A DNA stretch of 64,000 nucleotides, taken from positions 1-64,000 of the forward strand of contig NZ_NFIV01000007.1 of NCBI RefSeq assembly GCF_002159555.1, read 5' to 3'. The notes below the pieces were generated by a model, which was given only the letters and a program-made list of their open reading frames with translations, was not told where the DNA came from and searched no databases. This DNA is from Muribaculum sp. An289 (lineage in GTDB: Bacteria > Bacteroidota > Bacteroidia > Bacteroidales > UBA932). The position numbers and the translations under genes are program-made. Shown here in pieces: positions 1 to 64,000 of this stretch. Every line of letters starts with the position of its first letter. Positions within the stretch are counted from its first letter, which is position 1.

Positions 1-1
1 C

Positions 2-73
2 CTGTTCGACAAGACTAATTTCAATGATGTCAAAGATCTAAATGATCCCCTGATTCCGGGGCTTTTTGATTAA
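2..73 (+). CDS. 3' end of an unidentified gene (partial at window edge)
   Basis: An open frame enters from the left edge and ends at TAA 71-73, giving a 23-residue C-terminus that finishes with DPLIPGLFD. It converges on the AAA+ ATPase gene on the other strand. The piece is too short to identify. Its position suggests either a further element gene or flanking chromosome. Confidence 0.4.
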   Translation: MFDKTNFNDVKDLNDPLIPGLFD

Positions 74-84
74 TTGTTTAACTC

Positions 85-102
85 GTCCCATTTTAACGGG
101 AC
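85..102. terminator. Weak hairpin between convergent genes
   Basis: GTCCC (85-89) pairs with GGGAC (98-102) across an 8-nt loop between the ends of two convergent genes. The stem is only 5 bp with no clear T run, so termination is inferred mainly from position. Confidence 0.25.
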
Positions 103-103
103 A

Positions 104-1270
104 CTAATGAAATTCTATCTTGATTTTCTTATTAATATCTCTCATATTTTCATACTTATCTACAGGTATGGTTGTTACAAAATGGTGAACATCATTATCT
201 CCTAAAGATTCATTATAGTGTTCATTGTATTTCCGTATGATAGATTTAATTCGATATTCTACATATTTTCTTTTATCTTGATTAAATAATCTAGTGAAAT
301 GCCCTTTATAATCAAATCTTGAACGTAGTTCAGGCGATATCCTTGTAGGGAACTCTTCCTTTGTAATATTTGATGTAAATATTATTACAAAACCATTGAT
401 ATCAATTTCTACTGCTTGAGAACTTACCATCTTACCACTCTCTAATACATCCAAAAAGAAATTAAATAGTGTGGCATTTGATTTTTCAAATTCATCAATT
501 AGAATAAGTCCTACATCCGTATTACGGACACGAATAAAAATCTCACCATCATCGCTTCCGATATAGCCACGAGCACTACCTATTAATGAACTTAATGAGA
601 ATTCGTTGCTATAATTCCCGAAATTTACTTTTGCTAAATTATCCTTACCTCCAAGACATTTATATAATGCTCTAGCAACTTCTGTCTTGCCGACCCCTGA
701 TTCCCCTAATAGAAATAACGATAATACTTTATGTTCTCCTATTTTGTTAAACAAACGAAATGATTTTGCTATTTCATAGAAATCATCTTTGAACTTTTCG
801 TGCCCGTATAATGATTCTCGAAATGATTTAAAGAATGTTTCAAATTCTTCAGGTGTAAAATCTGTAATCTTCTTATGTATTCTATCTGTTGCAATTATAG
901 GGGGAGGTAATTGTTCGAAGAAAATATCGTATTTTTCTTTGATGTCTACAAATTGTTCAAAACAATATCTTAATTCATATTTAAGTTGATCAAAATACTT
1001 GTTGTCACAGATATAAATAATATCTTCATTATTGAATAGTCTAAATACATTTTCTCCAATAGCCTGAATAGCGCTCGTATTATAATATCCTCCACCTAAT
1101 ATTGATACATCAATAACACATATGCCACTTTTGTAGGGAGTGAACTTATCAAGATCTTTTAAGTCTTCTAAAAAGTAACTTAAACTTATCACTTCATACT
1201 CTAAAGACTGAAACAATGTCCTTATTGACTCAAATTCTATTTGATTATAAAACAAGAGTTCTTTTTTCAT
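104..1270 (-). CDS. ClpB/ClpX-like AAA+ ATPase with unknown N-terminal domain (cargo operon, gene 4)
   Basis: A 388-residue protein. Residues 1-120 form an unrecognised domain containing a receiver-like hydrophobic strand (GICVID, 49-54). The AAA+ core follows: Walker A GESGVGKT at 189-196, Walker B LILIDEFEK around 255-263, sensor-1 asparagine in IFTSN (about 301) and an arginine-finger segment SPELRSRFD (312-320). The order and the SRFD finger resemble the second ATPase domain of Clp/Hsp100 unfoldases, but there is no first ATPase domain and no protease-docking region. The start codon lies one base short of the preceding gene's stop, so the two are likely translationally coupled. It is the last gene of a four-gene operon with an XRE regulator and a nucleotidyltransferase-TIR-like fusion. 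ATP-driven remodelling of a partner is inferred; a role in phage defence is plausible but unproven. Confidence 0.7.
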   Translation of the reverse strand: MKKELLFYNQIEFESIRTLFQSLEYEVISLSYFLEDLKDLDKFTPYKSGICVIDVSILGGGYYNTSAIQAIGENVFRLFNNEDIIYICDNKYFDQLKYELRYCFEQFVDIKEKYDIFFEQLPPPIIATDRIHKKITDFTPEEFETFFKSFRESLYGHEKFKDDFYEIAKSFRLFNKIGEHKVLSLFLLGESGVGKTEVARALYKCLGGKDNLAKVNFGNYSNEFSLSSLIGSARGYIGSDDGEIFIRVRNTDVGLILIDEFEKSNATLFNFFLDVLESGKMVSSQAVEIDINGFVIIFTSNITKEEFPTRISPELRSRFDYKGHFTRLFNQDKRKYVEYRIKSIIRKYNEHYNESLGDNDVHHFVTTIPVDKYENMRDINKKIKIEFH

Positions 1271-1271
1271 G

Positions 1272-2117
1272 CTATTTTGTAGTATGTATATTCTGGATTA
1301 TGGCTAACAAATCAATGTAATGGTATATAGAACTATCTCCTGAACTAGCAAACTCTTTATATGTCGGTTGCTCAATGGGATATTGACTTTCTTGTATTTC
1401 CTCAAATTCGGATGTCCTTTTAAATTGTGATTGTATGTTCCCTAATTCTGCAAAGTATTGAAAAGTATTGCCTAACTGATTTATCTTAATAGTACCTTTA
1501 TATATTCCCAAAACACTAACTTTTCCAATAAATAAATCATCAACATTGTATGAGCTTTCAAATTCATTTTCAAAAGTAACAGGTATCTTTATGATAATCT
1601 TATCATTTCCATTTAATAGTACACCTTTAATTTTATATGCATAATCTTTAAACATTGAGTTGAATAAGTTTGTTATATCAAATCCATTAACCCCAGGAAC
1701 AGAAAGATTTTTGAAAGCTCCACTTGTAAATAACTTTACCGTCCTTAGCTCAACTTCATTTTCTAATGATAATTGAACATTATCAATTAATACTAATTCA
1801 CCTTCTTTGATAGTATTATCAAACTGAGCAATATTTTTACTTGCGTCCACGACATCACTTAATATAATAGATTTGGTAGTTTTAATCTCGATGGTCTCCA
1901 GTACTTTTTTCGAAGCACTTCCCCCTACATTAATATCAGCATTACCTTCACCACTAAATAGTTTTAGAAAGCCCAGTCCCATTTTTGCTCCTAAATGCGC
2001 AGAAGCGTTACCTTCTGTATTCTTCTGTACCTCTTTGGCTACAGTTATGAAATTATCAAACATCATCTTAATTTCATAAACCTTAGGGTAATTAATATAA
2101 TAAATATTAAATGCCAT
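1272..2117 (-). CDS. Unrecognised 281-residue protein (cargo operon, gene 3)
   Basis: I do not recognise this protein with confidence. It starts with a short hydrophobic stretch containing YINYPKVYEIK, has a Gly/Ala/Ser-rich segment around residues 40-75, and then a mixed alpha/beta body with alternating hydrophobic residues (for example IIIKIPVTF). There is no signal peptide, no membrane helix and no catalytic motif that I can name. The YxNxxKVYEI start and overall layout are loosely reminiscent of DUF6414-type proteins found in bacterial defence islands, but this is a weak impression. It is tightly coupled to the AAA+ gene downstream (stop at 1272, next start at 1270). A 193-nt spacer separates it from the fusion gene upstream. 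A+T-rich like the rest of the operon. Confidence 0.55.
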   Translation of the reverse strand: MAFNIYYINYPKVYEIKMMFDNFITVAKEVQKNTEGNASAHLGAKMGLGFLKLFSGEGNADINVGGSASKKVLETIEIKTTKSIILSDVVDASKNIAQFDNTIKEGELVLIDNVQLSLENEVELRTVKLFTSGAFKNLSVPGVNGFDITNLFNSMFKDYAYKIKGVLLNGNDKIIIKIPVTFENEFESSYNVDDLFIGKVSVLGIYKGTIKINQLGNTFQYFAELGNIQSQFKRTSEFEEIQESQYPIEQPTYKEFASSGDSSIYHYIDLLAIIQNIHTTK

Positions 2118-2310
2118 AGACTGTGATATATGTGTATTCTTATTTTTCTTTAATATTATTAATCAGTAATTCTGTAATATTGTTTAGTTACCTTCATCTT
2201 GCAATAATTTATATAAGCCCGTGTTTATTACGGGAAATTTAAGATTCTTGCGAATTGTTGAAGGTAAATTAAAATTGTTATTCAATTGTTCTTTCATATC
2301 CTCAATTTGT

Positions 2311-3159
2311 TTAAGATAAATAATCTCTAATCCACAATTCCAATTGTTGGGGCAATGTCGTTTCAATCTTATCAGAATCATATTCCATGTACATTCTAGA
2401 TATCAAATCGGATGGCAATTTAGGTAACTTACAATCTTTAAGCAGACAAACCTTATTTCCTTTTGCCAACATGTAACCAACTTCTAAAGCGACATTGGGA
2501 TTATAACTGTCTTGATCATTTTTGTCAAATATTGCTACTGAAACTTTGCAACAATCAAGATACACTTTAACATTATTCCACAAATCATCCGTAAATAGCT
2601 TCTCGTTAGCTCGTATGGCAATATATCCATTCTTTGCAAATACACTTTTAATTATATCATAGACTATTTTGAGTTCCTCTCTAAATGGCATAATGACAAA
2701 AACTGCATGTTTTCCATAAGTCTTATAAAACTTTATTTCTTCATCTGAATATGAAGGAATGTAAGACATTTTAAAATCAATATCTCGTTGGACCTTAATT
2801 TCTTGGTATCTGCCCATTAGAGAACTCTCTCCTTTTTCTTTTGACCATAATAACTTAGCATCGAGAGTGGCCACGATATCGTCTCTTCTTATCCAACTAT
2901 CATTTGCAAAACTTTCTGCTTCAATCTTATTTGTAGTTTTAAATATATCTAAAGCCTTCTCCATCTCTATTATTGGCATAATCTCATCTCGTCTAAGCCC
3001 ATCAGGAGCATAAACTAAAATGTCAATATCGGATCTAAGGCTGCCCGTCTCATAAGCGCGTGATCCAAATATGTATATTTCTTTAACATTGTTAATCTTG
3101 GAAATTTTATATATTAAATCTCTGAGATTAATTAGTCTTACATCATCTCTAATTGCCAT
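2311..3159 (-). CDS. Nucleotidyltransferase fused to TIR/nucleoside-deoxyribosyltransferase-like domain (cargo operon, gene 2)
   Basis: A 282-residue two-domain protein. Residues 25-50 carry the DNA polymerase beta-type nucleotidyltransferase signature: FGSRAY with G32-S33, a 10-residue spacer, then D44-I-D46. A possible third acidic residue is in KIEAES (80 or 82). This matches minimal (MNT) and CD-NTase-like transferases. Residues 150-262 form a Rossmann-like domain with VFVIMPF (153-159), an FTDD segment, CCKVSVAIF, and NPNVALEVGY (220-229), where E226 occupies the place of the catalytic glutamate of nucleoside 2-deoxyribosyltransferases and NAD-cleaving TIR-like effectors. The coupling of a nucleotide-transferring domain to a potential NAD or nucleoside hydrolase in one chain is unusual. 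The start is 10 nt after the XRE regulator's stop. Substrates and defence function are inferred. Confidence 0.75.
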   Translation of the reverse strand: MAIRDDVRLINLRDLIYKISKINNVKEIYIFGSRAYETGSLRSDIDILVYAPDGLRRDEIMPIIEMEKALDIFKTTNKIEAESFANDSWIRRDDIVATLDAKLLWSKEKGESSLMGRYQEIKVQRDIDFKMSYIPSYSDEEIKFYKTYGKHAVFVIMPFREELKIVYDIIKSVFAKNGYIAIRANEKLFTDDLWNNVKVYLDCCKVSVAIFDKNDQDSYNPNVALEVGYMLAKGNKVCLLKDCKLPKLPSDLISRMYMEYDSDKIETTLPQQLELWIRDYLS

Positions 3160-3169
3160 ATTATATAGA

Positions 3170-3370
3170 TTATTTATTATAAATTAAGTCTTTGGGATCC
3201 ACATTCAATATCTTTGCAATCTCAAATAATACCTCTAAACTTGGTTGTCGACGGTTGCAGACATAAGAGTTGACAATACAAAAACTTTTTCCGAGCTTTT
3301 CTGCCAACCATGTTTGCTTGATGCCTTTTTCTTCAAGCACCTCTTTTATTCGGTTCATGGGTTTGTACAT
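3170..3370 (-). CDS. Small XRE-family HTH regulator (cargo operon, gene 1)
   Basis: A 66-residue protein consisting of one Cro/C1-type helix-turn-helix: RIKEVLEEKGIKQTWLAEKLG forms helices 1-2, SFCIVNSYVCNRRQPS the recognition region, and LFEIAKILNVDPKDLIYN the closing helices. It is the first gene of the operon, 10 nt before the nucleotidyltransferase-TIR-like fusion. A likely role is autoregulation of the cargo module, by analogy with small Cro-like regulators that precede toxin-antitoxin or defence genes. Target sites are not visible. Confidence 0.8.
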   Translation of the reverse strand: MYKPMNRIKEVLEEKGIKQTWLAEKLGKSFCIVNSYVCNRRQPSLEVLFEIAKILNVDPKDLIYNK

Positions 3371-3391
3371 TGTTAAATCCTTGTTATTTTA

Positions 3392-3399
3392 CAAAGATA
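3392..3399 (-). promoter_or_regulatory. Minus-7 box of cargo operon promoter
   Basis: On the minus strand TATCTTTG (plus-strand CAAAGATA) matches the Bacteroidota TAnnTTTG box about 22 nt upstream of the XRE start codon. No clear TTTG box is seen at the expected distance, so only half of the pattern is supported. Confidence 0.4.
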
Positions 3400-3415
3400 T
3401 AAAACATAATGCTAT

Positions 3416-3449
3416 AAAAAGAGAAAAAGGAGAGAAAAGTCCTCTCCTT
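3416..3449 (-). terminator. Terminator after the 3466-3870 gene
   Basis: AAGGAGAG (3427-3434) and CTCTCCTT (3442-3449) form a perfect 8-bp stem with a 7-nt loop. On the minus strand it is followed by a T-rich tract, which places an intrinsic terminator 17 nt after the stop of the gene at 3466-3870. It separates the mobilization genes from the cargo operon. Confidence 0.6.
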
Positions 3450-3465
3450 CATAAAGAAATCTACA

Positions 3466-3870
3466 TTACACCTCCAACTCCTTCAACGGCAATCCATAAT
3501 TATATTGTCTGAAAAATCCTCTGTGGATAAGTTTCAGACCAAGGGTCTGGTAATACTTGTAGTCATCATCCTCGGTGCAAAGGTATTTATAACCGTAACG
3601 TGGGGCGTACTCTTTGAAGAAGCGGGCAAGGTCTTTCAGGTTTTCCTGCTGGTTCCGTTTGAAGTTGCTGCGCACAATGATAATGCTCCAGTCGGGGATG
3701 CTGCCAACGCCGCAACTGTATTCCCAAAAACGGATGTATAAATCCATTTCGCCTACATGGACAGAAACACAAATACCGTTGGCGTTGTGCATGACGGAAC
3801 AACAGTTTCTGTAACCGAATCTCTCACACAAATAGAGATTGAAATCGTAAATAAAATCGGAATAGTTCAT
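3466..3870 (-). CDS. Hypothetical protein downstream of the relaxase gene
   Basis: A 134-residue soluble protein I do not recognise. It begins MNYSDFIYDF, is rich in Tyr, Cys and Phe, and has a central strand-like segment (WSIIIVRSNFK) followed by a helical region (NLKDLARFFKEYAPRYGYKYL). There is no signal peptide or metal-binding motif. It lies 35 nt after the relaxase stop on the same strand and is followed by a terminator, so it is probably the last gene of the mobilization transcript. Its base composition resembles the mob genes rather than the A+T-rich cargo, so it probably belongs to the element backbone. Confidence 0.6.
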   Translation of the reverse strand: MNYSDFIYDFNLYLCERFGYRNCCSVMHNANGICVSVHVGEMDLYIRFWEYSCGVGSIPDWSIIIVRSNFKRNQQENLKDLARFFKEYAPRYGYKYLCTEDDDYKYYQTLGLKLIHRGFFRQYNYGLPLKELEV

Positions 3871-3905
3871 AATAATTTGAATTTTGATGGTTAATAAAAA
3901 ATTGA

Positions 3906-4844
3906 TTATAGACTGAAACCTCGCTTGCGTTTCGGTTTCTTTTTCTTCTTTTTAAGCCGGTTGGCCTGTATCGCTTCCTCCGTATCATAATCCGTAGGAG
4001 AGGGCGTGAACAATCCCACACTGATGCTGGAATGATTCTCCTGCTGGTATTCATGCCGAGGTTCCTCGCGTATGGTTTCTGTCTGTGCCTGACGCTGGTT
4101 CATGGTAGCAGAAAGAGCGTTATATCTCAGCTCCTGGTCGATGTTCAGGAAACTGAACTGGCGGTCAATCTTGGAACCGCTAAAGGTCAGTTGGTCACAT
4201 GTGAACTTGACACCTTGCATCTCTCCGGTCGTGCGACTTAGCTTCCATTGCGTATCAATTCCGTATCTTCGCAAGGCCAGTCGCAGCTCACTCCAGCTTC
4301 GGGCGTTCGGAACTTCTCGTTTCAAGGCATGATAGATAAAATACTTTACCTTGTCGTGATGGCGCAACCGCATGAAATTCACATGCTCTTTTCCTTCGGC
4401 AAAATGCAAGCGGTAACGAGCTGTCAACATCTTGCAAACTTTTTCATTTCGGTAGCGGTCGTTCTTGTCGCTGATGGTGCAGCCATCATTATCCACCCGG
4501 TTGTAAACGATGTGACAATGCGGATGGTCACGGTCGGTATGCCGGGCGATGATGAACTGCGTATTCTCAATTCCCATCAGTTTCATATAGTCGTGGGCGA
4601 TCTTCAGCATCAGCCCATCATCGTCACGGAGGCGGTCTCTGTCCTCTGCGGAGAAGCTCAATGATATATGGCCGACCGTGTTCTTGACCTTGTCATTCAG
4701 TAAAGTCTGCAACTCGAATTGCTCCGCTATTTCTTCGGGTGAACCGTAGACACCAACTGCTTTCAGCAGTCGCGATTTATCTTCTTTCAGCACATAGTTT
4801 ACGCACCCGGAAAACGATGTGCCCTTAACAATCTTACCTATCAT
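3906..4844 (-). CDS. Relaxase / mobilization nuclease (MobA-type, PF03432-like)
   Basis: A 312-residue relaxase that would nick oriT and lead strand transfer. The three-histidine metal motif HTDRDHPHCH is at residues 102-111 (H107, H109, H111). A candidate catalytic tyrosine lies near the N-terminus in SGCVNYVLK (Y17), the usual arrangement for MOBP-type relaxases of Bacteroides mobilizable elements. The C-terminal tail is strongly basic (KKKKKKPKRKRG). Its start overlaps the end of the upstream MobC-like gene by 11 nt, showing translational coupling. The candidate oriT lies upstream of that gene. It lacks a helicase or primase domain, so it is a mobilization-only relaxase relying on a co-resident conjugative element. 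Confidence 0.9.
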   Translation of the reverse strand: MIGKIVKGTSFSGCVNYVLKEDKSRLLKAVGVYGSPEEIAEQFELQTLLNDKVKNTVGHISLSFSAEDRDRLRDDDGLMLKIAHDYMKLMGIENTQFIIARHTDRDHPHCHIVYNRVDNDGCTISDKNDRYRNEKVCKMLTARYRLHFAEGKEHVNFMRLRHHDKVKYFIYHALKREVPNARSWSELRLALRRYGIDTQWKLSRTTGEMQGVKFTCDQLTFSGSKIDRQFSFLNIDQELRYNALSATMNQRQAQTETIREEPRHEYQQENHSSISVGLFTPSPTDYDTEEAIQANRLKKKKKKPKRKRGFSL

Positions 4845-5142
4845 CCTTGAGTTGTTTTATGAGTTGTGAAATCTGTTGAACGGCGGTACTGCACTCATCG
4901 GCCACACGATAAAAACCGTAAGCATTGGCTCGTCTGGCAAGCTGATTCAGGTTCGTGCTTTCGCCAATCAGTTTTCGGATAATGTCAAGATTTTCTCTCG
5001 TAATTCGTTCACGCACCGTACCGCGTTCGATGAGTGAACGCACAACTTCGCTTTGACTGCGTTTACTGCGTCGGCTGAGTGCTCTGAGCCAGCCGAATTG
5101 TTCGTCTGTAAGACGGATTGTAACTGTATTTTTCTTGTCCAT
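4834..5142 (-). CDS. MobC-like relaxosome accessory protein
   Basis: A 102-residue protein with an N-terminal ribbon-helix-helix segment (TVTIRLTDEQFGWLRAL, then SEVVRSLIERG) and a C-terminal STNLNQLARRAN motif characteristic of the MobC family (PF05713). Such proteins bind oriT and assist the relaxase in melting and nicking DNA. It is encoded directly downstream of the candidate oriT and overlaps the relaxase gene. Confidence 0.85.
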   Translation of the reverse strand: MDKKNTVTIRLTDEQFGWLRALSRRSKRSQSEVVRSLIERGTVRERITRENLDIIRKLIGESTNLNQLARRANAYGFYRVADECSTAVQQISQLIKQLKDDR

Positions 5143-5186
5143 AATATTTGCTTTTGAGATTAATAATTGTGACCATCGGGAGCCGT

Positions 5187-5248
5187 CTCACCTTCTTTTG
5201 AGGTGAGCAAGTGGCCGGGAAATGTAATACACCGGCATAAACTTGCTC
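5187..5248. other. Candidate origin of transfer (oriT)
   Basis: The 142-nt spacer between the MobC-like and DUF6371 genes holds stacked inverted repeats. CTCACCT (5187-5193) pairs with AGGTGAG (5201-5207). GAGCAAGT (5205-5212) pairs with ACTTGCTC (5241-5248), enclosing a nested GCCGG (5214-5218) / CCGGC (5232-5236). The first and second hairpins share the GAG at 5205-5207, so they are mutually exclusive. Clustered inverted repeats upstream of mobC-mobA are the expected layout of an oriT. The nick site cannot be placed. Confidence 0.55.
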
Positions 5249-5284
5249 CAGTGAAAAAGAAGTGAATCAGACATCTGAAAGTTA

Positions 5285-6355
5285 TCATTTAAAAAGTCCT
5301 TTCCGGGTACGTTGAACCTTTGCTGAAAGCGGTGCTTTCTCCACATTGACGAGCTGCAAATTGAAAGTTTCGACCAGCGTTTTCAAGGCCGGATTCAACG
5401 TGATAAGACGATTGAAAATAGCCTCCTTTGTCTCTTCTCTCAGCAGGAAATCGGCGATGTCATAACCCGCATCCCGTTCTTCTTTTGTTGCGTTTCTTTC
5501 CATAAAATCGAAGAGAGAAACCTCTATTCCCAGGCTCCGGATCATCTCCATTTTGCTGTTCCAATAGTCGGTTGCCCCAAGGTCGGGGAAGAGCAGAACA
5601 CGTCGGTTTCTCAATACGCTCATGGCATCCCGATTGAACGCTCCGTTCTTTCCGCCCGAAGCAATCCATAGATATTGTGGCAGATAGAAGCTGGAAATCA
5701 AAGCGCTTTTCTCACTCTCCACAAGGGCAACCGGACGCTGCTGGTCGGAGGACAAAAGATGTTCACCAAACAAACATTGCCGAAGGTTGAAATTCTCTTT
5801 CTTCAGAAGGGAATGTACCCACGTGATGTAGTTGTGCGGCTCTTTAATCCGTCTCCCGTTTTCGGGATTGTAGAGCATCACTTTTCCGGTGCGTACCCGT
5901 CCGGAAATATCCACCTGCCAGAAGACTGTAGCTCCCGGCCAATGCTTCGAGGTTCCTACATGGTAGCGCAACATCAGTTCTTTGGTAGCCTCCTGTCCGA
6001 AATGCAAACTCAGGAATTGAAACAGCTTGTTCGTGTGATACAGCTTCAGGGACTGCCTCATGATTTTCGGCTCAATGAATGAAGGTTCAGGAAGCAGACT
6101 GATGCCTGGCTTTGACACCGGTACAAACTTTTCGCTCAATCGTTCTTTGGCAATCGGGTTTTCGTCAAAGTACATTTTGGGCGTATAGTTGTAGCCACAC
6201 TTCTGTTCATGGTTGCATCGCCCTACATAATTGGGAAAACTGATTTGCTTTTCCGTGTCGATGTATTTGGCGAAACAACTTTTGCGGTGGCAGTTCGGGC
6301 ATGTATGCCGGGTGCTGACACCTTTGTATGGTTCTAATGTAAATCTGTAGTTCAT
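5285..6355 (-). CDS. DUF6371-type primase-like protein with CHC2-like zinc finger
   Basis: About 356 residues from the ATG at 6355 (MNYRFTLEPYKG). A longer version starting at 6385 would begin inside a 23-bp hairpin arm and is less likely. The N-terminus has a zinc ribbon with CPNCHRKSC and later CNHEQKCGY, resembling the CHC2 zinc finger of DnaG-type primases. The middle contains a Toprim-like region: VALVESEKSA, then ASGGKNG and VLLFPDLGATDYW. This is the pattern of DUF6371 proteins encoded next to mobilization genes in Bacteroides elements. It probably supports replication or priming of the transferred strand. It follows the DUF3987 gene on the same strand with a long hairpin between them. 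Confidence 0.8.
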   Translation of the reverse strand: MNYRFTLEPYKGVSTRHTCPNCHRKSCFAKYIDTEKQISFPNYVGRCNHEQKCGYNYTPKMYFDENPIAKERLSEKFVPVSKPGISLLPEPSFIEPKIMRQSLKLYHTNKLFQFLSLHFGQEATKELMLRYHVGTSKHWPGATVFWQVDISGRVRTGKVMLYNPENGRRIKEPHNYITWVHSLLKKENFNLRQCLFGEHLLSSDQQRPVALVESEKSALISSFYLPQYLWIASGGKNGAFNRDAMSVLRNRRVLLFPDLGATDYWNSKMEMIRSLGIEVSLFDFMERNATKEERDAGYDIADFLLREETKEAIFNRLITLNPALKTLVETFNLQLVNVEKAPLSAKVQRTRKGLFK

Positions 6356-6373
6356 TTTTCTTTCTGTTTGGAT

Positions 6374-6434
6374 GTTACTATGCACATTTTCGCAACTTCA
6401 CAAACCCCTCGGTTGCGAAAATGTGCATAGTAAC
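6374..6434. repeat. Perfect 23-bp inverted repeat with 15-nt loop
   Basis: Arms 6374-6396 and 6412-6434 are exactly complementary over 23 bases (ends GTTACTATGCACA..., ...TGTGCATAGTAAC) around a 15-nt loop at 6397-6411. It fills the gap between the DUF3987 stop and the DUF6371 start. There is no T run on either strand, so a simple terminator is unlikely. The arm contains TGCACATTTTCG, close to the TGCACATTTCG arms of the hairpins at 31034-31070 and 60608-60644, which also have 15-nt loops. Confidence 0.9.
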
Positions 6435-6438
6435 AGGT

Positions 6439-7821
6439 TTATTTACTGTATTCTCCATGATTCTCTTTTCTGAATAATGTTCCGATGTGGCGTTTTAGAA
6501 ACATCTTAAAAGCATGTTCCTTCATCCCGTAACTTTCAGCAATGCCGATACCTTCTGCCGTTGTAAATCTGTGAGGCAGATTCAGGTATATGTTGCGGTG
6601 CAATTCGCTCAACTGTTCCTGACTGACGGCAGTCTGCACTTTTACGGCTGTTGTCCGAAAATACTCTGCCAGCAGGATGGCACGGTTCACGCTTTCAAGG
6701 TCAATCGTATGCTTGTCGCACTCTCCGCAAGTCCATCGGGCAAGCTGTATAATCAGACAAAACCGGATAATGTAGATTTCCAGTTTGCAGTAAATACCTA
6801 CCAAAGCATCATTGGTTTCCATATCACATTGACGGGCATTTTCATGCTGCCAACCGTAAAGCCGTTGCTTGGCATTTTCATCGAATGGCAGGCATTGAGG
6901 CTGCAACTCATTATTCTCGTCATGCGGACAATCCTGTGTGATCAGCTTGTCGATAATCTGTTGCCACTGGATTTCCAGTTCTTCAGGAGTTTCCCGGTCG
7001 TTCCATCTGCTTTTCAAGACAGATTCAGGCATCACGAAAAGAATACGGTCAATAAAACCGTTACTCGAACGCTCGCCCTTGACCAGTTCGCCCAGAATCT
7101 TCTTTTGAATGGTACCGATAACAGAGATGTAAGGACGTCTGATAAAAATGGAACTTTGCATACTCTTGCGGTCGGAAATCGTGGGCTTGGCATTGAACAC
7201 CGAAAGCCAGAATTGTTCTTCCGAACCGTTATTGTAACGGTTGAAGTTCTTGAACCAGGCCGACAGCTCGTCCGACCAAAGGCAGAGTCCTCTGGGATTC
7301 TGGGCATGTATCAGGCTCAATCCTTCGGGAGTAATATCCGAAACAAGAAAGCGTTTGCGCACGGGAGCCTGCGGAAATTCATCCAAACCAGCTTCCATGC
7401 GTTCCTTTTTGCTCATGGACATAGTGCGTTCATACTCGGCATACAACTTCTGATACTCCTGATTCTGACAATAGTCGTGTTCAATAAACGGCTGGAAAGC
7501 GAAACTCAGCGGATGACTCTTATTCGCTCCGGGGCGTCCAATCAGTGCCATGTACAGAATAGGACTTTCCAGCCAGTTGCGCTTTACCTGCACCAGATGG
7601 GAGTTGCCAATCCCCACGGCAATGGCTGCAAGGATAGCCGCAGCAACATAATCTACGGGATAGCCCTGACAATCGTGTAAACTGCCAATGATACGCTGAA
7701 TCCTGATAGGAAAGACTTCTATCGGGAACTCACCGCCGGACATCTTGGCCCCGATGCGCACAGCCTCGCCGATGATACCTTCTGCTGTTAATTTGGAGGT
7801 TTCCATAGCCGTGCAGATCAA
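6439..7821 (-). CDS. DUF3987 family ATPase of the element replication module
   Basis: A 460-residue protein. Residues about 50-125 contain PVDYVAAAILAAIAVGIGN followed by a Walker A-like IGRPGANKSHPL. A Walker B-like acidic site is in LCLWSDELSAWF, and ISVIGTIQ lies near residue 230. This is the DUF3987 architecture, a RecA/helicase-like fold common in Bacteroides mobile elements beside a primase-like gene. The predicted role is helicase or loader activity in element replication, inferred from family and neighbourhood. Its start overlaps the HTH gene upstream by 4 nt (stop 7818, start 7821), so the pair is translationally coupled. Confidence 0.8.
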   Translation of the reverse strand: MICTAMETSKLTAEGIIGEAVRIGAKMSGGEFPIEVFPIRIQRIIGSLHDCQGYPVDYVAAAILAAIAVGIGNSHLVQVKRNWLESPILYMALIGRPGANKSHPLSFAFQPFIEHDYCQNQEYQKLYAEYERTMSMSKKERMEAGLDEFPQAPVRKRFLVSDITPEGLSLIHAQNPRGLCLWSDELSAWFKNFNRYNNGSEEQFWLSVFNAKPTISDRKSMQSSIFIRRPYISVIGTIQKKILGELVKGERSSNGFIDRILFVMPESVLKSRWNDRETPEELEIQWQQIIDKLITQDCPHDENNELQPQCLPFDENAKQRLYGWQHENARQCDMETNDALVGIYCKLEIYIIRFCLIIQLARWTCGECDKHTIDLESVNRAILLAEYFRTTAVKVQTAVSQEQLSELHRNIYLNLPHRFTTAEGIGIAESYGMKEHAFKMFLKRHIGTLFRKENHGEYSK

Positions 7822-8105
7822 AAGTTATAACCTCCCTTTGGTTTACGCTTTGCTCCATGTACTATTTGCGCGGCTTGTTCCTGGAGCGACATTGCCTGCA
7901 TCTGCTTGCGCCCGGACTCAATCCATTGCAGTAACTCATCTTCATAGAAGTAGAGTTTCTTTCCTTTTTTATAGGCTGGAATTAGTCCTTTACGTGCAAG
8001 CGTGTAAATGGTAGGCTTCGCTTTTCGTGTGATTTTACAGGTTTCGTCAATTTCAACAAGACGATGCTTGTCAGAAGATGTCTGTGGTTGCAATGCCGCC
8101 ACCAT
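7818..8105 (-). CDS. Excisionase-type HTH protein, N-terminus split by an in-frame stop
   Basis: A 95-residue protein with a MerR/excisionase-like winged HTH (HTH_17): RLVEIDETCKITRKAKPT, then IYTLARKGLIPAYKKGKKLYFYEDELLQWIE. The reading frame continues upstream without interruption to an ATG at 8186, reading MANEQITFDKLPQAVGYL and ending EQMEQIR, except for a single TAA at 8106-8108 directly before the ATG at 8105. The 26-codon upstream piece looks like the genuine N-terminal helix of this family, so a nonsense change probably divided the gene, with reinitiation at TAAATG. It is coupled to the DUF3987 gene and probably regulates the replication module. A conserved operator-like element lies 39 nt upstream of the outer start. 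Confidence 0.8.
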   Translation of the reverse strand: MVAALQPQTSSDKHRLVEIDETCKITRKAKPTIYTLARKGLIPAYKKGKKLYFYEDELLQWIESGRKQMQAMSLQEQAAQIVHGAKRKPKGGYNF

Positions 8106-8186
8106 TTACCGGATTTGTTCCATCTGTTCTGTGAGATAACCTACCGCCTGCGGCAGCTTATCAAAAGTGATTTGTTCATTTGCCAT
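8106..8186 (-). pseudogene. Detached N-terminal 26 codons of the HTH gene
   Basis: The frame starts at ATG 8184-8186 (MANEQITFDKLPQ) and stops at TAA 8106-8108, immediately before and in frame with the ATG of the HTH gene at 8105. Replacing this one codon by a sense codon would give a single 122-residue protein. It could be a real short leader peptide, but the in-frame adjacency favours a nonsense mutation. Confidence 0.6.
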
Positions 8187-8224
8187 ACGTACTCGTTTTT
8201 AATTGTTCGCTGGCAAAGGAAATT

Positions 8225-8262
8225 GGTGTTTTGATGGTGGAAAACATCACCGGAATATAACT
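8225..8262 (-). promoter_or_regulatory. Conserved operator-like element, copy A
   Basis: This 38-nt segment matches 13735-13772 at 31 of 38 positions, and the similarity extends weakly about 12 nt upstream. The core is GGTG-N8-CACC followed by GGAAWATAACT. Each copy sits 40-50 nt upstream of a minus-strand start, here the HTH/DUF3987/DUF6371 run, which suggests a shared binding site for an element-encoded HTH protein. Confidence 0.55.
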
Positions 8263-8310
8263 GTGAGATAACTTTTGGTGGTGATTGGTAGTGATTACAA
8301 GGAATTTAAG

Positions 8311-8318
8311 TATCTTTG
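8311..8318 (+). promoter_or_regulatory. Minus-7 box of the DUF262-ATPase operon
   Basis: TATCTTTG at 8311-8318 fits the Bacteroidota TAnnTTTG box and would start transcription near 8325. It lies 41 nt before the ATG at 8359. A TTG start at 8275 would lie upstream of this promoter, so 8359 is preferred. Confidence 0.45.
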
Positions 8319-8358
8319 TAAACGAATAGATAAGAATACTTTATTAGTTAAGCAAAAT

Positions 8359-10023
8359 ATGGCACTATATTTATCTGCAGAACAGAAAAACCTGAAATCA
8401 TTGTTTTCCAATGACAACAGGTATATAATACCAAACTATCAGCGGCACTATTCATGGACTATGGAACAGTGTAGGCAACTATATGATGATATAATGGATG
8501 CATATAGCAGTGGTACCGATTCATATTTTTTGGGAAATATTGTATTGGCAGAAGACGAGCATGACGATCGTCCAGAAGTTGTTGACGGGCAACAACGTTT
8601 AATTACTCTATGGTTATTTCTTAAAGCTATTCATATTCTTCATCCGTTTAATAATCGTCTGAAAAGAATGATACAGGTGGAGTCTTATGAGGATGATAGC
8701 ACTACTGATTTTGTAAGCACCATCTTCTCGGATGTTTTTGAAGTGAAAGATCAAGAACAAATAGATGCTATTCTCACAAAAACAAAAGAAGATTTTGAAA
8801 AAGACTATTTGGAATACTTAAAGAAGGGAGAGATGCTGTACTATAAGAATAGTACAGAACAAGTGAAGAATAATGCAATTGCCATCTATGCACTATTGAG
8901 AGAGTATTTCTCTCGTTTGGATGATGAAAAACAGAAAGTATTTGTTGATTTTTTTATTAGCAAGATATATCTGCTACCTATAGTATTGAAAGACGATGAC
9001 TTGGATGAGGCTAGGTCAAATGCTTTATTAGTTTTTGAAACCATCAACAATAGAGGTATGGATTTACAAGACGCAGATATTTTTAAAGCAAAACTCTATT
9101 ATATGTCTCTATCAGTGGGGAAGGGTGAGAAATTCAAAGAAGAATGGAAAAACCTCATATCTCGATGTGATGACTTAGAACTTAAAATTGATGATTTATT
9201 TCGCTATTACTACCATATAATTAGAGGTAAAGAGGGAATTGTGATAGCCGAAAAAAGACTAAGAGAGTTTTTCCAAAAAGATCCAAAATCTCCCTTTAAA
9301 ACAGGTGGATACGAAATAGTGTTGGAAGATTTACAGAAGACACTAGATGCGATAGAAGTGTACTACTATAAGCGTACAGAGCCTACACGATTAGGAGCTT
9401 GGCTACAAGTGTTAGATGCATACACCAATCAGAATCCTGTATATGCGTTAATAGTGTTTCTATACTTTCACAAAGAGGCTAACGAAGATGACTTAATTGA
9501 ATTCTTAAAAAAAGTTTTGCGTTATTGCTATTACAGAGGTTCAACAATGTCAGTGAAATTTGAGATTTATAATATTATATATAGAGTAGCTGCAAATTTG
9601 CCAGTTGATGACTATTTGACAAAGAATATTGATTCATGGATGTGGAATTATCCTGGACGATTGAGGAAAGGACTTTCCTTATTGGCTTTCTATCTAAAGT
9701 ATCCCAATCAGGTGGCCGTAAAGAATTATAAAGTTGATAAGATTCTCAAGTCAATCGATTCCTGTCATATTGATTCAAACTGGCCAAAAGACAATCTTGA
9801 TGACGATTTAAACAGTCTAGGGAACAATATTGTTCTTGACATGCCACAGCGTAACACTCCTATCTATCAACGTTATCAGTCTTATAAGATGTCTGAGCTA
9901 GAGGAGGTTAAGAATTTAATAAGCACCACTGCAGGTTATACTTATAGCCAATTTACTAAACGAATAAAAGATATATCTAAGCTATTAGAAAATTTCTTTG
10001 TAAATGGAAAAGAAGGGTTATGA
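8359..10023 (+). CDS. DUF262 protein (GmrSD/SspE-like), first gene of a two-gene cargo module
   Basis: A 554-residue protein from ATG 8359. The DUF262 (ParB/sulfiredoxin-like) signature is clear: IIPNYQRHYSW at residues 23-33, FLGNIVLAED at 57-66 and VVDGQQRL at 74-81, the predicted nucleotide-binding and hydrolysis site. Further on, LLVFETINNRGMDLQDADIFKAKL is the usual second family block. The C-terminus has SLGNNIVLDMPQRN, matching the tail of the DUF1524 HNH-nuclease domain, but the preceding segment reads SCHIDSNWP rather than the catalytic EHILP-type histidine motif, so that domain looks degenerate. DUF262 proteins act in modification-dependent restriction (GmrSD, SspE). The last codons overlap the ATPase gene by 4 nt. 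The gene is A+T-rich compared with neighbours, consistent with acquired defence cargo. Confidence 0.8.
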   Translation: MALYLSAEQKNLKSLFSNDNRYIIPNYQRHYSWTMEQCRQLYDDIMDAYSSGTDSYFLGNIVLAEDEHDDRPEVVDGQQRLITLWLFLKAIHILHPFNNRLKRMIQVESYEDDSTTDFVSTIFSDVFEVKDQEQIDAILTKTKEDFEKDYLEYLKKGEMLYYKNSTEQVKNNAIAIYALLREYFSRLDDEKQKVFVDFFISKIYLLPIVLKDDDLDEARSNALLVFETINNRGMDLQDADIFKAKLYYMSLSVGKGEKFKEEWKNLISRCDDLELKIDDLFRYYYHIIRGKEGIVIAEKRLREFFQKDPKSPFKTGGYEIVLEDLQKTLDAIEVYYYKRTEPTRLGAWLQVLDAYTNQNPVYALIVFLYFHKEANEDDLIEFLKKVLRYCYYRGSTMSVKFEIYNIIYRVAANLPVDDYLTKNIDSWMWNYPGRLRKGLSLLAFYLKYPNQVAVKNYKVDKILKSIDSCHIDSNWPKDNLDDDLNSLGNNIVLDMPQRNTPIYQRYQSYKMSELEEVKNLISTTAGYTYSQFTKRIKDISKLLENFFVNGKEGL

Positions 10024-11447
10024 AACAGCTAACATTAGAAAACTTTAAGGCTTTTGGTAGTGATAGAGCTGTTCTCGGAGATGCTACTGCTGAGGGGAAA
10101 CCAATGAATATATTGTGTTATGGCGAAAATGGATCTGGAAAAAGTTCAATTTATGAAGCTATTAAATATGTTTTTCATAAGAAACGAATTGAAAATGAAA
10201 GAATCCCGGCACATCTAACAGGTGATGGGAGACTGAATGCCGAACGTCAGATCTTAATAGATTATAAGAATTGTATGTCGAGTAGTCCCGTTAATATTAC
10301 CGTTAACGGGGAATCTTTTTTGACTTTCGACACCTCATGTTATCATGTATATATGATAGACGGGGCTGATTTAGCTGTTAATAAACAGATTGATGTCAAA
10401 CAATTATTAAAATCAATGTATTTGGGGCATCATGATATTGATAATGAGGTTACACAAGATTTCGTTGATGTAATTGTTTGTGAGACAAACCGTGTTTTAA
10501 AAAAAATTTTCTTTGAAGAAGTGACAGTTGCAGTGTCTCAAAATGGGTCGTTCTTGCTAAAGATTAATGATGATAAGCAAAACCTTCATTATGATGATTT
10601 TTTAAAAATATATTTCAATGAGGCAAAACTTCACCTGATTGTATTAATTGTTGCTTTGTCATCAATTATGTTAATGGCACCTACACAGGCTGACCAAAAG
10701 AGGATTTTAGTTCTCGATGATTTTATTACAAGTTTAGACACTGCCAATCGGTCTTTTTTATATCAATATATTACAAGTTGTTTCAAGTCCTATCAAATAG
10801 TAATTTTTACGCACAATACTAGTTTTTACAACCTATGTGATCATTTCTTGAAGGAAGTTCCAGAAGAAAATCAAAAATGGTTACGTCAAGGAATCTACGA
10901 ATATAATCACAAGCATTGTGTTTATGCCAAGAAGAATGTAGACAGAATAAAAGAAATCGAAAAAGAACTAGATGATCACCCAGAAAATACAATTAATATT
11001 GGTAATGACATTAGACAGTATTTTGAGGTACTACTGCATCAGTTAGCCATGTTGTTGATGTCTGGTGCAAAAGAAGAAACCACTTTCATAATAAAAGAAA
11101 TTTGCCAGAAAAGTGATTTTAGATTTTTTCATATTGATGCCTCCGGCATTAGTGATTTAAGAACACTTTTCAAGGAAATTAATGATATTATGAGACATGC
11201 GCCAGAAGCCATGCAGTGGGAGAAGATTAAGAAGACTATCAATAAGTTCAATAATGCCGCAGAATCAGCTGATAAACTATCAGAAAATATACAGGCAATG
11301 TCTATATATCAAAAAGTAGTTCTTCATCAATCTTCTCATGGACATGCAGGTCTTCCTAATTTGTCAGGAAAAGAAATAAAAGCTTCAATTGAAGTGATGA
11401 AAAAAATAGAAGATACCATCAAAAAAATGAAGATAGAAAGAATATAA
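10020..11447 (+). CDS. Compact SMC/RecF-like AAA ATPase coupled to the DUF262 gene
   Basis: A 475-residue ABC-type ATPase. It opens with KQLTLENFKAFGS typical of RecF/SMC-like proteins, Walker A GENGSGKSS (35-43), Walker B ILVLDDFITSLD (229-240) including the D-loop, and switch histidine in IFTHNTSF (about 265). A signature-like segment FNEAKLHLIVLI is at 199-210. There is no long coiled coil; only about 150 residues separate Walker A from the signature region. The C-terminal 200 residues are helical and unrecognised. The ATG overlaps the DUF262 stop (ATGA), so the two are co-translated. ATPase plus DUF262 pairs are seen in restriction-like islands. A joint DNA-sensing and cleaving function is inferred. 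An open frame continues past the stop (see next entry). Confidence 0.8.
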   Translation: MKQLTLENFKAFGSDRAVLGDATAEGKPMNILCYGENGSGKSSIYEAIKYVFHKKRIENERIPAHLTGDGRLNAERQILIDYKNCMSSSPVNITVNGESFLTFDTSCYHVYMIDGADLAVNKQIDVKQLLKSMYLGHHDIDNEVTQDFVDVIVCETNRVLKKIFFEEVTVAVSQNGSFLLKINDDKQNLHYDDFLKIYFNEAKLHLIVLIVALSSIMLMAPTQADQKRILVLDDFITSLDTANRSFLYQYITSCFKSYQIVIFTHNTSFYNLCDHFLKEVPEENQKWLRQGIYEYNHKHCVYAKKNVDRIKEIEKELDDHPENTINIGNDIRQYFEVLLHQLAMLLMSGAKEETTFIIKEICQKSDFRFFHIDASGISDLRTLFKEINDIMRHAPEAMQWEKIKKTINKFNNAAESADKLSENIQAMSIYQKVVLHQSSHGHAGLPNLSGKEIKASIEVMKKIEDTIKKMKIERI

Positions 11448-11602
11448 TTGAGATTGGCCTTCCAGACATTATTGATGAGATACACTTTTCTCTATGTAGC
11501 CTCTATTATCCTGATAAATGGTCGTTAACACAATATATTTATGATTACGGCTACAAACTTCTTAAAGTTATGAAAATGGATTTAACTATTGGAATGCGAT
11601 AA
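11448..11602 (+). pseudogene. Open reading frame without start after the ATPase gene
   Basis: In the +2 frame relative to the ATPase, translation stays open from inside the ATPase 3' end to TAA 11600-11602. It reads as a plausible protein containing IGLPDIIDEIHFSL and YYPDKWSLTQYIYDYGYK, but there is no ATG, GTG or TTG near its beginning. Either the ATPase gene has suffered a frameshift close to its 3' end and originally continued about 50 residues, or this is the remnant of a third gene. Confidence 0.4.
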
Positions 11603-11620
11603 TACCTAACGGTATTGCTG

Positions 11621-12385
11621 TTATACTTTTTTGTTCAGTTTTATCTTGCTCTCTGATTCTGTATGTGACATTTTACGTTCAATCGTTGAAATTTCCAAGT
11701 CACGGAGGGGATGGGCAAAGACATTCTTGATGAATGTGGCGGTATGAATACGCTTCCTGCCAAAAGCCTTGCCGATGTTCCAACCAAAGTGCATTATATC
11801 AATGCTTTTAAGTTGTGAGTCAACTTTTACAGGCGATATCTTTTGTAAGGTATCTCCTGTACTATATTCTGTAACGTATGTGCATAGACGGTTGAGATCT
11901 TCTTCACCCATATAGGCGACCATGGTTTGCTTAGTATAATTGAGCACCTTTTCTAATTTGGTTTGAATAGCACGATTATTTTCTGCGATAGCGTTGGTTC
12001 GCATGACTTCATATTCTGAAAGTTCAGAGATTGCTTCTTCAGTGGAAGGAGCAGGGTCAATGACATCAGGCGTAGCCTGGTTTGAATCTTTGATTGTAGG
12101 GGCTTCTGGAACAGAAACGGTATCATTGTGATTTTTCATCGTTTGAAAAGCAGTGAAACGCAATAGAAAAGCTTCTATGCGTGGCAGTAGAAACTGATTG
12201 AAAGTTGTCTGTAAACTGGCATAGATTGCCATCAAGACAATTACTGTTGCAAAAAATGCAACACTACTACTGAAATCGTCAACGCCTTTGGATAAAACAA
12301 ACAGCCGAGCTAAAACGCCAACGACAAGCGTACCTACCAATACAAGGGAATAGAGTGCTATATGTTCTATACTTTTCTGATTCAT
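11621..12385 (-). CDS. Membrane protein of unknown function next to the integrase
   Basis: A 254-residue protein with two predicted membrane helices (IALYSLVLVGTLVVGVLA at about 9-26 and VAFFATVIVLMAIYASL at about 42-58), then a hydrophilic, partly helical cytoplasmic region. A Pro/Ser/Asp/Glu-rich linker spans about 88-120. The C-terminus includes HFGWNIGKAFGRKRIHTATF and is basic. I do not recognise a family. It lies between the DUF262 module and the integrase and reads in the same direction as the integrase, with a strong terminator between them, so it is transcribed separately. Confidence 0.55.
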   Translation of the reverse strand: MNQKSIEHIALYSLVLVGTLVVGVLARLFVLSKGVDDFSSSVAFFATVIVLMAIYASLQTTFNQFLLPRIEAFLLRFTAFQTMKNHNDTVSVPEAPTIKDSNQATPDVIDPAPSTEEAISELSEYEVMRTNAIAENNRAIQTKLEKVLNYTKQTMVAYMGEEDLNRLCTYVTEYSTGDTLQKISPVKVDSQLKSIDIMHFGWNIGKAFGRKRIHTATFIKNVFAHPLRDLEISTIERKMSHTESESKIKLNKKV

Positions 12386-12514
12386 AGTGATATTTGCTAA
12401 TTGTTTGTGCGCAAATATATGTCATTTCATAGATACCATGTTATAAATCCAAGAAAGTGGCAGCATTTGTCCTCGATATGGTACTTATTTCTATGCCATC
12501 TATGCCACAATAGA

Positions 12515-12558
12515 ATAAAAAAGAGTCCGACATGGGAGTAAAACATAGTCGGACTCTT
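12515..12558 (-). terminator. Intrinsic terminator of the integrase gene
   Basis: AAGAGTCCGAC (12521-12531) pairs perfectly with GTCGGACTCTT (12548-12558) over 11 bp with a 16-nt loop. On the minus strand it is followed directly by a T run, 22 nt after the integrase stop. Confidence 0.85.
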
Positions 12559-12579
12559 CTTATGTTACAGTACTCAATG

Positions 12580-13686
12580 CTATTTCAGCGAAATCTTATT
12601 CGCTGTCTCTCGCTTCTTAGAGTTAACCAAATCAGCATAGATTTGAGTAGTGGTGACATTCTTGTGTGTCAGCATCTTTGATACTGTGTAAATGTCTGTA
12701 CCTAAAGAGATTTGGATGACCGCATACGAGTGCCTAAAGCAGTGGAAGGTTATGTGCTTTTTGATTCCGGCTTCGGCAATCCATTGTTTCAGGGGATGAT
12801 GAGTCATGGATCGGGTTAAGCCTTTGAAGACTTTTCCGGTGCCCCATTCGCCACACAACTCCAGTGCTTCCTGACTGATAGGGAGGGTGGCCTCGGTTTC
12901 TGTCTTTTCGGTGCAGATACGGATGTAATAGCCTTGATCCGGACCGACTTCAAAGTCACGCCAATCCAGCTTCAGAATATCACTGATACGGAGGCCGGTC
13001 ATGCAAGCGAATAGGGAGGCCTGTTTCAAGACTGGAATCTTGCAGGGTGTAGCGGCCAGTTTCTTGACTTCATCAAGTGTCAGATACTCTTTCTTGACCT
13101 CTTTCCATTCTATCTTTTCCAGAAAGTCGTTCAAGTTCTCACGCAGCATCTTCTCTTTGTAGGCTATCTTCAACAAGGCTCGGAAAGTTGAATAATAGCC
13201 AGCGGCCGAATTGCGTGAGATATAAGCATTGGGATGATTGATTTGTTTGCATTTGAGCAGGTAATCCCTGAACTTCTCGCACAGTTCCACGGTGACATCA
13301 CCAAAGGTGCATTTACCACCGACAAATTTCTCGAAGTGGTTGTAAACGCAATCCCATTTCTCATACTTTTCTCGTGCTTTAGTCCGGAAATAGGCGAGAA
13401 AATCTACCTTGTGTTTGTTCTTATCCAGGAACCCGAATTCTTCATTGATAAGCGACTGGACACGGATACAGCGGATAGCCTCTGCCTTGTTCAGCATATC
13501 CTGATTGAACATTCTTTGCTGCTCATTCTTGGGCTTGGCATAGATGTAAATGCCGAGGAATTCCCGGCGACTCATCTTCATCGTGTAAGGATTGCGGATG
13601 GCCGGATAATAATCCAGATAAAGAGATATACGGTCGTTACGCAATGGCTTTTGTCTCAGTGTTACGTTGGTACATGTAAGTGTCAT
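12580..13686 (-). CDS. Tyrosine recombinase / integrase
   Basis: A 368-residue site-specific recombinase. The N-terminal part includes an arm/SAM-like core-binding region (about 95-190). The catalytic domain shows the full set: R233 in TGLRISDILKL, H315-x-x-R318 in FHCFRHSYA, H341 in LTHKNV and the nucleophile Y350 in TTQIYADL. It would integrate and excise the element. It sits within about 1.3 kb of the mnmE 3' end, the presumed attachment site, with the four-winged HTH protein between, as expected for a recombinase at the element end. A conserved operator-like element lies 49 nt upstream of its start. Confidence 0.92.
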   Translation of the reverse strand: MTLTCTNVTLRQKPLRNDRISLYLDYYPAIRNPYTMKMSRREFLGIYIYAKPKNEQQRMFNQDMLNKAEAIRCIRVQSLINEEFGFLDKNKHKVDFLAYFRTKAREKYEKWDCVYNHFEKFVGGKCTFGDVTVELCEKFRDYLLKCKQINHPNAYISRNSAAGYYSTFRALLKIAYKEKMLRENLNDFLEKIEWKEVKKEYLTLDEVKKLAATPCKIPVLKQASLFACMTGLRISDILKLDWRDFEVGPDQGYYIRICTEKTETEATLPISQEALELCGEWGTGKVFKGLTRSMTHHPLKQWIAEAGIKKHITFHCFRHSYAVIQISLGTDIYTVSKMLTHKNVTTTQIYADLVNSKKRETANKISLK

Positions 13687-13734
13687 AGCTATATTGTTTT
13701 TTGATTAATACTTGTTTTTGTTGCAAATAAAATA

Positions 13735-13772
13735 GGTGTTCTAATGGTGGTATTTATCACCGGAAAATAACT
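13735..13772 (-). promoter_or_regulatory. Conserved operator-like element, copy B
   Basis: This is the second copy of the 38-nt element at 8225-8262, with the same GGTG-N8-CACC core. It lies between the integrase start (13686) and the upstream HTH gene, so integrase and replication module may be under common control. It could instead be a recombinase arm site. Confidence 0.55.
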
Positions 13773-13778
13773 TTCGGC

Positions 13779-14684
13779 TCATTCTATCTTTGGAGGCGCA
13801 AAGAACTTGTCCAGCTCTGCCCGCAGGATCTTGGTATATTTACCGACCTTGATATGGGGAATATTATGGTATTTCACATAATGGTAAAGTTGATCCCGCG
13901 TCAAATTGAATCGCTCCATCGCTTCGGCAATGGTGTAGTATTTGGGCTCTTCTGGGGCAATGAGACCTTTGGCAATGTCCACATGCTTTTTGGAGTAGTA
14001 CACCATGATGCCGACCTTCTTCTTGGGAATGGCATTCTTTGAAACAAAAGAATAGATGGCCGTCAGTGTCATACCGAACTTCTCCTGCATGTCTTGCGTG
14101 CTGTACCATTCCCTGATTTCAGGATCGGGAGCTTTCTTTGCAAAGTAGTCATCAATATGCTTTTTGCTCCAATAGGTTTTTCCACGGTGAAAGGTTCGTG
14201 GAATATTATGTTCCTTAGCGATATGAAATATCCAGGAATCCTTTACGCCATACTTCTCCTTGATTTCGGCGGTGGTGTAGAAATCATTAATGGAAGGTTT
14301 GTCTCTTACCGGAATCTTAAATTCTATAGACTTCTTGAATAAGTTATCAATATCCTCCTTTTTCAATAGAAACTTATATCCAAGTCGGATGGCTTTAAGT
14401 TCACCTCTTTTCAGATAGCCATAAAGAGTAGGTCGGGTTACGCCTATGTATGTGGCAGCTTCTGTGATAGTAAGAATAGGCTTGTCTCTGATTTTTGCAA
14501 TCGGCTTCTCCTTGATGACTTTTTCTACAATTTGGTTGTTGGCCTTAATAGAAGCCTCACGTTTCTTCTGTTTATACAGAAGGTTTGCACATCTGTGCGA
14601 ACAACAGGTTGTAGTCGTTTTATGCGCAATGAATTCTTGCTTGCACCACGCACAGATTCGTCTGATTTCAATGTTGCTACTCAT
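13779..14684 (-). CDS. Protein with N-terminal zinc ribbon and four tandem excisionase-type HTH domains
   Basis: About 301 residues from ATG 14684 (MSSNIEIRRICAWCKQEF), chosen because an AAGGAG sequence lies just upstream; the frame is open to 14849 without a better start. A CAWC...CCSHRC zinc-binding region comes first. Then come four MerR/HTH_17-like winged helices: ILTITEAATYIGVTRPTLYGYL, FYTTAEIKEKYGV with RTFHRGKTYW, EWYSTQDMQEKFGMTLTAIYSF and KYYTIAEAMERFNLTRDQLYHY, each ending in a wing and a helix that closes the unit. Excisionases of this fold usually have one copy; four imply a long or repeated DNA target. The gene is at the extreme element end, upstream of the integrase. A role in excision or integrase control is inferred. 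Confidence 0.75.
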   Translation of the reverse strand: MSSNIEIRRICAWCKQEFIAHKTTTTCCSHRCANLLYKQKKREASIKANNQIVEKVIKEKPIAKIRDKPILTITEAATYIGVTRPTLYGYLKRGELKAIRLGYKFLLKKEDIDNLFKKSIEFKIPVRDKPSINDFYTTAEIKEKYGVKDSWIFHIAKEHNIPRTFHRGKTYWSKKHIDDYFAKKAPDPEIREWYSTQDMQEKFGMTLTAIYSFVSKNAIPKKKVGIMVYYSKKHVDIAKGLIAPEEPKYYTIAEAMERFNLTRDQLYHYVKYHNIPHIKVGKYTKILRAELDKFFAPPKIE

Positions 14685-14723
14685 GTTATTTCTCCTTATT
14701 TCTCCAATATTTTTGTATAACTC

Positions 14724-14828
14724 CGTAAAATCCCGTAAAATGGCGTAAAAGTTCTCCACGACCTTGCCAACGATAATCCTTAGATTTTCGTGGTGAGGTA
14801 CACAGGAGGTACAAAAAATGGCGTAAAA
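14724..14828. repeat. Phased CGTAAAA iterons near the element end
   Basis: CGTAAAA occurs at 14724-14730, 14734-14740 and 14744-14750, an exact 10-bp phase that places all three on one DNA face. A fourth copy with the same TGGCGTAAAA context is at 14822-14828. They lie upstream of the multi-HTH gene and 100-200 nt from the mnmE stop. They could be excisionase or integrase arm-type sites, or operators. Confidence 0.6.
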
Positions 14829-14864
14829 AGGCTTAGCAACGATTATCAACGATACTTGAGCAAC

Positions 14865-14890
14865 AAAAAAGGCGCCCCGTAAAGAGCGCC
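14865..14890 (-). terminator. Terminator downstream of mnmE
   Basis: On the minus strand GGCGC and GCGCC (plus positions 14886-14890 and 14871-14875) form a stem followed by six T (plus A run 14865-14870), 46 nt after the mnmE stop. Confidence 0.6.
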
Positions 14891-14935
14891 ATATTAATCG
14901 ATTATAATCAATTTAACTCATTGATAATCAGATAG

Positions 14936-14955
14936 TTATTTGCCGACGCAAAACC
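14936..14955. other. Putative attachment site core in the mnmE 3' end
   Basis: The last mnmE codons, encoding FCVGK and stop, lie immediately beside the integrase-proximal end of the element. The corresponding trmE codons are the crossover site used by SGI1-type integrases in enterobacteria. A second copy at the other end of the element would prove it, but none is seen in this window. Confidence 0.4.
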
Positions 14956-16408
14956 CTTTGAACACTTCGCCCAGGACCTCTTCCGTGGAGATTTCCCCGG
15001 TGATTTCGCCGAGGTGATGGATTGCCTCGCGGATGTCCTGGGAAACGAGGTCGGTCGGCAGGCCGTCGGAAAGCCCTTTTATGGTACGGTCGAGGGCTTC
15101 TGCGGTAGCTCGCAAGGCATCGGCATGACGTACATTGGTTACAAGTACGGAATCGGGGTCTCCGAGCATGGAACGCATATAATCGGCTAAAACACCGCGT
15201 AATTCGTCCGTTCCGAAAGACATTTTTGCTGACAAAGGTATGACCGGGACGTCCTTGACGATTCTGACCCCCTCGGGAAGCAAGGCCTGAAGCCGGTCGT
15301 AAATTCTTGCCAGCCTATCCATAAGTTCCGAAGAAAATCCTCCTTCGTCCCCGGATGCATAAAGGTCCGCCTTGTTCATAAGCAGCATGAGTTTTTGAGC
15401 CTTGAAATCCACGTGTCCGACTATCGCTTTAAAACTCTCCGACAAACGGCGGAAAGGGGAGGAGATATCCATAACGGCCAACACGACGGAAGCGGAGCCG
15501 ATTTTCTCGAAAGTCCGTTCAATGCCTTTCTTCTCGATATTACCGGCACTTTCGCGAAGACCGGCGGTATCTATGAACCTGAAAAGCATCCCGTCGATAT
15601 TGAGGCATTCTTCAATCGTGTCCCTTGTAGTGCCATGCTGTTCGGAAACAATCGCCCTTTCTTCGCCGAGCAACGTATTGAGCAGAGTGCTTTTCCCGGC
15701 ATTCGTCGCTCCCGTGATGACTGTCGGCAGACCGTTTTTAACGGCATTTCCGGCACGAAAACTTTCCGCAAGCCTCCGTGCGTGGTCGCGAATCCTGACG
15801 GCAAGGGCCGTAAGCGCGGTGCGGTCGGCGAATTGTACGTCTTCTTCGGAAAAATCGAGTTCCAGTTCCATCAACGTCACCAATTGCAGAAGCTCATCCC
15901 GCATTTTCTTCAATTCGGATGAAAATCCGCCTCGCATCTGCATCATGGCAAGTCTGTGCGAGGCCTCGTTTCCGGCGGCTATGATGTCAGCAACCGACTC
16001 GGCCTGAGCCAAATCCATCTTTCCATTCACAAAAGCCCTTCTCGTAAACTCTCCCGGTTCCGCAAGCCGTGCCCCAGCAGCAACGAGAAGCATCAGAAAC
16101 TGTTCCGCTATATATGGAGAAGCGTGGCACGAAATCTCAACAGAGTCTTCTCCGGTATACGAATGCGGTGCACGGAATACGGCGGCAAGCACATCATCAA
16201 GAGGTCTTCCCTCGGAATCGGCCGCCCGGGCGAATTTTACCGTATTGCCGGGTACTATGTTGCCGTCCGGACCCTTCAGTGTCCCTCCGAGCACCTTGTC
16301 GGCAATGCATATCGCATCCGGACCGCTCAGTCTTATCACTGAAATCGCACCAGTGCCCGGGACGGTAGCCGGTGCGCATATTGTATCATTCAATTTATTC
16401 TGCCTCAT
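14936..16408 (-). CDS. mnmE: tRNA-modification GTPase MnmE (TrmE)
   Basis: A 490-residue protein that, with MnmG, builds the aminomethyl group at uridine-34 of certain tRNAs. The N-terminal tetrahydrofolate-binding domain starts DTICAPATVPGTGAISVIRLSG. The G domain shows G1 GATNAGKST (233-241), G2 TTRDTIEE, G3 DTAGLR (280-285) and G4 NKADL. The C-terminal helical domain ends in the conserved FCVGK with its cysteine. The length is slightly above the usual 450-460. It is the first chromosomal gene beyond the mobile element, divergent from ppk, and its 3' end is the likely integration target. The reading frame to the native FCVGK end is intact, so integration has not damaged it. Confidence 0.97.
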   Translation of the reverse strand: MRQNKLNDTICAPATVPGTGAISVIRLSGPDAICIADKVLGGTLKGPDGNIVPGNTVKFARAADSEGRPLDDVLAAVFRAPHSYTGEDSVEISCHASPYIAEQFLMLLVAAGARLAEPGEFTRRAFVNGKMDLAQAESVADIIAAGNEASHRLAMMQMRGGFSSELKKMRDELLQLVTLMELELDFSEEDVQFADRTALTALAVRIRDHARRLAESFRAGNAVKNGLPTVITGATNAGKSTLLNTLLGEERAIVSEQHGTTRDTIEECLNIDGMLFRFIDTAGLRESAGNIEKKGIERTFEKIGSASVVLAVMDISSPFRRLSESFKAIVGHVDFKAQKLMLLMNKADLYASGDEGGFSSELMDRLARIYDRLQALLPEGVRIVKDVPVIPLSAKMSFGTDELRGVLADYMRSMLGDPDSVLVTNVRHADALRATAEALDRTIKGLSDGLPTDLVSQDIREAIHHLGEITGEISTEEVLGEVFKGFCVGK

Positions 16409-16460
16409 TTTTCCAACCGTTTATAGTCGTTTGTAATCGGATAATTACAAAAAACCGTTG

Positions 16461-16489
16461 CAAAAATAAGAAAATGGTTTATATTTTTG
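16461..16489. promoter_or_regulatory. Divergent minus-7 boxes of mnmE and ppk
   Basis: CAAAAATA (16461-16468, minus-strand TATTTTTG for mnmE) and TATTTTTG (16482-16489, plus, for ppk) are mirror-image TAnnTTTG boxes. A TTG at 16458-16460 is 21 nt upstream of the ppk box. The shared 9-bp arms mean the two promoters overlap and may compete. Confidence 0.5.
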
Positions 16490-16625
16490 CGAAATACAAC
16501 CATTTGTAATAATTATGAAACAAAAATTTGCCTTATTTGCAATAAAATAGAGCCGGATGCGGATACCGGCGGCAGGAGTGTCCGTCCGTATCCGGGATTT
16601 GTATAACAATCAGCACCGAAGAACC

Positions 16626-18791
16626 ATGGTTAAGAAAAACGTTTCGCACCCTTATCTGGAAAGAGACATAAGTTGGATGTATTTCAACAGGAGAGTGCTC
16701 CAGGAAGCATCTAAAGACAACGTCCCGCTATTGGAACGCGTGTCATTTTTAGGCATATATTCCAACAATCTCGACGAATTTTTCCGTGTCAGGGTCGCAT
16801 CTCTCAACAGGATAGCGGAGTACGATGAAAAAAGCGGAGCGAAGGAAGCGCATCTTGCAGCCAGGACCGTCCGCACCATCAACCGGATTAACGATGTGTA
16901 TGTATCTGATTTCGAGAACGAATTCAGCCGGATTTTCATGGCTCTCAGACAGGAAGGCATAATGCTCATCTCCGACAGGGAAGCGGATGCGGAGCAACTG
17001 GAGTTCATACACCAATATTACAGGGACAAAATCGACGGCCTGATTGTGCCGATAAGGTTTTCCGCCATAGAATACCTCGACCATGAAACGGACGAAAGCA
17101 TATACATGGCCGTAAAGGCTTCATACATAAACAAAAACGGCAAGACAAACTACGAATATGCCTATTTCGAGCTTCCGGTTCAGAGCTGCGGCCGTTTCGT
17201 CAGGCTTCCGGACAAAGAGGGCAAAAGCTATATAATGTTCATAGACGACATTGTGCGATGCTCGCTTCCGAAAATTTTCGAAGGCACAGAATACGAAAAT
17301 TTTGAAGGATACACATTCAAATTTACCCGCGACGCCGAAATGGAGATAGACAACGATGGCCGCAACGGAATCCTTCAGAAAATATCCAAAGGTCTGAAAG
17401 ATAGGAAGAAAGGTGAGCCGCTCCGTGTCGTTTACGACAAAGACATGCCATCCGATCTGCTGAAACGCATAATGAACCGCCTCGATATAGGAAAGACCGA
17501 TACCGTTTCGAAAAGCGGACATTACCAGAACCATAAGGACTTCATCCGTTTTCCGGACTGCGGGCGCAAAGATCTGAAGTACGGCCCGATGCCTCCGATA
17601 GCTAAATCGGATTTGATGGGGCCGGAGAGCATACTCGAAAAAATAAGCAGGCGTGACCGTTTCCTCCATGTGCCGTATCACAGTTTCAACTCATTCATAA
17701 GGGTTTTGCGGGAGGCGGCCGTGGACAAGAACGTCCGAAGCATCAAGATAACGCTTTACAGGCTCGCCAAGGATTCAAAAGTGGTGCGTGCGCTGGTAGG
17801 GGCGGCCCGTAACGGAAAGAAAGTCACCGTAGTCATCGAACTGCTTGCCCGTTTCGACGAAGAATCCAACATCCAGTGGTCCCAGAAGCTCCAGGATGCC
17901 GGTGTCAAGGTGATTTACGGCCTCGAAGGCCTGAAGGTCCACTCCAAGGTCGTACATATCGGAATGAAACGCGGGAAGGACATAGCCTGCATCAGTACGG
18001 GCAATTTTCACGAAGGCAACGCTTCGTCATATACGGACTGTATCCTTATGACCGCGGCAAAATCCATAGTAAGCGATGCGGAAAAACTCTTCGAATTCAT
18101 CGAGAAGCCGTACATTCCGGTACATTTCAAGGAATTGCTCGTTTCCCCGAATGAAATGAAAAACCGTTTCATGCGCCTCGTCAACGATGAAATACGCAAC
18201 AAGGCCGCAGGAAAACCGGCCTACATCCATGTCAAAATCAATCATTTGACGGATACGGTGATGGTAGGAAAACTATACGAGGCCGCGGAAAACGGGGTAG
18301 AGGTGCGTGTTTCCGTCAGGGGAAACTGTTCCGTGGTTACGTCCAAGCTCCGCAAATATTGCGACATACGCCTTAACGGAATCATAGACCGTTATCTGGA
18401 GCATTCGCGTATTTATGTCTTCGCGGCAGGAGGCGAAGAAAAGGTATTTATCGGCTCTGCCGACTGGATGCCACGCAATCTTGACAACAGGATTGAAGTC
18501 GCAGCTCCGGTATATGACCCTGAAATCAAGCGTGAAATGATAAGAATAGTGGAATATGCGCTAAGGGATACCGTACAGGGGCGCCTCGTCGACGGCAGCG
18601 GCGGAAACGGCCCGTGGACGTGCAGCGACCCACTTCCCCATGGTTCCCAGACCGAACTTTACGAATACTACAAATCCGCAAACGGCGGTGGGGACACCGC
18701 TCCCGATAGTGGCATCACCACCAGCTGCACTGGCACCAATGGCTGCAATAACATCAATGCTTGCAGCAGCACCAATAACTGCAATGGCTAA
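16626..18791 (+). CDS. ppk: Polyphosphate kinase 1, with a low-complexity C-terminal tail
   Basis: A 721-residue protein from ATG 16626 (MVKKNVSHPYLERDISWMYF); the upstream ATG at 16557 adds residues unlike the family. PPK1 transfers the gamma phosphate of ATP to polyphosphate. The N-terminal domain carries ERDISWMYFNRRVLQEA. The catalytic region has LYRLAKDSKV, the autophosphorylated histidine in KVHSK (near 17940) and STGNFHEGNA. A second PLD-like half has VRGNCSV and GSADWMPRNLDNR. After the family's normal end (near residue 685) is a Gly/Thr/Ser/Asn/Cys-rich tail encoded by short imperfect DNA repeats. Overproduction or storage of polyphosphate is balanced by the exopolyphosphatase gene 35 nt downstream, so the two form an operon. 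Confidence 0.96.
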   Translation: MVKKNVSHPYLERDISWMYFNRRVLQEASKDNVPLLERVSFLGIYSNNLDEFFRVRVASLNRIAEYDEKSGAKEAHLAARTVRTINRINDVYVSDFENEFSRIFMALRQEGIMLISDREADAEQLEFIHQYYRDKIDGLIVPIRFSAIEYLDHETDESIYMAVKASYINKNGKTNYEYAYFELPVQSCGRFVRLPDKEGKSYIMFIDDIVRCSLPKIFEGTEYENFEGYTFKFTRDAEMEIDNDGRNGILQKISKGLKDRKKGEPLRVVYDKDMPSDLLKRIMNRLDIGKTDTVSKSGHYQNHKDFIRFPDCGRKDLKYGPMPPIAKSDLMGPESILEKISRRDRFLHVPYHSFNSFIRVLREAAVDKNVRSIKITLYRLAKDSKVVRALVGAARNGKKVTVVIELLARFDEESNIQWSQKLQDAGVKVIYGLEGLKVHSKVVHIGMKRGKDIACISTGNFHEGNASSYTDCILMTAAKSIVSDAEKLFEFIEKPYIPVHFKELLVSPNEMKNRFMRLVNDEIRNKAAGKPAYIHVKINHLTDTVMVGKLYEAAENGVEVRVSVRGNCSVVTSKLRKYCDIRLNGIIDRYLEHSRIYVFAAGGEEKVFIGSADWMPRNLDNRIEVAAPVYDPEIKREMIRIVEYALRDTVQGRLVDGSGGNGPWTCSDPLPHGSQTELYEYYKSANGGGDTAPDSGITTSCTGTNGCNNINACSSTNNCNG

Positions 18792-18826
18792 AGGTTACAG
18801 GCGTAATAAATTATTGGAAAACGACA

Positions 18827-19735
18827 ATGGCATCTAAATCAAAAAATATAACATTTGCGGCGATAGACATAGGCTCCAATGCCGTAAGGCTTCTGATCAA
18901 GCAGCTTGAAAATCCTGAAAGCAAGGTCCTTACGAAGGTCCAGCTCGTCAGGGTTCCGCTCAGGCTCGGTTTCGATGTATTCTCAAAAGGCTATATCTCC
19001 GATGAAAAGAAGAAAGACATGGTGAGACTGATGAAGGCGTTCAGGCAACTCATGAAGATATATCATGTCGACGTTTACCGCGCCTGTGCCACTTCTGCCA
19101 TGCGCGATGCCGCGAACGGCAGGGAAATCATAGAAAGCATATACAAGGCCACAGGGATAAGCATAGACATCATAGACGGAAAGGAGGAGGCCGCAATCAT
19201 TTACGGCAACCATATCGAAAAGAACAACGGCCTGAACGGAAACCTTCTTTATGTGGATGTCGGAGGAGGAAGTACGGAAACCAACCTGATAAGCGAGGGA
19301 CGACTGATTTTTTCAGCCTCATACAATATCGGTACGGTCAGAATGCTCAACGGCTCGGTCTGTGACAGCGAGTGGGAGAGACTCGGCAGCGACTTGAAAG
19401 GGCTCGTCCCGGCATATCCCGGAATAGACCTTATCGGCTCCGGCGGGAACATCAACAAACTGTACAAGCTTTCCGGGGAAAGAGGGCTTGAATCCACCGG
19501 GATGAGCGTGACTTCGCTCAGGAAAATCCATGAATCATTGGCATCCCTTACGGTCGAAGAGAGGATTGAACGCTATGACCTCAAGCCGGACAGGGCAGAT
19601 GTAATAGTGCCGGCCGCCAGGATTTTCCTCACGATAGCGGAAACTGTGGCGGCCGGATACATCTATATACCTATGATAGGGCTGTCGGACGGCATCATCG
19701 ACGGCTTGTATTCCGCATCCCTGAACCGTACATGA
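18827..19735 (+). CDS. ppx: Exopolyphosphatase / pppGpp phosphatase (Ppx/GppA family)
   Basis: A 302-residue member of the ASKHA-fold Ppx/GppA family that removes phosphate from polyphosphate or pppGpp. The phosphate-1 loop is AIDIGSNAVRLLI, the middle motif has DGKEEA, and the phosphate-2 loop is VDVGGGSTE. The adenosine-motif region GSGGNINKL and GLSDGIIDGL follow. At about 300 residues it is the short form lacking the C-terminal HD-like domain of E. coli Ppx, as is common in Bacteroidota. It is co-directional with ppk. Its 3' end overlaps the convergent lipoprotein gene by 41 nt. Confidence 0.92.
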   Translation: MASKSKNITFAAIDIGSNAVRLLIKQLENPESKVLTKVQLVRVPLRLGFDVFSKGYISDEKKKDMVRLMKAFRQLMKIYHVDVYRACATSAMRDAANGREIIESIYKATGISIDIIDGKEEAAIIYGNHIEKNNGLNGNLLYVDVGGGSTETNLISEGRLIFSASYNIGTVRMLNGSVCDSEWERLGSDLKGLVPAYPGIDLIGSGGNINKLYKLSGERGLESTGMSVTSLRKIHESLASLTVEERIERYDLKPDRADVIVPAARIFLTIAETVAAGYIYIPMIGLSDGIIDGLYSASLNRT

Positions 19736-21053
19736 AAGACTCGTCGATGAATTCCGGGAAGCCCGTCCATTCGGCGGTAATCATGTTTGCAGGAGTATCA
19801 TCATCCCCGCAGGCCACATTTATCGTGTAGGACCCGTCGCTGTTAATGCTTATAATGATTTCTCCGGTCCTTAGCGGAGCGAGCGGCCCGATGATATTGC
19901 CTGCCTGGTCCTCATTGTAATACCAGCTTGCTGAGTACATCCCTTCTATGTAACCCCTTACAAATTCGCCTTCATATCCGGCATATTCTTCCGAAGAAGC
20001 GACAAATCTGCCGGCAGGCAGCCCGTCTTCGAAAGTATTGGATGGAGAAGTGCAGATATCGAGCTGCAATACCTCACCCGAAGGCGAGGCCATGATAATG
20101 AACCAGTCGGATGTATTGGTAAAATAAAAATCCCCGTAATATATCGCACTGACACCCATTTCCGAGCAGTCCACATCCACATCGCCTTCCAGTGACGATT
20201 CAATCAGGCCGTTTGAAATCAGTCCCTCGCCGGAATACATTAGTTTGTGCCTTTCTCCGGCATCATCCACAAGTTCCGCATTATAGACGGCTGTCCCGTC
20301 CTCATAGCTTACTTTCAGGACACCTTCGGTAAAATACCTGTAAGGGATTTCGTAGCCGGAACCGTCCCCGTTCACCTTGAACCAGTACGAATAGTCCGAA
20401 GTAAAGGTCATTTCCTCGGTCTCTCCGGCAGGGCCGAGCCTGTATTCACCCTCCGGAAGCAGGATGTTCCCGAGGTCGGAAGGTTCGGATGAAAATATGT
20501 CCAGCTGGTAATAGGTGCCGCCGGCGCTAAGATTCTGCCCGCTGCCCGGCGCATCCGAGAAAATTATGGCATAATTAGTCTCCCCGTCATTTCCGTACAT
20601 GTCCCCGAAATATTCTCCGGAAAAATAGGTAGCCTCGAAAATACGGTCATAAGGGACTTCGACACCGCGCTGCAATACAGAGACCGTATCGGCGACAGCT
20701 CCACTGTTCCCCGCATTATCGTAAAGATAGGAAAGGACCACATCGGCCCTGCGTTCCGTATCATACATATTTTCATCGATTTTAATCACCGTTTCACCGG
20801 CATTCGGGTCAATTGAGACACATCTTATCCATTCTGCCCCGGTCTTGCAATCGACAGTTCCGCCTTCAACGGGATTGTCAACTGAGAAGTCCAACGTTAC
20901 CGTTTCTCCCTGGGAGGAAACCTCTAAGGTCCCGTTTCCCGAAATTGTTATCTCCGGATTGACTACCGGCTCGTTTCCGCTTCCGTCGCATGAAACCGCG
21001 ACTGCAAAAGGCACTGCGGCCAAGGCAATGCGCAACAAAAATTTTCCAAACAT
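19695..21053 (-). CDS. BACON-domain surface lipoprotein
   Basis: A 452-residue lipoprotein. The signal peptide FLLRIALAAVPFAVAVSC ends in a lipobox cysteine (residue 22) followed by DGSGNEP. Residues about 33-130 form a BACON-like Ig fold (GTLEVSSQGETVTLDFSV, with GAEWIRCVSI and a VSVLQRG closing strand). The rest is beta-rich with repeated EGEYRLG and GDFYFTNTSD-type strands and no enzyme motif. BACON domains usually mediate carbohydrate or mucin contact on the Bacteroidetes surface. The start is 4 nt after the stop of the acyl-carrier-like gene, suggesting an operon. The 3' end overlaps ppx. Confidence 0.8.
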   Translation of the reverse strand: MFGKFLLRIALAAVPFAVAVSCDGSGNEPVVNPEITISGNGTLEVSSQGETVTLDFSVDNPVEGGTVDCKTGAEWIRCVSIDPNAGETVIKIDENMYDTERRADVVLSYLYDNAGNSGAVADTVSVLQRGVEVPYDRIFEATYFSGEYFGDMYGNDGETNYAIIFSDAPGSGQNLSAGGTYYQLDIFSSEPSDLGNILLPEGEYRLGPAGETEEMTFTSDYSYWFKVNGDGSGYEIPYRYFTEGVLKVSYEDGTAVYNAELVDDAGERHKLMYSGEGLISNGLIESSLEGDVDVDCSEMGVSAIYYGDFYFTNTSDWFIIMASPSGEVLQLDICTSPSNTFEDGLPAGRFVASSEEYAGYEGEFVRGYIEGMYSASWYYNEDQAGNIIGPLAPLRTGEIIISINSDGSYTINVACGDDDTPANMITAEWTGFPEFIDESFMYGSGMRNTSRR

Positions 21054-21057
21054 TTTC

Positions 21058-21288
21058 TTACCTCTTTTTCCTTATCAGTTCCTCGATATCGTTAATTGTA
21101 CGGATATCATTATATTCTTCGTCCGATATCTCGACATCGAATTCGTCTTCAATCGACATAAAAACCTCGCTGATGTCCATGCCGTCCAGGCCTATGGCCT
21201 CCAACTGGGTGCTCGGCTCCAATGATTCAGGGGAAATCCCGGCATGGTCCGCTATAATATTCCTGACGATAGTAAAAATCTTAGACAT
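21058..21288 (-). CDS. Acyl-carrier-protein-like protein lacking the phosphopantetheine serine
   Basis: A 76-residue four-helix ACP-fold protein. It aligns end to end with AcpP: TVRNIIADH-like helix 1, SLEPSTQLEAIGLDGMD in place of the D-S-L motif, and VFMSIEDEFDVEISDEE for helices 2-3. At the position of the invariant serine (normally D-S-L-D) this protein has D-G-M-D, so 4'-phosphopantetheine cannot be attached there. The codons (GAC GGC ATG GAC) are unambiguous. It may be a non-acylated scaffold or regulatory ACP paralogue. It precedes the BACON lipoprotein gene by 4 nt. A canonical AcpP must exist elsewhere. Confidence 0.85.
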   Translation of the reverse strand: MSKIFTIVRNIIADHAGISPESLEPSTQLEAIGLDGMDISEVFMSIEDEFDVEISDEEYNDIRTINDIEELIRKKR

Positions 21289-21385
21289 ATCTCGTAGAAT
21301 TAGGATAATCTATTAAAATTTACGTGTCAGTGCAAAAATAGAAAAAATATCGGATTACGCAATAGTCCGGAGCATTTTATGAAAA

Positions 21386-21916
21386 TCACCGCAGGACTTT
21401 CTGGAATGCCGTCCTCGGAGTCCCGTCTTCGACATATATCGTTCCGCAGCGCTCGAAACCGAGCCTTTCGAGAAGCGAAAGCATGGTGGCATTGTCTGCA
21501 TGCGTGTCAACCCTGAGATTTCCGCACCTCTCCATACACCAGCCGAGAACGGTTTCCCCCACATTCCTTAGACTTCCGTCCGAAGCGAGACGGTGGACTA
21601 CCCAATAAGGCCCGTCATCGAGCCATTGTCCGCCTTCAATTACTGAATAATTCGGTTCGGGCGAGGGTCTGAAGCAAAAACATCCGGCCACCTCCCCGTC
21701 CGGGCCGCGGCATACCAGATGAAAATGTCCTGCCAGTATATCCTCCATTATCACCTTTTCCGAGGGATAACCGCCTGTCCACTGTGTCATATTGCCGTTC
21801 TTCCTCATATACACCCTTGCTGCATCGAAAATGCCGATGAGGCGGGGCATCAGCAGGCCCGCCTCGTCGGCAGTGCATTTCCTTATGTGTATCGTTTCGC
21901 TATTTTCCCGTGGCAT
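21386..21916 (-). CDS. GNAT-family N-acetyltransferase
   Basis: About 176 residues from ATG 21916 (MPRENSETIHIRKCTADEA), preceded by AAGGAGG. The frame is open to an ATG at 21979, but that extension is derived from a decayed BACON gene copy. The GNAT fold is visible: IHIRKCTADEAGLLMPRL (beta1-alpha1), DGEVAGCFCF (beta4), YWVVHRLASDGSLRNVGETVLGWC (motif A with the acetyl-CoA loop) and LRVDTHADNATMLSLLERLGFERCG (motif B). The substrate is unknown. The gene stands alone between the ACP-like gene and the BACON lipoproteins. Confidence 0.8.
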   Translation of the reverse strand: MPRENSETIHIRKCTADEAGLLMPRLIGIFDAARVYMRKNGNMTQWTGGYPSEKVIMEDILAGHFHLVCRGPDGEVAGCFCFRPSPEPNYSVIEGGQWLDDGPYWVVHRLASDGSLRNVGETVLGWCMERCGNLRVDTHADNATMLSLLERLGFERCGTIYVEDGTPRTAFQKVLR

Positions 21917-21935
21917 AGTCGAAAATCCCCTCCTT

Positions 21936-21998
21936 GCCGTCCTCGTCAGGATTTTTCCAGAATATATGCTATGGAGCATGTGTAGCCTTCAGGCGGAA
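21936..21998 (-). pseudogene. Decayed fragment of a BACON lipoprotein gene
   Basis: This 63-nt stretch matches 22697-22758 inside the neighbouring BACON lipoprotein gene (the part encoding GDTCIIAYVLENPDENG) at roughly 54 of 62 positions, with one extra T that breaks the frame. It lies just upstream of the acetyltransferase gene and is probably left by a duplication or recombination among BACON genes. Confidence 0.65.
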
Positions 21999-22039
21999 CC
22001 CGACGGAATCTTTTCATGATATTTTCCTGCTGCATGTTT

Positions 22040-22894
22040 TTATCGGCTTATAAGTGTCTGATAAAATTCATCGTACAACTCGAAGTCCATGGATTTCCCT
22101 TCCTCGGTATAAGTTACGTATTCGATATCCATTTTTCCGTAATTGCCTTCGGCGTCCACCGCTATGGAGCAGAGAGTGCTCGTAGCTCCTGGGGTCACGA
22201 AGATGAGGGTCGCCGGATTGTCGCCTTTGTAGGCCATCTGGGCGGCGTTTTTCGTGCTGAGGTAAAGGTCGTCATAGCTCATTTCGGAAAAATCCCCTTG
22301 CCAAAGACAGTAGGCGCAGGATTCGGCCAGTTCGTTGTATTCGATTTCCACAGCGGCCACCATTGTCTGCACGCTGTCCCTGAGCAGGCTGCCGCTATAG
22401 TCCGGATTGTGTTCTACTAAGTCGAATACCGACCAGTAATGATTGACATGTCCCAACACGTAAGGTTCGTCATCGGGCATCGTTTCCGCCGGCATTCCAG
22501 CCTGTACTACCTTCACTGAAAACGACTGTTCTTCCCCCTCGGGATAATTGTAGGTGACGGTTACCGTGGCTTCCCGGCTCTCTTCCGCTTCATTTGCGGC
22601 GACTTCGAATGAAATTTCCCCGTCAACGGAATAGTCGTAGCCGAAAATCCATTCCGTACCGTCTGCCTCCACCGCATCCGATGTTGCCTCTACGCCGCCG
22701 TTCTCGTCAGGATTTTCCAGAACGTATGCTATGATGCACGTGTCGCCTTCGGCCGAAGCCTCGACTGTGCCTTCGGTAGCGGATGAAAATACCGGATCCT
22801 GCCCGTCGTCCGGCTTCTCGTCCGGCGTACAACTTGAAAACAATGCCGCTGCGCCCATTGCTGCCGCGGCCAAAAGATAATTGTAAGCTCTCAT
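22040..22894 (-). CDS. BACON-domain surface lipoprotein, short paralogue
   Basis: A 284-residue lipoprotein. Signal peptide MRAYNYLLAAAAMGAAALFSS is followed by lipobox Cys22 and an acidic linker. The BACON Ig-like domain spans about 38-135 (GTVEASAEGDTCIIAYVL, WIFGYDYSVDGEISFEV, SFSVKVVQAG). The C-terminal domain (about 145-284) is homologous to the last 140 residues of the neighbouring 650-residue lipoprotein: both have a YW...D...NPDY motif, an AAV.(I/F)EYNE segment and a G(K)S.D(F/Y).L(Y/F)D.(F/Y) end. It therefore looks like a shortened sibling without the second BACON and middle regions. Function is probably surface glycan or mucin binding. Confidence 0.8.
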   Translation of the reverse strand: MRAYNYLLAAAAMGAAALFSSCTPDEKPDDGQDPVFSSATEGTVEASAEGDTCIIAYVLENPDENGGVEATSDAVEADGTEWIFGYDYSVDGEISFEVAANEAEESREATVTVTYNYPEGEEQSFSVKVVQAGMPAETMPDDEPYVLGHVNHYWSVFDLVEHNPDYSGSLLRDSVQTMVAAVEIEYNELAESCAYCLWQGDFSEMSYDDLYLSTKNAAQMAYKGDNPATLIFVTPGATSTLCSIAVDAEGNYGKMDIEYVTYTEEGKSMDFELYDEFYQTLISR

Positions 22895-22966
22895 GTCAAT
22901 AAATTAAAAACGCGGCAAGTTATTAAAAAATCGCGATAATTCCGTTTTTTGCGGATAAAAACCGGC

Positions 22967-23001
22967 AAAAAAAAAGAGGGCGGACCGCAATGGCCGCCCT
23001 C
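22967..23001 (-). terminator. Terminator of the 650-residue BACON lipoprotein gene
   Basis: GAGGGCGG (22976-22983) and CCGCCCTC (22994-23001) form a perfect 8-bp stem with a 10-nt loop. On the minus strand it is followed by nine T, 40 nt after the stop at 23041. Confidence 0.85.
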
Positions 23002-23040
23002 AATATGGTTTTTATTGCCTTTCCGGCATCAGAAACCTTG

Positions 23041-24993
23041 TTATTTCATGGAAACGACTTTGGAAATTTTCTTTTCCGCTTTTGCCTTTATAACCGTAGG
23101 CATTTCTTTCGCGATGAAAGTCTGCGGTTTCATGATAGCCGGTGCAGAAGATTTCACAGAGTATGCCATGAGTGCGTTGTAGTAGTCATCGAACAATGCA
23201 TAGTCGGTAGACTTGCCGCTTTCAGAGAAGGTTATGACTTCCATGTACATGTCTCCAAAGTTGCCGTTTGCATCCATACCGATTACGCAAAGGGTAGTCG
23301 GATCGCCGTCGAATGCCACGTAGAAGAGAGGAGCTGCGTCACCAGCGGCTGCAATGTCTCCCTGCTCGAGGGTTGCCGAGTAAATCTCATCTTCAGGAGA
23401 AGCAGTCTGGTCTCCAATCCAAAGGATGTATGTGCACTGTGTAGCCGTTTCGTTATATTCGAAGTCTACTGCCGCAAGGACAGGGTTGGTCGGATCCTGA
23501 AGGAGTCCGCCATAATCAGGATTGTATTCCGCCAAATCGTTTATGTCCCAGTAGTTGTCCATGCTTGCCGTTACGTATGCATCGGTAGGCTGGCTTTCCA
23601 GGGTAGTGAAAGGTTCGGTGAACATTTCAGTGGTGAAAGTAGCTGAGTTAACATCCACTCCGAATGCTATTGCATAATATTTGGTCTGAGGTAGCATGCC
23701 CGATATCTGGTAATCCACCATATCTCCTTGCAATGCGTAATAAGCCAGGAAGAAACCGTAAGTTGAAAGGATTTCATTCATGATATCCTCATCGGTATAT
23801 CCGGCTGTATAGAATGAATCATCGATTACAGTCGCGAAATAATATTCTTCCTGGTCGGAAGGATAGAGATCCAATAATACGGACGTAGTCTGCGGAGTAG
23901 GAACGATTTCGATAGTCAGGTCTGACAGCTGCGGTTCCAGGGTAGTGAACTCAGGTCCGAAATAGAAATCGGTGGTCAGAGTCGCATCCATATCCATACC
24001 TACGGAATATGTGAGGTGTTTTGTCTGGGAATCTAATCCGCTGTAAACATAGTCATCCGTATAAGTTCCCGGGTAAAGGAAGTCAGGCAACATTTCCTGT
24101 ATGCTGCCGTAGCCATAATAGTCGGCAGTATTCTGGAGCAATTGCATCAGATAGTTCTCCATATTGGCGATATCGCCCACGTATGTGTCAAACTCGCTCT
24201 GGGTCATTATCTGTGAAGTCCAGTAGAGAGAAGCATCACTGCAAGTAGCTATGACCCTTGCGCTGGTTGCGCCGACCTCGTCAGCAGGCACTTCAATCGT
24301 GAACGGAGTTTCAGTTTCACCGCCTTGTGTGCCTTTCTGGTTTACAGTCACCGTGAATGAAGGATTGTTTTCTTCCTGGTAAGGGTAGGTAACCGTGATG
24401 GTTCCGTTACGCTCGGCAGTATCGGCGTTCGGGTCTACCTTGACAGCTATGTTCCCGTCATTGATTGTAGTGGTAATCCAGCTTTCGTGCTCGGCTTTCA
24501 GATTTACGCCTTCAACCGGGTTATCGAGAGTGTAGGTGATTTCGAAGTCACCGCCGGCAGCTTCTGCTGAAATCTCGCCTTCGCTTGTCAGAGTGAGTTC
24601 AGGGGCTCCCGGAACAGGAGGCTCGGTGCCTTTGGCAGCCTGAAGCACATTTACTGTAAACGACTGAGGTGAACCTCCGCTGTAAGAATAAGTGACGGTT
24701 ATTACGGCAGGACGATTTTCCTCGGTTTCATTGGCCTGGACGTTAAATGAAACCTTGCCGTCCGTATCGTAGTTCCAGCTATCTATCCAATCTACATCGG
24801 CCGTAGCCGCTACTTCACCGTTTTCTGCCGGATTTTCAATAGAATAGGTAAGCGAATATTCGCCACCCTCAGCAGCCGCAAGGATATCTCCTTCGGTTGT
24901 AGAGCTAAACACAGGATTCGGAAGTTTTTCCGTACAGCTGAACATGCCGAATACCGCAAAAACAGCTGCAACAATAAAAGTAAAACGTTTCAT
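23041..24993 (-). CDS. Large lipoprotein with two tandem BACON domains
   Basis: A 650-residue lipoprotein. Signal peptide MKRFTFIVAAVFAVFGMFS with lipobox Cys20. BACON 1 spans about 28-122 (NPVFSSTTEGDILAAAEGG to FTVNVLQAAK). BACON 2 spans about 132-222 (LTLTSEGEISAEAAGGDF to FTVTVNQKG). Two fibronectin-III-like segments of about 110 residues follow (IEVPADEVGATSARVIATC and LTIEIVPTPQTTSVLLDLY). The C-terminal domain is shared with the neighbouring 284-residue lipoprotein. No enzymatic motif was found. It has its own promoter (25051-25082) and terminator (22967-23001), so it is a single-gene transcript. A surface-exposed binding protein is likely. Confidence 0.82.
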   Translation of the reverse strand: MKRFTFIVAAVFAVFGMFSCTEKLPNPVFSSTTEGDILAAAEGGEYSLTYSIENPAENGEVAATADVDWIDSWNYDTDGKVSFNVQANETEENRPAVITVTYSYSGGSPQSFTVNVLQAAKGTEPPVPGAPELTLTSEGEISAEAAGGDFEITYTLDNPVEGVNLKAEHESWITTTINDGNIAVKVDPNADTAERNGTITVTYPYQEENNPSFTVTVNQKGTQGGETETPFTIEVPADEVGATSARVIATCSDASLYWTSQIMTQSEFDTYVGDIANMENYLMQLLQNTADYYGYGSIQEMLPDFLYPGTYTDDYVYSGLDSQTKHLTYSVGMDMDATLTTDFYFGPEFTTLEPQLSDLTIEIVPTPQTTSVLLDLYPSDQEEYYFATVIDDSFYTAGYTDEDIMNEILSTYGFFLAYYALQGDMVDYQISGMLPQTKYYAIAFGVDVNSATFTTEMFTEPFTTLESQPTDAYVTASMDNYWDINDLAEYNPDYGGLLQDPTNPVLAAVDFEYNETATQCTYILWIGDQTASPEDEIYSATLEQGDIAAAGDAAPLFYVAFDGDPTTLCVIGMDANGNFGDMYMEVITFSESGKSTDYALFDDYYNALMAYSVKSSAPAIMKPQTFIAKEMPTVIKAKAEKKISKVVSMK

Positions 24994-25050
24994 GATAATA
25001 AAAATTAAGTTTAGTTATACTTGTGTGCGTTTCATGAATTATTATGGGGA

Positions 25051-25082
25051 CGAAATTATATTTTTTATTTTAAAATTACAAA
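25051..25082 (-). promoter_or_regulatory. Promoter of the two-BACON lipoprotein gene
   Basis: On the minus strand a TTTG box (plus CAAA 25079-25082) is separated by exactly 20 nt from TAATTTCG (plus CGAAATTA 25051-25058). This matches the Bacteroidota primary sigma factor pattern except for one base. It is 58 nt upstream of the start codon. Confidence 0.65.
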
Positions 25083-25190
25083 TGTTTTAAGTGAAAAATT
25101 AAGAAAATGTAATAAAAAAGTTAAAAATTCATTATAAAAAGCAACTGCCGCTCCATGAATAGGAGACACACACCACGGTTCAGGTAATCC

Positions 25191-25230
25191 CAAATCTCAC
25201 AGGGGAATCTTCACATGTCCGTGAGATTTG
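25191..25230. repeat. 10-bp inverted repeat upstream of the carA promoter
   Basis: CAAATCTCAC (25191-25200) and GTGAGATTTG (25221-25230) are perfectly complementary with a 20-nt loop, midway between the divergent lipoprotein and carA promoters. It is upstream of both transcription starts, so it would act as DNA (operator or boundary) unless an unseen transcript crosses it. Confidence 0.6.
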
Positions 25231-25283
25231 TTTCGTCCCGGCACCATATTTTTTGCGGACCATCCTGGCAAGAAGCAAATTTT

Positions 25284-25315
25284 TTTGAATAAAACCTGCG
25301 GATTGACTAATTTCG
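25284..25315 (+). promoter_or_regulatory. Promoter of carAB
   Basis: TTTG (25284-25287), exactly 20 nt, then TAATTTCG (25308-25315) fits the Bacteroidota TTTG/TAnnTTTG pattern with one mismatch. It lies 25 nt before the carA ATG, giving a very short leader with no room for an attenuator. Confidence 0.65.
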
Positions 25316-25339
25316 CGGCGATATTAAAATTTTGTTAAA

Positions 25340-26410
25340 ATGGACAGAAAGGCGGCTACCCTTTATCTTGAAAACGGGACTGAATTTAAAGGTTATATGT
25401 TCGGATACGATGGCGTTGCCGATGGAGAAGTCGTATTTTCCACGGCGATGGTCGGTTACCCCGAAAGCCTTACAGACCCGTCCTACAGCGGCCAGATACT
25501 TTGTGTGACCTATCCGCTCATAGGCAATTACGGCGTTCCGGAAAAGACTGTGGAGAACGGGATTTCAAGGTATTTCGAATCGGAGCACATACATGTGCGC
25601 GGTCTGGTCATATCGGATTACTCGTTCAATTACAGCCATTGGAACGCGGCTGAAAGCCTTGACAACTGGCTGAAGGAAGAAAAAATCCCGGGGATTTACG
25701 GAATCGATACGAGGGAACTCACGAAAATGTTGCGCGACAACGGTTCCATGCTCGGGACAATCCTTCCGGAAGGGGAGAAACCGCATTTTCCTTTATATGA
25801 CCCGAACAAGGAAAACCAGGTGGCCCTTGTTTCGTGCAGGAAAGTTATCCGTTACGGGAACGGAAACAAGAAAGTGGTCCTTGTAGATTGCGGTGTCAAG
25901 CACAACATCCTGCGTTGCCTCATCAGAAGGGACGTGGAGATAATAAGAGTGCCGTGGGACTATGATTTCAACACCTTGGAATACGACGGGCTGTTCATCT
26001 CCAACGGGCCGGGCAATCCGGAGTTCTGCGAAAAGACTGTGGAGCATATCCGCAAGGCAATGGAAAAGGGAAAGCCGATCTTCGGCATCTGCATGGGCAA
26101 CCAGCTTCTGTCCAGGGCAGCCGGCGCCTCTACCTTCAAGCTGAAGTACGGGCACCGCAGCCACAACCAGCCTGTCAGGATGGCCGGAACGGAAAGGTGC
26201 TTCATAACATCGCAGAACCATGGTTTTGCCGTGGATGACAGTTCGCTCGGCAAGGATTGGGAACCGCTGTTCACAAATATGAACGACGGCACTAACGAAG
26301 GCATAAGGCACAGGACCAAACCTTTCTTCTCGGCACAGTTCCACCCCGAAGCATCGAGCGGCCCTACCGACACGGAATTTCTTTTCGATGAATTTATAAG
26401 TTTGCTTTAA
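25340..26410 (+). CDS. carA: Carbamoyl-phosphate synthase small (glutaminase) subunit
   Basis: A 356-residue glutamine amidotransferase subunit that supplies ammonia to CarB for arginine and pyrimidine synthesis. The N-terminal CPSase domain begins ATLYLENGTEFKGYMFG. The class I amidotransferase domain contains SNGPGNPEFC, the nucleophile cysteine in IFGICMGNQLL, KYGHRSHNQPV and the FHPEAS catalytic histidine-glutamate pair. It is 12 nt upstream of carB with which it forms an operon; transcription starts from the box pair at 25284-25315. Confidence 0.97.
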   Translation: MDRKAATLYLENGTEFKGYMFGYDGVADGEVVFSTAMVGYPESLTDPSYSGQILCVTYPLIGNYGVPEKTVENGISRYFESEHIHVRGLVISDYSFNYSHWNAAESLDNWLKEEKIPGIYGIDTRELTKMLRDNGSMLGTILPEGEKPHFPLYDPNKENQVALVSCRKVIRYGNGNKKVVLVDCGVKHNILRCLIRRDVEIIRVPWDYDFNTLEYDGLFISNGPGNPEFCEKTVEHIRKAMEKGKPIFGICMGNQLLSRAAGASTFKLKYGHRSHNQPVRMAGTERCFITSQNHGFAVDDSSLGKDWEPLFTNMNDGTNEGIRHRTKPFFSAQFHPEASSGPTDTEFLFDEFISLL

Positions 26411-26422
26411 AACCGGAATGCT

Positions 26423-29400
26423 ATGGAAAGCGGAATAGACAAGAGTATCAGGAAAGTAATAGTGCTCGGCTCCGGAGCATTGAAAATCGGAGAAGCCGGG
26501 GAGTTCGATTATTCCGGTTCGCAGGCGCTCAAGGCACTGAGGGAAGAAGGCATCGAAACAGTGCTCATAAACCCGAATATCGCGACTGTCCAGACATCGG
26601 AAGGCATAGCCGACAAGATATATTTTCTCCCGGTAACGCCGTTCTTCGTGGAAAAGGTGATAGCCAAGGAGAGACCGCAGGGAATCCTGCTGGCGTTCGG
26701 AGGCCAGACGGCATTGAATTGCGGAGTGAAACTGTACAAGGCGGGGATATTTGAAAAATACTCTCTGAAAGTGCTCGGAACCCCGGTTCAGGCAATCATC
26801 GACACGGAAGACAGGGAACTTTTCGTGGAAAAACTGGACCAGATAGGCGTAAAGACGATAAAAAGCATAGCTACGGAAGACACGGCAAGTGCTGTTGCAG
26901 CCGCCGAAGAGCTCGGCTATCCTGTGATTCTCCGGGCAGCCTACGCCCTCGGGGGCCTCGGAAGCGGTTTTTGCGACAACAGGGAAGAGCTTCTCGCCTT
27001 AGCGGAAAAGGCCTTTTCGTTCTCGCCGCAGGTCCTTGTTGAAAAATCCCTTAAAGGCTGGAAGGAAATCGAATACGAAGTGGTGCGCGACCGCTACGAC
27101 AACTGCATTACGGTCTGCAACATGGAGAATTTCGACCCTCTCGGAATTCATACGGGAGAGAGCATAGTCGTAGCGCCTTCGCAGACACTGACCAACGAGG
27201 AGTATCACATGCTCCGCGAGCTTGCAATCAGGATTGTGCGCCATATCGGAATCGTAGGCGAGTGCAACGTACAGTATGCCTTCGACCCCGCTTCGACAGA
27301 CTACAGGGTCATAGAAGTCAATGCCCGCCTGAGCCGTTCATCCGCCCTTGCATCCAAGGCGACGGGCTATCCTCTTGCCTTCGTGGCCGCCAAGCTCGGT
27401 CTCGGATACGGACTTTTCGATTTGAAAAATTCGGTAACGAAAACGACTCCGGCGTTTTTCGAGCCGGCCCTCGATTATATCGTCTGCAAAATTCCGCGCT
27501 GGGATCTTTCGAAGTTCCACGGCGTTTCGAGGAAAATCGGCAGCAGCATGAAAAGCGTGGGAGAGGTAATGGCCATAGGGCGCAGTTTCGAAGAGGCGAT
27601 ACAGAAAGGCCTCCGTATGATAGGCCAGGGAGCCCACGGTTTCGTTGCCAACAAGGAATTTACCGTTCCGGATATCGAGGAAGCCCTCAAAGAACCGATG
27701 GACAACCGTATTTTCGTAATATCCAAGGCGATGAATGCCGGCTATACCGTGGACAGGATTCATGAACTCACGAAAATCGACAAGTGGTTCCTCGACAAGC
27801 TCGAAAATATCGTGAAGACAGGAAAACTCCTCCGGGAAGAAGGGCGGCGGTTAGATGAAGGCACAAAGGAAATAACGGGTTCTTCCGACATTTGCTCCCG
27901 GGAATTGCTTCTTGACGCGAAAAAACAGGGATTTTCCGATTTCCAGATAGGGCGTCTCCTTTTCGACGACCGTTTCGATATGGACGAGGCTTCGGCGATT
28001 GTCAGAAAATACCGCAAGTCGCTCGGCATCGTGCCATGCGTGAAACAGATAGATACGCTTGCCGCGGAATTCCCGGCACAGACCAATTATCTATACCTTA
28101 CATATAATGGTTCCTTCAACGATGTGGATTACGGCAACGACCGCCGGTCGGTAATCGTATTGGGGTCGGGGGCATACCGCATAGGCAGTTCGGTCGAATT
28201 CGACTGGTGCAGCGTGAATGCGCTCCAGACCATCCGGAATCTCGGCTGGCGCGGCGTGATGATAAACTACAATCCCGAGACGGTATCCACGGATTACGAT
28301 ATGTGCGACAGGCTGTATTTCGACGAGCTCACTTTCGAGAGGGTGATGGACATATACGACCTCGAAAACCCTCACGGAGTGGTTGTTTCTGTAGGCGGTC
28401 AGATACCTAACAACCTGGCCCTCAAGCTTGACAGGAACGGTGTGCCGATTCTCGGAACTTCGGCGGAAGACATAGACCGGGCCGAAGACAGGAACAAATT
28501 TTCCTCGATAGTCGACGAGCTCGGCATAGACCAGCCTAAATGGAAGGAACTTACCACTTTCGAAGATGTGGACAGATTCGTTGAAGAAGTCGGTTTCCCG
28601 GTGCTTGTCAGGCCTTCCTACGTGCTTTCGGGGGCGGCAATGAATGTCTGCTATAACCGTTCCGACCTCGAAGATTTCCTGAAACTCGCGGCCCAGGTGT
28701 CGAAAAAACACCCTGTCGTGATTAGCGAGTTTATCCAGGGCGCAAAGGAAATCGAATTCGATGCCGTTGCGGACGGGGGAGAGGTGCTGGCCTACGCCAT
28801 TTCCGAACATGTGGAGTTTGCGGGTGTCCACTCCGGCGATGCGACAATCCAGTTCCCGCCACAGAAGCTTTATGTGGAAACCGTGCGCAGAATCAAGAAG
28901 ATAGCCAAGAAAATTGCCGGCGCCCTTCACATATCGGGGCCTTTCAATATCCAGTTCCTTGCCAAGAACAACCAAATCAAGGTCATAGAATGCAATCTCC
29001 GTGCGTCGAGAAGTTTTCCTTTCGTGTCGAAAGTCCTGAAGATAAACCTCATTGAGCTTGCGACAAAGGTGATGATGGGAGAGAGGCCTCGTGCTCCGCA
29101 CAAAAGCGCCTTCGACCTGGATTATGTCGGTGTAAAGGCTTCGCAGTTCTCGTTCTCGAGGCTCCAGCAGGCGGACCCGGTGCTCGGTGTGGACATGGCT
29201 TCCACCGGAGAGGTAGGCTGCATAGGCGACACCTTCGATGAGGCTCTTATAAAGTCCATACTTTCCGTAGGTTACGATATTCCGAAGAAAAATATCCTTA
29301 TTTCTTCCGGCGATGCCAGGCAAAAGGCCGAAATGCTCAATGCCACAGAGCTGTTGGTAAAGCACGGGTATAGGATTTATGCCACGGGAGGCACCCACAA

Positions 29401-29710
29401 GTACCTTTCGGAAAACGGGATAGAGTCCGTGAGGGTGCTTTGGCCGTCAGAGGCCGAACATCCGTCCGAAGAGGCAAAAGGCCTCGAAAGTGCTCTCGAC
29501 ATGCTCCAGCACAGGAAAATAGATTTGGTAATCAATATTACCAAGAACTTCTCGCGTGCCGAGATAAGCAACGGGTACCTTATCCGCCGTGCTGCTACCG
29601 ACCTTAACATCCCGCTGATAACGAATGCCCGCTTGGCCACGGCCTTCATCCGGGCCTTCTGCGAGCTGCCGTTGGATAAGATAGAAATCAAATCGTGGGA
29701 TGAGTATTGA
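26423..29710 (+). CDS. carB: Carbamoyl-phosphate synthase large subunit
   Basis: A 1095-residue synthetase with two homologous ATP-grasp halves. The first half starts KVIVLGSGALKIGEAGEFDYSG and has LRAAYALGGLGSGF as its glycine-rich ATP loop. The second half restarts at SVIVLGSGAYRIGSSVEFDW with VLVRPSYVLSGAAM. The C-terminal MGS-like domain, which binds allosteric effectors, includes YATGGTHKYLSENGI. The enzyme makes carbamoyl phosphate from bicarbonate, ATP and the ammonia channelled from CarA. A strong hairpin follows at 29716-29754. Confidence 0.97.
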   Translation: MESGIDKSIRKVIVLGSGALKIGEAGEFDYSGSQALKALREEGIETVLINPNIATVQTSEGIADKIYFLPVTPFFVEKVIAKERPQGILLAFGGQTALNCGVKLYKAGIFEKYSLKVLGTPVQAIIDTEDRELFVEKLDQIGVKTIKSIATEDTASAVAAAEELGYPVILRAAYALGGLGSGFCDNREELLALAEKAFSFSPQVLVEKSLKGWKEIEYEVVRDRYDNCITVCNMENFDPLGIHTGESIVVAPSQTLTNEEYHMLRELAIRIVRHIGIVGECNVQYAFDPASTDYRVIEVNARLSRSSALASKATGYPLAFVAAKLGLGYGLFDLKNSVTKTTPAFFEPALDYIVCKIPRWDLSKFHGVSRKIGSSMKSVGEVMAIGRSFEEAIQKGLRMIGQGAHGFVANKEFTVPDIEEALKEPMDNRIFVISKAMNAGYTVDRIHELTKIDKWFLDKLENIVKTGKLLREEGRRLDEGTKEITGSSDICSRELLLDAKKQGFSDFQIGRLLFDDRFDMDEASAIVRKYRKSLGIVPCVKQIDTLAAEFPAQTNYLYLTYNGSFNDVDYGNDRRSVIVLGSGAYRIGSSVEFDWCSVNALQTIRNLGWRGVMINYNPETVSTDYDMCDRLYFDELTFERVMDIYDLENPHGVVVSVGGQIPNNLALKLDRNGVPILGTSAEDIDRAEDRNKFSSIVDELGIDQPKWKELTTFEDVDRFVEEVGFPVLVRPSYVLSGAAMNVCYNRSDLEDFLKLAAQVSKKHPVVISEFIQGAKEIEFDAVADGGEVLAYAISEHVEFAGVHSGDATIQFPPQKLYVETVRRIKKIAKKIAGALHISGPFNIQFLAKNNQIKVIECNLRASRSFPFVSKVLKINLIELATKVMMGERPRAPHKSAFDLDYVGVKASQFSFSRLQQADPVLGVDMASTGEVGCIGDTFDEALIKSILSVGYDIPKKNILISSGDARQKAEMLNATELLVKHGYRIYATGGTHKYLSENGIESVRVLWPSEAEHPSEEAKGLESALDMLQHRKIDLVINITKNFSRAEISNGYLIRRAATDLNIPLITNARLATAFIRAFCELPLDKIEIKSWDEY

Positions 29711-29715
29711 GAAAA

Positions 29716-29754
29716 GAAGCGTGGCTCGGGAGTTTCTGCTCCCAGCCACGCTTC
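29716..29754 (+). terminator. Hairpin after carB
   Basis: GAAGCGTGGCT (29716-29726) pairs with AGCCACGCTTC (29744-29754), with an inner GGGAG/CTCCC stem. The T tract after it is weak (CGATTT), so it may stop transcription from both directions or protect the 3' end. CACGCTTC recurs at about 29761 and 29782. Confidence 0.7.
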
Positions 29755-29868
29755 CGATTTCACGCTTCGGGCAATTGCCACGCTTCGGATTTGATAGTAT
29801 ATTAAAATTTTTTCAATATTAAAATTGCTTCAATGGCTGTCTGCCACCTTAGAAACTGTTTAGGCTTC

Positions 29869-30671
29869 CTATTCGGCATACTTTATTTCGTATGTGGCCT
29901 CCAGTAAAGTGTCTCTGCGGATTTCCGCTTTGACTACCCGTTCCGAGTCATCAAAACTGTAACTGTAAATATAGGTCGTCCCGTCTATGTCTTCAGATTC
30001 TGTCAAATCTGCATTACGTTCACCTACAATCCCCAATAGCATGAAATAGCTTTGATCGGCAGGATTGGAGGATGTAATGACAGATGAAAGGTCTATGTTC
30101 GCATCATTGGGTATTTGCCCGTAGGTCCGTGAAGATACCGACATGACTTCATCCATAAGATTGCTCTCCATCAATGTAATATTGCCGTCATTCCAAGTGA
30201 TGAAAGTATCTACTGTACCGAAATCGCTGTCGGCACTGCTATCTTTGTCAGATGGTTTTCTCCATCATAACTGAAGTCTATGGAACCGATTGCCATATCT
30301 TCGCCGGAAATATCATCGACGGTCGTGATATCGCAAGAAACTGCTCTTCCGTTGTTATCCATGGTATAGACGGATTCTGTATAAAAGTCACTGTCGTCCA
30401 TGGATGATACGGTTCTTTCCGTTACTTTGCCATTGTCATATTCGACACTGGTCGTAACAGTCTGAGAAGGTAGCCCCAGGATTATTTTTACTATACGTCC
30501 TTGCGTATCGTACTCGAATGAAAGTTCATTCTTATAATCCGAGGTCGCCGATGTGTATGTCACCGAAGATACGGTTTTTCCTGCTTCCGGATCTGTAGTT
30601 TTGCCTTTTTCACAGGAGAATAAAACCAGAAGGGTCAAAATGCCCAAAACGGGGAATAGCTGGGATTTCAT
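29869..30671 (-). pseudogene. Frameshifted lipoprotein gene with YD-like repeats (DUF4595-like)
   Basis: Two adjacent frames together make one protein. The 5' part (30671 to about 30240) has signal peptide LFPVLGILTLLVLFS and lipobox Cys20, then strands such as NELSFEYDTQGRIVKI and SIDFSYDGENHLTKI. That frame stops at TAG 30210. The other frame is open from about 30265 and continues DSSADSDFGTVDTFITW, MESNLMDEVMS and YEIKYAE to 29869. The alternating YD(x)nGR pattern resembles DUF4595-type lipoproteins. A one- or two-base indel between 30210 and 30265 therefore broke the gene, unless it is a sequencing error. The first in-frame ATG of the second part (30174) has no upstream signal, so it is unlikely to be made alone. 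Confidence 0.75.
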
Positions 30672-31033
30672 AAATCGATGTTTTATTATTAATTAACGTA
30701 AGTCATTATAACTTTATAATGCTGGATTACTATGGATTAAAACAATAATAACTATGCTCGCCGAGGACAGAATTACGGAATAATTTTGTATGGCAGATGA
30801 TTTCTGCAAGTTTTTTATTCAATGATGGAAAAATATACTCTCTTAATATACTCTCTTCAATCCGGTTTTCCATGTAAAACAGGTTCCAATCCGTTTGTAG
30901 TTCCCTGAAAAAGGTTGACTCAGTTAATAAGGTTGACTCAAATATTTATAAAAAGGTTTTCCATGTACTTATGGAACAGTCGGTGCATAGTAAAATTTGA
31001 ATGTATTGATAATCAAATGATTAGTAAAACAGA

Positions 31034-31070
31034 TGCACATTTCGGCCGTTTAAAACTTTCGAAATGTGCA
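31034..31070. repeat. Hairpin with TGCACATTTCG arms, left copy
   Basis: TGCACATTTCG (31034-31044) pairs perfectly with CGAAATGTGCA (31060-31070) around a 15-nt loop. The same arms and loop length occur at 60608-60644, and related arms at 6374-6434. Confidence 0.85.
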
Positions 31071-31215
31071 CTTGCGTTTTCAGTGTACTGATATTCAACT
31101 TGTTATAAAATTGCCTGCACCCGGACTTCCGTCCCGCTACGTCACTTATCAGCCGAAGATATGAACTGCTTTCCCGTTTTTGGTACACTTTCCCGCCATT
31201 TTCGTTCTTTGTTCC

Positions 31216-31446
31216 GGAAAGTGAACCAATTTACCGAGAATCCACGGCACTTTCCCCCGATAAGTTTGCGCCTACCACTATCTATATGCATTCATAGTCC
31301 ATTCCTGGTCTGCTTTTCCCGGGAAAGTGAACCAGTTTGCCGGGAATTCGAGGCACTTTCCCCCACGGTATACGCATTGTGCCTTTTCTTCCTTCGTTTC
31401 CATAGGGAAAGTGCACCAATTTGCCGCGAATCGGTGGCACTTTCCC
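31216..31446 (+). repeat. Three 42-nt palindrome-ended elements, forward orientation
   Basis: Units at 31216-31255 (one base shorter at each end), 31321-31362 and 31405-31446 each begin GGGAAAGTG and end CACTTTCCC. These 9-nt ends are exact inverted repeats. The interior is also conserved (AACCARTTTGCCGSGAATY). A half unit is near 31183-31195. The same family recurs in opposite orientation at 60489-61246. Confidence 0.85.
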
Positions 31447-31527
31447 CTCGAAAATTTGATTCCCGGGACTGAGTGGAGTGATAACGAAACATGCCTCGAA
31501 ACATGTCACTGTACCAGTGCAAATAAA

Positions 31528-31559
31528 TTTGCATTGCTCCTGGCTTCTGTGTATATTTG
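31528..31559 (+). promoter_or_regulatory. Promoter of the small secreted-protein gene
   Basis: TTTG (31528-31531), exactly 20 nt, then TATATTTG (31552-31559): a perfect Bacteroidota promoter. The TTTG box lies in the palindromic TGCAAATAAATTTGCA (31518-31533). The 42-nt core 31518-31559 is almost identical to the rarA promoter core. Predicted leader about 112 nt. Confidence 0.75.
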
Positions 31560-31677
31560 CACCGTTTTTTTGCAGAACCACAAATTGTTTTTTGCAGAAT
31601 CGGCAAAATCAGCATTATCTGCAAAATCACAAACTGAAAAGAACAAAAAAGAACAAAAAAGGAACATAACGGGCATT

Positions 31678-32106
31678 ATGAAAAAATGGTGGATCATCAT
31701 ACTTTCTTTATCCCTTTCCGTGCTGTTGTCTTATGCGGCCGGAGGGGCGGGAAGCATGCATGAAACCGATGATGCTCAAGAAACCGATAATGTTCCTCAA
31801 ATCAGTACGGACACCCGTTGTGAAGGCATATTGTATGATGCCTTTGCCGGCAGGCATGTCGGGGCGAGGGAGTTTCTGAACGATGCCATGCAGAACGGGG
31901 GAAACGTTCTCTGTACTGCAAGACAGAACAATGTACAATCTGCCAAACAAAATACATTCAAAACCCAGGACTTCCTGTCAAGGCCTTCCTTCCACAGCAG
32001 GACGGAGGTCAACAGGTACAGGATAGCGATGAATATCGGCAGCGGTATAGTTTCGGGCCATCTGTCCGACTATGTGACCGCTACCTTGATGCGTATCAAC
32101 ATTTAA
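31678..32106 (+). CDS. Small secreted protein of unknown function
   Basis: A 142-residue protein from ATG 31678 (MKKWWIIILSLSLSVLLSYA). Residues 1-21 form a signal peptide ending near AAGG; there is no lipobox cysteine. The mature part is hydrophilic (HETDDAQETDNVPQ), with two cysteines (CEGILYDAF and VLCTARQ) that could form a disulfide. It ends with an amphipathic segment NRYRIAMNIGSGIVSGHLSDYV. No family is recognised. A strong promoter lies upstream and the leader contains two copies of a TTTTTTGCAGAA sequence. It is followed 109 nt later by the two-helix membrane proteins. Confidence 0.65.
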   Translation: MKKWWIIILSLSLSVLLSYAAGGAGSMHETDDAQETDNVPQISTDTRCEGILYDAFAGRHVGAREFLNDAMQNGGNVLCTARQNNVQSAKQNTFKTQDFLSRPSFHSRTEVNRYRIAMNIGSGIVSGHLSDYVTATLMRINI

Positions 32107-32215
32107 CAGGCTGCAACAGTGACAGAAACGGGGGTGAATCATTCCTCCGTGAAGGAAAGGCGGTGTGCATACGGCATCCGCAGACATGAAACGTTTATTT
32201 TAATTGCAGCTGAAA

Positions 32216-32782
32216 ATGATGGCAAAAACATTTAATATCGACAAATCATTAGATAAATATTCAAAAGATTTTTCAGTAAGGCATACTAAAAACAGGATTG
32301 CGCTGGCAGTGGCCGCCGTCTGCATTCTGCCTTACGTACTGTCCCTGCTCGTCCCTTCGTTGGACGGTGCCGGTTTCACAGGCTTCGCCAATTCGGCGCT
32401 CGCTTTCGGAATCGTCGTGCTGATCGTGGTCGTCGCGTATTATTTTATCGGCGACAGCAGGAAACCTTATTTCAGGCCGTCCCACGAATGGATGGAAAGG
32501 TGCGAGATTTTCATAGACGAAAGGAATCTTGCGGAAGTGTCCTCAATGCTTTCACAAGGCAACTTCGGCGCAATCGCCGCAATCCCGCGCAAGCATTCGC
32601 AACAGTACCTGATAATCATGTACAAGGCCCCGAAAAGCAATGTGGTGTGCGCACAGATCGCCCAGTCCATCGACGGGCATTACATGCCGCAGGGCGACAT
32701 CTACATGTTCAGGAACGGGGAACACGACATTCCTCAGGGCAAGAAATTGCTCGACTTCTTTTACAAGGACAGCAACAACTGA
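32216..32782 (+). CDS. Two-helix membrane protein, paralogue 1
   Basis: About 188 residues from ATG 32216 (MMAKTFNIDKSLDKYSK); the frame also contains an upstream TTG at 32204. Two membrane helices (RIALAAVCILPYV-like segment at about 27-47 and ALAFGIVVLIVVVAYYFIG at about 61-79) form a hairpin. A cytoplasmic domain of about 110 residues follows, with NLAEVSSMLSQGNFGAIAAI, QQYLIIMYKAP and VVCAQIAQSIDGHYMPQGDI. The membrane hairpin plus C-terminal domain is shared with the next gene, including the AQ(I/L).(K/Q)...Y.P..DI end. Function unknown. Confidence 0.65.
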   Translation: MMAKTFNIDKSLDKYSKDFSVRHTKNRIALAVAAVCILPYVLSLLVPSLDGAGFTGFANSALAFGIVVLIVVVAYYFIGDSRKPYFRPSHEWMERCEIFIDERNLAEVSSMLSQGNFGAIAAIPRKHSQQYLIIMYKAPKSNVVCAQIAQSIDGHYMPQGDIYMFRNGEHDIPQGKKLLDFFYKDSNN

Positions 32783-32888
32783 TGCAATAACGTGGCACTG
32801 CCCCTGTATTATACAGGAAAATTATGCAATCAGAAAAATTTTAAAAATTTTTAATTATTAACCCAACAATTCTAAATCGATTACAATC

Positions 32889-33374
32889 ATGGATATGATA
32901 GAAAGCAGCCTTGCGTCAAGGCTGGAAGGCAAGATAGTTTTAAAACGCAAAAGCATAGTATTTTCATCATTAATGTTGGTGGCAGGCGTGGCCGTCATAG
33001 TCGCATCGGCCGTGATTCCTGCACTGGAAAACGGATTCCTCCATTCGTGCCTTATCTTCATCGGAGGAGTCGCCGCAATCATAGGGCTTCTGCTCCTGCT
33101 TTCATCGGCTTTTACGAAGCAGTATTATTATGTGCCTGAAAATTCGAGGCTTCACAAGAGAATCGAATACTTCGACCTCACCGAGGAGTTTTCATTGAAG
33201 AAAGCTTTGGAGGACAAAGATATGGCCGCTATCGAAAATTGCAAGAAATCTACGGCGCCTACCCTTCAGGTAGTCATATACAGGACGGGAAAAGGCACCG
33301 TTGTGGCCGCACAGTTGCAGAAATACGTGCCTTATACCTACCATCCGGAGACGGACATAATCGTTTTCGTTTAA
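32889..33374 (+). CDS. Two-helix membrane protein, paralogue 2
   Basis: A 161-residue protein with the same design as the preceding gene product: two helices (SIVFSSLMLVAGVAVIVASAV and CLIFIGGVAAIIGLLLLLSS) and a soluble C-terminal domain (SLKKALEDKDMAAIENCKK, LQVVIYRTGKG, VVAAQLQKYVPYTYHPETDI). The two genes are in tandem, 106 nt apart, so they probably arose by duplication and diverged. No known family. A role at the inner membrane is inferred. Confidence 0.65.
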   Translation: MDMIESSLASRLEGKIVLKRKSIVFSSLMLVAGVAVIVASAVIPALENGFLHSCLIFIGGVAAIIGLLLLLSSAFTKQYYYVPENSRLHKRIEYFDLTEEFSLKKALEDKDMAAIENCKKSTAPTLQVVIYRTGKGTVVAAQLQKYVPYTYHPETDIIVFV

Positions 33375-33384
33375 AACGTGAACG

Positions 33385-34710
33385 TCATTTAATAATATCG
33401 CTATCAATCAATTCAAGTAACCTGTCTATGGCTTCTTCCTGCGGGATATGCCTGAGGACAGGTTCCTTGCTTTTATAGATGGTGACCTTGCCGCCGCCTT
33501 CGCCCACATAACCCCAGTCGGCATCGGCCATTTCGCCGGGCCCGTTCACTATGCAGCCCATTACGGCTATGCGCATTCCTTTAAGATGGGATGTACGGGC
33601 TTTCACTTCGTTGAAAGTCTTTTCCAGATCGTACATGGTCCTGCCGCATCCGGGGCAGGCGATGTATTCGGGTTTATAGAACTTTCTCCTTGCGGCCTGG
33701 AGGATTTCATCCCTGAGATACCCGGCTTTCTCCGGGGACAGGCCGGGATAATCGTCGGCAGGCGAGAAGTCGTCAATCTGCCTGTAAAGCAATTTCCGTC
33801 CGTAGGTGCATGACAGGTCAAGGATAGTGTTTTCCCATGCGGCATCTCCGGCTGGTACGGCCTTGTCCCATTGCGGGCATACGGATTTGCTGTAACGTCT
33901 TGCGAGGTAGGCCGCTACCGAAAGTTCGTTCTTAGGCGGTTCGGTCAGGGAAACCCTTATGGTATCGCCTATGCCTTCTTCGAGAAGGGCCGATATCCCG
34001 ACGGCAGATTTTATGCGGCCGCTGTCCCCGTTTCCGGCTTCGGTAACTCCGAGATGCAGGGGGAAAACATAGCCTCTTTCGCGCATTGCTTCATATAGCA
34101 GGCGGTATGCTTCGGCCATAACAAATGTGTTACTTGCCTTCAGGGAGACTACCGTGTTGAAAAAAGACTTGTCCATGCACATTTCCAGCCATTCCATCAC
34201 GGCTTCCTTCATGGCCTGGGGCGTATTGCCGTACATCCGGGTAATCCTTTCACCGAGCGAGCCGTGATTGAGACCTATGCGTATCGCCGTACCCTTTTCA
34301 CGGCAGACATCGATGAGTTCCGAAAACTTCATGCAGGCCGTCCTGTGGTCTTTAGCGAAATTTCCGGGATTGATTCTAACCTTGTCGGCTATTCCGGCGA
34401 CTGCCAGGGCTATGTCGGCCGAAAAATGTACGTCGGCTACCAAAGGAACGGTTATCCCGTCGGAGTACAGTTCTTCCTTTATGGCTGCCAGGGCCTCTAC
34501 CTCCTTCATTCCCGGAACGGTAAGCCTTATGAGCTGTGCCCCGCAAGCCGCCAGCTCGCGGCATTGTGCCACAGAGGCCCGGATATCGGCCGTATGCGTA
34601 TTGCACATCGTCTGTATGGCGATGGGATTCCCTTTTCCTATAGTGACCTTCGAGGGATTGTCCTCGCTTCCCACGGTCACGGACAAATATTTTATCTTAT
34701 CTTCTGTCAT
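33385..34710 (-). CDS. ispG: (E)-4-hydroxy-3-methylbut-2-enyl-diphosphate synthase, short-insert form
   Basis: A 441-residue [4Fe-4S] enzyme of the MEP isoprenoid pathway. The TIM-barrel part has PIAIQTMCNTHTAD, LIRLTVPG, PLVADVHFSADIA, RINPGNFA and IRIGLNHGSL. The iron-sulfur domain has CPGCGRT and MGCIVNGPGEMADAD. Most Bacteroidota carry a plant-like enzyme near 600 residues with a large insert between the domains, whereas E. coli has about 370. Here only about 80 extra residues (SVCPQWDKAVPAG to PEYIA) lie between them, an intermediate length. It is the last gene of the ligA-rsh run; its start overlaps the outer-membrane barrel gene by 14 nt. Confidence 0.95.
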   Translation of the reverse strand: MTEDKIKYLSVTVGSEDNPSKVTIGKGNPIAIQTMCNTHTADIRASVAQCRELAACGAQLIRLTVPGMKEVEALAAIKEELYSDGITVPLVADVHFSADIALAVAGIADKVRINPGNFAKDHRTACMKFSELIDVCREKGTAIRIGLNHGSLGERITRMYGNTPQAMKEAVMEWLEMCMDKSFFNTVVSLKASNTFVMAEAYRLLYEAMRERGYVFPLHLGVTEAGNGDSGRIKSAVGISALLEEGIGDTIRVSLTEPPKNELSVAAYLARRYSKSVCPQWDKAVPAGDAAWENTILDLSCTYGRKLLYRQIDDFSPADDYPGLSPEKAGYLRDEILQAARRKFYKPEYIACPGCGRTMYDLEKTFNEVKARTSHLKGMRIAVMGCIVNGPGEMADADWGYVGEGGGKVTIYKSKEPVLRHIPQEEAIDRLLELIDSDIIK

Positions 34711-35467
34711 CGATGAAAATTTTTCTTCCCAACTGGAAATGGAGGCCGACCGTCAGCAGAATCTGTGTCGGATATGTGTAGTTGAAGTAGTACTGGCTGT
34801 CCCTCGCCGGGTCGAAAAGAGGGGAAAACGAATGCTTGTATGAACATTCGATATGTATTTCCACCGGCGAAAGCACTATGGCGATACCTCCGCCTGCCTT
34901 TATCCCGTAATCGAACCTGTTGTCGCTTTCTTCCCAGTCCGTGGCGGCGAAGTCCTCTGTCTCAAGATAAGGCCGCTCGACTTTCAGCCTGTAGCCGAAA
35001 TACGCCCCCGCGTTGACGAACAGGCGGACATAGCCTTTGAATATTTCATAATGCAGGAAAGTGTTGAAAGGAAGTTCCGCCACTTCATAAAAGGTGGTCA
35101 TGTAAGGTTTGAGGTCGGTGTCTTCGTACGAAAATCCTTCGCGTGAATACCTGAGCCCCGTCTGAAGGCCGAACAGCGAGTACATTCCCCACAAGTCCTG
35201 CAAGTAAGTATATGTTATTCCTACCCCGAAAGGGGAGAATTCCCTTATTGCCGCCACTGTCGGCACGGTGTACAGGCTTCCCCAGCCTACACTGTAATTG
35301 ACACCTATCAGGTGGCATCTCTCTACGGGTTTGGGAGGTTTGATGACATCGGTTGAGTCGTTGAAGGTCAGCCCCGGGGTCATACCTACCGTAAATTCCT
35401 GTGCCTTCGCCCCAACGGTCCAGAGGGCGGCGAAAAGGCAGATGGCTATGATGTGTTTTTTGATCAT
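34697..35467 (-). CDS. PorT-like outer-membrane beta-barrel protein
   Basis: A 256-residue protein with a signal peptide (MIKKHIIAICLFAALWTVGAKA). About ten amphipathic strands follow, such as LIGVNYSVGWGSLY, FGVGITYTYLQDLW, LFGLQTGLRYSREGF, GYVRLFVNAGAYFGYRLK and QILLTVGLHFQLGRK. This is the pattern of the OMP_b-brl_2/PorT group of small Bacteroidota barrels. Function is unknown. Its start overlaps the stop of the Ig-like lipoprotein gene (ATGA) and its end overlaps ispG, so it is translated within one operon. Confidence 0.75.
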   Translation of the reverse strand: MIKKHIIAICLFAALWTVGAKAQEFTVGMTPGLTFNDSTDVIKPPKPVERCHLIGVNYSVGWGSLYTVPTVAAIREFSPFGVGITYTYLQDLWGMYSLFGLQTGLRYSREGFSYEDTDLKPYMTTFYEVAELPFNTFLHYEIFKGYVRLFVNAGAYFGYRLKVERPYLETEDFAATDWEESDNRFDYGIKAGGGIAIVLSPVEIHIECSYKHSFSPLFDPARDSQYYFNYTYPTQILLTVGLHFQLGRKIFIDDRR

Positions 35468-37290
35468 TTGAACATTTCCTTTATATTGACTTCCTGCTCA
35501 ATTTCCATGGCAGGCGGTATGGTAATCAGCGAATTGCCGTCACTGAGCTCAAGGAATTTCACCTTCTCGGGCTGTTTCTTTTCAAGCAATATCCCTGTGT
35601 CCACTATTCCGTTGTTGTTAAGGTCTTCGGTAATCCTGACCGAATACATGCCTTCCTTGATGTACGGGAAAACCAAAGTCGTATCGGTCCTGATTTCATA
35701 CCTTCTGATGGCCTTGTCGCGCTTTTCGTTCATAAGTTCGACGATATAGCGGCATTCCCCGCTCATCTCTTTCAAGGACAGATAGAGAGTACTCAGGTCT
35801 TCCGAAGTCGGAAGGGAAACCTTGGTCTTGGAACTGTCGTTAGGCATCCTGTTTATATCGAAAAACACCCCGTACGGAATCTTCAGCTGGCATTCGTAAC
35901 CTTTTTGCAGAGGTTGTTCCGGGTAGATGCGGTACCGTCTCAAATCCATGGTATCGTGTACTACGGTATAGGCTGCCGGGCTTTCTTCCTGCCGCGGATT
36001 TATGAGTATCATTTGCAGCGAATCGAATTTTGCTTCAACCAACGGGAAAGTGAAATCTATGATGAAACCGTCCTGGTCGAAAGTTTCCCCGTTTGCGCTC
36101 ACCTTGTATACCGTAGCAGTATCTTCGGCCTTCATCTCGTCCCTTCGCTTGTATCTTTTCGCATCCTGGATCATTGCGCGGCTCTTGTGCATGCCTATCC
36201 TTTCCGTAGTAGGGACACGGATTTTCAGGGAATCGTCCGTTTTCATGTAGTTTACGTTGAGCCACAGGGAGTCCGGCTGCACTTTCGAGCCGTCGTTAAT
36301 CCAGATAAGCAGGCTGTCCTCCATGTCGTTGAACTGGGTTATTACCTTTTCCTGCGGGATTCCTTCGAACCACAGGGAGTCTATCTGGGTATAAGGGGCG
36401 GAAAATGTGATGTAGAATGTCTTTTCGCCCGTCCTTTCCTTATTGACAAGATATTGCCGTGCAGTGGCTTCCTTGAACATTGCAAGTTCATAGTCCGACT
36501 GCCTCGTCAGGCAGGCGAGCGTATCCTTCATGTCGAGTTTGAAAAGTTCGAGTATATTGTCGGCAACGACTTTTGTCGGCCTTACGAGTGAGTCTATGAA
36601 AGCCACTTCTTCCGATTCCGGATTGAAGACATTGTCGTTGTTCAGGTCGTTGAAGGCATACATCCTGTACAATGTGTCCTTGATGTTCCTTATGGTGAAG
36701 AAGCCCCAATCGTCGGCCTTGGCCGCCGCAACGGGACGTTCCTTGAAAACTACCGAATCGTCATCCGAGATGTAGAGGCCTACCGTGGCACCTTTGAAAG
36801 GGGCGAGTGTGTTGCAGTCCGAAACCGTTCCTGTCAGATACATCGAATCCACTGTATTGCCTGTGGAGAAGGCTATGACGAATCCCGGATAGATATTGCC
36901 CTCGTTGTTGTCCGCCACGGACTGCCCCATGTCCAGTACGTAGGTGCGGTTGGAATCGAGTTTTCCGTCGAAGGACACTATGATGCTTTTCCCGCGGATT
37001 TTGTGTACTGGTTTTTTCTCCATCGGAGGTGAAAGGAAAATATCGGAGGCGGTCTTGACCACGACGTACTCGTCGAAGGTCATTTTCACGTAACCCTTGT
37101 CCCTCGATACGTTTGTCGCGAGGTTCTGCGGTTCGACATACAGCAATACCGGCGGAATCGTGTCCTTTGCGCCGCCGGACGGGGGCGTGGTGGTATTGGC
37201 GCACGATTTCATGAATATCACCGAAAACAGCAGGGTGCAGAGCACCGCTACCGGATAATGCCTCATCAAATTTTTAAAAATCCTTAACAT
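35464..37290 (-). CDS. Ig-like (Big_5) lipoprotein
   Basis: A 608-residue lipoprotein: hydrophobic signal VAVLCTLLFSVIFMKS with lipobox Cys30, then ANTTTPPSGGAKDTIPPVLLYVEPQN. The stretch from about 45 to 140 is a Big_5 domain (NLATNVSRDKGYVKMTFDEYV, DSNRTYVLDMG, GFVIAFSTGN). This arrangement (GG.KD..PP) is typical of Bacteroidota Ig-like lipoproteins found next to ligA/rsh loci. The remaining 450 residues are beta-rich, with an EF-hand-like NDLNNDNVFNPESEE and DLNNNGIVDTG, which suggests calcium-stabilised loops. It lies 19 nt after rsh and 4 nt overlaps the barrel gene. It probably acts in the envelope. Confidence 0.8.
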   Translation of the reverse strand: MLRIFKNLMRHYPVAVLCTLLFSVIFMKSCANTTTPPSGGAKDTIPPVLLYVEPQNLATNVSRDKGYVKMTFDEYVVVKTASDIFLSPPMEKKPVHKIRGKSIIVSFDGKLDSNRTYVLDMGQSVADNNEGNIYPGFVIAFSTGNTVDSMYLTGTVSDCNTLAPFKGATVGLYISDDDSVVFKERPVAAAKADDWGFFTIRNIKDTLYRMYAFNDLNNDNVFNPESEEVAFIDSLVRPTKVVADNILELFKLDMKDTLACLTRQSDYELAMFKEATARQYLVNKERTGEKTFYITFSAPYTQIDSLWFEGIPQEKVITQFNDMEDSLLIWINDGSKVQPDSLWLNVNYMKTDDSLKIRVPTTERIGMHKSRAMIQDAKRYKRRDEMKAEDTATVYKVSANGETFDQDGFIIDFTFPLVEAKFDSLQMILINPRQEESPAAYTVVHDTMDLRRYRIYPEQPLQKGYECQLKIPYGVFFDINRMPNDSSKTKVSLPTSEDLSTLYLSLKEMSGECRYIVELMNEKRDKAIRRYEIRTDTTLVFPYIKEGMYSVRITEDLNNNGIVDTGILLEKKQPEKVKFLELSDGNSLITIPPAMEIEQEVNIKEMFK

Positions 37291-37309
37291 CTTTCCTCTA
37301 AGTAAATAG

Positions 37310-39538
37310 TCAAATTTCTACTATGTCTTCCCTTCGCACCTTCTCTATTCCGTCTATTTTCGTCAGTTTCTTGATTATCGTATCCAGATCCTTCTTGCTT
37401 GTCACCAACAGGTCTATGTCTCCCGTGAAAACGCCACCGTTGCTGTTGAAATCCAGATGCCTTATGTTTACGCCCATGACGAATGATATGTACTTCGTCA
37501 CATCGCTGAGTATCCCCAACCTGTCCATTCCGTATACCGAGATGCGTGCAGGGTAGGAGTGGTTGCGGTTTTCCGTATTCCATACAGGGTCTTTCACTAT
37601 CGTATATCCCTGTTTGGATTCCAGTTCCGTTGCCTTCTTGCAGCTTTTCTTGTGTATGTGTATTACATTGTCCGTATCCTTGAAGCCTATTATCGGGTCC
37701 CCGGGAATCGGATTGCAGCACGGGGATATAACGAAATTCATGCCTTTCGAAGCCTCGTCCACGAATATGTTGTCGTTCTTGAAGGGATTCCTGAACCAGC
37801 TGAACCATGACTGGTTGGATGACATGCGTTTCAGCACATATTCGATGTCGCTGAGGCTCAGCATGCCGGAACCTACATTGAAATACAGGTCTTCGGCGGT
37901 GTTCAGTTTGTAGCCGCGGTACAGGAGCTTGATGTTCTTTTCGGAAAATTTCAGGCCGCATTCATGCAGTTTCTGCTCGACGGTTTTCATCCCGGCATCG
38001 ATATATTCCTGTTTTTCACCCTTCAGATAGGATTTTACGATATTGATGGCCTTGGCCGTCTTGAGGAATTCGAGCCATTCGGCCTTCGGGGCGGCATTGT
38101 CGGCGGTGATTATCTCCACCTGGTCGCCGCTGCGGAGCTCCTGCGAAAGAGGGTAGAGCTTCTGGTTGATTTTTGCGGCTATCGCGGTATTTCCTATCTG
38201 CGTATGTATCTGGTATGCGTAATCGAGGGCCGTAGCCCCCTTTATTAGCGTCCTCTGTTCGCCTTTCGGAGTGAAAACCGTAATGTTCGGACTGGTCATT
38301 TCCTTGTGGAATTCGTCCAGGAGCTCTATGGACGAAGCATCGGGATTATTGATTATCTCCCTGACCCTCTGGAGCATCGTGTCCATTTCGTTTTCCATGT
38401 CCGGAAGGATTACGCCGTCCTTCTTGTACAGCCAGTGGGCCGCGATGCCTTTTTCGGCGATGTCGTTCATCCTTTCGCTGCGGATTTGCACTTCGACCCA
38501 GAATCCTTTTGCCTCGTCCCGGCACATTATCGTACAGTGCAGGGCCTCGTAGCCGTTGCTCTTTGGGTTGCCTACCCAGTCGCGGTATCTGTCCTGCTTG
38601 AAACTGCGCGGAGGGAAAATCTTTTTCAGGATGGTGTAGATTTCGAAGCACTCGGATATTTCCTTTTCCGGCTTGTCCGGCCTGTAGATTATCCTTACGG
38701 CGAAAAGGTCGTATATCTGGTCGAATGACACGCCCTTCGTCTTTATCTTGTACCATATCGAATATGGGGATTTCAGCCTTTTCAATATCGTATAACTGAT
38801 GCCGGCCTCTTTCAAAGCCTCCTCGATAGGGGCGACGAATTTGTCGAGCTTGTGGAAATTGCCCTGCTGGATGTCGGCGAGCTTCTCGGTAATGTCCCTG
38901 TATGCCTCGGGCTCCTTGTACCTCAGCCAGGTATCCTCCATTTCGGACTTGATGCCGTACAGTCCGAGCCGGTGGGCGAGAGGGATGAAGATATACATGG
39001 TTTCGCCGAGAATCTTGTCCCGCTTGTACTCCGGCATCGCGCCTATGGTCCTGATATTGTGCAGCCTGTCGGCGAGTTTGATGAGCACGACCCGGATATC
39101 GTCATTGAGGGTGTACAGTATGCGCTTGAAGTTTTCAGCCTGTAGGGATGTCTTCGTGGCCGTGTCTTCATTGTTCAGGGCTACCTTTATCTTTGTGAGG
39201 CCGTCCACCAGCGAAGCAATCTTCTCGTTGAACTGGGCCTTGATGTCATCGATTGTATAATCCGTGTCTTCCACTACGTCGTGGAGCAGTGCGGCGACTA
39301 TTGACTTGTAGCCGAGCCCTATCTCGCTGACGACTATTTTGGCTACGGCCAAAGGATGCATGATATAAGGCTCTCCCGACCTCCGCCTCACACCCTTGTG
39401 GGCTTCGTTTGCGAACTCGAAGGCCTTCTTGATCATTTCGAGCTCATTCGGTCCCTGCACCCGTTTTTTCGCCGCTTCGAGCAAATCTTCATAAGCGGCC
39501 TGCACCATGCCGATGTCTTCCTTGGTAAATTCAGTCAT
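37310..39538 (-). CDS. Bifunctional (p)ppGpp synthetase/hydrolase (Rsh, RelA/SpoT)
   Basis: A 742-residue stringent-response enzyme. The HD hydrolase domain contains MHPLAVAKIV and LLHDVVEDTDYT with the metal-binding HD pair intact, so hydrolysis is expected. The synthetase domain includes RLKSPYSIWYKIKTKGVSF, DLFAVRIIY and RDWVGNPKSNGYEALH. A TGS domain (ITVFTPKGEQRTLIKGATALDYAY), a zinc-finger/helical part and a C-terminal ACT domain (ARISVYGMDRLGILSDVTKYIS) complete the long Rel layout. It controls growth under starvation. It follows yihY by 3 nt in the same operon. Confidence 0.96.
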   Translation of the reverse strand: MTEFTKEDIGMVQAAYEDLLEAAKKRVQGPNELEMIKKAFEFANEAHKGVRRRSGEPYIMHPLAVAKIVVSEIGLGYKSIVAALLHDVVEDTDYTIDDIKAQFNEKIASLVDGLTKIKVALNNEDTATKTSLQAENFKRILYTLNDDIRVVLIKLADRLHNIRTIGAMPEYKRDKILGETMYIFIPLAHRLGLYGIKSEMEDTWLRYKEPEAYRDITEKLADIQQGNFHKLDKFVAPIEEALKEAGISYTILKRLKSPYSIWYKIKTKGVSFDQIYDLFAVRIIYRPDKPEKEISECFEIYTILKKIFPPRSFKQDRYRDWVGNPKSNGYEALHCTIMCRDEAKGFWVEVQIRSERMNDIAEKGIAAHWLYKKDGVILPDMENEMDTMLQRVREIINNPDASSIELLDEFHKEMTSPNITVFTPKGEQRTLIKGATALDYAYQIHTQIGNTAIAAKINQKLYPLSQELRSGDQVEIITADNAAPKAEWLEFLKTAKAINIVKSYLKGEKQEYIDAGMKTVEQKLHECGLKFSEKNIKLLYRGYKLNTAEDLYFNVGSGMLSLSDIEYVLKRMSSNQSWFSWFRNPFKNDNIFVDEASKGMNFVISPCCNPIPGDPIIGFKDTDNVIHIHKKSCKKATELESKQGYTIVKDPVWNTENRNHSYPARISVYGMDRLGILSDVTKYISFVMGVNIRHLDFNSNGGVFTGDIDLLVTSKKDLDTIIKKLTKIDGIEKVRREDIVEI

Positions 39539-39541
39539 ATC

Positions 39542-40465
39542 TCAGTCGTCAAGATTATATTTGTCTACATTCTGGAACGCATACGAAATTTCCGCACCGA
39601 ACAGAATTATGAACCAGCAGAAATTCATCCAAAACATGAAAAGCGGTATGGCCGCGACAGCCCCGTAAACCGCGCTCAGCCTTGCCACGAACAGCTGCGT
39701 TTCAATGTAAATATACTGCAAAATTACAAAAAACAGGGCGGAAACCAATGCCGCCTTGAAGGCCGGTCCGAAATATACCTTCTTGTTGGGTATGAATTTG
39801 TACATCGCCGTAAGCACGAGCACCGTAAGTACATATACGGCAATCCAGGCTATTCCGGATTTGAGGCTGTCTGTCACTTCGGCCCCGAAACCTATGGACT
39901 CGAAGGCGTCGGCATACATGAAAAATGCGGAAAACATCACTATCACGACAAAAGGGGAGATGGCGAGTATGGTCCCGTAAACGGCGAGCCTCCTGAGAAA
40001 ATTCCTCGATTTCCTTACCTTCCATACATGATTGAAAGCGGCTTCCACATTAAGCATCATCCAGAATATGAGCCATACGAAAATCAGTGCGCTTATCAGT
40101 CCCAGGGCGCTTGACTGGGCGGTGTTTATGATATTGTCCGCATACTGTATGACCTGGTCTATGACCTCCTGGCTCGTGTCGAAATACTCGTATATCATCC
40201 GCTGGAGGTATTCGCGCAGGCCGAATCCGTCGGTTATGGCGAAAGTGACTGCAAGGAACGGGACTACGGCCATCGTACCGAAAAAACTCAGGCAGACGGC
40301 CTGGCTCCCAATCCTTTCGGAAGAAAATGTCTGTATCGTTATGAAAAGCACGCGGATATAGCGCACGGCCCTGGCTTTCGCACGGCTTATCGTACCCATG
40401 TCCAGATGCCAGATGTCGTGGGTGAAAAATTTCCTTATCCTCTCTACGGTGCCTTTCAGTCCCAT
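39542..40465 (-). CDS. YihY/BrkB-family membrane protein
   Basis: A 307-residue inner-membrane protein with six hydrophobic segments (FFGTMAVVPFLAVTFAI, ALGLISALIFVWLIFWMML, LAVYGTILAISPFVVIVMFSAFF, IAWIAVYVLTVLVLTA, AALVSALFFVILQYIYI, AAIPLFMFWMNFCWFIILFGAEISYA). The GAEISYAFQN end and the NHVWKV segment match the YihY/BrkB family (formerly mis-called RNase BN). Function remains unclear; some members affect envelope resistance. It lies 28 nt after the thioesterase gene and 3 nt before rsh. Confidence 0.88.
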   Translation of the reverse strand: MGLKGTVERIRKFFTHDIWHLDMGTISRAKARAVRYIRVLFITIQTFSSERIGSQAVCLSFFGTMAVVPFLAVTFAITDGFGLREYLQRMIYEYFDTSQEVIDQVIQYADNIINTAQSSALGLISALIFVWLIFWMMLNVEAAFNHVWKVRKSRNFLRRLAVYGTILAISPFVVIVMFSAFFMYADAFESIGFGAEVTDSLKSGIAWIAVYVLTVLVLTAMYKFIPNKKVYFGPAFKAALVSALFFVILQYIYIETQLFVARLSAVYGAVAAIPLFMFWMNFCWFIILFGAEISYAFQNVDKYNLDD

Positions 40466-40493
40466 GTTTTCCTCCGTATGGTATGCTTTTCCG

Positions 40494-40865
40494 TCAGAGT
40501 TTGCCCATGAAACGTTCAGGGTCTACTATGAACCTTTCGTGATATCCCTTTCCTATGACTCCCTTGTCATCGCAGGCCGTGACGTTGAAAGAGAGCTTCC
40601 TGCCTTCGATAGCCGTCAGTTCGGCCTCCGCCCATACCTTCGTCCCGACCTTGCAGGCCCTGAGGTGCTCTATGTTCACGAGGGTGCCGACCGTGTCCTG
40701 TCCGCTCACATTCTTCACCAAATGCCACGAGGCCCCTTCCATAAGGGCGAGCATGGCCGGGGTGGAAAATACCGGCAGCGCCCCGGAATCGTAGCGTATT
40801 GCCGTGGTTTCGTCCGTAACGGTCATTTCAGACCTGTTTTTCATTCCGATTTTCAATTCTTCCAT
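40494..40865 (-). CDS. Hotdog-fold thioesterase (FlK-like)
   Basis: A 123-residue single hotdog-domain protein. VFSTPAMLALMEGASWHLV and DTVGTLVNIEHLRACKVGTKVWAEAELTAIEGRKLSFNV match the fluoroacetyl-CoA thioesterase-like family, with T/E/H-type catalytic candidates (ST, ME, EH). It would hydrolyse an acyl-CoA, substrate unknown. It sits between ligA (50 nt) and yihY (28 nt) on the same strand. Confidence 0.85.
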   Translation of the reverse strand: MEELKIGMKNRSEMTVTDETTAIRYDSGALPVFSTPAMLALMEGASWHLVKNVSGQDTVGTLVNIEHLRACKVGTKVWAEAELTAIEGRKLSFNVTACDDKGVIGKGYHERFIVDPERFMGKL

Positions 40866-40915
40866 TTTATCAAAAAAATATCAGGTTATAAAAATAAAAT
40901 ATCCGATTATAAAAA

Positions 40916-42988
<2,073 letters not shown>

Positions 42989-42991
42989 CTA

Positions 42992-43032
42992 CAAAAATAG
43001 TCAATTTATCTCCATCTTTCTTATTATTTTTG
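42992..43032. promoter_or_regulatory. Divergent minus-7 boxes of ligA and pfk
   Basis: CAAAAATA (42992-42999, minus-strand TATTTTTG toward ligA) and TATTTTTG (43025-43032, toward pfk) are mirror TAnnTTTG boxes 25 nt apart. Upstream TTTG boxes are not clear for either. Confidence 0.4.
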
Positions 43033-43056
43033 CGGTATTAACGGATTTTAACAAGA

Positions 43057-44292
43057 TTGAAAATGAAAGATTCTGTAATCATTCTTGCCGGCGGAGGCCC
43101 TGCACCCGGCATAAACACTGTAATCGGAAGTATTACCAAGACATTCATATCCAAAGGATTCCGCGTATTAGGACTCCACGGAGGGTATTCCGGGCTCTTT
43201 TCCGAAAAGGCTTCTTTCGAAGAACTCGATTTCAAGATAGCCGACAGATATTTCAACAGGGGAGGCTCTTATCTGCAAATGAGCCGTTTCAAGCCTACCG
43301 ACAAGGATTTCGAGAACAATTTCAACCTTTCATTGTTCAGGGACAACAACATAAGGCTGCTCGTGACGATAGGTGGGGACGATACGGCTTCCACGGCCAA
43401 CAGGGTGGCAAAATTCCTCGAAGGGCACAGTTATCCGATACGCAACATACATGTTCCCAAAACGATAGACAACGACCTGCCTCTGCCGGACAATGCTCCG
43501 ACTTTCGGCTTCAATTCGGCCAAGGACGAGGGAGCGCGCATAGCCCGCACCATATATGAAGATGCGAGGACGTCCGGCAACTGGATGCTCGTTGCGGCGA
43601 TGGGCCGTTCGGCTGGGCACCTTGCTCTCGGAATCGGGGCCTCCTGCCATTATCCGATGATTATCATACCGGAAATGTTCGACAGGACCGGAATAACTGT
43701 CGAGAAAATCATCGCCCTCTCCATATCTTCCATCATAAAGAGGAAGATTCTCGGTATAGATTACGGTGCCGTCATGATTTCCGAGGGTGTCTTCCATGAA
43801 CTTGACAGCAAGGAACTTGAAGCACGTGGCGTAAGGTTCTCCTACGACGAGCACGGACATCCGGAGCTCGGCAAGGTCTCGAAGGCCGTGCTTTTCAACG
43901 ATATCCTTGAAAAAGAACTTAAAGACATGGGCATAAAGGTCAAGACACGCCCGGTGGAGATAGGCTACGATGTGAGGTGCAACGACCCTGTAGCATACGA
44001 CCTTACATATTGCTCGCAGCTCGGGATGGGGGTATTCGAACTGTACAATCGCGGAGAGACCGGCTGCATGGTCTATGTCGATGCTTCCGGCAAGGTTTTC
44101 CCGCTGTACCTGAAAGACTTGCAGGACGTTACCGGCAAGATACCGCCGCGCAAGGTGGACATAAACGGAGGCCTGGCAAGGAATTTCTATGACAACCTTG
44201 TCCAGTATCTGGGCCCTGAAGACTATGAAGCCGCGCGCAAATATCTTCCGGAACCGGAAAAATACGATTTCAGGAAAATACTCTGCTGGTAA
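43057..44292 (+). CDS. 6-phosphofructokinase, probably pyrophosphate-dependent
   Basis: A 411-residue group II phosphofructokinase. The active site reads GGDDTA at 106-111 and PKTIDND at 134-140. In this family aspartate after GGD (where ATP enzymes have glycine) and lysine in PKTID (where ATP enzymes have PGTID) mark the use of pyrophosphate instead of ATP. MGRSAGHLALG and the EMFD fructose-phosphate segment follow. With PPi, the step becomes reversible and saves ATP in glycolysis. It is 30 nt upstream of the amylase gene on the same strand and divergent from ligA. Confidence 0.88.
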   Translation: MKMKDSVIILAGGGPAPGINTVIGSITKTFISKGFRVLGLHGGYSGLFSEKASFEELDFKIADRYFNRGGSYLQMSRFKPTDKDFENNFNLSLFRDNNIRLLVTIGGDDTASTANRVAKFLEGHSYPIRNIHVPKTIDNDLPLPDNAPTFGFNSAKDEGARIARTIYEDARTSGNWMLVAAMGRSAGHLALGIGASCHYPMIIIPEMFDRTGITVEKIIALSISSIIKRKILGIDYGAVMISEGVFHELDSKELEARGVRFSYDEHGHPELGKVSKAVLFNDILEKELKDMGIKVKTRPVEIGYDVRCNDPVAYDLTYCSQLGMGVFELYNRGETGCMVYVDASGKVFPLYLKDLQDVTGKIPPRKVDINGGLARNFYDNLVQYLGPEDYEAARKYLPEPEKYDFRKILCW

Positions 44293-44322
44293 CCTGAAAA
44301 TGGAGACAGGCGGAACCGGCCT

Positions 44323-45897
44323 ATGGGCAAAAGGATAATATACCAGATGCTTCCGAGGTATTTCGGAAACATTTCCGCCGCCTGTATTCGCGGCGGGACA
44401 TTGGAGGAAAACGGTTGCGGGAAATTTTCGGACATCACTTCCGAAGTCCTGTGCCGCCTCCGTGACGACTTGAAAATAACCGACATCTGGTATACAGGGG
44501 TATTGGATCATGCGACGACGGTTTCCTTCGAGGGCAAACCGTCGTCTTCATTTGCCGTAGTAAAAGGACTTGCCGGTTCTCCTTATGCCATACGGGACTA
44601 CTCCGACATAGCTCCGTATCTTGCTGATAATCCTCATGACAGGATGACGGAGTTTGAGCAGTTGATTAAGCGCACGCACGATGCCGGGCTGAGGGTGATA
44701 ATGGATTTCGTGCCCAATCACGTGGCCCGCGAATACCGTTCTTCCGCCATCCCTCTCGGCGAAAACGACGACAGTTCGGTCGCATGCCGCGAGGAAAACG
44801 ATTTTCTGTACATCCCGGGAGAGTGCCTGCACCTTCCATGCGGCATTCCCGGCCACGAAGATTACCATGAATGTCCGGCAAAAGTAACCGGAAACGATTG
44901 TTACAGTGCATATCCTTCTGAAAATGATTGGTATGACACCGTCAAGCTCAATTATTGCTCCAGTCATACCGGGACATGGGACAAAATGGCGGAAACTGTA
45001 AGGTTCTGGGCTTTGAAAGGCGTGGACGGTTTCCGTTGCGACATGGCGGAAATGGTGCCTGCCGCCTTCTTTTCGTGGATGATACGTAGAGTTAAGGAAG
45101 AATTCGGCGGAAATGTCTGCTTTATCGCCGAGGTCTACGACATGTCCAGGTACAGGGAGTATTCCGAAGCCGGTTTCGACCTGCTTTACGACAAGTCCGG
45201 ACTCTACGATACATTGAGGCACATAACCGTTTCGGGAGGCCCGGCCACAGGAATCACCCGCAACTGGCAGGCCTTGGGGGATTTGCAGCCCGCCATGCTG
45301 AATTTTCTCGAAAACCATGACGAACAGAGGATAGCATCCGACTTTTTCTGCGGCAGCGCCAGAAAGGCCTTTGCGGCCCTGCATGTTTCCCTGCTTTTCA
45401 ACGATGCTCCCTTCATGATTTATTCCGGACAGGAATACGGGGAACGGGGAATGGACTCCGAAGGTTTCAGCGGTGTCGACGGACGGACAACGATATACGA
45501 TTTCTGGAGCGTAGGGACTTTGAGGCGGGCCCTGACCGGACAGTTGTCGGAAAACGAAAAATACATCTATTCCCGTTACTGCCACCTGCTTTCGGCGGCC
45601 TCCGGAAGTCCGGCGTTCTCGGAAGGGAAGGTCTTCGATCTGTGTTATGCAAACATGCAGAATCCCGATTTCAATCCCGACAGGCATTTTGCGTTTTTAA
45701 GGTACGCACCGGGGGATCTGAGACTGGTCGCTGCCAATTTTTCCGACTGTCCCGCAAGGCTCCGCATCCGGATACCGCGGCACGCTTTCGAATATTTCGG
45801 GATAGGGGAAACGCCCGGATTCAATCATGAAAACCCTGTCGACATGGAAGTCGTGGCCTGGGACGGGGCGATAGCCGTTTTCAGTACCTGCGTCTGA
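44323..45897 (+). CDS. Cytoplasmic GH13 alpha-amylase-family glycosidase
   Basis: A 524-residue glycoside hydrolase with no signal peptide. GH13 conserved regions are present: RVIMDFVPNHVA (region I), VDGFRCDMAEM with the nucleophile aspartate (II), CFIAEVYDM with the acid/base glutamate (III) and FLENHDEQRIASD (IV, transition-state aspartate). Early YQMLPRYFGN and ITDIWYTGVLDH are also typical. It probably breaks down internal maltodextrins or glycogen, feeding glucose into glycolysis with the neighbouring PPi-phosphofructokinase. Its end overlaps the convergent methyltransferase gene by 17 nt. Confidence 0.9.
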   Translation: MGKRIIYQMLPRYFGNISAACIRGGTLEENGCGKFSDITSEVLCRLRDDLKITDIWYTGVLDHATTVSFEGKPSSSFAVVKGLAGSPYAIRDYSDIAPYLADNPHDRMTEFEQLIKRTHDAGLRVIMDFVPNHVAREYRSSAIPLGENDDSSVACREENDFLYIPGECLHLPCGIPGHEDYHECPAKVTGNDCYSAYPSENDWYDTVKLNYCSSHTGTWDKMAETVRFWALKGVDGFRCDMAEMVPAAFFSWMIRRVKEEFGGNVCFIAEVYDMSRYREYSEAGFDLLYDKSGLYDTLRHITVSGGPATGITRNWQALGDLQPAMLNFLENHDEQRIASDFFCGSARKAFAALHVSLLFNDAPFMIYSGQEYGERGMDSEGFSGVDGRTTIYDFWSVGTLRRALTGQLSENEKYIYSRYCHLLSAASGSPAFSEGKVFDLCYANMQNPDFNPDRHFAFLRYAPGDLRLVAANFSDCPARLRIRIPRHAFEYFGIGETPGFNHENPVDMEVVAWDGAIAVFSTCV

Positions 45898-46657
45898 ATT
45901 CCGAGCAGGTTATGGCGGTCGCCGCCGCCACATTGAGGGACTCGCCTCCGCATTTTCCGAAAGGAGGGATGAAAAGCCTTCTGCCTATATTGGAGGCTGT
46001 CTGCCGGGAAATTCCGTCGGATTCCGAACCCATCACTATCATTTCCGGGCTCTCCGACATTAGGTCTGCCTTGTATATGTCCTCCCCGTCGAGGAAGGTA
46101 CCGAATACCGGGATTCCGTTTTTGCCGAGAATCCCGCACAGCGAAGCGAGGTCGGTATATGCGAACCTTACCCTGAATATCGCACCCATAGTGGCCTGGA
46201 CTACCTTGGGGTTGAATATGTCCACGCTTCCTTCGGAGGCGAATACGGCATTTATCCCGAACCAGTCGGCTATCCTTATTATCGTCCCGGCATTTCCTGG
46301 ATCGCGTATGCCGTCGAGCCCGAGATACAGCGGGACAGTATTTCCGGACTTTCCGTTTCCGACACCGCTTGCGGAATCCAGGATGGAGGTAGCCGCTTCC
46401 CGGGCGGCAATCCGGCCGCGCCCTTCGGGCATCCTCACCACGGCAAGGGCCGGAGAAGGGGACGACAGGCATGATATGCGGGACATGGCTTCCTCCCCGA
46501 TTTCATCAGCGCGGTAAACAGCTTCGATGCCGAAACCGGAAGCAAGCGCCTCGGCCACCAGTTTTTCACCTTCGCAGATGAAAAGCCCCGTTTCATCGCG
46601 GAATTTTTTCTGCGACAGTGAACGTATGGATTTTATTTCGTTTTTCGTCAGCGGCAT
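45881..46657 (-). CDS. TrmH/SpoU-family RNA 2'-O-methyltransferase
   Basis: A 258-residue SPOUT methyltransferase. An N-terminal substrate-binding segment (NEIKSIRSLSQKKFRDETGLFICEGEKLVAEAL) precedes the knot domain with LGLDGIRDPGNAGTIIRIADWFG, MIVMGSESDGIS and IPPFGKCGGESLNVAAATAI, the three TrmH motifs. The substrate could be 23S rRNA (RlmB-like) or tRNA. In Bacteroidota this gene often stands back to back with a TamA-like gene as here; the two share a compact divergent promoter at 46680-46700. Confidence 0.92.
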   Translation of the reverse strand: MPLTKNEIKSIRSLSQKKFRDETGLFICEGEKLVAEALASGFGIEAVYRADEIGEEAMSRISCLSSPSPALAVVRMPEGRGRIAAREAATSILDSASGVGNGKSGNTVPLYLGLDGIRDPGNAGTIIRIADWFGINAVFASEGSVDIFNPKVVQATMGAIFRVRFAYTDLASLCGILGKNGIPVFGTFLDGEDIYKADLMSESPEMIVMGSESDGISRQTASNIGRRLFIPPFGKCGGESLNVAAATAITCSEFRRRY

Positions 46658-46679
46658 ACCCGGTTTTTTAGGATTATCT

Positions 46680-46700
46680 GCAAAAATAAGCTATTTTTGC
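46680..46700. promoter_or_regulatory. Palindromic divergent promoter between the TrmH and TamL-like genes
   Basis: GCAAAAATA (46680-46688) and TATTTTTGC (46692-46700) are perfect inverted repeats separated by AGC. Each half is a TAnnTTTG minus-7 box pointing outward. The extreme closeness means polymerase binding at one probably blocks the other. Confidence 0.5.
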
Positions 46701-46731
46701 ATAATTTGTGACTTTCGGTTAAAGGATTCGC

Positions 46732-50326
<3,595 letters not shown>

Positions 50327-50346
50327 CAGCTTCCAAGAAGTTTTAA

Positions 50347-50380
50347 AGAGGGCGAGTCTGACTTTTGACCCGCCCTCTCT
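50347..50380. terminator. Bidirectional terminator after eno
   Basis: AGAGGGCG (50347-50354) pairs with CGCCCTCT (50371-50378). T-rich on the plus side (CTTTGATTT) and T/A-rich on the minus side, so it can end both eno and the convergent lipoprotein gene. Confidence 0.7.
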
Positions 50381-50421
50381 TTGATTTGGCTACTTCGAAG
50401 ATATTTCAGGAAATGGCTCCT

Positions 50422-51621
50422 TTAAAATCCCAAAACGCAGCGCGCTCCAAAGTAATAATACTTGTAGTACCAAAATGAATGGATGAATGATGCATTGTCG
50501 AATATTATCACTCTTGCCTGATTTGATGATGCCTGAGACGAAGTCCACAATTGATTAGTCACAGGATCGAACATTGTCTTGTCATCGTCCGCCACTTTCT
50601 CAAAGTTAGCATTCATGAGTTCAGGAACGTCTCCTTTCCCCAACCAGAAAAAGTTTCCAGTTTCACCGTCGAAAAATGAAGAAGTGGTATTAAGTGTCGC
50701 ACCTGCAAGGTTTCTCAGGATATCGAACCATTGTCCGGTTGCAGGGAGGTACCAGCCGGTACTCGTCTCAGGGGCGGCAACGGTTTCATTGAAGTCCACG
50801 GCATCCTTGAATATCGGATAGTATCCGGCTTCATAATCGGCGGCACGTTCTTCCTGAATCAGTTTTGTGTAGAGGTAACCGTCTATGTCGGCATCGGAAA
50901 GTTCGTAAGATGCGTAATAATCATCCACGACATAGGCATACGGGATTCCTATTTCCCTTTCATCACGGTCCCATCCTTGGGTCGCCGCATCATAAAACCA
51001 CATATTGCTGTATGTGATATCTCCGACGTGCTTTGTGGCCATTACCGAACCGTGAGGCTCGATACCTTTATCAATGAGAGCCTGCTTCTCCGCCGCCCCC
51101 ATGCGTGTCGTGTCTGTTGAATAGACTATGCCGATAACATCGTGGGAAGCTACAGTGGCCGCATCCGTCGATACATCAAGCAATGAGCCGTCTGACAGAT
51201 AAAAATCTCCCACGGTTGCCTGCGACGGAAATTTGTTGCCGCCGTACACCTGCACGACACATGTATCTTTTACATTGGCAGATTCAACGAATATGGATGT
51301 CCTGCCGGAACCTGTCGCGGTAACTGTACCGTTTTCGTCCACAGTGGCAATTGAGGTGTCATCGCTGGTATATGATATATTTTCAACCTCCGCATTTTCA
51401 GGCAAGACTGTCACCGTCAGTGTAAGATTGTCTCCGATAAGCATCTCGGCCGAAGTCGGATCCACTGATATGGACTCGATCTCAACAGGTTCTTCTACCT
51501 CGGTAGTATCGCCTCCGGGAACTTCCGGTCCCGGTTTTTCCGTGTTATTCTTTTCGCAGGATATTGTCGACAATGAAACGGCAATGAATGCGATTGCAAT
51601 GATAAATAATGACTTTTTCAT
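50422..51621 (-). CDS. Ig-like lipoprotein with DUF1566/Fib_succ_major-like C-terminus, paralogue 1
   Basis: A 399-residue lipoprotein with lipobox Cys22 in ALSTISC-type context (AVSLSTISC). An acidic linker rich in Pro, Glu and Thr follows. A bacterial Ig-like (Big_2) domain lies at about 48-125 (IESISVDPTSAEMLIGDNLTL, DTSIATVDENGTVTATGSG). The C-terminal 270 residues start KFPSQATVGDFYLSDGSLL and contain STGWYLPATGQWFDILRNLAG and QLWTSSQASSNQARVIIFD, ending RCVLGF. The YLP..GQ(W/F) and WTSS pattern resembles DUF1566 and Fibrobacter major-paralogous domains. It is the third of three tandem paralogues on this strand. Surface adhesion is a guess. Confidence 0.78.
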   Translation of the reverse strand: MKKSLFIIAIAFIAVSLSTISCEKNNTEKPGPEVPGGDTTEVEEPVEIESISVDPTSAEMLIGDNLTLTVTVLPENAEVENISYTSDDTSIATVDENGTVTATGSGRTSIFVESANVKDTCVVQVYGGNKFPSQATVGDFYLSDGSLLDVSTDAATVASHDVIGIVYSTDTTRMGAAEKQALIDKGIEPHGSVMATKHVGDITYSNMWFYDAATQGWDRDEREIGIPYAYVVDDYYASYELSDADIDGYLYTKLIQEERAADYEAGYYPIFKDAVDFNETVAAPETSTGWYLPATGQWFDILRNLAGATLNTTSSFFDGETGNFFWLGKGDVPELMNANFEKVADDDKTMFDPVTNQLWTSSQASSNQARVIIFDNASFIHSFWYYKYYYFGARCVLGF

Positions 51622-51778
51622 ATCAAAATAACTTTAATAATGTGAATTGATTTTAAACTGTTCTTGTTATTCGCGCCCGGCCTCGGCTTGGTTCAAACAA
51701 ATTTGTCCTCTGCTCCCGGCTTGCGGTTTAAAAATAATGACTGACGCGGTCGTGCTTGTTGTCAAGTTGTGTTTGTTG

Positions 51779-52918
51779 TCAAAATGAGCCGAATGTCAGT
51801 ATAGGCCTTACCAGATATGACTCGTTTTTATTTGCTTTCATGCATATTACACTCCATCCGTTATCAAGATATACATAACGGGCCTGGGTAGATGAAGATG
51901 TCGTGGAAGTCCAATACACCCCAGTATCATTAACAGGATCCTTCAGGTTATCGGAAACTTTATCCATGGAAGCATTTATCGCCTCCACTATGCCTGTTAT
52001 GTTTTCCCACATAAAATCATCATCGTTGATCGGCAGCATATTGCTTTCGTCAAACCTGATATCGGCGAAATTGCGTATGATTTCAAAGAACTGGCCGCAT
52101 GACGGGAGGTACCATGGCGTGGCATTTTCAGGTACTGGGACATAGTCATTGTACTCATCGGCCGCCAGCATGGCTGGATAATATCCCGCATTATATGCAT
52201 CCGTCCGGAATTCTTTTACAAGGCATGTTTTTTCAAACCCGCTGAAATCCGCATCTGAAAGTTCGAAAGTCCCGTAAGAATCCCCTTCTACCAATGCATC
52301 GGTGAAGCCTATTTCCGTTTCATCCCTGAGGTAGGCCCCTGTATAAGGGTCCTTGTACCACATCTGCGAGGTTTCGGAAGCCTCTTTCAGGGCCATGACA
52401 AAACCCCTCGCCATGATTACGCCGTTATCCGACAGATAGCCGGCATCGTATTCGGGAATCTTCCTCAAATCCACACAGAACACGATTCCTATTACGTCAG
52501 CATTGCGGACGGTCTCAGCATCGGCATCTTTCGAAAGTATGGAACCGTCGGCCAGGAAGAAGTCTCCGGGCACGATACGTGAAGGAAGGGTACGGTCGGG
52601 CTGTACGGTTACATTGCAACTGTCCCTGACTCCTCCTGCTTCCGCTATGACCGTGGCTGAGCCTTCGGACACTGCCTTGACAAGCCCTGTCGCATCCACG
52701 GTGGCTACTTCAGAATCGGAGGAAGACCATGAAACGGCGGCACCGGAAGGTATCGTTTGGGCTTCAAGGCGCAACGAATCCCCGGTTTTCAACTGTATGT
52801 CGCTTTCACTGATTGTAACGGAAACCACATCGGAGCCGTTCCCTTCGCATGACAATACCATGAGGCAGGCCGCCGCGATGGCAGCCGGAAAAGAAAAATA
52901 TTTTTTCATGTCAGCCAT
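51779..52918 (-). CDS. Ig-like lipoprotein, paralogue 2
   Basis: A 379-residue paralogue with signal peptide KYFSFPAAIAAACLMVLSC (lipobox Cys24) and almost no linker. The Big_2 domain (VSVTISESDIQLKTGDSLRL, SDSEVATVDATGLVKAVSEG) is followed by the shared C-terminal domain (PSRIVPGDFFLADGSIL, TPWYLPSCGQFFEIIRNFA, VYWTSTTSSSTQARYVYLD). It ends RPILTFGSF rather than RCVLGF. It starts 3 nt after the stop of paralogue 3, so the two are co-transcribed. Confidence 0.78.
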   Translation of the reverse strand: MADMKKYFSFPAAIAAACLMVLSCEGNGSDVVSVTISESDIQLKTGDSLRLEAQTIPSGAAVSWSSSDSEVATVDATGLVKAVSEGSATVIAEAGGVRDSCNVTVQPDRTLPSRIVPGDFFLADGSILSKDADAETVRNADVIGIVFCVDLRKIPEYDAGYLSDNGVIMARGFVMALKEASETSQMWYKDPYTGAYLRDETEIGFTDALVEGDSYGTFELSDADFSGFEKTCLVKEFRTDAYNAGYYPAMLAADEYNDYVPVPENATPWYLPSCGQFFEIIRNFADIRFDESNMLPINDDDFMWENITGIVEAINASMDKVSDNLKDPVNDTGVYWTSTTSSSTQARYVYLDNGWSVICMKANKNESYLVRPILTFGSF

Positions 52919-52921
52919 GTT

Positions 52922-54133
52922 TTAAAATCCCAGAACACACAGCACGTTCATGTATTCCATCTTATAATATCTGTAACAGCATGAGAATCCGTTGTCATCC
53001 AATGAAATGAAACGGGTTTCGCTTGGTGATGCCACGGATGAGGTCCAGAACATCATTCCGCTGCCGATGAATTCCGAATGTTCCTTTACCGGCTCAAGGA
53101 TATTGTTGATATTCGTGGACAAAGGTCCGAGCTGCATCCAGTAAAAGTCTTCATTGCCTTCGGGAACAAGGTTGTTTTCCTCGACACTTCCCTTGGCGAG
53201 GCCCCTCAGTATATCGAACCACTGTCCGTTTGAAGGCAGGTACCAACCCGTGGATATTTCAGGCGAAGGGACACTTTCCTCGAACTCAGCCACATAAGTA
53301 AATACCTGGTAATATCCGGCAGCCAGTTCCTTTGCCCGGAGCTCCTTTATCTGGTTATAGTACATGTATCCGTTCAAATCCTCGTTGGCCATGCGGTAGG
53401 TAGCCACAGGGTCGTCATATACGATGATATTCGGCATCCCGATTTCTTCTTCGTTCAATGTAAAATCATAGGTATCGGTATAGTACCAGCGCAATGGCTC
53501 CGGAGCCTGTTTTGCCGACATTACCAGACCGTTGGGCTCTATGCCCTTTTCCCAAAGAGCCTTCTTTTCGAATCCGCTCATGCGGCTCGTATCCGTACAG
53601 AAGACCACACCTATGACATCCATGGCACCGATTTCGGCACGGGAAGAGTTCTGGGAAAGGATGGAGCCGTCGGAAAGATAATAATCCCCGATGTATGCCT
53701 TCTCAGGTTTCTTGTCTCCCATGAATACGGTCACCTTGCATTCGGCCGAATAATCCCCGGCCGCAAGCCTTATGACGGTTTTTCCCGGGGACACGGCGCT
53801 TACTTCGCCTTCAGGGCTTACCGTGGCGACGGATTCGTCATCGGAGGACCATACGGGAGCATCCGCAAGTTCCGGTGTTTCAGGTGAAAAAGACCAGGAA
53901 AGAGTTGTGCTTTCACTGCGCAAGAGGTACAGTAACGACGGTTCGACACCAAGAGCATAGACGATGGTAGTGTCCTTGCCCGGCTCTTCCGTTGAAGTCG
54001 TATCCGTGGTCGGATCATCATTTCCGCCCGGATCGATTGCAGGCTTTTCGCAGGATGCCGCAAGAAGGCCGCCTGCAAAAAGCAGTAGCATTAAAAACCG
54101 GTTTTTCGATTTCATTTTGAATTGTTTTTTCAT
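52922..54133 (-). CDS. Ig-like lipoprotein, paralogue 3 (first of the operon)
   Basis: A 403-residue paralogue with signal FLMLLLFAGGLLAASC (lipobox Cys28) and a Gly/Asp/Thr/Glu-rich linker (PGGNDDPTTDTTSTEEPG). The Big_2 domain is divergent (SLLYLLRSESTTLSWSF, SDDESVATVSPEGEVSAVSPG). The C-terminal domain has KAYIGDYYLSDGSIL, STGWYLPSNGQWFDILRGLA and MFWTSSVASPSETRFISLD and ends LCVLGF. Being the first gene of the run, it carries the upstream promoter region (54134-54271), in which no clear box pair is seen. Confidence 0.78.
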   Translation of the reverse strand: MKKQFKMKSKNRFLMLLLFAGGLLAASCEKPAIDPGGNDDPTTDTTSTEEPGKDTTIVYALGVEPSLLYLLRSESTTLSWSFSPETPELADAPVWSSDDESVATVSPEGEVSAVSPGKTVIRLAAGDYSAECKVTVFMGDKKPEKAYIGDYYLSDGSILSQNSSRAEIGAMDVIGVVFCTDTSRMSGFEKKALWEKGIEPNGLVMSAKQAPEPLRWYYTDTYDFTLNEEEIGMPNIIVYDDPVATYRMANEDLNGYMYYNQIKELRAKELAAGYYQVFTYVAEFEESVPSPEISTGWYLPSNGQWFDILRGLAKGSVEENNLVPEGNEDFYWMQLGPLSTNINNILEPVKEHSEFIGSGMMFWTSSVASPSETRFISLDDNGFSCCYRYYKMEYMNVLCVLGF

Positions 54134-54271
54134 CCCTTGTGCCCTTAGGGATACTCAATCTCATAAAAGAGGGGCACACCCAGGAAAAACACGCCTGGCA
54201 CCTTTTATTACTACAAACTTAGGCAAAAAAAAGACAACGTCAAAAAAACCGATGCTGAAAATAAAGGGGGC

Positions 54272-55609
54272 TCACACTCTTTTTCCCGCCCATTTGCCTT
54301 TCCTGATGTAGGAATAGCTCAATATGCCTATGAGTATGTAATATACATGCTCGGTAGTCCAGCATAACGAGACGTCGAGATGCAGCTGCAATGTGACGAA
54401 GGCGCTGTAGGCGAGGTATACGGCAAGGGTGCCGATTTCAAGCGCAAAGGCTTTCCGTGTGTTGCCGGTACCTGAGACGGACTGGAAAAGTATATTGCCT
54501 GGTACGGTGAAGAGCAGCGAAGTGCAGAACACCCATACGGAAGGGGCGACGGCCTCATACAGTGACGGTATATTGGTGTAAATCCTGGCGAAAGTCTGCG
54601 GAAATGCAGAAAAAAGTATTGCAAGCGGGATGGCGAACATGTATGCCATCCCAATGATTCTCTTGATGGTAGGCATCACTTCCTCCTGTCTTGCGGCTCC
54701 GATGAGATTGCTTGTGATCGAACTGCATGTCGAAGAAAACGCGGTTATAATCATGAAAACTATGCTCGCGATGTTCCTGACGATGTTGGTTATGGCCAGC
54801 GGATGCTCGCCGAGATGTTCTACGAAGATGATGAAGGCGAACCAGGTGGAAAATGATATGAAATTCTGGATCATCGTCCAGAAGGATATTTTCAGGATGT
54901 TGCCCTGCATTGCCGCGGAAGGCTTGTAGACAGTGTCCAGACCGTATTTCCGGCAATTTATCCTGTATTTGGTATATATGATGAAAAATGCCAGCGACAC
55001 GGCTTCGGCGAGTACGGAGCCGATTGCCGCCCCCGATATGCCCATTGCGGGCAGACCGAGTTTCCCGAATACGAGTATCCAGTTGAACAGCACATTCGAC
55101 AGTACCATCACAATCGAGTTGAGCGTAAGTGTCTTCGTTTGTGTCGTACCGACAAAGAACGCCCTGAACATGGCGGCGGCGAATGAAAATATCAGGCCGA
55201 AAACCCTGTATTTGATATAATCCTTTGCGGCGGAGGCCACTTCCGGAGACGAAACCGCGATATCCAGCAATCTGCCCGAAAAGAGTAGGGACAGGCCCAG
55301 CATCGCCAGGGCAATCGCAAGTATGATGTACATGCCCTGGAAGAAAACATTCCCTATTTCCCCGTAATTGCCTTCGCCGTTCCTGCGGGCGATGATTATC
55401 TGCGAACCGATGCTGAAACCGAAGCCCATCATGAATATCATCATGTAGAATACAGAACCTATGGCCGAGGCTCCGAGCTCCACTTCTCCGACCCTTCCCA
55501 TGAATGCCGTATCCGTCATGCCTATGAGCTGTTCCATAAGCAGACAGATCATGATAGGGTAGGCTATTTTCCAGATATCCTTTTTCTTATAGGTAATTTC
55601 AGCGGACAT
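54272..55609 (-). CDS. MATE-family multidrug efflux transporter
   Basis: A 445-residue membrane protein with about 12 hydrophobic segments and the MATE family landmarks: IAYPIMICLLMEQLIGMTDTAFMGRVGEVELGASAIG at the start, GFGFSIGSQIIIARRNGEG in helix 2-3 and IRNIASIVFMIITAFSSTCSSITSNLIGA in the second half. It would export cationic drugs or dyes using a sodium or proton gradient. It is transcribed singly; a hairpin in 55624-55664 separates it from the protease gene upstream. Confidence 0.92.
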   Translation of the reverse strand: MSAEITYKKKDIWKIAYPIMICLLMEQLIGMTDTAFMGRVGEVELGASAIGSVFYMMIFMMGFGFSIGSQIIIARRNGEGNYGEIGNVFFQGMYIILAIALAMLGLSLLFSGRLLDIAVSSPEVASAAKDYIKYRVFGLIFSFAAAMFRAFFVGTTQTKTLTLNSIVMVLSNVLFNWILVFGKLGLPAMGISGAAIGSVLAEAVSLAFFIIYTKYRINCRKYGLDTVYKPSAAMQGNILKISFWTMIQNFISFSTWFAFIIFVEHLGEHPLAITNIVRNIASIVFMIITAFSSTCSSITSNLIGAARQEEVMPTIKRIIGMAYMFAIPLAILFSAFPQTFARIYTNIPSLYEAVAPSVWVFCTSLLFTVPGNILFQSVSGTGNTRKAFALEIGTLAVYLAYSAFVTLQLHLDVSLCWTTEHVYYILIGILSYSYIRKGKWAGKRV

Positions 55610-55623
55610 TGTTCATGATTGAT

Positions 55624-55664
55624 AAAAAAACGGGGGAACAGCACATGCAAAAACTGTTCCCCCG
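55624..55664 (-). terminator. Terminator of the tricorn-like protease gene
   Basis: CGGGGGAACAG (55631-55641) and CTGTTCCCCCG (55654-55664) form a perfect 11-bp stem with a 12-nt loop. On the minus strand it is followed by seven T (plus 55624-55630), 30 nt after the gene's stop. Confidence 0.9.
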
Positions 55665-55693
55665 CATCAAATACTGTTAGAAAAGCCGGAAAA

Positions 55694-58600
55694 TTATTCC
55701 GCCTTTGCGGCTTCTATTTCCCTCAGCATCTCTTTGACGGCGGCTTCAATCTGAAGGTCGCGCCCGTCAACCATGCTTTCAGGGTCATTATTGACCATGA
55801 TGTCCGGTTCGAGCTGTTTGTTTTCCTGATAGTTTCCGTCATTGTCCCTCATTCCTATCTGCGGGATTCCGAAGATAAGGGTAGGGTCTATCTGGCTTTC
55901 CCACCATACAGCGGTCATAGTACCAGGGACAGGCATGCCGATGATTTTTCCGATGCCGAGGGCCCTGTATGCGAATGGGAACCCGTGTGCGTCGGAATAG
56001 TTTCCTTCGCCTACAATCACGCATGATGGTTTGTACCACTTGTTAAGAGGCTCGGAACCTATGTACTGTCCTCTCGGAGTCATGTCCGCATAGTGTTTTC
56101 CGTTAAGGAAGGTAGCGAGGTCGTCATGCAACCATCCGCCGCCGTTGAAACGGGTATCCACTATGAGGGCGTCGCAATTGCGGTATTTGCCGAGCGCCTT
56201 GGAGAACACTTCCCTGAAGCTCGGGCTGTCCATACCCTGTACATGCACATAGCCTACACGTCCGCCTGAAAGCGAATCCACGAGATGTTCGCGCTGTTTT
56301 ACCCAACGGTCATAGAGAAGGACGTTCTGCACACCGTAAGTAATAGGCTTCACGACTTCCTCCCATGTCTTGCCGCCCTTGCGGAGCGAAAGAACCACAT
56401 TCTTGCCGGCCTTGTGGTTAAGGAACCTGAAATAATCCTCACCGGCCTTTATCGGATTGCCGTCGATTTTCTCTATTATCACTCCCGGTTTTATCTTCGA
56501 GTCGGAAGAAATCATAGGATTGTCTTCGATGACCTCGGCAACCATGAGCCCGTCACCTTCATAACCGTTATCGAAGAATATGCCGAATACGGCAGTTGCG
56601 TCGCCGCCGCCGTAAGCATAGTACCTTGAACCCGTGTGCGAAGCATTAAGCTCTCCGAGAAGTTCGCTGAGCATCTCTGAAAAATCGAAGTTGTTGTTGA
56701 TGTACGGCAGGAACCTCGAATATGCCTCCTTGTACATCGCCCAGTCGATTCCATGTATTTCAGGGTCGTAGAACTTGTCAACCACCTGCTGCCATGCGTG
56801 GTTGAAGATATACTCCCTTTCCAGTGCCGGACGGTAATTGAACTCTGCGTTTATCCCGACAGGTTTCATCGAGCCGCTGTTCAAGTCGAGAGAACTTATG
56901 CGGCCCATCGAGAGTATGTATACCTTGTTTCCGGTCTCGTCGGTATCGAACATCCCGCTGTAGGCGTTCAGCTTGGCAACCAGACGGGTGTCGCCTTCCT
57001 TGAGGTCGCGGGTCCAGAGGTCGTATCCGCCTTCGAAAGCGGCAAGATAATACAGTTTCGAACCGTCGTTGTTAAGGTAGCAGTCGCCGTAAGTGGCCGA
57101 ATTGACGGTAAGCCTTACCATCCTGTCCTCGATATTGTCGAATTCGTATTCGATTTCAGGAAGGGCGGCCTTGGTAGAGTCCTTGTCCTTCTTGTCTTCC
57201 TTCTTGTTTTTCTTGGAAGCCTCCTGCATCATTGCATATACTTCGCCTTCTTCCTTGTCCCTCATGAACGAGTCGTACGACTCTTTGTTGAAGAACATGA
57301 TGTAGATGTCGGTATAGGCGCCCCAGCTTCCGTGGCTGCGGTAACCGTTCTTGTCGGTATACCAGAGGATTGCGTTGCCGTCCAGTACGAAATGCGCGCC
57401 GCTGTCGGAATAACCGCTTTCAGTGAGGTTGTGGAGTTCCCCGCTTCCGTCAGCCTTCACGAGGCCGAGGTCGACATAATTCCAGCCGCCCTTTTCGAAG
57501 AAATTGACAGCGAACCATTTTCCGTCAGGAGACCATTGATACCACTGGTCGCCGTCGGAATACGAATAATTGTAGTTTCCGTCGAGAATCGTACGCATCT
57601 TCCCGCTCTTGAGGTCGATTACGCGGAGAGTTGTCCTTGCTTCAAGGAAGGCCACTTCCTTGCCGTCAGGGGAGAAGGAAGGCTGGAAACGGGCCACGTT
57701 ACCTTCAGTCACTGGTTTTTCCTTTATTTCTGTAGCGTATGTGAACATGGTTTCGTCCTTATTGACGATTTCGGACATGTATACGTTCCAGCAGCCGTTC
57801 CTCTCGGAAGAATATACTATGCTTCTTCCGTCAGGGGCGAAATCGATGTCGCGCTCCTGTTCCGGGGTATCGGTAATCCTTACGGTAGTCCCGTATTCGG
57901 TCGAAGCCACATATACATCGCCTCTCATGATGAAGGCCACTTCCTTGCCGCTCGGCGATACTGCCATTGACGACACGCCTGAAGAACGGTATTGTACTAT
58001 ATAATCCGGTTCGGTGCGGTCGGAGCGTATTTCGATGGCTACCTTTACAGGCTCCGAACCTTCTTTTACCGTGTATATTTCTCCGTCATAAAAATATGCC
58101 ATCGTTCCGTCGGAGGCAACCGAAAGGAACCTTACCGGATGGTTGTCATGCCTTGTTATCTGGGTGTCCTTCCCTGTCGAAAGCGAATGTTTCCATATAT
58201 TGAAAGAACCGCTCTTTTCCGTCAGGAAATAATATTCATCGTCATTTCCCGGAACGAATACGGCATCCATGTCCTCTCCGTTGAAGTCGGAAACCTTCGT
58301 GTGTTTTCCGGTCGCCGGCTCATACAGCCAGATGTCCCTGGTGACGGATGAAGTATGGTGCTTGCGCCAGTTGTCCTCATATCCTTTCAAATCCTGATAA
58401 AGGAGTTTGTCTCCAGTGGAGTTGAAGGATATGCTTTCCATGCAGACGGATGAAAACAGTTCCGGACGGCCCCCTGTGACAGGGATTGCGTAAACCTGCT
58501 GAAAACCGCCTTCGGGGCTTTGGGAGAAATCCTTGTCCACCATGATGGAAGTCTCTATGTAAAGTGTCTTTCCGTCATTGCTGAATGCGAGCGGTTCCTC

Positions 58601-58933
58601 GGCCCTCGACCAATATGTCAGCCTTGTCGGCTCTCCGCCGTCCGCCGGCATCGTGAAAATGTCGAAATTGCCGTACCTGTCCGAGGCGAATGCGATAGTC
58701 TTTCCGTCAGGAGACCAGACAGGGGCATAATCGTGGGCTTCATTGGTGGTGAGCTGCTGTGCCGTTCCGCCGTCTGCGGATACTTTGTAAATATCCCCCT
58801 TGTAGGAAAAGGCTATGCTCTTCCCGTCCGGGGAAATGGCAGGATAACGGGTCCAGAGGGGACTTTCCTGCGCCGTGGCGTTTAACGAGAACGCCGCAAG
58901 CATCGTTGCTAAAGTGATTTTTAAGAATCTCAT
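55694..58933 (-). CDS. Tricorn-like S41 protease with beta-propeller and PDZ domains
   Basis: A 1079-residue secreted protease (signal peptide LKITLATMLAAFSLNATAQ). A WD40-like/TolB beta-propeller spans about 25-620 with repeated SPDGK(S/T)(I/V)AFxS motifs. A coiled, Lys/Glu-rich loop lies near 575-600 (KKNKKEDKKDKDS). A core domain, a PDZ domain (about 790-880, GLMVAEVIEDNPMISSDSKIKPG) and the S41 catalytic domain follow. The last contains TRFNGGGWLHDDLATFL, the nucleophile serine in GEGNYSDAHGFPF and a VPGTMTAVWW oxyanion region. The layout matches archaeal tricorn but with a signal peptide, so it is periplasmic. It probably degrades peptides. Confidence 0.92.
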   Translation of the reverse strand: MRFLKITLATMLAAFSLNATAQESPLWTRYPAISPDGKSIAFSYKGDIYKVSADGGTAQQLTTNEAHDYAPVWSPDGKTIAFASDRYGNFDIFTMPADGGEPTRLTYWSRAEEPLAFSNDGKTLYIETSIMVDKDFSQSPEGGFQQVYAIPVTGGRPELFSSVCMESISFNSTGDKLLYQDLKGYEDNWRKHHTSSVTRDIWLYEPATGKHTKVSDFNGEDMDAVFVPGNDDEYYFLTEKSGSFNIWKHSLSTGKDTQITRHDNHPVRFLSVASDGTMAYFYDGEIYTVKEGSEPVKVAIEIRSDRTEPDYIVQYRSSGVSSMAVSPSGKEVAFIMRGDVYVASTEYGTTVRITDTPEQERDIDFAPDGRSIVYSSERNGCWNVYMSEIVNKDETMFTYATEIKEKPVTEGNVARFQPSFSPDGKEVAFLEARTTLRVIDLKSGKMRTILDGNYNYSYSDGDQWYQWSPDGKWFAVNFFEKGGWNYVDLGLVKADGSGELHNLTESGYSDSGAHFVLDGNAILWYTDKNGYRSHGSWGAYTDIYIMFFNKESYDSFMRDKEEGEVYAMMQEASKKNKKEDKKDKDSTKAALPEIEYEFDNIEDRMVRLTVNSATYGDCYLNNDGSKLYYLAAFEGGYDLWTRDLKEGDTRLVAKLNAYSGMFDTDETGNKVYILSMGRISSLDLNSGSMKPVGINAEFNYRPALEREYIFNHAWQQVVDKFYDPEIHGIDWAMYKEAYSRFLPYINNNFDFSEMLSELLGELNASHTGSRYYAYGGGDATAVFGIFFDNGYEGDGLMVAEVIEDNPMISSDSKIKPGVIIEKIDGNPIKAGEDYFRFLNHKAGKNVVLSLRKGGKTWEEVVKPITYGVQNVLLYDRWVKQREHLVDSLSGGRVGYVHVQGMDSPSFREVFSKALGKYRNCDALIVDTRFNGGGWLHDDLATFLNGKHYADMTPRGQYIGSEPLNKWYKPSCVIVGEGNYSDAHGFPFAYRALGIGKIIGMPVPGTMTAVWWESQIDPTLIFGIPQIGMRDNDGNYQENKQLEPDIMVNNDPESMVDGRDLQIEAAVKEMLREIEAAKAE

Positions 58934-58954
58934 AAAATATAAAAATTAAAAACA

Positions 58955-60229
58955 CTAATATCCGTATTTTTCCCATTCTTCGGAAAGCCTCCTGCGGATT
59001 TCCTCTTCCTTCCGGTTCCTGCCGGGGTCGTAAAACCTTGTCCCGGACATTTTTTCCGGAAGGAATTCCTGCTGTACGAAATTGCCTTCGTAGTCATGGG
59101 CGTACTTGTAGCCGTCATGATACCCGAGTTCCTTCATGAGTTTTGTCGGAGCGTTTCTCAGATGGAGCGGGACAGGGGCATCCTTCGTCTCCTTGGCGGC
59201 CTGCATGGCTGCATCTATCGCCATATAGGCACTGTTGCTCTTCGGAGAAGTCGCAAGGTATATCGCGGTCTCGGACAAAGGAATTCTTGCTTCCGGCATG
59301 CCTATCCGGTGTACGGTATCGAAGCAGGCCGATGCGAGCAGCATCGCATTCGGATTGGCCAGACCTATGTCCTCGGAAGCGAGAATGGCAAGCCTGCGTG
59401 CGATGAACAGGGGGTCTTCGCCGCCGTCGAGCATACGGGCCATCCAGTAGACTGCCCCGTTGGGGTCGGAACCTCGCACGCTTTTTATGAACGCGGAAAT
59501 GATGTCATAATGCATTTCCCCGTTTTTGTCATAGAGCGCGATGTTTTCCTGCAGGCTGTCCTGCACTACCTTGTTGTCGATTACGACAGGGCCGTCCGGA
59601 GGGAAGGTGCCGACAGTGATTTCGAGGATGTTGAGCAGTTTGCGTGCATCCCCTCCGGCAAAACGGAAAAGGGCCTCCTTCTCCTTGACGGTGATGTCGC
59701 GTGTCCTGAGGTATTCGTCCTTTTCCAGCGCCTTCGAGAGGAGGATGTCGAGATCCTCGGGGTCGAGCGATTTGAGGACGAAGACCTGGCACCTCGAAAG
59801 GAGAGGGGATATGACTTCGAAAGAAGGGTTTTCGGTCGTGGCTCCTATCAGGACAATCGTCCCGCTTTCGACAGCTCCGAGCAATGCGTCCTGCTGGGCC
59901 TTGTTGAAGCGGTGGATTTCGTCAATGAAAAGTATCGGAGAGCCTTTCGAGAACATCGCACCCGATTTCGCCCGCTCAATTACTTCCCTTACGTCCTTGA
60001 CCCCCGAACTTATCGCCGACAGCGTATGGAACTCCCTTTCCAGGGACGAGGCTACTATGCGGGCGAGAGTGGTTTTCCCTACTCCGGGAGGGCCCCAGAG
60101 TATGAAAGAGGAAAGGTTTCCGCTCTCTATCATGTTTCTGAGCACGGAACCTTTGCCTACCAAATGTTTCTGGCCTACATAATCGTCCAATGACGACGGG
60201 CGCATCCTTTCCGGAAGAGGTATCAACAT
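58955..60229 (-). CDS. rarA: Replication-associated recombination protein RarA (MgsA/WRNIP1 family AAA+)
   Basis: A 424-residue clamp-loader-like ATPase. It starts LPERMRPSSLDDYVGQKHLVG, has Walker A GPPGVGKT (46-53), Walker B ILFIDEIHRFNKAQQDALL, sensor-1 GATTENPSFE and the arginine-finger region LSRCQVF. The C-terminal part (GGEDPLFIARRLAILASEDIGLANP, LRNAPTKLMKELGYHDGYKYAHD) is the RarA-specific oligomerisation domain. It acts at stalled replication forks. The promoter at 60306-60337 lies in the sequence shared with the 31-kb locus. The C-terminal tail is basic. Confidence 0.96.
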   Translation of the reverse strand: MLIPLPERMRPSSLDDYVGQKHLVGKGSVLRNMIESGNLSSFILWGPPGVGKTTLARIVASSLEREFHTLSAISSGVKDVREVIERAKSGAMFSKGSPILFIDEIHRFNKAQQDALLGAVESGTIVLIGATTENPSFEVISPLLSRCQVFVLKSLDPEDLDILLSKALEKDEYLRTRDITVKEKEALFRFAGGDARKLLNILEITVGTFPPDGPVVIDNKVVQDSLQENIALYDKNGEMHYDIISAFIKSVRGSDPNGAVYWMARMLDGGEDPLFIARRLAILASEDIGLANPNAMLLASACFDTVHRIGMPEARIPLSETAIYLATSPKSNSAYMAIDAAMQAAKETKDAPVPLHLRNAPTKLMKELGYHDGYKYAHDYEGNFVQQEFLPEKMSGTRFYDPGRNRKEEEIRRRLSEEWEKYGY

Positions 60230-60305
60230 CCTGACTTCAGTATTACTAGTAAGTTTTACTCTTGGCTCGTAGTAACTACTGCTCGTAGCTCACAGTAAAT
60301 CTTAC

Positions 60306-60337
60306 AAAGATAATCAGAAGCCGAGAGCAATGCAAAT
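60306..60337 (-). promoter_or_regulatory. Promoter of rarA
   Basis: On the minus strand TTTG (plus CAAA 60334-60337), exactly 20 nt, then TATCTTTG (plus CAAAGATA 60306-60313): a perfect match to the Bacteroidota pattern. The TTTG lies in the palindrome TGCAAATTTATTTGCA (60332-60347), as in the 31-kb promoter. Predicted leader about 70 nt, containing an imperfect inverted repeat near 60250-60305. Confidence 0.75.
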
Positions 60338-60488
60338 TTATTTGCATTTCCTGTTTCCTGTTTCGGGAGGAGCCGAGAGCCTGGGAAGGCATGAACCGTA
60401 TTTCTGCCGCGGGCAGTTCGAGGAAAATATACGCAGAAGTCCATGTCGTCTTATCAATCTTAGATGGTGATAGGCACAAACTTATCGG

Positions 60489-61246
60489 GGGAAAGTGCCC
60501 GGGATTCGTGAAAATTTGGTTCACTTTCCCGGTTAAGTGAACGTAGCGGAAGTACTGGTGCAGATAATTTTGTAACAAGTTGAATATCAATATATTAAAA
60601 ATTCAAGTGCACATTTCGGCTATTTTAAACTTTCGAAATGTGCATCCGCCTTACTAATTACTTGATTATCAACATATTCAAAATCGTCGTACACTGACTG
60701 GGTGGGCAAACGGGATGACTGACGGGGAAGCCGTCAACGACATAAGGCAATTACAACCTTTCAAGACAGGTAAACTTTTTTCAGAACGGGACGAACCTGA
60801 TAGCCAGCCTGTGTTTTTGTAAGTCATTGATAATTAATAATTTACTAAAAACCATCCTGCGCTTGGGTACTTTCTGAGGTACCCAAAGCCAGCCCATATT
60901 TTTACAACTCACTGACTATCAATACTATCAAACTTAACAAGATGGACATGGGGTGGAAAATATGCCGATAAAATACGGTTTTCCTTCTTTCATCATGACC
61001 TCTGTCATTTTTACCTCTGTCATTTTTCTCCCGAGATGTTGCTTTATCTGTCATGAAATGGAACTGCGAAGTATAGCCAACTTTATGAATGCGTTGACTA
61101 TCGGTATTTAATAACCTCAGGGGAAAGTGCACCTGATTCGCGGCAAACTGGTTCACTTTCCCAGGAAAAACGGCGAAAATGGCGGTAGAATCAACATTTT
61201 CGGCGGGAAAGTGCCCGGGAGTCGTGGGAATTTGGTTCACTTTCCC
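60489..61246 (-). repeat. Three 42-nt palindrome-ended elements, reverse orientation
   Basis: Units at 60489-60530, 61121-61162 and 61205-61246 are each exactly 42 nt with GGGAAAGTG and CACTTTCCC ends. Their conserved interior is the reverse complement of the family at 31216-31446. A half unit CACTTTCCC is at 61293-61301. Confidence 0.85.
60608..60644. repeat. Hairpin with TGCACATTTCG arms, right copy
   Basis: TGCACATTTCG (60608-60618) and CGAAATGTGCA (60634-60644), 15-nt loop (60619-60633). Same arms and loop length as 31034-31070; the flanks match the reverse complement of the flanks there. Confidence 0.85.
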
Positions 61247-61455
61247 GGCGCGTAAAACAGATAGGTGGCATGTGTGTCGCAACAAATGGGTTCACTTTCC
61301 CGGATTACTTACTCCCCAGATTGGCATGCCCCCCGGGATTGACTTCCTGGGGATTGTTACATGACTTCCCGAGTTGTCTCCTGGATTGTTGGATTGCCAC
61401 ATGGCTTCCCAAATTGACTTCCCGAATTGACTTCCCTGGATTACCACATGTGCTG

Positions 61456-62778
61456 CTACATGTAAAATTCCAGAATGCGGTACTTCAGGATGTAATCATA
61501 CTTGCTGTGCGAAAGGGTGGCTTCGGCCTGGTCGAGGGCTGTCCGTGCATTTATATAGTCATAAACCCCGGATTTTCCCGACTCGTATTTTACAAGCTCG
61601 TTTTCATAGGCGGTCCTTGCCGCATCCAGGGCCTTTTTCGCCGCTACCATTGCATCGTATGCTGTCACCGCGCCCCAATAGGCCTGCTCGATTTCCTTTT
61701 TCAGGGCTTTCTGGGACTCGTTAAGGGCTATTTCATAACTGCGCACACTGATTCGCGACAGCTTTACGCTGTTCCTCACATTGTTCCTGCTGAAAATCGG
61801 AATCGACAGGGAGAGCCCTATGTATTCATTGCCGTTATTCGCAAGTTGGGTCCAGAAATCGCTGTTCAACGACCTGTCAGTAAGGTTCGAGAAGGCGCTG
61901 TTGCCATATCCGGCGGTAAAATAAAGGGTGGGGTAGTATGAGCTTTTCGCACTCTTCAGTGCCGCACGGCTGCTTTCAAGGTTCATTTCGGCGACCTTTA
62001 CGGACGGATGCAGCAGGAGGGACGAAGCGTATATCTCCTGTAAGGACGGGAGCAGCCGGTATTCCGGCAATCCGCCCTCGCCCAATTCGATGTACGGTTC
62101 GAAATCCACAGAATCGGGAAGATTCATCGCCTGCCTCAAATCCAGTTCGGCAAGTATATAGTTGTTCTTGCTCTGTGTCAGCGAGGCCTTGTCGGAGGCT
62201 ACGACCGACTCGTTGTCTATGACATCGCTCCTTGAAGCCTTTCCGCTTTCGTACCTTCCGCGGGCGAGTTCCAATTGGGACGTACTGGCCTCCAGACGGC
62301 TCTCCGCTATCCGGACAAGCTCCTTGGTGTAAAGCGCCTGCAGGAAATACGAGGCAATCTGGAGGGAAATATTTTCCCGGACCAAATCAAGCTGGTGGAC
62401 CGCCGCCTCATAATCGAGTTTCGAGCGATCGACCTCGTGCTTGATTTTCAGACCCTGAAAAACAGGAATGGACGTGGATACCCCGAAAGAGCCCGACAAC
62501 TGCGAATTGTCTATGTATGTCCCGTCCCTCGAAGGGCCGCGCCCGAAATACACATTGCCGCCAAGGGAGGCGGAAAGGTCGGGCAGGCGGGACATTTTCG
62601 CCGAGTTTACGTTGATTTTCCCGCTTTCGACCTGCAATTGCTGCTGCCTGACATCGTTGTTGTTCTCCAAGGCATATTCGATGCATCTGTCGAGGGTCCA
62701 CATATCCTGCGCTACAGCCGGAACGGTCGCCGCAAAAAGGACGGCGGGGAATATCATTCGGAATAAAAACGGTTTCAT
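61456..62778 (-). CDS. TolC-family outer-membrane efflux protein
   Basis: A 440-residue outer-membrane factor. Signal peptide MKPFLFRMIFPAVLFAATVPA; the mature protein begins WTLDRCIEYALENNNDVRQQQLQVE, then two repeats of long helices with barrel strands between (ASLGGNVYFGRG, LSGSFGVSTSIPVFQGLK and its second-half counterpart EYIGLSLSIPIFSRNN). This is the standard OEP duplication. It forms the exit duct for the adaptor and ABC transporter encoded upstream, and is 12 nt from the adaptor gene. Confidence 0.92.
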   Translation of the reverse strand: MKPFLFRMIFPAVLFAATVPAVAQDMWTLDRCIEYALENNNDVRQQQLQVESGKINVNSAKMSRLPDLSASLGGNVYFGRGPSRDGTYIDNSQLSGSFGVSTSIPVFQGLKIKHEVDRSKLDYEAAVHQLDLVRENISLQIASYFLQALYTKELVRIAESRLEASTSQLELARGRYESGKASRSDVIDNESVVASDKASLTQSKNNYILAELDLRQAMNLPDSVDFEPYIELGEGGLPEYRLLPSLQEIYASSLLLHPSVKVAEMNLESSRAALKSAKSSYYPTLYFTAGYGNSAFSNLTDRSLNSDFWTQLANNGNEYIGLSLSIPIFSRNNVRNSVKLSRISVRSYEIALNESQKALKKEIEQAYWGAVTAYDAMVAAKKALDAARTAYENELVKYESGKSGVYDYINARTALDQAEATLSHSKYDYILKYRILEFYM

Positions 62779-62790
62779 GGCAAAAAAAAA

Positions 62791-63891
62791 TCAATTGAGT
62801 TTCAACAATCCCTGTATCCTGTCTTCCGGTGACAGGCCGTCGATGACTTCGATATGGACCCCGTCCGACATGCCAATCCGTATGTCGCGCCTTTCAAAAA
62901 GCTGCTCCTTGCCGGACATGCCCTTGAAAATATTGACGTAGGCCGTATCCCCCGAAAATCTGACCGCGCTTTCCTCGATGGCCAGCACCCCGGTCTTCTG
63001 CTCCGTCACTATCTCGGCATTGGCACTGTATCCGGCCCGCACGAAAACCGAATCCGGAATGTCCATGACCGCCTCGATTTCGAACATAACAACATTGTTT
63101 TCTTCCGTGGATTTCGGAGAGATATATGTGAGTACGGCATCGAATTCATAGCCCTGGAGGGCGCCAATAGTGACTTTTACCGGCACCCCGGTACTTATTT
63201 TACCGACATCGGCTTCATCCACGTCCCCTTTAAAGAGCATGTTGCCCAGGTCCGCCACTTCGGCTATCGTCGTGCCGTCATTGAAGGTATTGGCCTGAAT
63301 CACCGAATTGCCGACTTCCACCGGTATGTCGAGTATTTTTCCCGTAATCGTCGACCTCACCTGGGTATTGCTGAGGTGGGCGTATTTTTCCGAAACCCCC
63401 TCGGTCACGATTTTAAGGGCATCTTCCGCGTTTTCGACCTCCTCCTCGGCATTGTCCAGACTGGTCTGCGCGGTCTCGAACTCCTCATCCGAGATTATGC
63501 CTTTTTCATGCAGCTCCCTGCTGCGCTCGAAATCCCTCTGCGCTTTCTCCAGATTGATTCCTGCAACCCTAAGGCGGCCTTCTGCGCTGTTAAGGGAACT
63601 CATTTCCGGAACGACCTTTATCGTGGCTATGATATCGCCTTCCTTTATATCGTCCCCGGGCTTGCAGTGAATGGCCTCTATGATGCCTGAAATCTGGGGC
63701 TTTATAAGCACTTCGTTGCCCGGCTCTACCTTCCCTGTCGCTATTATCGAGTTCACGAGGTCCCGTGTCGAAGGGGAAACCAGCTCGTATTCTATGGTTT
63801 TCGGCCTCGACTTGATGTAAAGGAAGACCATTGTCCCTAAAAACAGGGCAATTAAGAGTACAATCCAGAAAATTTTAAAAAACTTTTTCAT
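62791..63891 (-). CDS. Periplasmic adaptor (membrane fusion) protein, MacA-like
   Basis: About 366 residues from ATG 63891 (MKKFFKIFWIVLLIALFLG); a further upstream ATG at 63924 lies inside the preceding gene's end and is less likely. An N-terminal membrane anchor is followed by a biotinyl-lipoyl-like half (GKVEPGNEVLIKPQISGIIEAIHCKPGDDIKEGDIIATI), an alpha-hairpin coiled coil (about 95-160, KAQRDFERSRELHEKGIISDEE-type heptads), the second lipoyl half (STITGKILDIPVEVGNSVIQAN) and beta-barrel domains. This is the HlyD/MacA layout. It links the MacB-type ABC permease (63905 on) to the TolC protein. Spacing is 13 nt on one side and 12 nt on the other: one operon. Confidence 0.92.
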   Translation of the reverse strand: MKKFFKIFWIVLLIALFLGTMVFLYIKSRPKTIEYELVSPSTRDLVNSIIATGKVEPGNEVLIKPQISGIIEAIHCKPGDDIKEGDIIATIKVVPEMSSLNSAEGRLRVAGINLEKAQRDFERSRELHEKGIISDEEFETAQTSLDNAEEEVENAEDALKIVTEGVSEKYAHLSNTQVRSTITGKILDIPVEVGNSVIQANTFNDGTTIAEVADLGNMLFKGDVDEADVGKISTGVPVKVTIGALQGYEFDAVLTYISPKSTEENNVVMFEIEAVMDIPDSVFVRAGYSANAEIVTEQKTGVLAIEESAVRFSGDTAYVNIFKGMSGKEQLFERRDIRIGMSDGVHIEVIDGLSPEDRIQGLLKLN

Positions 63892-63904
63892 ATTCCAATC
63901 TGTT

Positions 63905-64000
63905 TTATTCTTCTCTAAGTGCATCTACAGCACTGATTTTTATTGCTTTATATGCCGGAAGGGCGCCTGCCGCGAGACTTCCCGCAAAAATTATCCCGAA
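63905..64000 (-). CDS. MacB-type ABC transporter permease, C-terminal 31 codons (partial at window edge)
   Basis: The frame entering from the right edge encodes FGIIFAGSLAAGALPAYKA followed by IKISAVDALREE and a TAA at 63905-63907. The PAYKAIKISAVDALR tail (the last helix, then a PA..A..(I/D)PV-like end) is typical of FtsX/MacB permeases. It is the first gene seen of the tripartite efflux operon and continues beyond the window. Confidence 0.8.
   Translation of the reverse strand, partial: FGIIFAGSLAAGALPAYKAIKISAVDALREE

Follow-up and report, generated by a model that had tools for sequence, protein, structure and literature searches.

What is a tyrosine recombinase doing directly behind the last codons of mnmE in a member of Bacteroidota, and does it mark the end of a mobile element that inserts there as SGI1 does? 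The stretch of DNA analysed here, which we call the window, comprises 64,000 nucleotides of Muribaculum sp. An289 (contig NZ_NFIV01000007.1, positions 1 to 64,000). The original prediction placed a recombinase and an excisionase-like partner beside the end of mnmE and regarded that end as intact, and both statements agree with the features in Table 1. The gene is full length, and its last 18 nt read TTTTGCGTCGGCAAATAA (FCVGK-stop).

The integrase contains domains PF00589 (1.4e-21), PF13102, and PF17293, named Phage_integrase, SAM_5, and Arm-DNA-bind_5, and its best solved relatives, judged by sequence, are IntI4, XerD, and XerA. The neighbouring ORF matches HTH_17 at 4e-30, with two stretches passing. 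Because many relatives align only from about residue 37–56, the ATG at 14684 is its likelier start. An inverted TTGATWATCAA box is found near both element ends, and the inverse of the TGATTATCAA box that adjoins the mnmE end, TTGATAATCAA, lies near the far-end core in three relatives.

Table 1. Features of the window from the mnmE gene to the contig start
Feature	Position	Strand	Remarks
mnmE (trmE/thdF), intact target gene	14936-16408	-	490 aa; TrmE_N, MMR_HSR1, MnmE_helical
Attachment-site core, terminal 18 nt of mnmE	14936-14953	-	equivalent 18 nt recur at the far end in three relatives
TGATTATCAA box adjoining the core	14921-14930	-	putative integrase-binding site
Terminator-like hairpin and T-run placed by the element after mnmE	14863-14892	-	-15 kcal/mol, z -3.25
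Excisionase-like ORF with several HTH_17 domains	13779-14849	-	356 aa from mechanical TTG start
Tyrosine recombinase (integrase)	12580-13686	-	368 aa; ORF list and domain search
Backbone ORF, no assigned function	11621-12385	-	254 aa; DNA 92-96% identical in several relatives
SMC/AAA ATPase ORF, cargo	10020-11447	+	candidate defence pair with GmrSD_N-type ORF
GmrSD_N-type ORF, cargo	8275-10023	+	candidate defence pair with SMC/AAA ATPase ORF
HTH_17 ORF, backbone	7818-8105	-	domain search
DUF3987 ORF, backbone	6439-7821	-	domain search
Zn-ribbon/DUF6371 ORF, backbone	5285-6385	-	domain search
MobC	4834-5142	-	PF05713 5.1e-15
MobA-type relaxase	3906-4844	-	PF03432 2.3e-35
Cargo: AAA ORF with its partner (the pair matches PADLOC candidate PDC-M37A/B) and a nucleotidyltransferase ORF	104-3159	-	outside shared backbone

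If the integrase chooses the mnmE end, does it lie behind this gene in other hosts as well? A genome scan with the integrase gave 161 relatives among the candidates, of which the best 80 were kept, resulting in 76 loci. We counted mnmE as adjacent when a MnmE match reached residue 480 or beyond and ended no more than 2.6 kb upstream of the integrase; absence was called only where at least 1.4 kb of upstream sequence was available, and shorter loci were set aside as too short. The gene was upstream in 50 of these 76 loci and absent in 16, and 10 were too short. Another 29 loci from 99 related genomes were divided into 12, 7, and 10, respectively, so that for all 105 loci judged the numbers are 62 with mnmE, 23 without it, and 20 too short. 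Among the hosts are Bacteroides, Mediterranea, Leyella, Parabacteroides, Barnesiella, Alistipes, Muribaculaceae, Flavobacterium, and a Sphingobacteriales MAG.

The neighbouring mnmE is in each case the host's own. In close relatives it is only about 40–57% identical to that of the window, while the integrase together with the left end of the element is 93–99% identical, and the junction passes from host-specific to element-specific sequence exactly at the mnmE end. With such a divergent host gene and an integrase up to 99% identical, it was the element that moved and not the locus. Integrases 75% identical to that of the window also occur in two Bacteroides plasmid records, NZ_AP019726.1 (47997-49100) and NZ_OY725936.1 (74666-75769), with lengths of 119 and 174 kb. 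Short contigs titled Lachnospiraceae, Brachyspira, and Aeriscardovia (L106, L107, L114) carry this integrase too; here binning errors are more likely than transfer across phyla.

The opposite end of the element was looked for by a pattern search of 16 genomes, after which the stretches were extracted and compared. Three copies have both ends: Mediterranea massiliensis (149076 to 187930, 38.9 kb), Bacteroides mediterraneensis (2089664 to 2052583, 37.1 kb), and Parabacteroides An277 (42417 to 4308, 38.1 kb). Their left and right core copies are TTCTGCATCGGTAAGTAA and TACTGCATCGGAAAGTAA, TTTTGCATAGGCAAGTAA and TACTGCATAGGCAAATAA, and TTTTGCATCGGCAAGTAA and TACTGCGTCGGAAAGTAA, respectively. The three far ends agree at about 91–95% as far as the 18-nt repeat, and past it the similarity ends. 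The far end in B. clarus, 86.6 kb away, was left out of this set. Insertion at the 3′ end of mnmE, as originally proposed, is thus established at the level of sequence through the relatives, by its recurrence beside divergent mnmE genes and by three far ends that stop at a second 18-nt copy.

For the window itself this second copy, which had been expected on the left side, was not recovered; it exists in the three relatives, 37–39 kb away. The window begins with the first base of contig C34, so the left side of this copy cannot be read directly. The assembly (2.32 Mb, 36 contigs) gave a single match to the 18-mer with up to two mismatches and a single match to a relaxed 15-mer, and therefore no second mnmE end. 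It holds only one left end. One stretch alone resembles a far end: positions 4487-6555 of contig C7 match that of Mediterranea at 94% identity, but the junction of this stretch has the sequence CTGCATAGGGATGTCC and is followed by a fragment of an AraC-type gene. Since this junction is not mnmE-like, we rejected the stretch as the far end of the window copy; it thus appears to belong to another or rearranged copy, which is evidence against interpreting the assembly as a simple case with one copy. The starts of C34 and C7 have no common 21-mer in their first 3 kb. On C7 (G000:C7:1-6830, L183) there are IS21-like repeats at the contig start, and its AraC-type fragment shares 99% identity along 143 bp with a fragment in genome G002, where different DNA comes before it.

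No sister strain with a truly vacant site emerged when the B. mediterraneensis flank past the far end was searched for in 60 genomes from that genus. This flank had some match in 14 of them and about 1 kb of match only in G176, G145, and G143; among these, G176 alone had mnmE within the extracted stretch, 9.6 kb off and with an element left end between. The same flank lies 9.6 kb from mnmE in G176 against 37.6 kb in G109, and both sites are occupied. A tblastx comparison of the native downstream genes of three flanks (Mediterranea, B. mediterraneensis, and B. clarus) with one another gave no hit at 1e-10 among the matches listed. Nor did we meet a strain free of the element in which the HTH and integrase genes stand beside mnmE, the arrangement that the original prediction had named as contrary to it. 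In E. coli, 4599 of 5374 genomes matching the mnmE-tnaC junction keep most of the query in one place, and four split cases that we opened had a single gene inside and no integrase.

How are the exceptions to be understood? The 16 scan loci without adjacent mnmE count against the site reading, and six of them are unexplained. Three (L113, L114, L122) are short, with only about 2 kb upstream, which is below the 2.2 kb spacing of their relative L116. In two (L136, L137) the integrase lies behind dnaK. One, L063 in the complete genome of B. xylanisolvens XB1A, is a secondary site 1.54 Mb from mnmE; the mnmE end of this strain is already occupied by L223, a member with 75% integrase identity. Four lie further along the mnmE contig on the same strand: L082 (Coprobacter) 24.8 kb beyond the gene, where the junction has an 18-nt core, L086 (B. 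ndongoniae) about 29 kb past it with a weak core, L123 (B. gallinarum) 12.5 kb past it with another integrase between and without a visible core, and L135, which lies about 65 kb past it and has a core. The remaining six comprise L097, L099, L127, and L128, which have a core-like junction and mnmE on a different contig, and L130 and L133, where no core-like junction was seen. A boundary in a tRNA gene, the other outcome named beforehand as adverse, is rejected, as the window and the 12 off-target loci scanned contain no tRNA gene. A tandem array occurs in Parabacteroides An277, where another pair of HTH and integrase genes (39% identity) comes directly after the far end of the window-type element.

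These off-target sites also help to locate the strand exchange. The far ends always start with TACTGC (TACTGC-R-T) and not with the host-like TTY, while the left junctions of L063, L082, L086, and L097 all end in GGNAAGTAA and vary in their first nine bases. Because each end is constant in this way, we infer an exchange at about positions 4 to 10 of the 18-nt core. The integrase would recombine the 18-nt copy borne by the element with the chromosomal one, so that TTY-TGY-RTN (Phe-Cys-Ile/Val) would be kept from the host, and GGN-AAR-TAA (Gly-Lys-stop) is probably supplied by the element, which would leave MnmE whole. The attP of an excised circle is expected to carry TACTGCNTNGGNAAGTAA. CTnDOT-type integrases have a few variable bases beside the core, the coupling sequence. 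In a sample of 21 hand-chosen rows of near-identical elements, bases +1 to +5 past the mnmE stop were highly variable (mean entropy 0.84 for +1 to +6 versus 0.12 for +7 to +60), possibly by a coupling-sequence effect as in CTnDOT.

The element brings one more feature to its target, a terminator-like hairpin. Only 3 of 200 shuffles of the window hairpin fold as well as it does. By one simple rule, applied within 110 nt of the mnmE stop, a hairpin was present in 53 of 61 distinct integrase loci, which are not 53 independent cases because the rows are related, versus 9 of 24 mnmE loci without an integrase match and 238 of 1220 mononucleotide shuffles; at least four of these nine (L006, L007, L008, L030) carry left ends of the element, with the integrase beyond the short locus. 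The hairpins lie mostly about 40–70 nt past the stop, and their stems differ between branches (GGCGC/GCGCC, AGCAC/GTGCT, AAGCCTTG/CAAGGCTT). Such an element-supplied hairpin may act as a terminator after mnmE. In two congeneric loci (L003 in G001, L004 in G002) the mnmE stop is followed immediately by what looks like the left end of a different type of element, with a hairpin, and each contig ends no more than about 350 nt further on.

A quick tree of 88 integrases with midpoint root placed all 54 mnmE-labelled rows on one side of 76 rows (support 96); the other side, with 12 rows, has none. The labels change 14 times on the tree against 27.5 in shuffles. Inside the 76-row side, a branch of five rows (L043–L045, L136, L137) sits behind the 3′ end of dnaK, as indicated by HSP70 at L136, a full-length match at L137, and C-terminal matches to residue 641 in L043–L045, and a hairpin follows the stop in the four loci listed. 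This branch is an apparent switch of target gene within the integrase clade. We are inclined to see here an old, phylum-wide Bacteroidota integrase lineage that targets conserved protein genes at their 3′ ends, for the most part mnmE and in one branch dnaK. Each element would restore the last codons and bring a terminator so that the target is insulated; mnmE would then be a docking site for tandem defence elements, independent of the gammaproteobacterial SGI1 lineage.

What kind of element carries this integrase? The stretch 3430-8290 (HTH, DUF3987, DUF6371, MobC, and MobA) is 94–96% identical in several relatives of other families, whereas 8300-11600 and 1-3400 are not common to the relatives, and the GmrSD_N and SMC/AAA region is skipped in most of their alignments. 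The B. mediterraneensis copy has DpdE/DrmD- and DruE-like helicases, a KAP NTPase, IS21, AbiE-like genes, and mobilisation genes; the AbiE-like genes were typed in the C7 copy. To judge from the genes, what varies among the copies examined is mostly cargo of the candidate phage-defence kind. Two components of an integrative mobilizable element (IME), a tyrosine integrase and its own MobA/MobC, are present in the window, and the flanking direct repeats are present in three relatives and were not seen for the window copy. We are highly confident that positions 1-14935 are the integrase end of an IME that has entered mnmE at its last 18 nt. The directionality factor for excision of this IME is probably the multi-HTH protein, and through MobA/MobC the excised circle could probably be mobilised by a conjugative element resident in the host.

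Two other views of this DNA were weighed. The integrase could be a fixed or degenerate chromosomal neighbour of mnmE, a relic and not the end of a mobile element, and the far end of the window copy, which was not found, would fit with that; yet a relic does not account for an integrase and left end so well conserved beside such divergent mnmE genes, for the far ends with direct repeats in three relatives, or for the copy in XB1A at its secondary site, so that we find this view hardly credible. The second view, an integrative conjugative element whose own transfer apparatus lies outside the visible part, is also improbable, if slightly less so. The window holds only 14.9 kb of the element, which leaves room for such genes, but the relaxase is of the MobA/MobC kind, and no transfer apparatus occurs among the ORFs typed in the incomplete window copy or in the complete 37.1-kb B. 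mediterraneensis copy, leaving aside its 993- and 618-aa ORFs. The IME reading remains the preferred one.

How does this IME compare with SGI1 (Salmonella genomic island 1), the parallel originally drawn? The integrase described here has Arm-DNA-bind_5 and SAM_5 domains, and the SGI1 integrase is of another arm type. Islands of the SGI1 family depend for mobilisation on IncA/C plasmids, through AcaCD. SGI1 and MGIVchHai6 are mobilizable elements with a tyrosine recombinase that occupy the last 18 nt of trmE/mnmE between imperfect direct repeats (PMC2297512, PMC4958241, PMC3285670), and the Bacteroidota element resembles SGI1 in its insertion there, seen at the window junction and in the direct repeats of three relatives. 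The published DR-L, TTCTGTATTGGGAAGTAA (PMC11237444), has 6 mismatches in 18 positions against the window core and three against the core common among the relatives, TTCTGCATCGGCAAGTAA. The parallel is real, and it includes the secondary sites and tandem arrays described for SGI1 (PMC2297512), which have counterparts in the Bacteroidota relatives. The differences are the host phylum, the backbone and cargo, and the gene order, which is mnmE, HTH gene, and integrase here, while in MGIVchHai6 int adjoins trmE with xis beyond (PMC4958241). Could the integrase come from the same trmE-specific lineage as that of SGI1? The identical 18-nt target, the shared secondary sites and tandem arrays, and a similar exchange point (SGI1 is cleaved upstream of position 9, PMC2297512) would suit common descent, but the gene order and the arm and SAM_5 domains of the integrase speak against it and make it unlikely. 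Judged from that order and from the Bacteroidota-type integrase architecture, the agreement in site is probably convergence, and independent choice would be easy because these 18 nt encode a conserved peptide.

If convergence is correct, mobile elements of two phyla have independently chosen the same 18 coding bases, and the rules by which integrases choose targets become testable. One could then ask why FC-I/V-GK-stop codons suit integration and how a lineage shifts from mnmE to dnaK. Tandem stacking at mnmE would be explained, and the mnmE end would be a predictable address for new anti-phage systems in gut Bacteroidota, because the variable cargo of the copies examined is mainly defence-like.

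NBU1 and NBU2, two known Bacteroides elements, integrate at tRNA genes. With the Bacteroides IMEs NBU1, NBU2, Tn4555, Tn5520, and cLV25, which have a tyrosine integrase and a MobP-type relaxase (PMC5704250), our element shares the phylum, the type of integrase, and the MobP-type relaxase. The Bacteroides entries compared from the IME table of that source give two preferred sites, AT-rich regions, or targets not determined, none of them at trmE, and among the entries compared trmE is the target only for SGI1 and MGIVchHai6 (PMC5704250). Our literature search, thin on subscription journals and preprints, turned up no description of elements at mnmE in Bacteroidota. The CTnDOT type is similar in having a Bacteroidota integrase and variable bases by the core (here +1 to +5 past the stop, with a putative relation to strand exchange), and the element described here differs from it in its high specificity for one coding end.
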